Shown: positions 1-35,108 of the stretch, one piece after another | Layout: each line of letters begins with the position of its first letter | Position numbering within the stretch: position 1 is the first letter of the stretch | IMG/VR virus record: IMGVR_UViG_3300037131_000042 | Location: 1 to 35,108 of that record | Direction: 5' to 3' (one strand) | DNA from: a virus | DNA length: 35,108 nucleotides | Notes under the pieces: model-generated | What the model saw: the letters and a program-made list of their open reading frames with translations, nothing else | What the model was told of the DNA's origin: nothing | The model's database searches: none | Position numbers and translations under genes: made by a program

Positions 1-1
1 C

Positions 2-160
2 ACACCGCTGTCGACATGGTTCTGGGCCGCTTATCTGCTGACGACGCAGACGCCGGGCATGTCGGCCCTGCAATTCCAGCGGCAGTTGGATCTGTCGCGC
101 TACGAGACGGCGTTCACGCTGCTTCAATGGCTGTCGAAATCGGCTTCGCAGGCGAGGTAA
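2..160 (+). pseudogene. IS1595-family transposase fragment
   Basis: Frame 2 is open from the window edge and reads through STWFWAAYLLTT, TPGMSALQFQRQLDL and RYETAF before a stop at 158-160. This W/AAYL-TT-TPG-SA-Q-QRQL-RYETA pattern is characteristic of the part of IS1595-type transposases that follows the zinc ribbon. The zinc ribbon would lie outside the window, and the similarity stops around position 120-130, so the DDE catalytic core is absent. The stop codon of the leftward HTH gene lies exactly at this junction, which suggests that an insertion or deletion joined the two. It is a remnant, not an active element; no inverted repeat is visible. Confidence 0.6.
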
Positions 161-414
161 TAGCGGGTCGGCAACTGGCGCTGCTTGTCGGCGTCGAAGC
201 ATCTCTCGCGAAGAATCAGCCCGCGTTGTTCGAGGATCGCAAGATGTCGGTTGACGCTCGCGCGCGAAAGCTCGCTGCGGTCGACCAGATAGGCTTGCGT
301 CGGGAAGCAGCCCTGCGCGGGGTTGTGACAATCGGCAAGATGCCAAAGGAGCACCTTGGTCGCCGCGTCGAGCCCGCGTTGCTGGATCGCCCAGTTGGTC
401 GCGAAGTGGCTCAT
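124..414 (-). CDS. Winged-helix/HTH DNA-binding protein, probably truncated
   Basis: Leftward gene of 96 aa beginning MSHFATNWAIQQRG and ending CEADFDSH. The N-terminal half (WAIQQRGLDAATKVLLWHLAD, then GCFPTQAYL, then SELSRASVNRHLAILEQRGLI) is a typical MarR/GntR-like winged helix, as in the small helix-turn-helix proteins common in Rhodobacterales and Rhizobiales chromosomes. Such proteins are usually longer; here the reading frame ends exactly where the transposase fragment begins, so the C-terminus was probably lost. A start at 573 is possible, but the extra 53 residues look non-coding. It is the only accepted minus-strand gene and may be host DNA or a divergently transcribed regulator. 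Its target is unknown. Confidence 0.6.
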   Translation of the reverse strand: MSHFATNWAIQQRGLDAATKVLLWHLADCHNPAQGCFPTQAYLVDRSELSRASVNRHLAILEQRGLILRERCFDADKQRQLPTRYYLACEADFDSH

Positions 415-674
415 GGCGCCGCCGCCACGATTTTGCGCGAGCGAAAAGCCGCATATCGTTGGGTGAAGCGTTGGGTCTTGCCCGACGCCTTGCGCCAAGG
501 GCGAAGCGCTCGACCGTGCAACGCTATGATATTGTTTTCTAAACCCCTGGTAGGCCGGGAGGGACTGCCTCAACTCAGCATAAACAAAGGCTTAGGTGAA
601 AGTGGGGCAAATTTAGGGTCCTATGTAATCCGGGGAAATTCGTGGGGAGTGCCCCACCTTTTGGAGGGTTCAGC
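415..674. other. Non-coding left intergenic region
   Basis: About 260 bp between the leftward HTH gene and the first rightward gene. It must hold the leftward promoter and probably the first rightward promoter; TATGTAAT at about 621-628 is a possible rightward -10, but I see no convincing -35. No tRNA, integrase or attachment-site repeat is visible. A GC-rich hairpin lies at its right end. Confidence 0.4.
642..662 (+). terminator. Weak hairpin with short T run
   Basis: GTGGGG at 642-647 pairs with CCCCAC at 652-657 around an AGTG loop and is followed by CTTTT. It could be a weak terminator or attenuator just upstream of the GGAGGG ribosome binding site at 663-668. Confidence 0.35.
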
Positions 675-689
675 ATGTAGTTCGCGGGG

Positions 690-857
690 ATGTTTCTGGC
701 CGGCGCGTGGGCGTCGTGGGGGCTCATTCATTGGGCGGTCCGCGAGGGCTATTACGAGATCAAGTCCGAATGGGAACCGAACCGGGAGGCAATCGAGGAC
801 GACGTGCGTAAGCGTCATTCCGAGTTCGATACAAGAAATATCGACTTTGACCATTGA
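690..857 (+). CDS. Small predicted membrane protein
   Basis: A 55-aa protein starting MFLAGAWASWGLIHWAVREG: one N-terminal hydrophobic segment, then a charged tail rich in E, D, K and R ending IDFDH. It has no recognisable family. An upstream in-frame ATG at 675 sits at ideal distance from GGAGGG (663-668), but its second codon is TAG, so translation of an intact product must start at ATG 690, where CGCGGGG gives only a modest binding site. The TGA stop (855-857) runs into the first copy of the dispersed palindrome. The upstream ATG-TAG pair is either a nonsense mutation or a start-stop control element. Confidence 0.5.
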   Translation: MFLAGAWASWGLIHWAVREGYYEIKSEWEPNREAIEDDVRKRHSEFDTRNIDFDH

Positions 858-859
858 CG

Positions 860-873
860 TGCAATTAACTGCA
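860..873. repeat. Dispersed palindrome, copy 1
   Basis: TGCAATTAACTGCA between the small membrane protein gene and the next gene. Its right half could serve as a -35 (CTGCAT, 869-874) 16 bp before TAGAAA (891-896). Confidence 0.85.
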
Positions 874-896
874 TGGCAGTATTCCTAGCGTAGAAA
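869..896 (+). promoter_or_regulatory. Possible promoter overlapping palindrome 1
   Basis: CTGCAT, 16 bp spacer, TAGAAA. The -35 is poor and overlaps the palindrome; the -10 resembles the TAGAnn boxes found elsewhere in the window. Confidence 0.35.
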
Positions 897-914
897 CCGC
901 CATGGAGGGTCTGA

Positions 915-1199
915 GTGAAACCGTCTTGCTTCGTAGTTGTCTGCAATGGTTACTTCGTCGACAAGGAGCTGCACCTTGTTCACCCTGACAACGCTTTGGG
1001 GTCGCGCGTGCGTTGCTTCCATACGAGCCCGATCATCGGGCAGGAACTTGTCGACGAGTTCAACGCGACCAATCCCAAATGGAAGGCCGAGATGAAGGAG
1101 GCCCGCGCCGCCTTCACGACCCACGATCTCGATGACGCCCTGTTGCAGCGCGTCGCCAATGCCAAGCGCCCCGAGCGCCCGAGACGGGAGGTGGCTTGA
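915..1199 (+). CDS. Hypothetical phage protein, 94 aa
   Basis: Starts at GTG 915 with GGAGGG at 905-910. The protein begins with a hydrophobic stretch (CFVVVCNGYFVDKELHLVHP) and continues with a charged helical part ending RPERPRREVA. No family is recognised. Its TGA (1197-1199) overlaps the ATG of the XRE regulator gene, so the two are translationally coupled and probably form one transcript driven from near palindrome 1. Confidence 0.65.
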   Translation: MKPSCFVVVCNGYFVDKELHLVHPDNALGSRVRCFHTSPIIGQELVDEFNATNPKWKAEMKEARAAFTTHDLDDALLQRVANAKRPERPRREVA

Positions 1200-1429
1200 T
1201 GGCCACTGGCATCGCTTATGAGCGCAGCACGCCGGGGGACCGCATCCGCCGCCTTCGCAAGAACGCCGATCTGGTCCAGCGCGAATTGGCCGACCGCGTC
1301 GATATGTCACGCCCGCTGATCGCCGCTTGGGAGAATGGCGACTGCACGCCGCGCCTTGACGAGTTCAAGTCGCTCGCCCGCGCGCTCAATACGACCCCCG
1401 AGTATCTGGCCTTCGGCCGCGTCGGCTAG
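1199..1429 (+). CDS. XRE-family HTH regulator (76 aa)
   Basis: A compact Cro/C1-type helix-turn-helix protein: GDRIRRLRKNADLVQRELADRV, then MSRPLIAAWENGDCTPRLDEFKSLA with the recognition helix around residues 36-46, then LNTTPEYLAFGRVG. It is nearly all DNA-binding domain, like small phage Cro proteins. ATG 1199 overlaps the previous stop (TGATG) behind GGGAGG. A palindrome copy follows 25 bp after its stop. Small XRE dimers typically bind 14-17 bp palindromes, so this protein and the one at 5131 are the candidate ligands of the dispersed repeat; that link is inference. Confidence 0.85.
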   Translation: MATGIAYERSTPGDRIRRLRKNADLVQRELADRVDMSRPLIAAWENGDCTPRLDEFKSLARALNTTPEYLAFGRVG

Positions 1430-1453
1430 GCAAGTCCTCGTTAGCCCGACGGC

Positions 1454-1469
1454 GTGCAATCAATTGCAC
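1454..1469. repeat. Dispersed palindrome, copy 2
   Basis: GTGCAATCAATTGCAC in the gap after the XRE gene. Its right half doubles as the TTGCAC -35 of the promoter at 1464-1492. Confidence 0.9.
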
Positions 1470-1492
1470 GGCGGCGGTTCCCTCGCTAGGGT
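1464..1492 (+). promoter_or_regulatory. Promoter with palindrome over the -35
   Basis: TTGCAC (1464-1469), 17 bp spacer, TAGGGT (1487-1492), followed by AAGGAGG at 1510 and the start at 1523. A protein on palindrome 2 would cover the -35. Confidence 0.5.
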
Positions 1493-1522
1493 TCCACATA
1501 GGCCAAGACCAAGGAGGGCGAA

Positions 1523-1678
1523 ATGGCCGCCAAGCATCAAGGACCGATCGCGCGCAACGCCAACATGCGTCGCCCGCTCAACCGCGCCCCGCGCGCCGTG
1601 AACACGGTCACGAGAGAACCGTCGTTCTTCGAACCCTTGGTCAACGTGATCAAGGACCTTCTCTACATCCTAAGGTAA
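1523..1678 (+). CDS. Small basic hypothetical protein, 51 aa
   Basis: AAGGAGG is followed at normal spacing by ATG 1523. The product begins MAAKHQGPIARNANMRRPLN, is rich in Arg and Asn in its first 35 residues, and ends with a hydrophobic amphipathic helix (FFEPLVNVIKDLLYILR). The basic head plus hydrophobic tail could suit membrane or nucleic-acid association, but no family is recognised. Two bases separate its stop from the MazG-like gene, so they are co-transcribed. Confidence 0.6.
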   Translation: MAAKHQGPIARNANMRRPLNRAPRAVNTVTREPSFFEPLVNVIKDLLYILR

Positions 1679-1680
1679 GC

Positions 1681-2088
1681 ATGACCGACGAGGAAAAGTC
1701 GCCCGATTGGAAGGGTTATGGCATCGACCAAGCGGTCGTCGAACAGTGGGTTCGCACGACGTTTGGCGACAAGATGTTCGAGAGCAAGGAGGAGCGCGCC
1801 GCGCGCGTCCTCGAAGAAGCTGTCGAACTGTATCAGGTGTTCGCGCCGGGCAATCGCGCCAAGGCGCACAAGATCGTCGACATGGTGTTCGACAAGAAGG
1901 TCGGCGAGCTGCACAACGAGATCGGTGGCCTGATCGTCACCCTGCTCGCCGTTTGCGGCAACGAGGGGCTGCGCCTCGACGAGATGGCTAATAAGGAGAT
2001 CACCCGCATCAAGAGCCTGCCCGGCGACGGCTTCCGCAAGAAGCAGCGCGACAAGGCTGACCTCGGCGTGTCCATGCGCGCCGAGTGA
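1681..2088 (+). CDS. MazG-like nucleotide pyrophosphohydrolase
   Basis: A 135-aa all-alpha NTP-PPase superfamily protein. The metal-binding ExxE helix is visible at about residues 39-50 (EERAARVLEEAVELYQ), the second helix at about 80-90 (GELHNEIGGLIVTLLA), and the family-like end DEMANKEITRIKSLPGDGF. Family members hydrolyse NTPs or dNTPs to the monophosphate and pyrophosphate; phage versions adjust the dNTP pool or (p)ppGpp signalling. ThyX and dCTP deaminase encoded nearby fit a nucleotide-pool role. The substrate cannot be read from sequence. Confidence 0.8.
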   Translation: MTDEEKSPDWKGYGIDQAVVEQWVRTTFGDKMFESKEERAARVLEEAVELYQVFAPGNRAKAHKIVDMVFDKKVGELHNEIGGLIVTLLAVCGNEGLRLDEMANKEITRIKSLPGDGFRKKQRDKADLGVSMRAE

Positions 2089-2091
2089 GGG

Positions 2092-2119
2092 TTGACTTGC
2101 CTGACATTGTGCAATTAAC
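2092..2119 (+). promoter_or_regulatory. Promoter with palindrome over the -10
   Basis: TTGACT (2092-2097), 16 bp spacer, ATTAAC (2114-2119), or TTAACT with a 17 bp spacer. The -10 lies wholly inside palindrome 3, so binding there should block polymerase. Confidence 0.5.
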
Positions 2120-2124
2120 TGCAC
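2109..2124. repeat. Dispersed palindrome, copy 3
   Basis: GTGCAATTAACTGCAC, between the MazG-like gene and the RlpA-like gene, covering the putative -10. Confidence 0.9.
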
Positions 2125-2151
2125 GTCCCCTAACAACGAATGGAGCTGTAT

Positions 2152-2631
2152 ATGAGGAAGACCCTCGCGTTGTCGCTTGCGCTCAGTGTTGCGTTGAACT
2201 CGCAAGCCATGGCTGATCCGATTTCGGATTTCATGACTGGCGTGTTCGGCGGCAAGGCGCACGCGGCGCAGTCGGGCCGCCTTAGTCGGCACGGCGTTGG
2301 GCGGAAGACGTCCCTCGTGCACCCTCGCCCGCATGGTTCCGGCACGATGAAGGCGTCGTGGTATGGCGGCGGGCCTCGCTGGATGGAGCCAAACACCCAC
2401 ACCGCCAATGGAGAACGCTTCAACAGATGGGGCCTCACGGCCGCGCACCGGACCCTCAAGTTCGGGACGCTGCTCAACGTCTGTTACGTGCGTTGCGCCA
2501 TCGTCCGCATCAATGATCGCGGTCCCGCCGCTTGGACAGGGAACGCGCTCGACCTCTCGCGCGGCGCGGCGACAGCGATTGGCCTGATCGGGGCCGGCAC
2601 CGGCTTCGTGCAGGTCGCGCAGGTGAACTGA
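2152..2631 (+). CDS. Secreted RlpA-like double-psi beta-barrel protein
   Basis: 159 aa. Residues 1-22 are a signal peptide (MRKTLALSLALSVALNSQAMA, cleavage after AMA). The C-terminal half is an RlpA-type DPBB domain: KASWYGG, TANGERFNRWGLTAAHRTLKFGT, then VRINDRGPAAWTGNALDLSRGAA and IGLIGAGTGFVQV, including the family's conserved Asp in NDRG. RlpA cleaves peptidoglycan strands lacking stem peptides, so this may act in lysis, superinfection or envelope remodelling. ATG 2152 follows GGAGCTG; an in-frame ATG at 2140 lies before the ribosome binding site. A strong terminator follows, so it is probably a single-gene unit under palindrome 3. Confidence 0.85.
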   Translation: MRKTLALSLALSVALNSQAMADPISDFMTGVFGGKAHAAQSGRLSRHGVGRKTSLVHPRPHGSGTMKASWYGGGPRWMEPNTHTANGERFNRWGLTAAHRTLKFGTLLNVCYVRCAIVRINDRGPAAWTGNALDLSRGAATAIGLIGAGTGFVQVAQVN

Positions 2632-2633
2632 TC

Positions 2634-2673
2634 AAAAGGAAAGGCGTGTGGCTATGCACGCTTTCTCCTTTTT
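2634..2673 (+). terminator. Rho-independent terminator
   Basis: A long imperfect stem (AAAAGGAAAGGCGTG against CACGCTTTCTCCTTTTT) with a short loop, ending in a T run, directly after the RlpA-like gene. Confidence 0.8.
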
Positions 2674-2695
2674 GTTACCTTAGGGAAAAGGATAG

Positions 2696-2724
2696 TTGTC
2701 GTCGTTCAGCCGCCCTGTTAAGAA
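2696..2724 (+). promoter_or_regulatory. Possible promoter for the 2793 gene
   Basis: TTGTCG followed after 17 bp by TAAGAA, in the 119-bp gap between terminator and next gene. TATTAGAT further right is an alternative -10. No palindrome copy is present in this gap. Confidence 0.35.
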
Positions 2725-2792
2725 CCCGGCCTGCGGGGGGTCATGTTCCGTAAAATCAGTGTGTTGGTATTAGATCAGTAAGGAGACTGGCT

Positions 2793-3323
2793 ATGTTCGG
2801 GGAAGTTCGGAAGCGGTGTGCTGTTAAGCGTTTAGTGTGTGGCTCATTCGGAGCGGCTTGGGCAATAGAACCGCCACAAGTGCACCCTTACTTCAAGCAA
2901 GCGATGCTGTTGTTGTATAGTTTAGGTCACGGGCCTAATGTCGTCCGGCATTATCCCGAAGCAACGCACGAGTTTATGCTCTATCGCGTCAGCCCTGCGA
3001 CCACGATAGACTTCAAAAAGAACTTGTGGGAGCAGCGCCATGTCTCGCCGATACTGCCGACCCGCGCCGGCTTTCAAATCGTGGCTTCGTCCGACGCCGA
3101 GGCGTTCGGGGTCGTGGACGCGATTGCTGAGAAGGTGCTGAGCTTGGAGCTCGTGCCGCTCGTCGCCGAGGAGCTCCAGCAGCAGGTGCCTCGTGGCAAG
3201 ATGATCGTCGAGCCTGAGTTCGAGGATTACGCCATGCAAGGCAAGATGTCGGCGACCTGTCCGCCGCCCGTCAGCCCGCATATAACCGCGCGCATAGCCC
3301 GCAACGCTCACCGCGTTCATTGA
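2793..3323 (+). CDS. Hypothetical protein, 176 aa
   Basis: AAGGAG precedes ATG 2793 at normal spacing. No family recognised. The protein begins with a cysteine-containing segment (VKRLVCGSFGAAWAIEPP), has a central acidic helical part (DAIAEKVLSLELVPLVAEELQQQV) and a basic C-terminus. It stands alone between two terminators, so it is a single-gene transcript. The first 50 codons have lower GC than the rest of the window. Confidence 0.55.
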   Translation: MFGEVRKRCAVKRLVCGSFGAAWAIEPPQVHPYFKQAMLLLYSLGHGPNVVRHYPEATHEFMLYRVSPATTIDFKKNLWEQRHVSPILPTRAGFQIVASSDAEAFGVVDAIAEKVLSLELVPLVAEELQQQVPRGKMIVEPEFEDYAMQGKMSATCPPPVSPHITARIARNAHRVH

Positions 3324-3336
3324 GCACGTCGCAACC

Positions 3337-3368
3337 AAAAGGGGCGGTCATTCCAGACCGCCTTTTTT
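3337..3368 (+). terminator. Rho-independent terminator
   Basis: GGCGGTC (3343-3349), six-base loop, GACCGCC (3356-3362), then six T. The last T is the first base of palindrome 4. Confidence 0.9.
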
Positions 3369-3381
3369 GCAATTAATGGCC
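3368..3381. repeat. Dispersed palindrome, copy 4 (imperfect)
   Basis: TGCAATTAATGGCC, overlapping the terminator T run and lying 19 bp before the thyX start. The right arm has two mismatches. Confidence 0.65.
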
Positions 3382-3399
3382 AACGTAGGAAGGACATTA

Positions 3400-4335
3400 A
3401 TGACCACCATATCCGCCACCAGTATCGCCTCTTCGGTCGGCAAGTTGACCGGCGACCGCGTCGACACCTTGTTGCTGCGCTATCCGCGTTGGATACACGC
3501 CGAGGGCCGCACGCACCGCCTCATGAGCCTTGGCGAGGATTTCGAGATTTCCGTCCCGACGCCGAGCTTGATGGAAGACCCGAACCTGTCGCGCAACGCC
3601 AGCTCGTCCCGGGCGATCCCCGTGTCCCGGCTCATTCAGGACGTGCTCGACGATCCGGCCGTCCCGCTGTTTTGGGGCAAGAACCAGAAGGGGATGCAGG
3701 CCGGCGAGGAGCTATCTGGCAACGCCCTGAGCATGGCCAAGCTGCATTGGAACGACGCGATGCGCCATGCGATTGACCACGCGCAGGCTCTCCATGAAGA
3801 CGGTGCACACAAGCAGCTCGTCAACCGCCTGCTGGAGCCGTTCTCTCATATTACAGTCGTGTGCACGTCCACGAACTGGTCGAACTTCCTTCACCTTCGC
3901 GACCACGCGGACGCCGAGCCCCATATCCGCATCCTCGCGCAGGAAGTCAGGAAGGCGCTGGAAGGCGCTACGCCGCAGGTGCTCTACCCCGGCGACTGGC
4001 ATTTGCCGTTCGTGAACGTGACCGACGAGCATGGTGTTGAGCCCTTGGCGCTCAGCGGTGGTGAAGCCTTGCAGAACGCTATCAAGCTCTCGGTCGCCCG
4101 TTGCGCCTCGACCAGCTATAAGACCGTCGACGGCTTCGACATGACGATCGAGCGCGCCGTGGAGCTGCATGACAAGCTGGTCGCTCAAGACCCGTTGCAC
4201 GCCAGCCCTTGCGAGCATCAATGCTCCCCGGACCAGCTCGATTGCACCACTGGTCAATACGAGCACCCCGAGAAACACGGGAACCTGCGAGGTTTTGTCC
4301 AATACAGGAAGACCTTGTCCGGTGAGCGTCGTTAG
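3400..4335 (+). CDS. thyX: Flavin-dependent thymidylate synthase (ThyX)
   Basis: 311 aa, starting at ATG 3400 after AGGAAGG. ThyX proteins methylate dUMP with methylene-THF and FAD. Visible family features: THRLMS (about 38-43) and RNASSSRAIPVSRLI (about 65-79) forming a split ThyX motif, FWGKNQKGMQAGEEL, HKQLVNRLLEPF, TNWSNFLHLRDHADAEPHIR, and the C-terminal GNLRGFVQYRKTLSGE. In the relatives I know, THR..S runs straight into RNA.SSR; here about 20 residues (GEDFEISVPTPSLMEDPN region) are inserted between them. It fits with MazG-like and dCTP deaminase genes into dTTP supply, or into synthesis of a modified pyrimidine. Promoter at 4315 lies inside its 3' end. Confidence 0.8.
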   Translation: MTTISATSIASSVGKLTGDRVDTLLLRYPRWIHAEGRTHRLMSLGEDFEISVPTPSLMEDPNLSRNASSSRAIPVSRLIQDVLDDPAVPLFWGKNQKGMQAGEELSGNALSMAKLHWNDAMRHAIDHAQALHEDGAHKQLVNRLLEPFSHITVVCTSTNWSNFLHLRDHADAEPHIRILAQEVRKALEGATPQVLYPGDWHLPFVNVTDEHGVEPLALSGGEALQNAIKLSVARCASTSYKTVDGFDMTIERAVELHDKLVAQDPLHASPCEHQCSPDQLDCTTGQYEHPEKHGNLRGFVQYRKTLSGERR

Positions 4336-4342
4336 GTTATAA
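4315..4342 (+). promoter_or_regulatory. Promoter upstream of palindrome 5
   Basis: TTGTCC (4315-4320), 16 bp spacer, TTATAA (4337-4342). Transcription would start at about 4349-4351, exactly at the left edge of palindrome 5, which would then be an operator at +1. Confidence 0.6.
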
Positions 4343-4350
4343 CGTCGCGA

Positions 4351-4364
4351 TGCAGTTAATTGCA
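4351..4364. repeat. Dispersed palindrome, copy 5
   Basis: TGCAGTTAATTGCA, at the predicted start point of the 4315 promoter and 9 bp before AAGGAGG of the next gene. Confidence 0.9.
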
Positions 4365-4384
4365 CGGCGCGCAAGGAGGCCCAA

Positions 4385-4669
4385 GTGACCAGCCCGATCT
4401 TCAAATTTGGCGGCAAAGTCTATAACGACCTGACCGAGTTCGGTCCTTATACGCAGATGCCCTACGCGAAGTTCTCGGCGCTCGCCACGGACGGCTCGAC
4501 CTTCGACATCCCGCGCGCCGTGTTCGCCGACGCGGCCGGCACCGCCACCGTCGTCGACGCCTACGGCAACACGCTGACCGGTTTCCCGCTCAACAAGGGC
4601 GAGAACCGGATTTGCATTTCGGCCATCTCGTCCCTGAGCGGCACCACGAAGGTGTGGGGGGCGTTCTAA
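4385..4669 (+). CDS. Small hypothetical protein, possibly beta-structured
   Basis: 94 aa from GTG 4385, with AAGGAGG at 4373. The second half (RAVFADAAGTATVVDAYGNT, then NKGENRICISAISSLSG and KVWGAF) has alternating beta/turn spacing similar to small alphaproteobacterial phage spike-base or decoration proteins, but the match is by pattern only. It lies far from the structural genes, so an early function is equally possible. It heads a run of genes starting from the 4315 promoter. Confidence 0.5.
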   Translation: MTSPIFKFGGKVYNDLTEFGPYTQMPYAKFSALATDGSTFDIPRAVFADAAGTATVVDAYGNTLTGFPLNKGENRICISAISSLSGTTKVWGAF

Positions 4670-4697
4670 GCCACGCCCGCGCTAAGGAGTATCTCGC

Positions 4698-5114
4698 ATG
4701 AGGGTCGAATACAGCCAGAGCGCCGCGAACACTGACGCCTTCGCCTTGATCGCGGAGGGTTGGAACGATCTGGTCCAAGAAGGGCACACGCCCGACCAAG
4801 ACGCGATCTCTCCGGTCGGCCCCGGAGACGAAGTTCTCTACGCTATCAGCAAGGACGGCGACATTGTGGGCGTGCTGACCTTCAAGGTCGGCGAGCGGCC
4901 CCGCGTCGCGCGCATCACCCTCGCCTACGTCGAGCCATCCAGCCGCAGGCGCGGCGTCTTCAAGGACCTCGCGTCCGAATTGCGCCGGCTCTGCAAGGAG
5001 CGAGGGCTCGCGCGCATTGACTGCTTCATCTCCCCTCAGAACGACCTCGCTCAATACGCGGCGAAGGAGCTCGGCGGCTACCCGCAGGCCGTCGTGGTCT
5101 CGGTTCCCGTCTGA
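4698..5114 (+). CDS. GNAT-family N-acetyltransferase
   Basis: 138 aa. GNAT fold: YAISKDGDIVGVLTF (beta 2-3), ARITLAYVEPSSRRRGVFKDLASELRR, with SRRRGVF matching the acetyl-CoA-binding R/QxxGxG/A loop around residues 82-88, then GLARIDCFISPQN and YAAKELGGYPQAVVV. AAGGAG precedes ATG 4698. The acceptor may be a host protein, small molecule or modified base; nothing in the sequence decides this. Confidence 0.75.
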   Translation: MRVEYSQSAANTDAFALIAEGWNDLVQEGHTPDQDAISPVGPGDEVLYAISKDGDIVGVLTFKVGERPRVARITLAYVEPSSRRRGVFKDLASELRRLCKERGLARIDCFISPQNDLAQYAAKELGGYPQAVVVSVPV

Positions 5115-5130
5115 GCCTTGGAGCCCTGTG

Positions 5131-5451
5131 ATGGCGCAACCGAATTTTTGGGGGGGTCTGATCTCGCAGTTGCGCGAGGAGCAGAAAATCTCCCAAAGGA
5201 CGCTCGCGGCGCGGGCTAAGGTTCACCGGGCCACGCTGCGCCGGATCGAGGACGGCTCGACGTCCAGCGACATTGACACGATGGAGCGGCTCCTCAACTA
5301 CCTCGGCTATGAGCTGGAAGCCCTTGAGCGCACGTCGATGTCCGACCGGTTGCGTCTGCAAAGCCAGCTCGAAGAGAACGCCGCGCGCCGCGCCGCGCTC
5401 GACGCAAAACGCTTGTTGACCATGGATTTCGGTTTGCTGTCTCGGACCTGA
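5131..5451 (+). CDS. XRE-family HTH regulator with helical tail
   Basis: 106 aa. The HTH domain spans about residues 8-60 (ISQLREEQKISQRTLAARAKVHRATLRRIEDG, then DIDTMERLLNYLGYELEAL), followed by a charged helical tail (SDRLRLQSQLEENAARRAALDAKR) that could mediate dimerisation. GGAG precedes ATG 5131. The next promoter, whose -10 is overlapped by palindrome 6, begins inside the end of this gene. An autoregulated repressor next to its own operator is a plausible reading, and this is a candidate for the protein that binds the dispersed palindrome. Confidence 0.85.
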   Translation: MAQPNFWGGLISQLREEQKISQRTLAARAKVHRATLRRIEDGSTSSDIDTMERLLNYLGYELEALERTSMSDRLRLQSQLEENAARRAALDAKRLLTMDFGLLSRT

Positions 5452-5461
5452 GTGCTAGAGT
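5434..5461 (+). promoter_or_regulatory. Promoter overlapping palindrome 6
   Basis: TTGCTG (5434-5439), 16 bp spacer, TAGAGT (5456-5461). The -10 overlaps the first two bases of palindrome 6, a typical repressor-operator arrangement. Confidence 0.6.
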
Positions 5462-5475
5462 GCAGTTAGTTGCAC
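5460..5475. repeat. Dispersed palindrome, copy 6
   Basis: GTGCAGTTAGTTGCAC, just downstream of and touching the -10 at 5456, 7 bp before AAGGAGGG. Confidence 0.9.
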
Positions 5476-5496
5476 GTAAACCAAGGAGGGTCGCAC

Positions 5497-5599
5497 GTGA
5501 ACCGGGCTCAGAAAAGCGCAACGAGGATATTTCGAACTGGACCCCGAGACGCGGGTCGACAGAATGGCGACGGCACAACACAAGGGAGGCCGCCCATGA
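5497..5599 (+). pseudogene. Small ORF with apparent one-base frameshift
   Basis: AAGGAGGG (5483-5490) is perfectly placed for GTG 5497 (reading NRAQK), but the protein-like sequence downstream (AQRGYFELDPETRVDRMATA, then QHKGGRP) is in another frame and ends with a TGA (5597-5599) overlapping the next start as ATGA. Dropping one A from the AAAA run at 5512-5515 joins the two into one 34-aa protein. This is a mutation, a sequencing error or a recoding site. Confidence 0.4.
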
Positions 5600-5826
5600 C
5601 GATGGAAGATTTTCTCCGCGAGGTCCTCGCGATAGCGAACGAGAAATTCCCTGAGCATCGCGTTTTGCTGCTTGGCTCCACGGACCTCGACAACGGCAGG
5701 CAAGCCGAGGCCACGATCATGACGAACATGGAGCAGGACGAGGTCGACCTGATGTTCGCCACCTTCCGCCGTGATGGCGTAGAGCTCGAAGACGACGTCG
5801 AGGTCGAACACTTGAGGTCGCACTAA
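5596..5826 (+). CDS. Acidic hypothetical protein, 76 aa
   Basis: ATG 5596 follows GGGAGG and overlaps the preceding TGA (ATGA). The product (TMEDFLREVLAIANEKFPEH, then VLLLGSTDLD, MEQDEVDLMFATFRRDGVEL) is acidic and predicted alpha/beta; no family is recognised. Its TAA shares bases with the ATG of the RapZ-like gene (TAATG), so the two are translationally coupled and may act together. Confidence 0.6.
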   Translation: MTMEDFLREVLAIANEKFPEHRVLLLGSTDLDNGRQAEATIMTNMEQDEVDLMFATFRRDGVELEDDVEVEHLRSH

Positions 5827-6161
5827 TGGCCATCAAGATCATCTCGTTCGGCTTCAAATACGGCAAGGCCCCTCCCGATGCCAAGGTCTTCGATTGCCGC
5901 CCTCTCGACAATCCGCACCACGTCACCGCGTTGCGCGACCTGACCGGCCTTCATGAGGACGTGGCGGCGTTCGTGCTTAGCGACCGCGCCGCGAAGGACC
6001 TAGCCAGTAGGGCCGTTGTCGACGCACAGGATGGCGACACGCTTGCTTTCGGTTGCGTCGGCGGTCGACACCGTTCCGTTGTTCTCGCCGAGAAGGTCGC
6101 CACCACCTTGGCCGCCTTCGATTACGAGGTCGAGGTCGAGCACACCGCTATGAAACACTAG
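5826..6161 (+). CDS. Stand-alone RapZ C-terminal-domain protein
   Basis: 111 aa matching only the C-terminal domain of RapZ (YvcJ family): IISFGFKYGKAPPDAKVFDCR, then LDNPHHVTALRDLTGLHEDV, then the signature GCVGGRHRSVVLAE at residues 76-89. The N-terminal Walker-type kinase domain of full-length RapZ is absent. In enteric bacteria this domain binds small RNA GlmZ, directs RNase E to it and senses glucosamine-6-phosphate. Short RapZ-C proteins exist in some bacteria and phages, but their function is not established to my knowledge. A role in redirecting host RNA decay is inference. Confidence 0.8.
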   Translation: MAIKIISFGFKYGKAPPDAKVFDCRPLDNPHHVTALRDLTGLHEDVAAFVLSDRAAKDLASRAVVDAQDGDTLAFGCVGGRHRSVVLAEKVATTLAAFDYEVEVEHTAMKH

Positions 6162-6180
6162 CATATCTAAGGAGGGACGA

Positions 6181-6786
6181 ATGGCGCAGTTGTCCGCGCA
6201 AAGCATAAGCAAGCTATGCAAGCCCACGAAATGGTTCGGGTTGCGCGAGCAGCAGCCGATGATCGTGCCATTCGTGCCCGAGAAGGTCGTCACGCGCGGC
6301 AAGAGCTTCGGCCTGTCCGCCGCGTCCTATGACGTGCGGATCGCTCACGACTTGACGCTCGGCGTCAATCCCGGCGTCATCGTCGAGAAGCACGTGCGCC
6401 GATACGGCCTAAGCGCCTCGAAGGAGCACTATCTCCAGCAGGCGCTCGCCGCCAACGAGCCTTATCACGCGCTGGCGCATACGATCGAAGACTTTTACAT
6501 GCCCGACAATGTCGTCGGTTACGTTTGCGACAAGAGTAGCTACGCCCGCGTGTTCGTGACGGCGTTCAACACGCTGTTCGACCCGGGCTTCAAGGGCAAC
6601 GCCACACTCGAACTCGTGAACCTCGGGTATGAGCCTGTCGAGATCATGGCCGGCGACCCGATTTGCCAGTTCACGTTCCACTGGCTCGATAAAACGACCG
6701 ACCGCCCCTATGCTGGAAAATACCAGCACCAGAAGAAGGTGGCGACGCCGGCTCGTTTCGAGCGCGAAGACGGGTCTTGGACTTAA
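6181..6786 (+). CDS. dcd: dCTP deaminase / dUTPase-family protein
   Basis: 201 aa. Trimeric dUTPase/dCTP deaminase fold: SYDVRIAHDLTL, then FYMPDNVVGYVCDKSSYAR (KSSYAR at about 118-123), FNTLFDPGFKGNATLELVN with the likely catalytic Glu at 144, GDPICQFTF, and PYAGKYQHQK. The end YxGKYQxQ is diagnostic of dCTP deaminases, which make dUTP for thymidylate synthesis and so feed ThyX. AAGGAGG precedes ATG 6181. The residues around 63-95 form a longer insert than in the usual 188-aa bacterial enzyme. Confidence 0.88.
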   Translation: MAQLSAQSISKLCKPTKWFGLREQQPMIVPFVPEKVVTRGKSFGLSAASYDVRIAHDLTLGVNPGVIVEKHVRRYGLSASKEHYLQQALAANEPYHALAHTIEDFYMPDNVVGYVCDKSSYARVFVTAFNTLFDPGFKGNATLELVNLGYEPVEIMAGDPICQFTFHWLDKTTDRPYAGKYQHQKKVATPARFEREDGSWT

Positions 6787-6794
6787 CCAATACT

Positions 6795-6808
6795 TGCAGT
6801 TAATTGCG
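6795..6808. repeat. Dispersed palindrome, copy 7
   Basis: TGCAGTTAATTGCG in the 86-bp gap after dcd. Downstream, ACGGGC and GCCCGT (6812-6838) can form a hairpin without a T run, and TAGAAG (6852-6857) resembles the local -10 boxes. Confidence 0.85.
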
Positions 6809-6872
6809 CGGACGGGCTAGACGACTTGGCCTGCCCGTGCGAGGATTACGGTAGAAGCTCAAGGAGGGGCGC

Positions 6873-7382
6873 GTGGTGAAAGTCTATACGGTCGGTCATT
6901 CCAATCATGGCCCGGAAAAGTTCGTCGGCCTACTCAAGCAGCATGGGATCACGATGTTGATCGACGTGCGCTCCAAGCCCCATTCGCGGATGCCGTGGTT
7001 TCAGCGCGACCGCCTCCTCAAGCTGATGGAGGAAAGCGAGATCGGCTACAAATATGGCGGTATGGTGCTCGGCGGTATGTGCGGCCATCTCGTCGGCTCC
7101 CCGCTGTTCATCTCCAAGATGGAGACTGTGCTGGAGCTGGCGGCCGGGCAAGGCGTGGCGCTCATGTGCGCCGAGGGCAAGCCGAACGAGTGTCACCGCG
7201 CCGGCAAGTTGACCGCGTTCCTTCACCGCAACCATCCGAAAGTCGAGACACGGCACATTCTGACCTCTGGCGAGACGATTTCCGCCAAGGAGTTCGAACC
7301 CAAGGTCAACGTCAACGTGCGCTGGAAGGAATATGCGCCGAATTGGACGCCCGACCTGCTTGCGACGCTTGACAAGAAGTGA
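6873..7382 (+). CDS. DUF488 family protein
   Basis: 169 aa. Family features: VYTVGHSNHGPEKFVGLLK at the start, LIDVRSKPHSRMPWF, LGGMCGHLVG, and the conserved VALMCAEGKPNECHR near residues 96-110. DUF488 proteins occur widely in bacteria and phages, often near DNA-modification or mobile genes; the conserved Cys and His suggest a redox or metal-dependent enzyme, but activity is unknown. AAGGAGG lies 5 bp before GTG 6873 (GTG 6876 also possible). It directly precedes the modification-like cluster. Confidence 0.82.
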   Translation: MVKVYTVGHSNHGPEKFVGLLKQHGITMLIDVRSKPHSRMPWFQRDRLLKLMEESEIGYKYGGMVLGGMCGHLVGSPLFISKMETVLELAAGQGVALMCAEGKPNECHRAGKLTAFLHRNHPKVETRHILTSGETISAKEFEPKVNVNVRWKEYAPNWTPDLLATLDKK

Positions 7383-7393
7383 AGTTAATGGCA
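7380..7393. repeat. Dispersed palindrome, copy 8 (degenerate)
   Basis: TGAAGTTAATGGCA, two mismatches to the consensus. It spans the TGA of the DUF488 gene and the ATG of the next gene. Confidence 0.5.
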
Positions 7394-8314
7394 CACGGAG
7401 ACAACGCGGGTGCCGCAGCGGCGCGGCTTTCCCTTTCCCGGGGAAATGGTGGTTTCGATGCTCACCACCCGCTCCAAACCTTCCTCGACAATTTGCCGAA
7501 CTCGCGTTACGCCATGCCGAATTGCGGCGCGGCGGCTTTCGCTTTTTCGCCCTTGAACGCCCTTCCCAAGATCGCCCTCGGCAAGTGGGAGGTCTTGGCG
7601 GATGACGGCGTTATGATCCTAAAGTCGAAGGACGGCGTGCATCGCGTCATGCCGACAGGCACGCGCGAGCAGTATTATCACGCGCTATGCTCCATGCTGG
7701 CGCACGGCGAGGCGCTGGCGCTCGTCCCCGAGTGGGCCGCGACCGTCTTCAAGCGCCATTACACGGTCAAGAAGCAACACGAGGAGTATATCTTCTCGAC
7801 CGACGACGTCTTGACCCTGCCGGGCGCGCGTCTTCGCCAGCTGCGCGGCAATGTGAACAAGGCGAGCAAGCTCTGTTCAGTCGAGTTCTATACGGGCGAC
7901 GGCGGCGACGCCGAGTATCTGGCACTGAACGCCAAGTGGTATCGGCAGAACGCCGGCCTCAAGTTCAGGACATACGACAAGACGTCGATCGACTGGTTGC
8001 TCAATAATTGGCGCGCGATCAAGGACACGGTTCCCGACGCGGCGCTGTTCGGCGTTCGCGAGCGCGCGACTATGCAATTAATTTCACTTAATCTCGGTTG
8101 TGTGTTATCGACCGGAACGTGGACGGCCTACACGCAACGCTTCGACCGCGAGGCGAAGGTGAAGGCGGCGAACACCCTCGGCAAGCTGTCGCTGGCCACG
8201 GTGTTTTCCGGTTTGCCCGAGGAGAACAACGGGACGGCCGACACGAAGACCATTCGCGAGAACAAGGAGAGGCTCGCGATCCGCAGGCAACCCTTTTTCA
8301 CGGTGACGAAGTGA
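7388..8314 (+). CDS. DUF2156-like acyltransferase-fold protein
   Basis: 308 aa. The stretch YIFSTDDVLTLPGARLRQLRGNVNK (about residues 130-155) matches DUF2156, a GNAT-fold family (C-terminal domain of lysylphosphatidylglycerol synthases), and the later part has GNAT-like spacing (VRERATMQLISLNLG, TGTWTAYTQRFD). The first 40 residues look atypical and the start could be later. A palindrome copy (8073-8086) lies within the codons of MQLIS. The TGA overlaps the GTG of the methylase-like gene, so it is the first member of a coupled set at 7388-11073. Confidence 0.6.
   Translation: MAHGDNAGAAAARLSLSRGNGGFDAHHPLQTFLDNLPNSRYAMPNCGAAAFAFSPLNALPKIALGKWEVLADDGVMILKSKDGVHRVMPTGTREQYYHALCSMLAHGEALALVPEWAATVFKRHYTVKKQHEEYIFSTDDVLTLPGARLRQLRGNVNKASKLCSVEFYTGDGGDAEYLALNAKWYRQNAGLKFRTYDKTSIDWLLNNWRAIKDTVPDAALFGVRERATMQLISLNLGCVLSTGTWTAYTQRFDREAKVKAANTLGKLSLATVFSGLPEENNGTADTKTIRENKERLAIRRQPFFTVTK
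8073..8086. repeat. Dispersed palindrome, copy 9 (intragenic)
   Basis: TGCAATTAATTTCA inside the DUF2156-like gene; one mismatch in the right arm. Confidence 0.65.
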
Positions 8315-9354
8315 GTTCATTCGATCTGATCGGCAAAGGCTTGCTCCCGTTCATGGGCGGGATGCGGCGCTTCATCCCGTTCCTGTTCAACGCCGCGCGC
8401 GAGGTCGTTCCCGAGGCCGAATGGCACAAGTGGAGCTACCTCGACATGACCTGTGGAAGCTGCGCCGGCTCGGCCGCGTTCGGCTTCTACGGCATGAGCG
8501 TCACCGCGAACGATCTCGCCATGCGCTCCTATATCCCGGCCAAGGTCATCTTCGGCAAGGCGCGCTCCCGGCCCGCCGTGTTTCGCAAGATCATCATGGC
8601 GGCGCAATGCGCGGACCTCGTGCCCGAGGGCAAGAAGCCGGGGTTTCAGTTGATCCCCAAGCACTTGCACCCGCTCGCCTGCAACATGTTCGACGCCCTC
8701 TATTACGCCAGCGAGCGCGGCGACGTGTCTGAGGCCGAGGCGGATTATTACCGCTACATGGCCATTCGATGGGTCTTGTTGAACAAGAACTATATGTATT
8801 TCCTCAAGGTTCCGACGTTCGACCTGAGGCAGCTGCGTGTCCAAGGCAAGCCTTGGGAGAAGGTCGTCGACGTGATCACGAACCCGCTCCCGGCCTTGAC
8901 GAAGGTCGCGCGCGACGTCGATCACCTGATCCACGCCGAGCAGTCCGCCCGTCACCAACGCGAGCCGCTCATCATGCGCGGCGATTGCCGGCAGAACATC
9001 AAGAACGTGCAATGGGACCGGCCGAGCTTCGTCGGCTTGAACCCGCCGACCATTGGCAACAGCACGTTCATGCAGTCGAACCGCGTCCTCGACACGCTGC
9101 TGTTCAACGAGCCTCAGCCGCAGGACGACGACATGATGCCCGGCGACCTCTGGCGCTCATTGATCCTCGACACGACGGAGCACGTGCCGCCCGGCCATTA
9201 CGTGTTCAGCTTCGTCGGCGACGGCGCGCTGACGTGGGAGGAAGGTTGCGAGCAGGTCTTCGCCAAGGTCGGCCCGATCATCAAGGAATGGTCGTTCCCG
9301 TGGCATGGCAACGCGGACAAGAAGGCGGGCCTCGTCCTGCTACGGAGGGCCTGA
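8311..9354 (+). CDS. D12-class DNA methyltransferase-like protein
   Basis: 347 aa from GTG 8311, coupled to the previous gene by GTGA. Rossmann-type SAM-binding motif at about 45-68: LDMTCGSCAGSAAFGFYGMS followed by VTANDL, in the style of D12-class adenine methylases (DxFxGSG...NDI). The catalytic motif expected as DPPY is present as LNPPTIGNSTF around residue 243, so the aromatic residue is lost. That suggests either another substrate or a non-methylating SAM-fold protein. The middle part resembles the substrate region of such enzymes (ANDLAMRSYIPAKVIFG). The neighbours suggest DNA base modification. Confidence 0.6.
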   Translation: MSSFDLIGKGLLPFMGGMRRFIPFLFNAAREVVPEAEWHKWSYLDMTCGSCAGSAAFGFYGMSVTANDLAMRSYIPAKVIFGKARSRPAVFRKIIMAAQCADLVPEGKKPGFQLIPKHLHPLACNMFDALYYASERGDVSEAEADYYRYMAIRWVLLNKNYMYFLKVPTFDLRQLRVQGKPWEKVVDVITNPLPALTKVARDVDHLIHAEQSARHQREPLIMRGDCRQNIKNVQWDRPSFVGLNPPTIGNSTFMQSNRVLDTLLFNEPQPQDDDMMPGDLWRSLILDTTEHVPPGHYVFSFVGDGALTWEEGCEQVFAKVGPIIKEWSFPWHGNADKKAGLVLLRRA

Positions 9355-10238
9355 TGCTGGCTAAGCGCCGTCTCGACAAGATCAGCGACCAGAACCGTTG
9401 GCTGCGCGAACTGTGCGGCTTCGAGGAGCAAGCCCTCGCGATGGTTCGCCCGGTCGATCTCGCGACCATGGAGCCCGAGATCATCGAGTGCCGTAAGGGC
9501 GACGCCAACGTCATGTTCAATTACTGGCGAGCGGTGTTGTCGTCGGAGCCTCAGGGTAAGAGCTATTCGTGGTATGGCCGCTCGGCGTCGTTCTTGGTTC
9601 GCGACAGGGTGAGCGGGGGCTTCCTCGGCGTGTTCGCTATCTCTGACCCGCCGAACACGCTCAAGCCGATGCTGCGGCATTTCAAATGGGACGAGAATGA
9701 GGAAGCGCGCCTTGCGCGCCAGCATCAGGCGCTGATGCTGCGCCGCTGCTTGCCGATTTACGAGTTCGGGCAGATGACCGGTGGCAAGCTGTTGGCGCTC
9801 GCGGCGACCAGCCAAGAAGTGCTGCGCCTCTTCGAACTCAGGTATTCGTTCCAGTTCGTCTATTTTCTGATCCGCACGTTGCACGGAAAGTCGAGCCAAT
9901 ACAACCGGCTCCAGCAGCGCGGCATCGAGCTGATCGAGGTCGATGCCGAGAACAAGGGCTTCTACGGCATGGAGCTGCGCAAGAAGGCGCTGGCCTACAT
10001 GCGCGAGGGCACGCCCTACGGCAAGACCGCCATGCATAAGCTCGGCGATCAGGTCGACTATTGGAAGGACCGTTGGCTCAATGCTCGCGTGCAGAGCACC
10101 GGCAACCCGTCCCTGATCACCCCCGACCCCGAACGCTATCGCTTGTCGAACCAGCTCGACAGCAAGCGCATGACCCCGGCCGCGATCGAGGCCGCAGAAC
10201 TGGAGAAGAAGAATGGCGATGACGGCGCAGTTGAGTAA
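9354..10238 (+). CDS. DUF4338 / DruA-like protein
   Basis: 294 aa; ATG 9354 overlaps the previous TGA, with GGAGGG before it. Family-like segments: GGFLGVFAISDPP, ARQHQALMLRRCLPIYEFGQMTGGKLLALAATSQEV (GGKLLAL at about 143), and HGKSSQYNRLQQRGIELIEV (about 177). This L-GGKLLAL ... GKSSQYNRL pairing is what I know from DUF4338, the family of DruA in Druantia anti-phage systems, which is also found in phages. Phage versions sit near methylase- and ParB-like genes. Biochemical function is not established here; an acyltransferase-like role in base modification is a guess. Confidence 0.6.
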   Translation: MLAKRRLDKISDQNRWLRELCGFEEQALAMVRPVDLATMEPEIIECRKGDANVMFNYWRAVLSSEPQGKSYSWYGRSASFLVRDRVSGGFLGVFAISDPPNTLKPMLRHFKWDENEEARLARQHQALMLRRCLPIYEFGQMTGGKLLALAATSQEVLRLFELRYSFQFVYFLIRTLHGKSSQYNRLQQRGIELIEVDAENKGFYGMELRKKALAYMREGTPYGKTAMHKLGDQVDYWKDRWLNARVQSTGNPSLITPDPERYRLSNQLDSKRMTPAAIEAAELEKKNGDDGAVE

Positions 10239-11073
10239 GGCGGAAGTTCACGACCCGGACGCGATCGACTTCCGCATGGTGTCGATCGACGAACTGACGC
10301 CGTTCGCTGGAAACCCGAATGACATGGAGGCCGAGTTCTTCGAGGCCATCGTGTCGCAGGTCAAGGACGAGGGCATGAACCAGCCCATCCTCGTGCGGCC
10401 CGATCCGGTCGCCGAGGGGCGCTTCGTGATCGTCGACGGCGAACACCGCTGGAAGGCGGCGAAGATCGCCGGCCGCAAGAACATCGCCATCATCGTCGTG
10501 CCGTTCGACGAGAAGACCGCCAAGGTGCGGACCCTGTCGATGAACAACTTACGGGGCCAGAACATCCCGATCAAGTTGGCCCGCTTGCTGGTCGACCTTC
10601 ACAAGGAGTTCTCGCCCGCCGACGTTCGCAAGATGACCGGTATCGGCGAGGAGGATCAGACCTCGGTGCTCGAACTGCTCAAGGTTCCCGACTTCAAGCC
10701 GAGCGATGGCGTCAAGCTGTCGGCGGCGGACGTGGAGCGCCCGATCACCGTCACCATCGGTCTGTTGCCAGACGAGCACGGCCCCTACACGCACGCGATC
10801 AAGAAGGCGATGAAGCTGATGGGCGACGACGTGGTCGCGCTGGTCGGTCATGAGGTCGCCGATTACGATCAGGCGATGAAGGCTTCGATGGGCGTCGCCG
10901 GGGCCAAGCTCCGCAACGTGGCGCTCGCCATCATCTGCGAGACCTTCAATCACCTGCCCAAGGACCAGCTCCTCGCCGCCGCGCAGGCCGCGCACAAGAA
11001 GATTTACGACAAGCTCGCGCAGGACGCCGAGCACAAGGAGGCCAAGAAGCAGGCCGCCGACAAGGCGCACTAA
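10213..11073 (+). CDS. ParB/Srx-fold nuclease-like protein
   Basis: 286 aa. Start ATG 10213 lies within the end of the previous gene (26-bp overlap). The N-terminal ParB domain is clear: FRMVSIDELTPFAGNPNDME, QVKDEGMNQPILVRPDP and FVIVDGEHRWKAAKIAGRKN (DGEHRW at about 75-80). No ParB-type central HTH is obvious; the C-terminus is a long Ala/Lys helix (KKQAADKAH). In phages such proteins often accompany DNA-modification enzymes or terminases rather than partition systems, and no parA or parS is visible. It ends 13 bp before the terminase small subunit candidate. Confidence 0.75.
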   Translation: MAMTAQLSKAEVHDPDAIDFRMVSIDELTPFAGNPNDMEAEFFEAIVSQVKDEGMNQPILVRPDPVAEGRFVIVDGEHRWKAAKIAGRKNIAIIVVPFDEKTAKVRTLSMNNLRGQNIPIKLARLLVDLHKEFSPADVRKMTGIGEEDQTSVLELLKVPDFKPSDGVKLSAADVERPITVTIGLLPDEHGPYTHAIKKAMKLMGDDVVALVGHEVADYDQAMKASMGVAGAKLRNVALAIICETFNHLPKDQLLAAAQAAHKKIYDKLAQDAEHKEAKKQAADKAH

Positions 11074-11086
11074 GGAGGCAGCGGGG

Positions 11087-11743
11087 ATGGCGAGGATCAC
11101 GATCAGGAAGAAGACCGTCGGCAAGAACGAGCTCAAGAAGCTCGGCACCAAGGCCGATGCGGCGCTGCTTCCCCCCAAGATCACCATCCCCGACGACCCG
11201 ACATTCGTTCGCGAGGGCGATGACAAGGAGCTGCACGACGAGCAGCAGGTGCTTCGCGTCGAAATTCTGATGACGAAGGGCATCCGCAATCGCCGGCAGC
11301 TCACCACCTTGCTGAACATCAAGGACCTCAAGACAACCGACCGTTACATCGCCCGCGTGCACGCTCGTTGGGAGATGAACGGGACGCAGCAGGATCACGC
11401 CCGCAGTCGCGGCGAAGGCCTCAACCGTCTGGACTTGATCGAAAGCGAATTGTGGTCCAAATTGCAGAACCAAGGAGATGATCGCATCTCGGTGTCCATC
11501 CTGAACACGATCTTGCAGGTTCAGAGACAGCGAAGCGAGATGCTTGGACTGACGCCCAAGGTCATCGAGCGCATCGGGAGCATTGAAGCCGAAGGTGCGA
11601 CTTTCACGCGGCAGGCTATAGCCCACGACCGTTTGACGATGCTCGCTCAGCGCATGATGTCGCTGATCGAGGACCGCGCGAAGACCATTGATCAGGTGCC
11701 TAATGAAAACCGGACGTCCGACATACAGCCGAGTGACGGATAA
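11087..11743 (+). CDS. terS: Probable terminase small subunit
   Basis: 218 aa, immediately upstream of and overlapping the large terminase by 41 bp. Residues about 60-105 hold a HTH-like segment (EILMTKGIRNRRQLTTLLNI, then TTDRYIARVHARWEMN), followed by a helical region (LNRLDLIESELWSKLQ, then ISVSILNTILQVQRQRSEMLGL) resembling the oligomerisation part of small terminases. AAGGAGG precedes ATG 11087. The name rests mainly on position and HTH content; sequence conservation in this family is always low. Confidence 0.6.
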   Translation: MARITIRKKTVGKNELKKLGTKADAALLPPKITIPDDPTFVREGDDKELHDEQQVLRVEILMTKGIRNRRQLTTLLNIKDLKTTDRYIARVHARWEMNGTQQDHARSRGEGLNRLDLIESELWSKLQNQGDDRISVSILNTILQVQRQRSEMLGLTPKVIERIGSIEAEGATFTRQAIAHDRLTMLAQRMMSLIEDRAKTIDQVPNENRTSDIQPSDG

Positions 11744-13619
11744 GGACCTCGACTTCATCGCTCAGCAGTTGCTGGAAGAGTTCGCCGACGACTATCCCGA
11801 GGACCTCGACATGGTCTTGTCGTGGATCAAGGAGGCCGCGACCGGCCGCGACGCCATCATGCGTCTCGCCAAATTCAAATATCCGCCTGTCGGGCCGCGC
11901 GAGTTCATCGAGAGCAAGGCTTACATGGACAAGGTCGGCGTGCTTTGGCCAAGGGTGATGGACGAGTTCGAGGAGATGAACTCGGGCAAATATACGGAGA
12001 GTGTGCTGACGGGCGGCATCGGCGTCGCCAAGACGACCATCGCCCTCTACAGCCAAGCCTATCAGCTCTACCAGCTGTCGTGCCTGCGCAACCCGCACGA
12101 GGAGTTCGACCTCGACCCCTCGTCCGAGATCGTCGTCATTTTCCAGTCGCTCAACGAGAAGCTGGCCAAGGACGTGGACTATGCGCGCTTCCGCGACATG
12201 CTCGCCAACGCGCCCTATTTCCGCCGCCAGTTCCCGTTCGACCGGTCGCGCGAGAGCGAGATGCGCTTTCCGAACCGGATCGTCGTCAAGCCGGTGTCGG
12301 GCCAAGACACTGGCGCGATCGGCCAGAACGTGATTGGCGGCATCATCGACGAAATCAACTTCATGGCCGTCGTCGAGAACTCGAAGGTCAACAAGGACGG
12401 CGCGACATACGACCAAGCGGTCCAGAATTACAACTCGATCGCCCGCCGCCGCGAGAGCCGCTTTATGCAGAAGGGGACGCTCCCGGGGATGTTGTGCCTC
12501 GTCTCGTCTCGCAACGACCCCGGTCAGTTCACGGACGTCAAGGAGATCGAGGCGCGCACGAACCCGCGCATCTTCGTCTATGCCAAGCGCCTGTGGGACA
12601 TTCGGCCCGAGCGGTTCACGGGCGACAAGTTCCGCGTCTTCATCGGCGACGAGACCCGCAAGCCGCGCATCCTGCTCGACGAAGAGGTCGCCTCGACCGA
12701 GGACCAGCCGCTCGTGATGGCGATCCCGACCGAGTATAAGGCTTCGTTCGAGAACGACATGCTGCGCTCGCTGCGCGACGTGGCCGGCGTCTCGACGCAG
12801 GCGCTACACCCCTTCATGTTGAACACGGACGCGGTCGCGAAGTGTTTCGGCGTCGTGCAATCAATTGCATCTCGTGACGACGTGGACTTCGCCGACACCA
12901 AGCTGCAAATCCTTCCCGACCGGATCGTCAACCCGGACGAGCCGCGCTTCGCCCATATCGACTTGTCGATCAGCAAGGACAGCTGCGGCGTCAGCATCGG
13001 CCACATTTCGCACTTCGAGCACGTCAATCGCGGCGACCACGTGGAGCCGCTCCCGGTCATTCGTTTCGACATGCTGCTTGAGGTCCGCCCGCCGCGCGGC
13101 GGCGAGATCATTTTCGACAAGATCAGGCGCTTGCTATATGTGTTGCGCGACGACCTCAAACTGCCGCTCAAATACGTTTCGTTCGACCAGTTCCAGTCCA
13201 AGGACAGTATGCAAATCCTGCATCAGGCCGGCTTCATGGTCGGCTACCGCTCGATGGACACGGACACGTGGGCATACGACATGACGAAGCAGGCGTTCTA
13301 TGACGGCCGCATCCTCGCGCCCGAGCACCAGAAGGCGCAGTCGGAGATGGTTCGCCTTGAGATCGACCACAAGAAGCACAAGATCGACCATCCGCCGAAC
13401 GGCTCGAAGGACGTGGCCGACAGCATGGCCGGCGTCGTCATCGGGCTCACCATGCGCCGCGAGCTATGGGTGCGCCACAAGATACCGCTGAACCGCATCC
13501 CCAAGTCGATCGCCGACGCCAAGGCCGAGCGGCCCGCCGTCAAGGACCAGTCCTATATGGACACGATCCGCAAGGCGCGCGGCGTGGTTCCGAAGGAAAG
13601 CTACGATGAAGCGGTATGA
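11703..13619 (+). CDS. terL: Terminase large subunit
   Basis: 638 aa. ATPase: Walker A GGIGVAKTTIAL at about 104-115, Walker B GGIIDEINFM at about 211-220. Nuclease: first acidic residue in HIDLSISKDSCG near 418, later acidic sites in the RNase H-like fold (SFDQFQSKDS; DHPPNGSKDVADSMAG). The length fits phage packaging motors. ATG 11703 is chosen over 11688 because it leaves the shorter overlap with terS. Palindrome copy 10 falls at codons for VQSIA in the linker between ATPase and nuclease. The stop overlaps the start of an HNH gene by 14 bp. Confidence 0.92.
   Translation: MKTGRPTYSRVTDKDLDFIAQQLLEEFADDYPEDLDMVLSWIKEAATGRDAIMRLAKFKYPPVGPREFIESKAYMDKVGVLWPRVMDEFEEMNSGKYTESVLTGGIGVAKTTIALYSQAYQLYQLSCLRNPHEEFDLDPSSEIVVIFQSLNEKLAKDVDYARFRDMLANAPYFRRQFPFDRSRESEMRFPNRIVVKPVSGQDTGAIGQNVIGGIIDEINFMAVVENSKVNKDGATYDQAVQNYNSIARRRESRFMQKGTLPGMLCLVSSRNDPGQFTDVKEIEARTNPRIFVYAKRLWDIRPERFTGDKFRVFIGDETRKPRILLDEEVASTEDQPLVMAIPTEYKASFENDMLRSLRDVAGVSTQALHPFMLNTDAVAKCFGVVQSIASRDDVDFADTKLQILPDRIVNPDEPRFAHIDLSISKDSCGVSIGHISHFEHVNRGDHVEPLPVIRFDMLLEVRPPRGGEIIFDKIRRLLYVLRDDLKLPLKYVSFDQFQSKDSMQILHQAGFMVGYRSMDTDTWAYDMTKQAFYDGRILAPEHQKAQSEMVRLEIDHKKHKIDHPPNGSKDVADSMAGVVIGLTMRRELWVRHKIPLNRIPKSIADAKAERPAVKDQSYMDTIRKARGVVPKESYDEAV
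12856..12869. repeat. Dispersed palindrome, copy 10 (intragenic)
   Basis: TGCAATCAATTGCA, preceded by G, inside terL. No promoter follows, so binding here could only affect elongation or DNA structure. Confidence 0.85.
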
Positions 13620-14124
13620 GTTCGGCAGCTCAACGCTAACGCTGGAGCGGCTCAAGACGCTTTTGCACTACGACCCCGAAACGGGGTTGTGGACTTGGCG
13701 CGTGAACAAGGGTCGAGTGAAGGCCGGAAGCATTGCCGGGTGTTCGACGCGCGGGTATTGGGTTTTGCGCGTTGATCAGCACAACTACCTCTCGCATATT
13801 CTCGCGTGGTTCTACATGACCGGCGAGTGGCCCGAGCATGAGGTCGATCATCGCGATCTCGACAAAGGCAACAATCATTGGGACAATCTAAGGCCAGCCA
13901 CGGACGTGCAACAAGAGTGGAACAAACCGCCGTCTAAAGCTCGCCCTAATACGCAGACCGGATTTGTTGGTGTGTATCAAACGAAGGGCACGATCTACGC
14001 TCGAATACAGACCAACGGGGAGCGCGAGTATATGGGTCCGTTCTCTACGTTCGAGGAGGCGGCGTTGGCCCGCGAAAAGCGCGCTAGGGAATTGCGTGGG
14101 GAGTTCTATCGTGGCACGCTATAG
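13606..14124 (+). CDS. HNH endonuclease with AP2-like C-terminal domain
   Basis: 172 aa. Starts with the NUMOD-like LTLERLKTLLHYDPETGLWTWR, then the HNH core VDHRDLDKGNNHWDNLRPAT (about 81-100), then an AP2-type DNA-binding domain (TGFVGVYQTKGTIYARIQTN, then PFSTFEEAALAREKRARELRG). This is the classic free-standing phage homing endonuclease architecture. It starts inside the end of terL and ends 14 bp into the next gene, so it is squeezed between them without disrupting either. Lower GC than its neighbours supports lateral arrival. Confidence 0.88.
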   Translation: MKRYEFGSSTLTLERLKTLLHYDPETGLWTWRVNKGRVKAGSIAGCSTRGYWVLRVDQHNYLSHILAWFYMTGEWPEHEVDHRDLDKGNNHWDNLRPATDVQQEWNKPPSKARPNTQTGFVGVYQTKGTIYARIQTNGEREYMGPFSTFEEAALAREKRARELRGEFYRGTL

Positions 14125-14452
14125 CTTCTCAAGCGACACGAACCAGCGCGTGTTCACGGACGAGCTCGACCGCGCCAAGGTGCCCTACGGCGTCGCCGGC
14201 TATGTCGTCACCGTCCACGACGCGACCGATTGGGCCACGCGGACCGCGCAGGACCTCGGCGGCACGGAGCTGCCCGAGCGCGACGACGCTCACTCGACCA
14301 CGGGCGTCGACCCGTTCCTCGACATTCACGCCACCGCGCACCGCGCCGTCGCGGAGACGCCCTACCTCGACGTGAGCAACCAGATTGACAGCCAGAAGCC
14401 GCAGCTCAAGTCTGTGAAGACCAAGCGGCGCAAGACACGGAGCCAGCCATGA
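14111..14452 (+). CDS. Hypothetical protein, 113 aa
   Basis: GTG 14111 lies within the end of the HNH gene. The sequence (ARYSFSSDTNQRVFTDELDR, GYVVTVHDATDWATRTAQDL, then a Lys/Arg-rich tail KTKRRKTRSQP) is not recognised. It ends with ATGA overlap to the next gene. Before HNH insertion it would have followed terL directly, so a packaging or early-head role is possible but unproven. Confidence 0.6.
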   Translation: MARYSFSSDTNQRVFTDELDRAKVPYGVAGYVVTVHDATDWATRTAQDLGGTELPERDDAHSTTGVDPFLDIHATAHRAVAETPYLDVSNQIDSQKPQLKSVKTKRRKTRSQP

Positions 14453-14961
14453 ACCCGAACGAGATCAAGACCCGTGACGCCGACGTCGTCGAGCGCGCCC
14501 TGCCCGCTCATATGCTCGTGCTGATGGCTGAGCAGTGTATGAAGGCCGGCTATGAGTTCCGGTCTGACGTGCTGCATCGCTTGAACATGGCCGCCGCCGC
14601 GCCACTGGCCAAGTGCGATCAGCTCAGCATCGCGCGCCTCGCCAAGCGCATCGACGATTGCGCCGTGACCTTGCTGCGCGACCTCTCCCCGGATGATCCG
14701 CGCCACGGGCTCTACGCTTGCGCCATGTTCGCGCTGTCGCTCGTCTCGGAAGGCCGGATCGAGGACAAGCAGAACCAAGCCGTGCTCGTCTCGTTGCTGC
14801 TGATCGACGACCTCAAGGACGAGAGCAAGGACACGGCTGGCAACGGCGCGGTCTGGAAGTTCGAGGAGCAGCGGCTCGTGGCCGAGGCCAAGAAGCTGAT
14901 TGGCAAGTCCGTCCTGATGGGGCTCTACCCTACTCGAACGATGCAGTTAATTGCGTCATGA
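14449..14961 (+). CDS. Helical hypothetical protein, 170 aa
   Basis: Mostly alpha-helical: PAHMLVLMAEQCMKAGYEF, AKRIDDCAVTLLRDL, then LYACAMFALSLVSEG and VLVSLLLIDDLKDES. No family recognised. ATGA overlap with the gene before. Its last codons (MQLIAS) are written by palindrome copy 11, and its TGA overlaps the ATG of the HNH gene. The end of that HNH protein reads LQLIAS from a second near-identical 20-bp sequence, so the C-terminus may have been altered or duplicated by the HNH insertion. Confidence 0.6.
   Translation: MNPNEIKTRDADVVERALPAHMLVLMAEQCMKAGYEFRSDVLHRLNMAAAAPLAKCDQLSIARLAKRIDDCAVTLLRDLSPDDPRHGLYACAMFALSLVSEGRIEDKQNQAVLVSLLLIDDLKDESKDTAGNGAVWKFEEQRLVAEAKKLIGKSVLMGLYPTRTMQLIAS
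14942..14955. repeat. Dispersed palindrome, copy 11
   Basis: TGCAGTTAATTGCG at the 3' end of the 170-aa gene. With the following TCATGA it makes a 20-bp direct repeat with 15388-15407. Confidence 0.85.
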
Positions 14962-15407
14962 CCAATCACACGAAGCCCGAGGCGAGATTTTGGTTGAAGG
15001 TCAACATGTCGGGTGGACCCGATGCTTGTTGGCCGTGGTTGGGTTCGTGCAATGACGACGGCTACGGACGTTTTGGTTTCGACGGTCGCGTAGGCAGAGC
15101 ACATGTGTTCGCGTTCACTCGCGAACATGAGCTTCCCCACGGCATGATCGTCTGCCATTCCTGCGACAACCCGCCTTGCTGCAACCCGGGCCATTTGTTC
15201 TCCGGCACGCATCGGGTGAACGCTTTGGATCGGGAGCGCAAGATGCGCCGCATACTCAAACTCACCTTGGATCAAGTCTCGGCAATTGTGTCAGACCCGC
15301 GCGCCGCCACGGTTATCGCCGCCGATTATGGCGTGTCGGCCCATCACGTGCGTCGTTTGAAACGTCGTGGCGGCTGGACGAAGACGCTGCAATTAATTGC
15401 ATCATGA
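14958..15407 (+). CDS. HNH_3-type homing endonuclease with HTH tail
   Basis: 149 aa. HNH_3 features: FWLKVNMSGGPDACWPWLGS, GYGRFGFDGRVGRAHVFAF, MIVCHSCDNPPCCNPGHLF and SGTHRVNALDRERK, including the H-N-H residues and paired cysteines. The C-terminal part (LTLDQVSAIVSDPRAATVIA, then DYGVSAHHVRRLK) is a resolvase-like HTH. ATGA overlap with the gene upstream. The gene is bounded on both sides by the 20-bp sequence TGCARTTAATTGCRTCATGA, whose left copy supplies its start and whose right copy supplies its stop, which looks like a mobile unit. Confidence 0.88.
   Translation: MTNHTKPEARFWLKVNMSGGPDACWPWLGSCNDDGYGRFGFDGRVGRAHVFAFTREHELPHGMIVCHSCDNPPCCNPGHLFSGTHRVNALDRERKMRRILKLTLDQVSAIVSDPRAATVIAADYGVSAHHVRRLKRRGGWTKTLQLIAS
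15388..15401. repeat. Dispersed palindrome, copy 12 (perfect)
   Basis: TGCAATTAATTGCA, a perfect palindrome, at the 3' end of the HNH gene and 19 bp upstream of the -35 of the dikinase promoter. Confidence 0.9.
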
Positions 15408-15420
15408 GGCCGATTTGGTC

Positions 15421-15448
15421 TTGTATTCTTCCGGGTTCCAAGTAGTAT
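15421..15448 (+). promoter_or_regulatory. Promoter of the dikinase-like gene
   Basis: TTGTAT (15421-15426), 16 bp spacer, TAGTAT (15443-15448). Closely resembles the promoters at 18536 and 20929 in sequence and spacing. Confidence 0.65.
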
Positions 15449-15478
15449 GAAGTTGTCACGGAATACATGGAGGTTGAA

Positions 15479-17377
15479 GTGACCAAACGCATCTATAAAT
15501 TCTCGGGTTCTACTTGCGAGTGGACTGGTGACGAAAAAGCCGCCAAGACTATCCTCGGCGGCAAGGGCGCTGCGCTCGTGAAGATGGCCAAGGACGGCAT
15601 GAACGTGCCGCCCGGCTTCACGATCACCACGGAGATTTGCAACGCCTACCGCGCGTCGAACTCCAAGGACGTTTTCATCGCCGGCCTGATGGAAGAAGTC
15701 GTCCAGAACATGGAGTGGTTGCGCGAGCAGTTCGGCTTCATGCCGCTGGTCAGCGTTCGCTCGGGTGCGCCGGTTTCCATGCCGGGCATGATGGACACGA
15801 TCTTGAACGTCGGCCTGACGACTGAAACCGCGCAGGCTTGGGTCGAGCGCATCGGCCATCGCGCCGCGCGCGACAGCGAGCGCCGGTTGATCCAGATGCT
15901 CGGTTCGACCGGCTACGGCGTCCCGCATGAGGTCTTCGAGTTCCAGCTCGCCAAGGCCAAGCAGCATTACGGCGCGAAGCAGGACACTGATCTCGATGGG
16001 TCGCAGCTGGCGCACGTTTCCGACCTCTATCTCGCCGCCTTCGAGCAGAACAAGGGTCACAAGTTCCCGAGCAATAATTCGCTGGAGCAGCTGCGGGTCG
16101 CCATCAAGGCGGTCTTCGATAGCTGGATGAACCCTCGCGCGATCGAATATCGCAAGCTGAACAATATCAGCGAGGACATGGGGACCGCCGTTAACGTGCA
16201 GGCGATGGTGTTCGGCAACATGGGCGACGACAGCGGCTCGGGCGTGCTGTTCACGCGCGACCCGTCGACCGGAGCGCAGGGCGTCATGGGCGAATATCTG
16301 ACCAACGCCCAAGGCGAGGACGTGGTCGCCGGTATTAGGACCCCGTTCGACCTTCACAAGTTCAGCGGTTACGGCTGGTATGCCGAACTGATGCACGTTT
16401 GCGAGAAGCTCGAAGCGAGCTACCTCGATATGGTCGACGTCGAGTTCACGGTCCAGCAGGGCAAGCTGTTCATCCTCCAGAGCCGCAGCGGCAAGCGCAG
16501 CGCCCGCGCCGCGTTCAAGATCGCCGCCGACCTGTGGCAAGTTGGTGTGATCAAGCACGACGAGGTCTTCAAGCGCCTGACGGTCGAGCAGTTCAAGACC
16601 GTCCGTCGCCCGACGATCGACCCTAAGTTTAAGCTGAACGCTGATTGGATCGGCCTCCCGGCTTGCCCGGGCGTCGTGACCGGCAAGCCTGTGTTTTCGT
16701 CGGACGATGCAGTTAATTGCAGCGAGCTCTGTATCCTGATCACGCACGAGACCAGCCCGAACGATATTGCCGGGATGGCCAAGGCGGTCGGCATCCTGAC
16801 GCAGACCGGGGGAGCCACCAGCCATGCGGCGGTCGTCGCCCGCGCGATGGACAAGGCTTGCGTGGTCGGTTGCACCGAGCTCGACATGGATCACTTGAAG
16901 AAGCACGCCAAGAAGGTCACGATCGACGGGTCGACCGGCAAGGTGTGGGTCGACGTGGACGTTCCGGTGATCGACAGCTCGGACGCCGAGGAAGTCGCCC
17001 TGATCGGTCGGATCGCGCTGGCTCATCTTGAGGTTCCCGAAGCGACCCCGGTCGATCTGGACGTCGGGCACGCACAGGTCATCTTCGCCGCCCATTGGTG
17101 GGGCAGCACGGACGCGCTGGACGCCGTGTTGCACGGCATCAAGGGGAATTACGGCAGCAGTTACATCAAGCTGGACACCACGGCCCCTTCGCAGTTCGCG
17201 CAGGAGAGCGACAAGCTGCTGGCCAACTGCTTCGGCGAGATCGAAGACGAAAAGCCCTTCCTCGCCGCCATCCTGAACAAGGTCAACGAGACGGAAGAGC
17301 TTGACGGCCTGACGGTCGGCAGCGGCTACACGGCGTATCCGACCGATTACGCAGTCTTCAAAGTTCTGGCCAAATAG
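15479..17377 (+). CDS. Pyruvate phosphate dikinase-like protein lacking the PEP barrel
   Basis: 632 aa; GTG 15479 chosen because GGAGG ends 5 bp before it (ATG 15467 would overlap that site). The nucleotide-binding part matches PPDK: LGGKGAALVKMAKDGMNVPP, VSVRSGAPVSMPGMMDTILN, GTAVNVQAMVFGNMG and SGVLFTRDPSTGAQG, then FILQSRSGKRSARAA. The phosphohistidine domain follows, with catalytic His449 in TQTGGATSHAAVVARAM. The C-terminal TIM barrel that binds PEP/pyruvate (about 350 residues) is missing and is replaced by about 120 residues of unknown type (VIFAAHWWGSTDALDAVLHG). So it could phosphorylate its His from ATP but needs another acceptor. Palindrome 13 lies within it. Confidence 0.85.
   Translation: MTKRIYKFSGSTCEWTGDEKAAKTILGGKGAALVKMAKDGMNVPPGFTITTEICNAYRASNSKDVFIAGLMEEVVQNMEWLREQFGFMPLVSVRSGAPVSMPGMMDTILNVGLTTETAQAWVERIGHRAARDSERRLIQMLGSTGYGVPHEVFEFQLAKAKQHYGAKQDTDLDGSQLAHVSDLYLAAFEQNKGHKFPSNNSLEQLRVAIKAVFDSWMNPRAIEYRKLNNISEDMGTAVNVQAMVFGNMGDDSGSGVLFTRDPSTGAQGVMGEYLTNAQGEDVVAGIRTPFDLHKFSGYGWYAELMHVCEKLEASYLDMVDVEFTVQQGKLFILQSRSGKRSARAAFKIAADLWQVGVIKHDEVFKRLTVEQFKTVRRPTIDPKFKLNADWIGLPACPGVVTGKPVFSSDDAVNCSELCILITHETSPNDIAGMAKAVGILTQTGGATSHAAVVARAMDKACVVGCTELDMDHLKKHAKKVTIDGSTGKVWVDVDVPVIDSSDAEEVALIGRIALAHLEVPEATPVDLDVGHAQVIFAAHWWGSTDALDAVLHGIKGNYGSSYIKLDTTAPSQFAQESDKLLANCFGEIEDEKPFLAAILNKVNETEELDGLTVGSGYTAYPTDYAVFKVLAK
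16708..16721. repeat. Dispersed palindrome, copy 13 (intragenic)
   Basis: TGCAGTTAATTGCA inside the dikinase-like gene (codons for DAVNC), in the linker before the phosphohistidine domain. Confidence 0.85.
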
Positions 17378-17385
17378 GCTAGAAC
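17357..17385 (+). promoter_or_regulatory. Possible promoter before the CsrA-like gene
   Basis: TTCAAA, 17 bp spacer, TAGAAC (17380-17385), at the end of the dikinase gene. Palindrome 14 starts 3 bp after the -10, an operator-like position. Confidence 0.45.
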
Positions 17386-17387
17386 TG

Positions 17388-17401
17388 TGCAATCAATTGC
17401 A
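17388..17401. repeat. Dispersed palindrome, copy 14
   Basis: TGCAATCAATTGCA, preceded by G; its last base starts AAAGGAG of the CsrA-like gene. Bound protein or the RNA hairpin would cover the ribosome binding site. Confidence 0.9.
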
Positions 17402-17416
17402 AAGGAGTTGAACCCT

Positions 17417-17773
17417 ATGCCCCTAGTGCTCTCGCTGCGCGTCGGTCAGGACTTCTACGTGGGCGATGAACAGGTCGTCGTCCACAAGGTCCACGATCCT
17501 CGCCGGTTCGAGTTGAGGGTCGTGCGCACGGACCGGGTTTTCGGCATCTCGGACAAGGAGGCCGTCGAGATATTCGATGACGTGTTCGTGTCGGCTGGCG
17601 ACCGCCCGCAGAATGGTCTTGCCCGGGTGGCGATCGACGCCCCGCGAGAGATCGAGATTTTGCGCGGCGAACGCTACCGGGGAGAGGAGAAACCCGAGCC
17701 CGTCGACGGCGGCGAGGCGACCGTGAAGTTCGCGAAGGGGAGCCAAATATGGGGTTCAAGGAGTTTCAGGTGA
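17417..17773 (+). CDS. Enlarged CsrA/RsmA-like RNA-binding protein
   Basis: 118 aa. The N-terminus LVLSLRVGQDFYVGDEQVVV corresponds to CsrA beta 1-2 (LILxRxVGExxxIGDxIxV), and residues about 70-88 (ARVAIDAPREIEILRGERYR) to beta 4-5 (RIGIDAPKEVxVHRxEIY), keeping the Arg equivalents of the two RNA-contacting sites. CsrA is 60-70 aa; here about 35 extra residues sit between the halves and a Glu/Lys-rich tail follows. CsrA binds GGA in mRNA leaders and controls carbon metabolism. All genes here carry GGAGG leaders, so it could act on phage or host messages. Start follows AAAGGAG. Confidence 0.72.
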   Translation: MPLVLSLRVGQDFYVGDEQVVVHKVHDPRRFELRVVRTDRVFGISDKEAVEIFDDVFVSAGDRPQNGLARVAIDAPREIEILRGERYRGEEKPEPVDGGEATVKFAKGSQIWGSRSFR

Positions 17774-17967
17774 GCGAAGGCGCTGTCGCCCGGGGCCGGG
17801 CCATCGGCCTCTACGGCGACACGAGCAAGCGTCTCGCGCGCATGGCGCGGCGGTCCGCCCCCTTCACGGGCGCGGCTGGCAATCGCCGGTTCAACGATTT
17901 CGTTTTGACCACGGAAGGTCAGAGCGTGGTTTGGGTCGAACGTCTCGACCCGCAACAGGCTGCATGA
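17770..17967 (+). CDS. Small basic hypothetical protein, 65 aa
   Basis: GTG 17770 overlaps the previous TGA (GTGA) with AAGGAG 6 bp before it, so I prefer it to ATG 17749. The product (SEGAVARGRAIGLYGDTSKR, LARMARRSAPFTGAAGNRRF, VLTTEGQSVVWVERLDPQQAA) is not recognised. It is translated between the CsrA-like protein and the phosphatase, in one operon. Confidence 0.6.
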   Translation: MSEGAVARGRAIGLYGDTSKRLARMARRSAPFTGAAGNRRFNDFVLTTEGQSVVWVERLDPQQAA

Positions 17968-17982
17968 GCCATGGAGGGCAAA

Positions 17983-18495
17983 ATGGGACTTGATATTGCT
18001 GCTGGACCGAACGGGCATCTGCCGCTCAATTTCGGTTGGCGCGGCGCGTTCAAGAAGGTCAAGATCGCGGGCGGGCCGTATGACTTCTTCCCGCATGAGA
18101 CGAAGGGCGCTTTCGGTGTCTGCGTCCGCGCCGAGCGCGTCGACCCCTCGAAGGTCGATCTGCACTTGCCGATCGGGGACTTCTCGGTGCCGCGCGACGC
18201 CGCCGAGGTTCGCCGCGTCATCGTCGAAACGCTGCGCGTCGCCTTAAAAGGTCACGACGTCTACGTCGGCTGCATGGGCGGCTGGGGCCGCACGGGCTTG
18301 TTCCTCGCGTTGCTGGCCAAGGCCGCTGGCGTCAAGGACCCGGTCCGCTACGTGCGCGAACATTACTCTAAGCGCGCGGTCGAAACGAAGGAGCAGCAGC
18401 AATACGTCGAGCATTTCGATGTTGGCCCGCTGCCACGCGACATGTTCGTCGCCGCTTGGCGCAATCGCTTCTTCGAGGCGTTCGGACTGCGTTAA
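17983..18495 (+). CDS. Dual-specificity phosphatase-like protein 1
   Basis: 170 aa from ATG 17983 (GGAGG at 17973). The cysteine-phosphatase P-loop CX5R is visible as GCMGGWGRTG with Cys97 and Arg103; the candidate general acid lies in LPIGDFSVPRDAAE, about 30 residues before. Downstream VRYVREHYSKRAVETKEQQQYV matches the helix after the P-loop in DSPs. The histidine normally preceding the Cys is replaced by Gly. A paralogue is encoded at 20128. Substrates could be host phosphoproteins, RNA 5' ends or phosphoinositides. It ends the operon at the 18503 terminator. Confidence 0.8.
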   Translation: MGLDIAAGPNGHLPLNFGWRGAFKKVKIAGGPYDFFPHETKGAFGVCVRAERVDPSKVDLHLPIGDFSVPRDAAEVRRVIVETLRVALKGHDVYVGCMGGWGRTGLFLALLAKAAGVKDPVRYVREHYSKRAVETKEQQQYVEHFDVGPLPRDMFVAAWRNRFFEAFGLR

Positions 18496-18502
18496 GCCTA
18501 CG

Positions 18503-18542
18503 GGCCGTCTGTTGCAATTAATTGCGCTGACGGCCTTGTTTT
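18503..18542 (+). terminator. Terminator with a palindrome nested in its loop
   Basis: GGCCGTC (18503-18509) pairs with GACGGCC (18529-18535), followed by TTGTTTT. The whole loop is palindrome 15, which can form a second hairpin on top. The T run also serves as the -35 of the next promoter. Confidence 0.75.
18513..18526. repeat. Dispersed palindrome, copy 15
   Basis: TGCAATTAATTGCG inside the loop of the 18503 terminator, 9 bp upstream of the next -35. Confidence 0.9.
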
Positions 18543-18563
18543 CCCCGGGTTTCGTGGGAGAAT
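18536..18563 (+). promoter_or_regulatory. Promoter of the 18597 gene
   Basis: TTGTTT (18536-18541), 16 bp spacer, GAGAAT (18558-18563). Same layout as the dikinase promoter; even part of the spacer (CCGGGTT) is shared. Confidence 0.6.
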
Positions 18564-18596
18564 GTAGATAGTCGCTGAAAACAGGAGGTTTATGCG

Positions 18597-19676
18597 ATGG
18601 CGCTTACGGACCCACAAAACACGTTGGCCTACCACAACTCGCGAGTGCTCACGTCGCACCGCAACATGCGCCACGTGCATTGCGCGAAGGTCGCCGCCGC
18701 GCTGCAAGCGTTCCGCGACAAGGACCAGCACAAGGACACGGTTCCCGAGACAGAGGCGCTTTGGTTCTACGGCCTGAACCACGGCATGGCGCTGATCGGC
18801 GCGAACCGCGCGCCTCTGGAGCCCCTGAGCGATTGGGAGAACGAGTTCGTCCGTCTCTATCACGAGAAGATGGCCGAGCAGGCCGTGCGGGCGTTCTATT
18901 ATCTGTTGTGGATTTGCATCCGCGAGAGCCGGCACAATCAATCGCTCGCCAAGGACGCCCCCAAGATGAAAGAGCTGTTCGGCGATGCGGTCACGAACTT
19001 CACGGTGTCGATCAAGGGCGGCGAGAGCGGCATCTCGGCCGCCTTCGTGACGAACCCGCCAAACGCGACCATCGGCACCTATGTCGACTGCTTGAAATGG
19101 CAGTTCTATAATTGCAAATGGAACGGCGGTTACGGCGGCATGAAGTGGGGCATCGTGACCGACTGTCTGTCGCGCTTCGTCGACGGCGAGTTCACGGCCG
19201 AAATGATGCTCGATACCATCTGGACGCTGAGCCACAATAACGGCCCGATCTTCAACAAGGGCGAATTTTTTGGGCATTATTCACCCAATCTTATCCGTAT
19301 CTTAGACGTGCAGCGGTCGGGGCAAATCCCCGAGGCGGTGCTTTGCGACGTCAAGGTCGCCGCCTACGCCCCGTCGATGCTGGTCAACAGGACGGGCGAG
19401 TTGCGCAAGCAGTTCCCCGGCAAGCTCGGAGCCTATGTCGATTGGGAGACGGTCGAGGCGCTCGGTTCCGTCCACAAGTATCCGAACGAGAAGAAGCACC
19501 AGTTCGATAAGCACGGCATGTCCGAGAAGGCCAAGGAGGCGCAGGTCAAGGCTGAGGCGCAAGCCAAGGCTCAAGCGGAAGCCGAGGCTAAGGCGGTCGC
19601 CGAGCACGCCGAGAACTGGTTCCTCGTCATGCCGGGCGTCGAGATCGAGATCATTCACCGCAAGGCTGCGGCATGA
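18597..19676 (+). CDS. Hypothetical protein with Ala/Glu/Lys repeat tail, 359 aa
   Basis: ATG 18597 with GGAGG 8 bp upstream. The protein has a helical N-terminal half (MAEQAVRAFYYLLWICIRES), a conserved-looking middle (CNGGYGG-type segment NCKWNGGYGGMKWGIVTDCL, then LSHNNGPIFNKGEFFGHYS) and a low-complexity coiled segment near residues 305-335 (KAKEAQVKAEAQAKAQAEAE). I recall no function for this type. It has its own promoter beside palindrome 15. The next gene, an HNH endonuclease, overlaps it by ATGA. Confidence 0.6.
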   Translation: MALTDPQNTLAYHNSRVLTSHRNMRHVHCAKVAAALQAFRDKDQHKDTVPETEALWFYGLNHGMALIGANRAPLEPLSDWENEFVRLYHEKMAEQAVRAFYYLLWICIRESRHNQSLAKDAPKMKELFGDAVTNFTVSIKGGESGISAAFVTNPPNATIGTYVDCLKWQFYNCKWNGGYGGMKWGIVTDCLSRFVDGEFTAEMMLDTIWTLSHNNGPIFNKGEFFGHYSPNLIRILDVQRSGQIPEAVLCDVKVAAYAPSMLVNRTGELRKQFPGKLGAYVDWETVEALGSVHKYPNEKKHQFDKHGMSEKAKEAQVKAEAQAKAQAEAEAKAVAEHAENWFLVMPGVEIEIIHRKAAA

Positions 19677-20113
19677 GCGTCCGCAAGCACATTCGTCCCA
19701 AAGACATTGTCACGATGGCGAAGCATCTGCTGTCGATCGCGACGCCAGATGGCGAGTGTCTTGTTCTTGACCCGGGGAAGAAAGATCGGCCGTATGTGCA
19801 GTTCAAAGGGGTGTGCTGGCCAGCGGCGCGTTTAGTGTTCGCTGCTCTGGTCGAAGACCCGGGTGATGATGACGTGCACCACATTTGCGAGAACAAGCCG
19901 TGCATATTTCCAGAGCATTTGGAGCGCAAGACGCGCGCTGACCATCTGGCGGTGCACGATCATTCAGCGTTTCAGCGGGATAAGACGCATTGCCCGCACG
20001 GACACGCCTACACGGACGAGAATACGGCAATCTATAACGGCAAACGCATTTGCCGCGAGTGTAATCGAACCAGCGCCCGCGAACGGTGGCGGTTGCGTTG
20101 TTGGGGCGTCTAG
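19673..20113 (+). CDS. HNH endonuclease
   Basis: 146 aa. HNH core: DDDVHHICENKPCIFPEHLE (about 63-82) followed by RADHLAVHDH, then a zinc-binding part THCPHGHAYTDENTAIYNGK and RICRECNRTSARER with C-H and C-C pairs. The N-terminus has the AHR-type segment (VCWPAARLVFAAL). It is inserted with an ATGA overlap after the 359-aa gene and 14 bp before the second phosphatase gene, again without visibly breaking a neighbour. Lower GC than flanks. Confidence 0.85.
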   Translation: MSVRKHIRPKDIVTMAKHLLSIATPDGECLVLDPGKKDRPYVQFKGVCWPAARLVFAALVEDPGDDDVHHICENKPCIFPEHLERKTRADHLAVHDHSAFQRDKTHCPHGHAYTDENTAIYNGKRICRECNRTSARERWRLRCWGV

Positions 20114-20127
20114 CCAAGGAGGGCGAC

Positions 20128-20889
20128 ATGTCGCGCAAGGGGTTAAATTCGATGGACTTTACGAACCGCAGTTCCGGTCGTCGGGGGGGCAGTCACGTGG
20201 ACGATTGGAGCGAGTTCGAGAAGAAGGTACGCAAGCTGGCCAATGATCCGGCGATCTCGAAGATTTACGACAACCTTCACGACGACAAGGGCGTCTATTA
20301 CAACGACGGGTCGTTCGGCGGCGGCTTCGCGCGCTGCTATGAGAGCCACCCGCCGCTCAAGCTGCCCGGGACGGAGTTCGTGATCTATGGCGGCTCGTGC
20401 TCCGCGCCGATCGTCAAGGACGCCGACATTTACATCGGCTTCGATAGCACGATGAAGGAGATGAACAAAAAGTTCCATTGGATCAAGGGCGACGAGGTCC
20501 GCTTCCTCATTCCCGACATGGGAGTGCCCAAGGACGCCGAGGAATTTCGGCGGATGGTCGAATGGGTGAAGAAGCAGCTGGCGAAGAAGGCCAAGATACA
20601 TGCCGGCTGCATCGGCGGGCACGGGCGGACCGGAACCTTCCTCGCGGCGCTCGTCAGCCTCTTCGGCGAGCAGGACGCGGTCGAATACGTGCGCAAGAAT
20701 TACTGCCACAAGGCGGTCGAGAGCGCGACGCAGACCAAGTTCCTGACCGATCAGTTCGGGATCAAGAAGGCCAAGGGGCACAAGAGCGGGTCGACCTCGG
20801 TCGTGTCGAAGACCGTCAACTATTCTCCCGCCAAGAGCGCGGGCAAGGATAGGTTCGCGCCGCTCCCGGGACAGGGCGGAATTTGGTAA
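20128..20889 (+). CDS. Dual-specificity phosphatase-like protein 2
   Basis: 253 aa from ATG 20128 (AAGGAGG upstream). The P-loop is GCIGGHGRTGTFLAAL with Cys161 and Arg167; the likely general acid is in LIPDMGVPKDAEEFRRMVEW. After the P-loop, EYVRKNYCHKAVESATQTKFL parallels the first phosphatase, so the two are paralogues about 2 kb apart. This copy has about 75 extra N-terminal residues and a Ser/Lys-rich tail. Probably transcribed with the 18597 gene and the HNH gene. Confidence 0.8.
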   Translation: MSRKGLNSMDFTNRSSGRRGGSHVDDWSEFEKKVRKLANDPAISKIYDNLHDDKGVYYNDGSFGGGFARCYESHPPLKLPGTEFVIYGGSCSAPIVKDADIYIGFDSTMKEMNKKFHWIKGDEVRFLIPDMGVPKDAEEFRRMVEWVKKQLAKKAKIHAGCIGGHGRTGTFLAALVSLFGEQDAVEYVRKNYCHKAVESATQTKFLTDQFGIKKAKGHKSGSTSVVSKTVNYSPAKSAGKDRFAPLPGQGGIW

Positions 20890-20906
20890 GTATACGGCGA
20901 GGCGCG

Positions 20907-20920
20907 TGCAATCAATTGCA
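20907..20920. repeat. Dispersed palindrome, copy 16
   Basis: TGCAATCAATTGCA, preceded by G, 8 bp upstream of the -35 at 20929. Confidence 0.9.
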
Positions 20921-20928
20921 TTTTCTTG

Positions 20929-20956
20929 TTGTCGGCGAGCGGCCGGGGAGTAGAAT
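20929..20956 (+). promoter_or_regulatory. Promoter upstream of the 21219 gene
   Basis: TTGTCG (20929-20934), 16 bp spacer, TAGAAT (20951-20956) followed by GAAG as in the dikinase promoter. Now drives a decayed HNH gene and the 284-aa gene. Confidence 0.65.
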
Positions 20957-20993
20957 GAAGCTGTGTCCACGCTGTCCAAGGAGGGATTTGAAA

Positions 20994-21216
20994 GTGCTCA
21001 AACACGGACATTCAAGACCATCAAAAGGAGGGCCTACGGCCACCTATATATCGTGGAAACGGATGATTGAGCGTTGCTTAAACCCGAAGCACGTCAGCTT
21101 TCACAAGTATGGGGCGAAAAGCTCTATGGGGTTCCGAAAACGACGTTGCTGCGGCGTCTGTCTAAAGGCTTGAGCCTTGAACAAGCACTTACGAAAGCCA
21201 ACCAACAAGGAGGTTG
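20994..21216 (+). pseudogene. Decayed HNH homing endonuclease with internal deletion
   Basis: AAGGAGG precedes GTG 20994. The first part reads LKHGHSRPSKGGPTATYISW then KRMIERCLNPKHVSFHKYGA, parallel to KKHGHS...EYHSWTAMKNRC...YARYGA of the HNH protein nested in the polymerase intein. Directly after, in another frame, comes LYGVPKTTLLRRLSKGLSLE QAL (split for length), parallel to the C-terminal HTH of that protein. The catalytic middle, about 80 residues, is missing and the join shifts the frame. It therefore is a dead relative of the intein-borne enzyme. Confidence 0.7.
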
Positions 21217-21218
21217 AT

Positions 21219-22073
21219 ATGGCTCTGAATTTCAAGTCCTTGAATGGTATGAGCGCCATCAAGAAGATCGGCATCAATCAGTCGGCTTTCGACTGGCTCG
21301 CTCAGTCTCAAGTCGTCGTCAAGTTGAAGTCTAACAAGTTCACCTTCTATTTCATCGACGACCACGGCAAGGAAACCTTGAAAGAGGTTCCGGTCACGAT
21401 CGACGACTTGCAGCAGCTGAACGCTGGCAAGCTCCCGTTGACGAAGAAGATCACGCTCAGCGGCGCGCTCGCCAAGGCCATACAGGACCTGATGATCGCG
21501 GCCGGCGAGATGCTCATTGTCGACGAGGGTATGGTAGTCCTTCACGAGGACCCGGGCGACGGGATCGAGAAGACGCCGATCTCGAACGGGGGTTGGGGTC
21601 CGACCCTCACTATGGTCGACGCGGGCGCGCTGGCGCATCTGCCGCCGCTTCACGTTATCCCCGCTAAGGGCGTCGAGCAGTCGTCGGCGTGGGGCGTGTT
21701 CGACCTCCACGCGATCAAGACCGCCTTCCCGGTCAAGCTGCGCGACGCCGACAAGATGTATCAGCCTGTGCGCGGAACCTCGGTGGGCTCGCGCTATTAC
21801 ATGGTCGGAGCCAACAAGGACATTCGCGTCGCGGCCCGCCTCCAAGGTGGCAGCTTGTCGGTCAGGATCGAGGGGCCGGGCCTCGCCAAGCATCAGAACG
21901 CGATCTCGGAGGCCGGCATAACCATCAACGCCGGCAAGGATTACGCCAGCGTTCACTTGAACGTCGGCGGCGACATGGTGCTCGCGAGCAAGACGCTCGG
22001 CGCGGTCCTGATGGGCCTCGGCGTCACGCTCGATACGCCCATGCCGAACCTCGCTCTGATCAAGGGAGCTTGA
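21219..22073 (+). CDS. Hypothetical protein, 284 aa
   Basis: AAGGAGG ends 6 bp before ATG 21219. Predicted alpha/beta: N-terminal ALNFKSLNGMSAIKKIGINQ, WLAQSQVVVKLKSNKFTFYF, central VDEGMVVLHEDPGDG, and a beta-rich C-terminal half (VRVAARLQGG-type strands, HLNVGGDMVLASKTL). No family is recognised. Position just before DNA polymerase and the regular strand pattern could suit a replication accessory protein, but that is only context. Starts a run of three genes. Confidence 0.6.
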   Translation: MALNFKSLNGMSAIKKIGINQSAFDWLAQSQVVVKLKSNKFTFYFIDDHGKETLKEVPVTIDDLQQLNAGKLPLTKKITLSGALAKAIQDLMIAAGEMLIVDEGMVVLHEDPGDGIEKTPISNGGWGPTLTMVDAGALAHLPPLHVIPAKGVEQSSAWGVFDLHAIKTAFPVKLRDADKMYQPVRGTSVGSRYYMVGANKDIRVAARLQGGSLSVRIEGPGLAKHQNAISEAGITINAGKDYASVHLNVGGDMVLASKTLGAVLMGLGVTLDTPMPNLALIKGA

Positions 22074-22074
22074 G

Positions 22075-22287
22075 ATGATCAGCGTTGAGGACTTCCTGAC
22101 TTTGAAGGTTGGCGACCTCCTAGAGGCCGACCCGCTGTTCAATGGCTTGTCGGACGAACCAGTCGTGCTGCGCGTCGCGACTGACGGCGCGGACCGCAAG
22201 GATTTCGTCGCGACCTATCTTGGCGTTACCTTGGGTCGTTGGAGTGCAAAGCGTAACGGGGGGAGGCTGTCGTGGACTTTCAAGTGA
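22075..22287 (+). CDS. Small hypothetical protein, 70 aa
   Basis: ATG 22075 follows the previous stop by one base, with GGGAG upstream. The product (ISVEDFLTLKVGDLLEADPL, then VVLRVATDG and FVATYLGVTLGRWSAKRNGG) looks like a small beta barrel; no family. Its end overlaps the next GTG start by 16 bp. Confidence 0.6.
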   Translation: MISVEDFLTLKVGDLLEADPLFNGLSDEPVVLRVATDGADRKDFVATYLGVTLGRWSAKRNGGRLSWTFK

Positions 22288-22682
22288 ACAAGTCGGACCT
22301 TTACAGCGTCGCGGACATTCTCGGGATGACCGTCGAGCTCGATTACGCGACCGGCAAGCTATCCGGCAAGGCCGAGCGCGCGATGTTCCTTGGCGACCTC
22401 TCCCTCCCCTTGAAGCCGAAGATCGCCGGCTCGCTGCTGCTGCCCGAGTGCATTTTCGCCGCCGTCAACGTGCTCGGCAATCTCGCCTTGCTCGTCGTCA
22501 TCAGTGAAAGCGGGCCGCAAAGGTGCACGGTCCACGTGCTGAACCTCGCCAAGATGGACCAGCTCGACACGTGGCTGGACAAGAAGAAACCGAAGACGCG
22601 CGGGGAGGCGCTGGAGCTGCTCGGCAGCGCGGTCGTCAAATCCTATCGCCGCGTCAACACGACCAAATGGGAGCCAATGTGA
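22272..22682 (+). CDS. Hypothetical protein, 136 aa
   Basis: GTG 22272 with GGGGAGG upstream. Beta-rich: LYSVADILGMTVELDYATGK, MFLGDLSLPLKPKIAGSLLL, FAAVNVLGNLALLVVISESG, VHVLNLAKMDQLDTWL, then a Lys-rich helical end. Not recognised. Followed by the palindrome and HNH gene that separate it from polA. Confidence 0.6.
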   Translation: MDFQVNKSDLYSVADILGMTVELDYATGKLSGKAERAMFLGDLSLPLKPKIAGSLLLPECIFAAVNVLGNLALLVVISESGPQRCTVHVLNLAKMDQLDTWLDKKKPKTRGEALELLGSAVVKSYRRVNTTKWEPM

Positions 22683-22689
22683 CCTGTGA

Positions 22690-22711
22690 GCCAAGTTTGC
22701 AATTAATGGCA
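22690..22711 (+). repeat. 22-bp direct repeat, copy a
   Basis: Identical over 22 bp to 23635-23656; it contains palindrome copy 17 and the start codon of the HNH gene. The other copy lies in the polA coding region. Confidence 0.85.
22698..22711. repeat. Dispersed palindrome, copy 17 (imperfect)
   Basis: TGCAATTAATGGCA; the ATG of the HNH gene (22706) is inside it. Confidence 0.75.
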
Positions 22712-23203
22712 TGTTTGACGCACGAGCGACTGTTAGAGCTACTTGATTACGACCCCGCGACCGGGGTGTTTCGCTGGCGCGTCTCGCCGAACAATCGCGT
22801 CAAGGTCGGTAGTGTCGCCGGGGCAGTTCGACCCGACGGTTATAGCCAGATCAGGATCGACGGGAAGCGTTACATGCTCTCACGATTGGCCGTCTTCTAC
22901 GTGGAGGGCAAATGGCCAACCAAATTGGTCGACCACAAGAACCGGACGCGCACGGACGCCCGCTATGCGAACTTGCGGCACGCCACACAACAGCAGAATT
23001 GCGCGAACAGGAGTTTGGCAAAAAACAACAGCACCGGCTTGAAGGGCGTGCATTACGACGCATCCCGTGGCCTCTATCGTGTGCGGATAATGCGGAATGG
23101 AGTTCGGCGTTCACTTGGGTTCTTCGTTGAAAAGGAAGCGGCAGGCGCGGCTTATAATGATGCCGCCGTCCCGCTGGATGGAGAGTTTACCGCATGTCTC
23201 TGA
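22706..23203 (+). CDS. HNH endonuclease with AP2-like domain
   Basis: 165 aa. Same build as the gene at 13606: ACLTHERLLELLDYDPATGV, FRWRVSPNN, VDHKNRTRTDARYANLRHAT (HNH core at about 78-97), then AP2-type STGLKGVHYDASRGLYRVRI and SLGFFVEKEAAGAAYN. The start ATG 22706 lies within palindrome 17 and has no good ribosome binding site. Its stop overlaps the polA start by 10 bp. Together with the intein and its nested enzyme it makes polA a hot spot for homing elements. Confidence 0.85.
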   Translation: MACLTHERLLELLDYDPATGVFRWRVSPNNRVKVGSVAGAVRPDGYSQIRIDGKRYMLSRLAVFYVEGKWPTKLVDHKNRTRTDARYANLRHATQQQNCANRSLAKNNSTGLKGVHYDASRGLYRVRIMRNGVRRSLGFFVEKEAAGAAYNDAAVPLDGEFTACL

Positions 23204-26200
23204 TATTCTGGACCGCCGCGAAGCAGGAGCTGATCAACCTCACCTTCGCGCAATCCTTGAAGTCGTTCCGCCCCAACATTCCCAAGCACAGCTTCGCTCC
23301 TTGGAGTGAGTTCGCCGTCCCGCCCGAACCGGGCGCGGGCGACGTCGTGCTTGTGGCCGGCAATAAACCACTCGACACGCTCCGCAAGGCCGGCATCGTG
23401 CACAAGGGCCGCACGCTCAATTCGCTGCGGGAGACCCCGATCAAGCGCGAGAGCGGCGGACATTACCTCGTGACCTTCGACCCGGCGCTGACGCAGACCG
23501 AGTTCGACAAGAAGGCGGTCATGGATTGGGACGTGCGTCTGGCGCACCGTCTCATGACGACGGGCGGGCTCAAGCCCGTGATCGGGAAGTATGAGTGGGT
23601 CGGCACCTTTCTACCTATCATCGAGAAGGTCGAGGCCAAGTTTGCAATTAATGGCAAGCCGGTCGACGTCACCATGGATACGGAGACGATGGGTCTCTAC
23701 CCGTGGTATCCCGAGCGAGACCTTGTCTCGATCTCGTTCACGGTCGAGGCGGGTCACTCCGCCGTCCTGTATTTGCACTCGTCGAAGACGCCGGTCCCCA
23801 TCCCTAACAGCGGGCCGTCGCTGTTCGAGCAGATCAACTGGCTCCTAACCTCGCCCAAGGTCAAATTGCGCGGCGCGAACCTCAAATTCGACCTCGTATG
23901 GATCGAGACGAAGTGGGGCATCCACTGCACGAACTTCAAGTTCGACACGCTGCTGGTCGGCTCCATCCTAGACGAGAACCGTTCGAACAGCCTCAACTTG
24001 CACGCCAAGGTCTATACGTCCATGGGCGGCTATGACGACGACCTGAACAGCAAATACGACAAGGGCAAGATGGAGGACATCCCGCTCGATGATCTCTTGC
24101 CTTACGCGGGCGGCGACACTGACGCCTGCCATCAGGTGGCGGACACTTTGCGGGACGAGCTGACCGAGGATCATCAGCTGACCCGCTTCTACGTCAAGAT
24201 TTTGCACCCTGCCGCCCGGGCCTTCGAGAAGATCGAGCGCAACGGCATCGTCGTCGACGTGGAGAAGATGCACGCGCTGCGCGAGGAGCTGCGCGGCGTC
24301 ATCAAGGCCAGCACGGACCGGCAGCTGTCGCTGCTCCCGACCATGATGCGGACGAAATACCGCGAGCGGATCGAGGAGCAGATCGCGCAAGGCAAGAACC
24401 CGATGCTGCCCTCGATCGTGAAGGAATACTTCTTCTCGCCGCGCGGGCTGAACCTGACGCCGAAGGAGGTCACGGAGAAGACCAAGGAGCCATCGCTGGC
24501 CAAGGCGCACTTGCGCCAGTTCGCCGACAACCCGGACGCCAAGGCGATGGTCGCGGCTATGACCGAGGGCGACAGCGCGTCCAAGACCCTCTCGACCTTT
24601 GTCGACGGCTTCTTGAAGCACCTTCGGCCCGACGGCCGGTTCCATCCGACCTTCATGCTCTACAAGGGCGATTTCAACGACGAGGCCGATAATGAGAGCG
24701 GCACGAACACCGGCCGCTTGTCGGCCAAGGACGTGGCGATCCAGTGCATGGTAGGCGAGACGGTGGTCACGACATCTGTCGGACCTGTTCGTCTCGATGC
24801 AATAGTTGAAGTTGGTGGCCACGGATATAAAGTTCTGACGCACACGGGCGCGTGGCGTAACGTCATAGGTGTTTACCGCAACGGTGTTCGGCCGGTTTTT
24901 AGAGTTCGAACAGTGTCTGGCGTAGAAGTAATCTGCACAGGCAACCATCCGATACTGACGCGACGTGGTTGGGTTAGGACGGACCTACTGGAGATCGGGG
25001 ATGCCTGCTTTGTTTGGAAACCAGAACGCAAAGAAACACGGGCACTCAGCGGGAGGCTCAGTGAGCCGAGAGTATCATTCTTGGACCGCGATGAAGAACA
25101 GATGTTCCTCTACGGGGAGCAAGGACTATGCCCGCTACGGCGCGAATGGAATCAACTACGATCCAACGTGGGAGAAGTTCGAGACGTTTTTGAAAGACAT
25201 GGGGCCTCGCCCTCCGGGCACGTCATTGGACCGTTCAGACAACACGAAAGGGTATTCGAAGGCGAATTGCCGATGGGCTACGCCAACACAACAACAGTCG
25301 AACAGAGCTATCACGAAGTTTATTACGCACAACGGGCATACCAAGACGGAAGCCCAGTGGGCGAAGGATGCGGGCATATCGCGTGGGATGCTGCATTATC
25401 GGCTAAGTGTCGGTCTCCCTATGGAAGCAGCATTGGCGTCGGAGAAGAGGCGGACTGGACCGCTTTCGAAGAAGACCACGTCGTCTCCGTAACCTACGCC
25501 GGTAGAGAGGAAACTTTCGATCTTACAATCGAGGATTGCCACTCGTTTGTGGCGAACGGTCTTGTCGTACACAACACCCTGCCCAAGAAGACGACTTGGG
25601 CCAAGAAGCTGCGCGCGTGCTATCCCGCGCCTAAGGGCAAGGTTTGCTTGTCCGTCGATTACAGCCAAGGCGAGCTCAAGGTCGTGGCCTGCGTCGCGCC
25701 CGAGCCGACCATGATCAACGCTTATCTCGAAGGGCTCGACCTCCACGCCGTCACCGGGGCCAAGCTGGCGCAGGTCGACGTTCAGGAGTTCCTGACGTGG
25801 AAGGATCATACGGACACGGCCCTCGCCGCGCTGTTCGAGAAGTATCGTGGCAACGCAAAGCCGGCGAACTTCGGCCTTCTCTACGGCATGTCGGCCGAGG
25901 GCTTCCAAGCCTACGCATGGGCGGCTTACGGCCTCAAGATCACGCTTGAGGAAGCGACCAAGATGCGCGACGCCTTCTTCAAGCTTTACCCGGGCCTGCT
26001 CGACTACCACGACAATCAGCGCGAGATCGTCAGGGTCAGCCAGATGGTGCGCTCGCCGCTCGGCCGCATCCGTCATCTACCGATGATCCGCAGTTGGGAC
26101 CGGTTCGTAAAATCCAAGGCCGAACGGCAAGCGATCAATTCGCCGATCCAGTCCTGCTTGAACGACATGATGTTGTGGGCCGTGGCGCTGATCGACGACG

Positions 26201-26421
26201 CCTATCCGAACGGCGAAATCGAAATGGTGGCGACGATCCACGACGCCTTGATCGCCTACGTCCCCGAGCAGGATCATCAGTTGTGGGCGGCGCGCATCGT
26301 CGAGATCATGGCGAACCTACCGTTGCATGAGATGGGCTGGATACCGCCGTTGCAGTTCACGGCCGACGCCGAGGCCGGGCCTGACCTCGCACATATGAAA
26401 AAGTTGAGTTTCGCGGCATAG
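23194..26421 (+). CDS. polA: Family A DNA polymerase interrupted by an intein
   Basis: 1075-aa precursor, 798 aa after splicing. Proofreading domain: TMDTETMGL with Asp162/Glu164, RGANLKFDLVW, and YAGGDTDACHQ. Polymerase: NTGRLSAKDVAIQ, motif A LSVDYSQGELKVVA (Asp near 822), motif B RGNAKPANFGLLYGMSAEGF (Lys near 889), motif C ATIHDALIAY (His1016, Asp1017) where HDA replaces the usual HDE. The intein sits between Gln517 and Thr795 in the segment equivalent to the conserved NPNLQNIP of Pol I. GGAG precedes ATG 23194. Palindrome 18 lies at codons for FAING just before the exonuclease motif. Confidence 0.93.
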   Translation: MSLIFWTAAKQELINLTFAQSLKSFRPNIPKHSFAPWSEFAVPPEPGAGDVVLVAGNKPLDTLRKAGIVHKGRTLNSLRETPIKRESGGHYLVTFDPALTQTEFDKKAVMDWDVRLAHRLMTTGGLKPVIGKYEWVGTFLPIIEKVEAKFAINGKPVDVTMDTETMGLYPWYPERDLVSISFTVEAGHSAVLYLHSSKTPVPIPNSGPSLFEQINWLLTSPKVKLRGANLKFDLVWIETKWGIHCTNFKFDTLLVGSILDENRSNSLNLHAKVYTSMGGYDDDLNSKYDKGKMEDIPLDDLLPYAGGDTDACHQVADTLRDELTEDHQLTRFYVKILHPAARAFEKIERNGIVVDVEKMHALREELRGVIKASTDRQLSLLPTMMRTKYRERIEEQIAQGKNPMLPSIVKEYFFSPRGLNLTPKEVTEKTKEPSLAKAHLRQFADNPDAKAMVAAMTEGDSASKTLSTFVDGFLKHLRPDGRFHPTFMLYKGDFNDEADNESGTNTGRLSAKDVAIQCMVGETVVTTSVGPVRLDAIVEVGGHGYKVLTHTGAWRNVIGVYRNGVRPVFRVRTVSGVEVICTGNHPILTRRGWVRTDLLEIGDACFVWKPERKETRALSGRLSEPRVSFLDRDEEQMFLYGEQGLCPLRREWNQLRSNVGEVRDVFERHGASPSGHVIGPFRQHERVFEGELPMGYANTTTVEQSYHEVYYAQRAYQDGSPVGEGCGHIAWDAALSAKCRSPYGSSIGVGEEADWTAFEEDHVVSVTYAGREETFDLTIEDCHSFVANGLVVHNTLPKKTTWAKKLRACYPAPKGKVCLSVDYSQGELKVVACVAPEPTMINAYLEGLDLHAVTGAKLAQVDVQEFLTWKDHTDTALAALFEKYRGNAKPANFGLLYGMSAEGFQAYAWAAYGLKITLEEATKMRDAFFKLYPGLLDYHDNQREIVRVSQMVRSPLGRIRHLPMIRSWDRFVKSKAERQAINSPIQSCLNDMMLWAVALIDDAYPNGEIEMVATIHDALIAYVPEQDHQLWAARIVEIMANLPLHEMGWIPPLQFTADAEAGPDLAHMKKLSFAA
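23635..23656 (+). repeat. 22-bp direct repeat, copy b
   Basis: Second copy of the 22690-22711 sequence, inside polA codons for AKFAING. Contains palindrome copy 18. Confidence 0.85.
23643..23656. repeat. Dispersed palindrome, copy 18 (intragenic, imperfect)
   Basis: TGCAATTAATGGCA in polA; same variant as copy 17. Confidence 0.75.
24745..25575 (+). mobile_element. Intein in DNA polymerase, 277 residues
   Basis: Block A: Cys518 in CMVGETVVTTSVGPV. Block B: GVEVICTGNHPILTRRGWVR with the usual T..H. Block F: VVSVTYAGREETFDLTIEDCHSFVANG. Block G: VVHN followed by Thr as the +1 nucleophile. The splicing halves are about 85 and 28 residues, like a mini-intein. The roughly 160 residues between them match no LAGLIDADG or HNH domain in the intein frame; instead an HNH gene occupies this stretch in the +1 frame. 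Low GC relative to the exteins. Confidence 0.92.
25001..25492 (+). CDS. HNH homing endonuclease nested out of frame in the intein
   Basis: 163 aa in the +1 frame relative to polA. Own start: GGAG (24990-24993) and ATG 25001; stop TAA 25490-25492. It matches a common phage endonuclease family: GNQNAKKHGHSAGG, EYHSWTAMKNRCSSTGSKDY, ARYGANGINYDPTWEKFETF, LKDMGPRPPGTSLDRSDNTK, GYSKANCRWATPTQQQSNRA, and a C-terminal HTH (AQWAKDAGISRGMLHYRLSV). The gene starts in the N-terminal splicing domain and stops in the C-terminal one, exactly where an in-frame endonuclease would sit. The intein frame stays open for all 164 codons. A truncated relative lies at 20994. Confidence 0.85.
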   Translation: MPALFGNQNAKKHGHSAGGSVSREYHSWTAMKNRCSSTGSKDYARYGANGINYDPTWEKFETFLKDMGPRPPGTSLDRSDNTKGYSKANCRWATPTQQQSNRAITKFITHNGHTKTEAQWAKDAGISRGMLHYRLSVGLPMEAALASEKRRTGPLSKKTTSSP

Positions 26422-26422
26422 T

Positions 26423-26438
26423 GTGCAATTGATTGCAC
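26423..26438. repeat. Dispersed palindrome, copy 19
   Basis: GTGCAATTGATTGCAC directly after the polA stop, 28 bp before the portal ribosome binding site. No convincing promoter pair; GATTAT (26445-26450) is a possible -10. Confidence 0.9.
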
Positions 26439-26474
26439 CGCCCGGATTATGTTGCGGCGGATGCAGGAGCAGAC

Positions 26475-28475
26475 ATGGCGGCCGAAGACAAGCAGACCGC
26501 GCAGGTCTATAAATTCACGGCTTTGAACAAGGCGGACAACACCCCGGGGCGGCTCCTAAAGGACCTCGGCCCGGGCGGCTACAATCCCGAGGGCAACGCC
26601 GTCCAGCCAAACGCCTTCGAGCCGGAAGACGAGTATCAGCAGCTCTACGTCGGCGCGACCCGCGACCAAGGCATCGTCCAGCCGCCCTATGTGCTGCGGA
26701 CCCTCGACCGCCTGAGCCAAGAGAACAACACCCTCGGCCCCTGCATTGAGGCCATGGTCACGAACATCGACGGCACCGGCTACAGCTTCGAGGCTGACGA
26801 CGAGGAGGCCGACGACAAGGACGACGACACCAAAATCGACGCCCTGACCGAGTTCTTCGCCCAGCCTTGGCCGGGCATGTCCTTCACGACCATTCGCAAG
26901 AAGCTGCGCCGCGATTTGCACCGGACCGGCAACGCCTACATCGAAATCCTCCGCAACCCGCAGGACGAGATCGTTTTCTTCCGTTGGGTTGACGCCAAGA
27001 TGATGCGCATGTTGCGCCTCGACGACGCCGTGCCCGTCGACCAGACCGTCATTCGCGGCGGCAAGCCTGTCACCATCAAGACCATGACCCGCGAGCGGCG
27101 TTACTGCCAGCTCGTGAACGGTGTCAGCTTGATGTATTTCAAGGAGTTCGGCTCCAAGCGCGATCTCCATAAGAAGACGGCCGTTTGGGCTCCGCAGGGC
27201 CAGCGCCTGCCGGCGAACATGCGCGGCACGGAGATCATGCACTTCATCACCCTGCCCGACAGCCACACGCCTTACGGCATCCCGTTGTGGGTGAACCAAA
27301 CCCCCTCGGTGCTCGGCTCGCGCAAGGCCGAGGAGTTCAATCTGGAGTTCTTTGACAACGGCGGCGTCCCGCCCGTGATGATCCTGTTGCAGGGCGGCAC
27401 GTTGCAGGCCGAGACCCGCAAGGCGATCGAGCAAATGTCGACCGGCGAGGCCAGACGCAATAATCGTATGCGCGTGCTCGAAGTCGAGCCTTCGGGCGGC
27501 TCCTTGGAGAACACGCCGCAGGCGCGCGTCACCGTCGAACGCTTCGGCTCCGAACGCCAAGCCGACAGCATGTTCGAGAAATACGACGAGAAGTGCGAGC
27601 TTCGCGTCCGCCGTTCCTTCCGCCTGCCGCCGATCTTCGTTGGTCAGGCTGGCGACTATTCGTTCGCGACCGCCTTCGCCAGCTACACGGTGGCCGAAGC
27701 GCAGGTGTTCAAGCCCGAGCGCGACGAGTTCGACGAGATGATCTCCGTGCGCTTGCTGCCGTCGATGGGCTTTGACGGCTACAGCCTGCGCTCCAAGCCG
27801 CTCGTGATCGAGGACGCGACCCTCAAGCTGCAAGGCATCGAGGTCGCGATGGGCACGAACCAAGTCGAGATGGAGGACGTGATCACGGAAGTGAACGACG
27901 TCACCGGCACCCATCTCAAGGTCTCTACCCGTTTGAAGACGCAGCAGGTCGCCGAACAGAACAAGAACCACAACGACTTCATGAGCTCGTCCTCGGGGCC
28001 GCAGGGCTCGATCGGCTTGCGCCCGGGCGGAACCCTCGCTGGAGCCATGCAGCAGGGCGCTGTTACCCCGCTCGCCCCCGGCGCGACACAGCAGAAGGCC
28101 CCCGGCTCTCCCCCGCCGTCTCCCGGCCCCGGCGACCAGACCGGCAAGCCCGTGAAGTCTCCAGCCGCCCCGCCCGTTTCCGGCACGAACGCCAAATCGA
28201 CGCCGGTCGGCGCTCCCGCGCGCAAGGCGGAAGGGATGCACGTCGCGCAGCTGGCGCTTGAGACGATGACCGCCATGCGTAAGCGCGACTACCCGGTCCT
28301 CGCTGAAAACCTCGAAATCATCGGGCTGCTCGACGAGGCCGCGCGCGGCGCGTTCGATGACGCCGTGGCGCAGCTCAGCTTCGTCGACGCCTCTCTCGAC
28401 CCGGACGGCCTCAAGGAGCTGGCCGGGTGTGCCCTCGCCGTCATGGCGGGCCATCACCACGACCACTCCCATTAA
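26475..28475 (+). CDS. Phage portal protein
   Basis: 666 aa from ATG 26475 (AGGAG upstream). Portal features: PPYVLRTLDRLSQENNTLGP, CIEAMVTNIDGTGYSFE, KKLRRDLHRTGNAYIEILRN, MHFITLPDSHTPYGIPLW, EEFNLEFFDNGGVPPVMILL and RLPPIFVGQAGDYSFATAFA, as in PBSX/XkdE-type portals. The ring of 12 portals is the DNA entry and exit point of the capsid. The last 150 residues are Pro/Ala-rich, then helical, ending MAGHHHDHSH, a natural His-rich tail. First gene of the head cluster. Confidence 0.9.
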   Translation: MAAEDKQTAQVYKFTALNKADNTPGRLLKDLGPGGYNPEGNAVQPNAFEPEDEYQQLYVGATRDQGIVQPPYVLRTLDRLSQENNTLGPCIEAMVTNIDGTGYSFEADDEEADDKDDDTKIDALTEFFAQPWPGMSFTTIRKKLRRDLHRTGNAYIEILRNPQDEIVFFRWVDAKMMRMLRLDDAVPVDQTVIRGGKPVTIKTMTRERRYCQLVNGVSLMYFKEFGSKRDLHKKTAVWAPQGQRLPANMRGTEIMHFITLPDSHTPYGIPLWVNQTPSVLGSRKAEEFNLEFFDNGGVPPVMILLQGGTLQAETRKAIEQMSTGEARRNNRMRVLEVEPSGGSLENTPQARVTVERFGSERQADSMFEKYDEKCELRVRRSFRLPPIFVGQAGDYSFATAFASYTVAEAQVFKPERDEFDEMISVRLLPSMGFDGYSLRSKPLVIEDATLKLQGIEVAMGTNQVEMEDVITEVNDVTGTHLKVSTRLKTQQVAEQNKNHNDFMSSSSGPQGSIGLRPGGTLAGAMQQGAVTPLAPGATQQKAPGSPPPSPGPGDQTGKPVKSPAAPPVSGTNAKSTPVGAPARKAEGMHVAQLALETMTAMRKRDYPVLAENLEIIGLLDEAARGAFDDAVAQLSFVDASLDPDGLKELAGCALAVMAGHHHDHSH

Positions 28476-28484
28476 GGAGGCCCC

Positions 28485-28664
28485 ATGAGCTACTTCACCC
28501 GGCTCCAGAAATGGGGGCGCGACCACAGGGGCCAATACGCCAAGCCCGAGGACGCCGCCCCGCCGCCCCATCTCCGCGACAAGAACAAGAGCACGGAGAA
28601 GCAGGGGGCAAAGGCCACCAGCAAGCAGAAGGGTAAGGACTGCCCCGGAAACGGGGCTTTCTAA
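28485..28664 (+). CDS. Small Lys-rich protein, 59 aa
   Basis: AAGGAGG precedes ATG 28485. The product is SYFTRLQKWGRDHRGQYAKP, then DAAPPPHLRDKN and KSTEKQGAKATSKQKGKDCP: basic and disordered. TAATG overlap with the next gene. Located between portal and head morphogenesis genes, it may be an internal or scaffold-associated peptide; no family. Confidence 0.65.
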   Translation: MSYFTRLQKWGRDHRGQYAKPEDAAPPPHLRDKNKSTEKQGAKATSKQKGKDCPGNGAF

Positions 28665-30691
28665 TGCCGCTGCCTCAGGCTTTCATCGCGATTGAGAAGA
28701 CCATGGCCTCGGCGATGCACGTCCAATGGGACGCGCTGGCCAAGGAGATCATGGGCAAGGTCAACGAGCTCGTGGAGAAACGTGATTGGGCCGGCGCGCA
28801 CGCGCTCGCCGATCAGCTCACCCTCCAAGGCGTCGTGACGGAGGTTCGACCGAAGCTGCATGAGATGGCGGTCGCCGCCATGCTGTTCGGGGCGCATCAT
28901 GTCGCCGGCTCGGTCAAGGCCACGTCCTTTGCCCAAGGCGATCCGCTGCCCAAGGAGATGCAGACCGCGCTCGACCAGCTTGAGACCATGGTCGAACAGG
29001 ACGCTGCCGATTACGTGCGCAATCAGTTGCACGCGATGATCACCAAGCTCCAGCAGAAGGACGAGACGACCCATTTCCAGAAGGACGACATCTCCGAAGA
29101 GCAGCTCGAAGAGACTGGCGGTCTGATGGAGCCCGATCAGGGGGGCAAGCGCAAGAAGACCAAGAAGGGCGACCTCAAGACGCTCTACGTCCGCCGCGAC
29201 CTCGTCAACGCACAGGAGCTACACGCTTGGGCGCTGACGCAGGGCTTCAAGACCGTCCTGCCGCAAGAGGACATGCACGTCACCGTTTGCTACAGCAAGG
29301 CGCTGGTCGACTGGAACGCCATCGAACCCGCCGAGGGCCGGCTGGACGTGCCCGAGCACGCGGGCGACCGCGAGATCGCCGTGTTCGGCGAGGCCATCGT
29401 GCTGACCTTCGACAGCGACGAGCTGCAACGCGATCACGCTGCGTTCCGCGAGGACGGCGCGAGCTTTGACTTCGACGAATACCAGCCACACGTCACGATC
29501 AGCTATGGCGAGCTGCCGGATCATCCGGTCGAGCCTTATCGCGGCCCGCTGGTCTTCGGCCCGGAGATTTTTCAAGAGATCAAGCCCGGCTGGGCCGACG
29601 ATCTTGAAGAGACCGAACTGCGCAAGGCCGAGAAGGCCCTTCACGAGATGCTCAACGACGCCGTGCTGAACGGCGGCAAAGTGGCGATCGACGTCGGCGC
29701 GAACCTGACGACCTCGCGGCTGGTCTCGTTCGGCTTCCTCGCCGAGGCGACCAAGAGTGGCGTCGACGAATATCAGATCAACGAAGTCCTCGACACCAAG
29801 ACCTGCCCGGTTTGCCAATACATGCACGGCAAGACCTTCCGGGTGCAGAACGAATACGGCCGGCTGTTGCAGGCGCTCTCGACCAGCGACCCGCAGGAGC
29901 TGAAGACCATCTCGCCGTGGCCCTCGCAGAGCAAGGCCGGGCTGAAAGACCTTTACGACATGGACCCGGGCGAGATGCAGGGCGCGGGCTACGGCTCGCC
30001 GCCGTTCCATCCGGGTTGTCGTGGGATGCTCGTGCAGGTTGGCGAGGTCTCCGAGAACGTCCCGCTCGGCGGCCCGCGTGACGAGGAAGACGACGACAAG
30101 CTCACGACGCTGACCATCGACGGGCTATCCGACGCGGCCGACGCGGTCGAGGCCGATACAGCGTGGGAAGGTGAACGGGTCGACGAGCTCGACGCCGCGA
30201 TCGACGAGATCGAGGACGAGGACCTCAAGGATCAGGCCCGCGAGGCGTTCGACGCCGGGGATTACGAGACAACCCTGAGCATCGCCGAGGAAGCCGACGA
30301 GCAGGCTGACGCCGACGCCGCCGCCGACGAAGCGATGGACACCGCCAAGGACATATGGTCGCAGGACGAGATCGACGCTCTCGGCTGGGAACGGTTCGAC
30401 GTGACCGACCCGGACGCTTTCTCGCAGATCGACGACGCCTATGACGACGGCGATTACGACAAGGCCGAGGCGCTCTTGACCAAGTGGAAGAAGGCGAACG
30501 GCGTCACCAAGGACGATACGCCCGAGGCCGCCGAGGACAATTACGGCCCCAACGCTGGCAAGAAGAAGCGCAAGGCGCAACAGCGCGCCGACCGGGCGCA
30601 GGACTATAACGACATCAAGCCCGACAGCTCGAACGTCGCTTTCGACGCCGGCACTTCCGATGACAGCACCGCGCCGCTAGATCGCAATTAA
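28664..30691 (+). CDS. Head morphogenesis protein with embedded 2H phosphoesterase domain
   Basis: 675 aa. Residues about 175-310 form a 2H phosphoesterase-like domain: KTLYVRRDLVNAQELHAWAL, then MHVTVCYSKALVDW with HxT at His205, and YQPHVTISYGELP with HxT at His276. Residues about 340-465 resemble SPP1 gp7-type head morphogenesis proteins (NEVLDTKTCPVCQYMHGKTF, FHPGCRGMLVQVG). The C-terminal 200 residues are strongly acidic. 2H enzymes cleave 2'-5' or 3'-5' cyclic nucleotides or tRNA splicing products, and the anti-CBASS enzyme Acb1 belongs to this superfamily. The TAA lies inside palindrome 20. Confidence 0.8.
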   Translation: MPLPQAFIAIEKTMASAMHVQWDALAKEIMGKVNELVEKRDWAGAHALADQLTLQGVVTEVRPKLHEMAVAAMLFGAHHVAGSVKATSFAQGDPLPKEMQTALDQLETMVEQDAADYVRNQLHAMITKLQQKDETTHFQKDDISEEQLEETGGLMEPDQGGKRKKTKKGDLKTLYVRRDLVNAQELHAWALTQGFKTVLPQEDMHVTVCYSKALVDWNAIEPAEGRLDVPEHAGDREIAVFGEAIVLTFDSDELQRDHAAFREDGASFDFDEYQPHVTISYGELPDHPVEPYRGPLVFGPEIFQEIKPGWADDLEETELRKAEKALHEMLNDAVLNGGKVAIDVGANLTTSRLVSFGFLAEATKSGVDEYQINEVLDTKTCPVCQYMHGKTFRVQNEYGRLLQALSTSDPQELKTISPWPSQSKAGLKDLYDMDPGEMQGAGYGSPPFHPGCRGMLVQVGEVSENVPLGGPRDEEDDDKLTTLTIDGLSDAADAVEADTAWEGERVDELDAAIDEIEDEDLKDQAREAFDAGDYETTLSIAEEADEQADADAAADEAMDTAKDIWSQDEIDALGWERFDVTDPDAFSQIDDAYDDGDYDKAEALLTKWKKANGVTKDDTPEAAEDNYGPNAGKKKRKAQQRADRAQDYNDIKPDSSNVAFDAGTSDDSTAPLDRN

Positions 30692-30696
30692 TTGCA
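30683..30696. repeat. Dispersed palindrome, copy 20
   Basis: CGCAATTAATTGCA, containing the TAA stop of the head morphogenesis gene. Exactly 42 bp from copy 21. Confidence 0.85.
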
Positions 30697-30724
30697 CGGC
30701 TGGTCTAAAGCCTGTTCCACGTTG

Positions 30725-30738
30725 CGCAGTTAATTGCA
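30725..30738. repeat. Dispersed palindrome, copy 21
   Basis: CGCAGTTAATTGCA, 8 bp upstream of the -35 at 30747. Confidence 0.85.
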
Positions 30739-30746
30739 CAATTCCA

Positions 30747-30774
30747 TTGAGCCCCGGTCAGCCCTGTGTAAATT
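30747..30774 (+). promoter_or_regulatory. Promoter of the protease-capsid operon
   Basis: TTGAGC (30747-30752), 16 bp spacer, TAAATT (30769-30774), preceded by two palindromes 42 bp apart. Confidence 0.65.
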
Positions 30775-30809
30775 CCCGGCTCAGGCGAAATGATCAGGGG
30801 ACCAAATAC

Positions 30810-31487
30810 GTGGCGTCCAATGCCCGGCTTGTTAGGTTGGCGAAGCGCGATAACCGCGCCGTCAACCATGCGCGCAAGGTGGCGGAAACCGCTAACGGCA
30901 TCCTGATCAAGAAGCTCGACCAAGAAGAGCAGGTCGTTTTCGGGGAAGTCTACGCCCCCGGTTTTCCTGACAGCCAAGGCGACTTCATGTCGGCCGAGGA
31001 GATCAAGAAGATGGGCTACGGCTTCATGCGCAAGGGCCTTACGTCGAACATCGACGTTAACCATTCGCAGGACCCTTCCGGCTCCTATGTCGTCGAGAGC
31101 TTCATCGCCCGCAAAGACGACCCGACGTTTCTTCCTGACAGCTGGGTTATTGGCGTGAAAATTCCCGACCCCACGACATGGGGGTTGGTCAAGTCCGGGG
31201 AGCTGAACGGCTTCTCCCTCGACGGCATCGGAGTTCGAACCGACGCGGTCTTCGAGGTCGAGATGCCAGACTTGCTCAAGGGCGAGACCGACGACGTTCG
31301 GGGACACACTCACACCTTCACCGTGAAGTTCGACGCGGATGGCAACTTCCTCGGCGGCTACACGGACCCGGGACCGAACGGGCACGTTCACCAGATTTCG
31401 CGTGGGACGGTCACGGAGAAGGCCGACCACCACACGCATCGCTTCTCGTTCGTTGAGGGAGTGCTCAATGCCAACATTTCAAATTAA
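30810..31487 (+). CDS. XkdF-like prohead protease
   Basis: 225 aa from GTG 30810. It matches XkdF-type putative phage serine proteases: QEEQVVFGEVYAPGFPDSQG, FMSAEEIKKMGYGFMRKG, IDVNHSQDPSG, SYVVESFIARKDDPTFLPDS and WVIGVKIPDPTTWGLVKSGE followed by LNGFSLDG. The catalytic set cannot be fixed with confidence, but His in VNHS and Ser in GFSLDG are candidates. The C-terminus is His-rich (GHTHTFTVKF, HHTHRF). Such proteases process the prohead scaffold. It overlaps the scaffold-like gene by 20 bp. Confidence 0.82.
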   Translation: MASNARLVRLAKRDNRAVNHARKVAETANGILIKKLDQEEQVVFGEVYAPGFPDSQGDFMSAEEIKKMGYGFMRKGLTSNIDVNHSQDPSGSYVVESFIARKDDPTFLPDSWVIGVKIPDPTTWGLVKSGELNGFSLDGIGVRTDAVFEVEMPDLLKGETDDVRGHTHTFTVKFDADGNFLGGYTDPGPNGHVHQISRGTVTEKADHHTHRFSFVEGVLNANISN

Positions 31488-33240
31488 GGCGACCGAGCTG
31501 ACCGACACGGACGTGAGTTTCGTTTCGCTGGTGAAGCGGGGCGCGAACCGCATCCCGTTTCGGATCACCAAAGGGGACCAAGATATGATCGACCTCCACA
31601 AGATCGGTCGCTCGCTTTTCCGCAAGGCCGACACGGCTCCCGCCGTGGTTGGCGTCGTCGCGCGCAAGGGAGCGGACCTGAAGGCCATTCGCGCGGTGAT
31701 GAAGGCCGCCGACATTCCCTACGGCAACTTCGTCAAGAAGTCGGACGGCGCGGAAGGCACCGTCATCTACAAGGCGGCCGGCGACCATGAAGGCGTCATG
31801 CTGCTGAAGATGAACGATGACTTCGCCCTCGTCGTCAGCAACCTCAAGAAGGCGTTTCAGGGTTACGATTTCGACAGCAAGGACTTCAAGTCCGTGCACG
31901 CAACGAACTCGTTCGCCTCCTCGGTTTCGGCGGCGTTCGACAGCCTCCGCAACACCATCGCCAACATCATGGACGGCTCCAAGGACCCGAAGGGCGCGTC
32001 CAGCGAGATCGAGAGCGCGATCGACGAGTTCAAGGATCACGTCTCGACGCTGGTTTCCGGCCTGCCCGAGAAGGCGATGAAGGCCGACGCCGCGCTCCTG
32101 AAGGCTTCCAAGCCGCAGGACGATGGCGACGAGCAGGACGCCGACGATCAGGACGATGACGACAATGACGGCGGCGGAACCGACGACGATCAGGAAACTG
32201 GCGACGATCAGGGCGACAACGCCAACGGCGGCAAGAAGACGACCATGAAGTCGTCCGACGGCAAGGAACTCGACGACGAGGGCGACCCCGGCGCAAAGGA
32301 CCCGCTGATGCCGGCCAAGAAGGACGACGCTGGCAAGAACGGCACGGGCGCGGGCGCTGAAATGGGCAAGGGCACGGAGACCAATCCGCGCGCGACCGCC
32401 GACGACGAGCAGAATACCGAAGTCAACGCCAAGCCGGGCGGCAAGACCTCTGGCACGGACACGGGCCTGCCCGCGAAGGCGAAGGCTCCGACCAAGAAGG
32501 CCGCTGGCTGCGAGCAGGACGACGACGACAGCTCCAACGGCGCGCAGGGCGACATTCCGGCGAAAGCCAAGGCCAAGACCAAGAAGAGCACGTGGCACGG
32601 GCAAGGCGGTAACGACGCCGAGAAGCCCCCCAAGGGCTCGACCACGCGCAACAGCTTCGACGCTGACTGCGATGGCGACGGCGATGACGACACCGTGATG
32701 ACCGGTGAAAGCGCGGCCGGCGAAGGCGCTGCGGAACCGCCCGCCGACAGTGAAGCGGCCAACGCTCGCGGCACCGCCGACGATCAGCGCGGCTCCAAGA
32801 ACACCGGCCGCCCGGGCGCGGCGACGCTCGACATGAACGGGGTTCCCGCGAAAGCCAAGGCCCCGACGACGAAAACCGAAGCCGAACGCAACGTCGGCAA
32901 GAAGGGCAAGAACCCCGTGCAGGAAGAGGAGGAGAGCATCTCCGGGGCCGGCGCGCAGGAAAAGGACGTCCAGACCTACAAGTCTGACGATCCGGTCATG
33001 AAGGCCATCTCGGCGCTCGCCAAGAGCATGGAGAAGGGTTTCGCGACCGTGAACGACAAGGTGGCCAAGATCGACCAGCGCGTCGATGGCGTGGCCTCCA
33101 TGGCGAAGAAGACCGACGCGGCTCTCAACGGCACCGTGTTCGGCGACGCGGCGAATGATGAACCCGCCCGGACGCAAAAGTCCGATCGCGGCTCGGCCCC
33201 GCCGCTCCTCGATACCGCATATGCCCGCAGGACCGCGTAA
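31468..33240 (+). CDS. Scaffold-like acidic capsid assembly protein
   Basis: 590 aa from ATG 31468 (AGGGAG upstream). The N-terminal 200 residues are folded (PTFQIKATELTDTDVSFVSL, VVGVVARKGADLKAIRAVMK); the middle 300 are Asp/Gly/Lys-rich and disordered (DDQDDDDNDGGGTDDDQETG); the C-terminus is helical (MKAISALAKSMEKGFATVND, KIDQRVDGVASM). A motif PAKAKAPTKK-like occurs three times (LPAKAKAPTKK, IPAKAKAKTKK, VPAKAKAPTTK), possibly protease or binding sites. Position between protease and capsid genes and the composition suggest a scaffold or prohead core protein. Confidence 0.65.
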   Translation: MPTFQIKATELTDTDVSFVSLVKRGANRIPFRITKGDQDMIDLHKIGRSLFRKADTAPAVVGVVARKGADLKAIRAVMKAADIPYGNFVKKSDGAEGTVIYKAAGDHEGVMLLKMNDDFALVVSNLKKAFQGYDFDSKDFKSVHATNSFASSVSAAFDSLRNTIANIMDGSKDPKGASSEIESAIDEFKDHVSTLVSGLPEKAMKADAALLKASKPQDDGDEQDADDQDDDDNDGGGTDDDQETGDDQGDNANGGKKTTMKSSDGKELDDEGDPGAKDPLMPAKKDDAGKNGTGAGAEMGKGTETNPRATADDEQNTEVNAKPGGKTSGTDTGLPAKAKAPTKKAAGCEQDDDDSSNGAQGDIPAKAKAKTKKSTWHGQGGNDAEKPPKGSTTRNSFDADCDGDGDDDTVMTGESAAGEGAAEPPADSEAANARGTADDQRGSKNTGRPGAATLDMNGVPAKAKAPTTKTEAERNVGKKGKNPVQEEEESISGAGAQEKDVQTYKSDDPVMKAISALAKSMEKGFATVNDKVAKIDQRVDGVASMAKKTDAALNGTVFGDAANDEPARTQKSDRGSAPPLLDTAYARRTA

Positions 33241-33278
33241 GCGGACAGCAGCTCAAACTGAAACGGAGACCAAAGAAA

Positions 33279-34286
33279 ATGTCCAGCAACAGCAGCCTCC
33301 TCCGCAAGGCCGACATCGCCATCGCGGACCTCCAGTCCAACGGCGGTGAGCTCTCGCCCGAACAGGGCGCGGCGTTCATCCGCAAGCTGATCAAGCAGCC
33401 GACGCTGATCCGCGTTTGCCGCGTGATCGAAATGGTCTCGCCCATCCGCAAGATCAACAAAATCGGTTTCGGCTCGCGCATCCTGCGCAAGGCGACCTCG
33501 GCGACTGCCCTGCCGCAGAACGCCGCCAACGGCCTGTCGACCGGCCTCGGCGGTCGCGCCAAGCCGACGACCGAACAGATCGAGCTGACCACGTCGGAGC
33601 AGATCGCCGAAGTGCGCATCCCCTACGACGTGATGGAAGACAACATCGAGCGCGCCACCACGGCGACCAACGAGCTGCCGAACACCGGTCCGGCTGGCTT
33701 GCGTCAGACGATCATTGACTTGATCGCCGAACGCGCCGCGCTCGACATGGAAGAGCTCGCGCTGCTCGCCGACACCAACTACACGAACGGCGCGGACAGC
33801 GACGACCAAGCCTACCTGAGCCAGTTCGACGGTTGGCTCAAGAAGGCCAACACCCTCGGCAACGTCTATGACGCTGGCGGCGGCTCGATCTCGAAGAGCA
33901 TCTTCAAGTATGGCCTGAAAACCATGCCGACGCAGTATCAGCGCAACAAGGCCGCGTTGAACCACTTCGTCTCGGTGAACAACGAGACCGAATATCGCGA
34001 CACCCTCGCGGACCGTGGCACGGCGCTGGGCGACCAGATGACCCAAGGCACCAGCCCGACCTTCGCCTACGGCTCGCCCGTGGTGCCGGTCGCTCTGATG
34101 CCCGAGAGCAACGGCCTCTATACCGATCCGCTCAACCTGATCTTCGGCATCCAGCGTCAGGTCAGCATGGAGTTTGACAAGGACATCAGCGCCCGCGTCT
34201 ACATTATCGTCCTGACGGCTCGTATCGCCTTCCAGATCGAGGAGACCGAGGCGATCGTCGAATACGAGAACATCGCCACGGTCTAA
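33279..34286 (+). CDS. Major capsid protein (HK97-fold type)
   Basis: 335 aa. Position after protease and scaffold, length, and sequence style fit a major capsid protein: SLLRKADIAIADLQSNGGEL, RVIEMVSPIRKINKIGFGSR, EQIAEVRIPYDVMEDNIERA, DLIAERAALDMEELALLADT, and the C-terminal FGIQRQVSMEFDKDISARVY with IAFQIEETEAIVEYENIATV, a beta-strand ending common in this family. GGAGA precedes ATG 33279. A palindrome and a terminator follow, so it ends the operon. Confidence 0.85.
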   Translation: MSSNSSLLRKADIAIADLQSNGGELSPEQGAAFIRKLIKQPTLIRVCRVIEMVSPIRKINKIGFGSRILRKATSATALPQNAANGLSTGLGGRAKPTTEQIELTTSEQIAEVRIPYDVMEDNIERATTATNELPNTGPAGLRQTIIDLIAERAALDMEELALLADTNYTNGADSDDQAYLSQFDGWLKKANTLGNVYDAGGGSISKSIFKYGLKTMPTQYQRNKAALNHFVSVNNETEYRDTLADRGTALGDQMTQGTSPTFAYGSPVVPVALMPESNGLYTDPLNLIFGIQRQVSMEFDKDISARVYIIVLTARIAFQIEETEAIVEYENIATV

Positions 34287-34290
34287 TCCG

Positions 34291-34304
34291 TGCAATCAAT
34301 TGCA
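34291..34304. repeat. Dispersed palindrome, copy 22
   Basis: TGCAATCAATTGCA, preceded by G, between the capsid stop and the terminator hairpin. Confidence 0.9.
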
Positions 34305-34312
34305 AACCGAAA

Positions 34313-34345
34313 GGAGCCGGGGTATCTTGCCTCGGCTTCTTTTTT
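34313..34345 (+). terminator. Rho-independent terminator after the capsid gene
   Basis: GGAGCCGGGG (34313-34322) pairs with CCTCGGCTTC (34330-34339) with two G-T wobbles, seven-base loop, then six T. Confidence 0.8.
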
Positions 34346-34367
34346 GAGAGCCTGCTAGGAGAGCACA

Positions 34368-34631
34368 ATGAGCATTACCGCAGAACTGCGTCACCCCGCG
34401 CGCTTGAATTGGCGCGGTCGCTACCTGTTCAAAAAGGGCGAGCCCTTGGAGATCGACCGCGAGACGGCGGCCATCCTCGACGAGGACGATCGCTTCAAGG
34501 TCAAGGGCTTCACGTCGGAAGCCACGCCGGCCGCGACCAAGGGCAAGGTGAACATCAAGGTCGGCACCGCCAAGGAGCCGAAGGCCGCCGCGCCGGCTGG
34601 CGAACAACCCTCCAACGCGGTGACGGTGTAA
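34368..34631 (+). CDS. Small virion-region protein, 87 aa
   Basis: ATG 34368 follows AGGAGAG. Product: SITAELRHPARLNWRGRYLF, KKGEPLEIDRETAAILDEDD, RFKVKGFTSE, then an Ala/Lys/Pro-rich tail. Small proteins of this kind often lie between capsid and connector genes in tailed phages, possibly as decoration or head-completion factors; no specific family is recognised. Confidence 0.6.
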   Translation: MSITAELRHPARLNWRGRYLFKKGEPLEIDRETAAILDEDDRFKVKGFTSEATPAATKGKVNIKVGTAKEPKAAAPAGEQPSNAVTV

Positions 34632-34632
34632 C

Positions 34633-34689
34633 ATGCTGCTCGCCTCGGTCGCCGACGTTCGGAGCCAGCTCGGCTTCGCCAAATGCTGA
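34633..34689 (+). pseudogene. 5' remnant of head-tail connector gene
   Basis: ATG 34633 starts one base after the previous stop and reads LLASVADVRSQLGFA, the usual beginning of gp6-like head-tail connectors (LxxVADVRxQLGF), then stops at TGA 34687 because the HNH gene has been inserted. The 3' part may resume at 35020 in the same frame. Confidence 0.5.
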
Positions 34690-35021
34690 CCCATGAGCGG
34701 CTGTTGCAACTTTTGACCTACGATCCCGTCACCGGAGTTTTTCGGTGGCGGTATTCTAGGCGAGGTTGTTCCGCAGGGGCTGTCGCCGGCCGTGTTAAGC
34801 CTGACGGTTATCGCCAAATCATGCTTGATAGTCGAGCCTATTACGCTCAGCGTTTGGCGTTATTCTATGTGACGGGAGAATGGCCTGAGCGCGAAGTCGA
34901 CCATAAAGATGGCTGTAGGGACAATAACGCATGGTCGAATTTGCGTGATGCCACTCGTCGGCAAAATATGTGGAACACGAAGTTAGCCCGTCTTATTCAC
35001 CCGACCGACGCGCATTGCTGA
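34683..35021 (+). CDS. HNH endonuclease, short form
   Basis: 112 aa. LTHERLLQLLTYDPVTGVFR at the start, nearly the same as the 22706 gene, then VDHKDGCRDNNAWSNLRDAT as the HNH core (about 77-96) and RRQNMWNTK. The AP2-like domain found in the relatives is missing; the protein ends LIHPTDAHC soon after the HNH core, so it is a short form or truncated. It begins inside the connector remnant and has low GC. Unlike the others it appears to disrupt a structural gene. Confidence 0.85.
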   Translation: MLTHERLLQLLTYDPVTGVFRWRYSRRGCSAGAVAGRVKPDGYRQIMLDSRAYYAQRLALFYVTGEWPEREVDHKDGCRDNNAWSNLRDATRRQNMWNTKLARLIHPTDAHC

Positions 35022-35108
35022 TTTTCTTCGTGACATGATTGCGTACGCAATTCCGCATTGCGTGTTTTTCGCTGGGTCGATCCGCACTTTCGAACGCGTT
35101 GGAGTTGG
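35020..35108 (+). pseudogene. Possible 3' part of the interrupted connector gene
   Basis: The frame starting GAT 35020 is open to the window end and reads DFLRDMIAYAIPHCVFFAGS, then IRTFERVGV. It has the same frame as the 34633 remnant and resembles the first helices of connectors (LxxMIxxAxxxxxxxxxRTFER). Too short for certainty. Confidence 0.3.

Follow-up and report, generated by a model that had tools for sequence, protein, structure and literature searches.

The C-terminal domain (CTD) of RapZ is known in depth solely from E. coli, where it serves as a sensor of glucosamine-6-phosphate (GlcN6P) and as a small RNA (sRNA)/RNase E adapter. As described in the structural accounts of E. coli RapZ (PMC9841335, PMC5737377), the CTD presents a malonate/sulfate pocket comprising H190, T248, G249, H252 and R253, with C247 and K170 close by, that is the likely GlcN6P site; RNA is contacted by K203, F208, R211, R238, K251, K270 and K281-K283, RNase E by T161, Y240, N271, Q273 and L279, and the N-terminal domain by Trp191. 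The strand involved in CTD dimerization corresponds to residues 179-182 (PMC5737377). The isolated CTD is described as binding both GlmY and GlcN6P, with the RNA-binding determinant being restricted to those Enterobacteriaceae that possess GlmY/GlmZ (PMC7073468). At the same time, the CTD by itself is described as insufficient for RNase E-dependent cleavage of GlmZ (PMC5737377), such that recruiting RNase E cannot be ascribed to the CTD on its own.

The same domain, here termed RapZ_C, is also encoded by phages and plasmids, with its fold, its family and the GenBank labels 'RapZ-like protein' and 'RNase adapter RapZ' being already known. The family considered here includes PHROG 18111 ('ATPase'), RcZahn gp140 ('RapZ-like protein') and RHph_TM16 EVB27_119 ('ATPase domain-containing protein'). 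Phage RapZ_C is labeled 'ATPase' (PHROG 18111; GenBank QIG66788.1, QIG76955.1) even though the ATP-binding half is absent; as this label was inherited from full-length RapZ, it is inapplicable to the phage proteins. Indeed, both 'ATPase' and 'RNase adapter' are misleading names for the phage and plasmid genes. Among the open-access papers searched, none dealt with phage RapZ_C, and the paper describing RcZahn is silent on RapZ.

The stretch of viral DNA analyzed here, hereafter referred to as the window, is an IMG/VR record of 35,108 bases, in which a stand-alone RapZ CTD had been predicted from the sequence. The ORF in question begins with an ATG at position 5826, ends with a stop codon at 6159-6161 and contains, exactly as predicted, the motifs FGFKYG (aa 8-13), LDNPHH (aa 27-32), LTG (aa 39-41) and GCVGGRHRSVVLAE (aa 76-89). 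The predicted protein matched Pfam PF22740 across positions 1-120 of the 121-position profile (E 2.6e-27; 95.9 bits, the cut-off being 27), a phmmer search of the PDB returned only RapZ (top entry 5o5s, E 7e-13), and the score obtained against the full-length RapZ family NCBIfam NF003828 was 88, under the cut-off of 244. An AlphaFold2 (AF2) model, generated from an alignment of 61 sequences comprising the window RapZ_C and homologues from virus records, was of high confidence (pLDDT 96.7; pTM 0.90). At E <= 0.001, a Foldseek search with this model recovered RapZ chains alone, and VIA-align superimposed the model on 5o5s with a Z score of 18.5 (rmsd 1.8 Å over 110 residues; 37% identity), in agreement with the structural similarity to the RapZ CTD that had been anticipated. 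The next families were at background levels (Z < 6), namely borosin methyltransferases (5.8), PFK (4.8) and PtpB (4.7), such that no similarity in fold to protein tyrosine phosphatases (PTPs) is claimed. The Pfam match, the AF2 model and the VIA-align score likewise rule out a chance ORF or a frame artefact. As the open frame spans just 128 codons, no N-terminal domain is fused to the window RapZ_C, nor was any P-loop kinase-like domain detected in that frame. The ORF is confirmed as encoding a complete, isolated RapZ CTD. The coordinates of this and other features of the locus are listed in Table 1.

Table 1. Position of the window RapZ_C, its conserved elements and the surrounding genes.
Feature	Coordinates	Strand	Evidence
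GNAT acetyltransferase, conserved upstream partner	4698..5114	+	PF00583 6.1e-9; synteny
Cro/C1-type HTH protein, conserved upstream partner	5131..5451	+	PF01381 1.1e-11; synteny
Small ORF, 76 aa, upstream of RapZ_C	5596..5826	+	no Pfam/PHROG match; relative in L166 (32%)
RapZ_C, stand-alone, 111 aa	5826..6161	+	Pfam PF22740, PDB phmmer, AF2, VIA-align
K20-V-F-D-C-R25, CTD dimer strand YVFD (179-182) and R184 equivalent	5883..5900	+	alignment
N29-P30-H31, with pocket residue H31 (= H190)	5910..5918	+	alignment to RapZ
Anion-pocket loop C77-V-G-G-R-H-R-S-V85 (= E. coli RapZ C247-V255; CX5RS string)	6054..6080	+	alignment to RapZ
dCTP deaminase-like, first gene of type I cassette	6181..6786	+	PF22769 6.3e-18; phrog_1663 3.6e-44
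DUF488 protein, cassette	6873..7382	+	PF04343 3.8e-15
LPG_synthase_C-like (GNAT-fold), cassette	7379..8314	+	PF09924 5.6e-8
DruA-domain protein (Druantia-type family), cassette	8769..10238	+	PF14236 6.9e-11, aa 199-382
ParB-like, TerL-proximal cassette edge	10213..11073	+	PF02195 1.5e-12
Terminase large subunit (TerL)	11688..13619	+	61.6% to RcZahn terminase, 51.7% to TM16 TerL

The window RapZ_C shares whole-domain homology, fold and anion pocket with the E. coli RapZ CTD (5o5s; PF22740), with the dimer strand being largely kept, and differs from E. coli RapZ in having no P-loop N-terminal domain, in being shorter near residues 228-238 and in its genomic setting. When residues were compared by alignment to Salmonella RapZ, pocket residues K170, H190, C247, G249, H252 and R253 were found to be kept as K11, H31, C77, G79, H82 and R83, respectively, with the T248/G249 backbone positions being occupied by V78/G79. 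In the dimer strand, V21-F22-D23 are kept and K20 replaces the tyrosine of YVFD. Judged from this alignment, the window protein keeps the putative GlcN6P-sensing malonate/sulfate pocket, rendering the sensory half of the original prediction plausible. Across 98 virus and plasmid copies, C247, G250, R253 and S254 are present in all, D182 and H252 in 97 and H276 in 96, although that part of the loop conservation covered by the GxHRSV or CxGGxHRSV patterns used in two of the scans was partly imposed by those patterns. H276 appears in none of the patterns, C247 is missing from the pattern of one scan and, of the two patterns employed in the other scan, a single one includes D182. Moreover, copies retrieved by pattern-free tblastn from the phage collection (L002-L006, L008-L010) also contain the pocket loop.

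By contrast, the residues that would be needed for sRNA binding and RNase E recruitment, the other activities ascribed to the CTD in the original prediction, are replaced. Of the RNA-binding positions, K203, R211, K270 and K281 align with E44, S52, Y100 and H111, and the protein ends before R282/K283. The RNase E contacts T161, Y240, N271, Q273 and L279 align with A2, G70, E101, E103 and M109, and Trp191, through which the two halves of RapZ meet, with H32. The same holds for the 98 virus and plasmid copies, none of which contains K270, N271 or W191, and of which two contain Q273 and one contains Y240. Furthermore, the relatives of the window phage infect alphaproteobacteria, unlike the Enterobacteriaceae to which the RNA-binding determinant is confined. 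A role for the window RapZ_C as a host sRNA/RNase E adapter is, as far as its sequence can tell, not supported, and the proposal that it steers host RNA decay finds no footing, given the missing residues and the reported insufficiency of the CTD alone for GlmZ cleavage (PMC5737377). The protein probably serves phage chemistry or DNA packaging instead.

A tree of 152 RapZ_C domains was used to address the origin of the window RapZ_C; cellular sequences account for 85 of these, and phages, virus contigs and plasmids for the other 67. A single branch (support 87/92) split the mobile-element from the cellular domains, in a tree that, being based on a short domain, with moderate support and root unknown, shows separation and not direction. 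The window RapZ_C falls within an alphaproteobacterial-phage clade that includes TM16, Y1_11, L012, L013, L014 and L016 (97/91). In 79 of the best 80 cellular matches in GTDB genomes, the domain is preceded in its frame by at least 160 residues, which fits full-length RapZ; the exception, L157, is stand-alone. The window RapZ_C is 35% identical to Paracoccus RapZ versus 40-48% identical to phage copies. It is unlikely that the window phage recently acquired the CTD of a host RapZ, as phage copies are closer than alphaproteobacterial RapZ and the tree separates the two. With moderate support, the window protein can be placed in a separate virus/plasmid lineage of stand-alone RapZ CTDs. Streptomyces plasmids and actinobacterial elements likewise carry stand-alone RapZ_C, annotated as 'RNase adapter RapZ', which groups with the mobile-element domains in the tree; unlike the window protein, these copies are found on plasmids or integrative elements, present longer tails and, in one case (pSTS2), are Nudix-fused. 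Many database 'phage' matches containing full RapZ proved to be bacterial contigs, among them Acinetobacter MD-2021a (beside ptsO), a Salmonella contig and Microcystis MaAM05 (beside a gluconeogenesis factor); such mislabeled sequences were kept solely as cellular references. In related pairs, silent changes outnumber amino-acid changes, pointing to selection on these copies; dN/dS was about 0.09 (L062/L066), 0.23 (TM16/L012) and 0.18 (L164/L165), with silent changes being near saturation in several pairs. RapZ_C diverges faster than do neighboring genes, with the window and L169 being 45% identical in RapZ_C versus 66% in the dCTP deaminase-like protein. One locus (L186) contains two RapZ_C copies, at 1600 and 6986.

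Neither GlmZ nor the bacterial RNase E pathway is expected in the eukaryotic hosts of giant viruses. RapZ_C-like folds are nonetheless found in Klosneuvirus, Yasminevirus, Hyperionvirus and Pithovirus (BFVD A0A1V0SIZ8, A0A5K0UAE1, A0A3G5A6C5 and A0A481Z1D5), making it unlikely that the general job of the domain lies in that pathway.

No DNA-level relatives of the window were detected in the phage collection. Nonetheless, the order TerL, PPDK-like kinase, tyrosine-phosphatase-like protein, hypothetical protein, second phosphatase-like protein and DNA polymerase I is the same as in TM16, and, going by such relatives, the window is most likely part of a ~100-kb alphaproteobacterial phage of the RHph_TM16/RcZahn type. 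The stop codon of the 76-aa ORF overlaps the start codon of RapZ_C (TAATG), such that the two are probably translated together. RapZ_C was found in about 15 TM16-like phages, as well as in other phages and plasmids. In the TM16-like phages, the order GNAT-HTH-RapZ_C is kept ahead of a swappable enzyme cassette, with a ParB-hypothetical-TerL segment closing the region where the locus reaches far enough. One kind of cassette, encoding dCTP deaminase-like, DUF488, LPG-synthase-like and DruA proteins, is seen in the window, L164, L165 and L169, and in L172 and L174 without one or two of the genes; the DruA-domain protein is kept in L164, L165, L169, L172 and L174, and in the window its true start probably lies downstream of that listed. 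A second kind, encoding a protein that we read from its sequence as RarA-like, an epimerase, an aminotransferase and a glycosyltransferase, with a deacetylase and a methyltransferase being optional, is carried by TM16, Y1_11, L012, RcZahn, L166, L170 and L180, with L014 being mixed. RcZahn and TM16 thus present the gene order of the window up to RapZ_C and differ in having the sugar cassette. RapZ_C is thus retained whichever enzymes follow it, a pattern better matched by a helper or regulator that handles phosphate ligands in general than by a dedicated partner of a single enzyme.

In other phages, RapZ_C is joined to further domains. In Samwavirus and L072, RapZ_C is N-terminal to an HNH endonuclease within a single protein, the coordinates of RapZ_C-HNH fusions including L072:5717-6406 and L005:4001-4648. 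In phi16 (L009:3569-4666), the order is PNK-like P-loop domain, RapZ_C and HNH, and the fusion protein matches phrog_4581, a 'terminase small subunit' family, at 2.7e-80. In L009, L072 and L005, the fusion gene is located next to the end of the genome that carries the terminase. Single frames of ~620 aa combining RapZ_C, an S78 prohead protease and an HK97-type capsid protein (L058:7992-9854, L062:2816-4684, L066:2884-4752) follow terminase and portal genes, with the start in L066 overlapping the stop of the upstream gene in the portal position. An internal ATG ahead of the protease may give rise to a free protease-capsid product as well, leaving the RapZ_C-protease-capsid product putative. 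In BFK20, gp4 (RapZ_C) lies between the portal and gp5, a P-loop kinase-like and head maturation protease protein (L008:2998-4376), with the start and stop of gp4 and gp5 overlapping; the annotated start of gp4 is probably 48 bases too late. Association with the prohead protease does not hold as a general rule, as S78 was detected in 10 of 50 records, of which L058, L062 and L066 alone have it next to RapZ_C. In the Streptomyces plasmid pSTS2 (L081:5992-6876), RapZ_C is joined to a Nudix hydrolase domain. As read from sequence, these HNH, P-loop plus HNH, prohead protease plus capsid and Nudix fusions would place RapZ_C in phage or element functions. The HNH and protease partners seen in phrog_4581 (PNK-like P-loop and HNH) and phrog_9644 (P-loop and head protease) recur joined to RapZ_C or next to it in phi16, BFK20, Samwavirus and L058/L062/L066, whereas the window RapZ_C is a free single domain with no such partner adjoining. 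Indeed, no PNK-like partner or AAA_33 domain was detected in the 35 kb window record, and the nearest HNH gene begins at 13606.

The fold, the pocket residues, the missing RNA and RNase E residues, the lineage, the gene order and the fusions seen in relatives provide the observed basis for a reading to which we assign an even chance, namely that the window RapZ_C is a homodimeric phosphate-binding module serving the phage's own pathways, with dimer, ligand and pathway being what we infer. In such a scheme, a CTD-type homodimer would form through the kept V21-F22-D23, and the Cys-X5-Arg-Ser loop, together with His31, His82 and Arg83, would grip a phosphate group borne by a phosphorylated sugar, a nucleotide or a nucleic acid backbone. 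RapZ_C would then work with the nucleic acid- or sugar nucleotide-modifying enzymes of the downstream cassette near the terminase region. Counting against this reading is the fact that two very different cassettes follow RapZ_C, with no constant enzyme partner. A PTP-like reading of the CX5RS string would draw on sequence and on the published malonate geometry. A nucleic acid role was not ranked first, as the acidic character of the protein (net charge -3, pI 6.0) argues against simple binding of a nucleic acid backbone.

Such a role would be central were the pocket to hold nucleic acid and hand it to a nuclease or head component of the phage, thereby doing in cis what RapZ does for RNase E in trans. 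The fusions to HNH in L072 and Samwavirus, the terminase-family match of the phi16 protein, the protease-capsid frames of L058, L062 and L066 and the position of BFK20 gp4 are all consistent with this idea, as is the contact described between the E. coli RapZ pocket and the GlmZ backbone (PMC9841335). Still, apart from its acidity, the window RapZ_C adjoins no HNH or PNK-like gene, AAA_33 is absent from the 35 kb, TerL lies 5.5 kb away and Vibrio and Stenotrophomonas phages with the same TerL are missing among the RapZ_C matches listed, making this explanation unlikely. The pocket could also be catalytic, with the C-X5-R-S loop, an Asp and a His forming a phosphatase or transferase site for sugar phosphates or nucleotides from which RapZ regulation was derived. 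Here, the near-invariance of C247, H252, R253, S254, D182 and H276 in copies without the RNA and RNase E residues, the Nudix fusion, the amino-sugar enzymes encoded immediately downstream in TM16/RcZahn-type phages and the apparent chemical transformation of GlcN6P soaked into the CTD pocket (PMC9841335) can be cited. Yet loop conservation was partly imposed by the search patterns, PtpB was matched only at background level, and the RapZ accounts consulted report no activity for the CTD, such that a cryptic enzyme seems quite improbable.

Equally hard to favor is a host-directed mimic that, by pairing with host RapZ, competing with it or sequestering GlcN6P, would disturb control of cell-wall precursors or RNA decay. 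Given the kept pocket and dimer-strand V-F-D, the phage protein and host RapZ might conceivably form mixed dimers, the E. coli CTD alone is described as binding GlcN6P and GlmY (PMC7073468), and the rapid divergence of RapZ_C relative to its neighbors also fits. Against this stand the absent RNA and RNase E contact residues, with the CTD reportedly not sufficing for GlmZ cleavage (PMC5737377), the confinement of the GlmY/GlmZ-binding determinant to Enterobacteriaceae (PMC7073468), a virus/plasmid lineage that is its own and does not track host RapZ, and the fact that other phages have RapZ_C fused to genes for nucleases and virion proteins. Returning to the phosphate-binding module, a broader and rather doubtful extension would have RapZ_C as a module of long standing in viruses and mobile elements that grips phosphate, perhaps catalytically, and takes part in packaging DNA, assembling heads and modifying nucleic acids or sugar nucleotides, with the enterobacterial sRNA/RNase E adapter being one late specialization. 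The virus/plasmid lineage, in which the pocket is present, the determinants for RNA and RNase E are absent and fusions occur, allows what the pocket does chemically to be told apart from how it is used in regulation, and phage RapZ_C offers small single-domain proteins for finding the ligand of the pocket.

Elsewhere in the window are three HNH_3-type endonuclease genes that are related to one another and probably encode homing enzymes (13606-14124, 22523-23203 and 34683-35021), the first being directly behind TerL, where none is annotated in TM16. A PPDK/PEP-utilizer-like phosphotransferase gene (15467-17377) is followed by genes encoding PTP-like phosphatases (17971-18495 and 20086-20889), and the DNA polymerase A encoded at 23194-26421 contains an intein-like splicing domain (aa 557-794).
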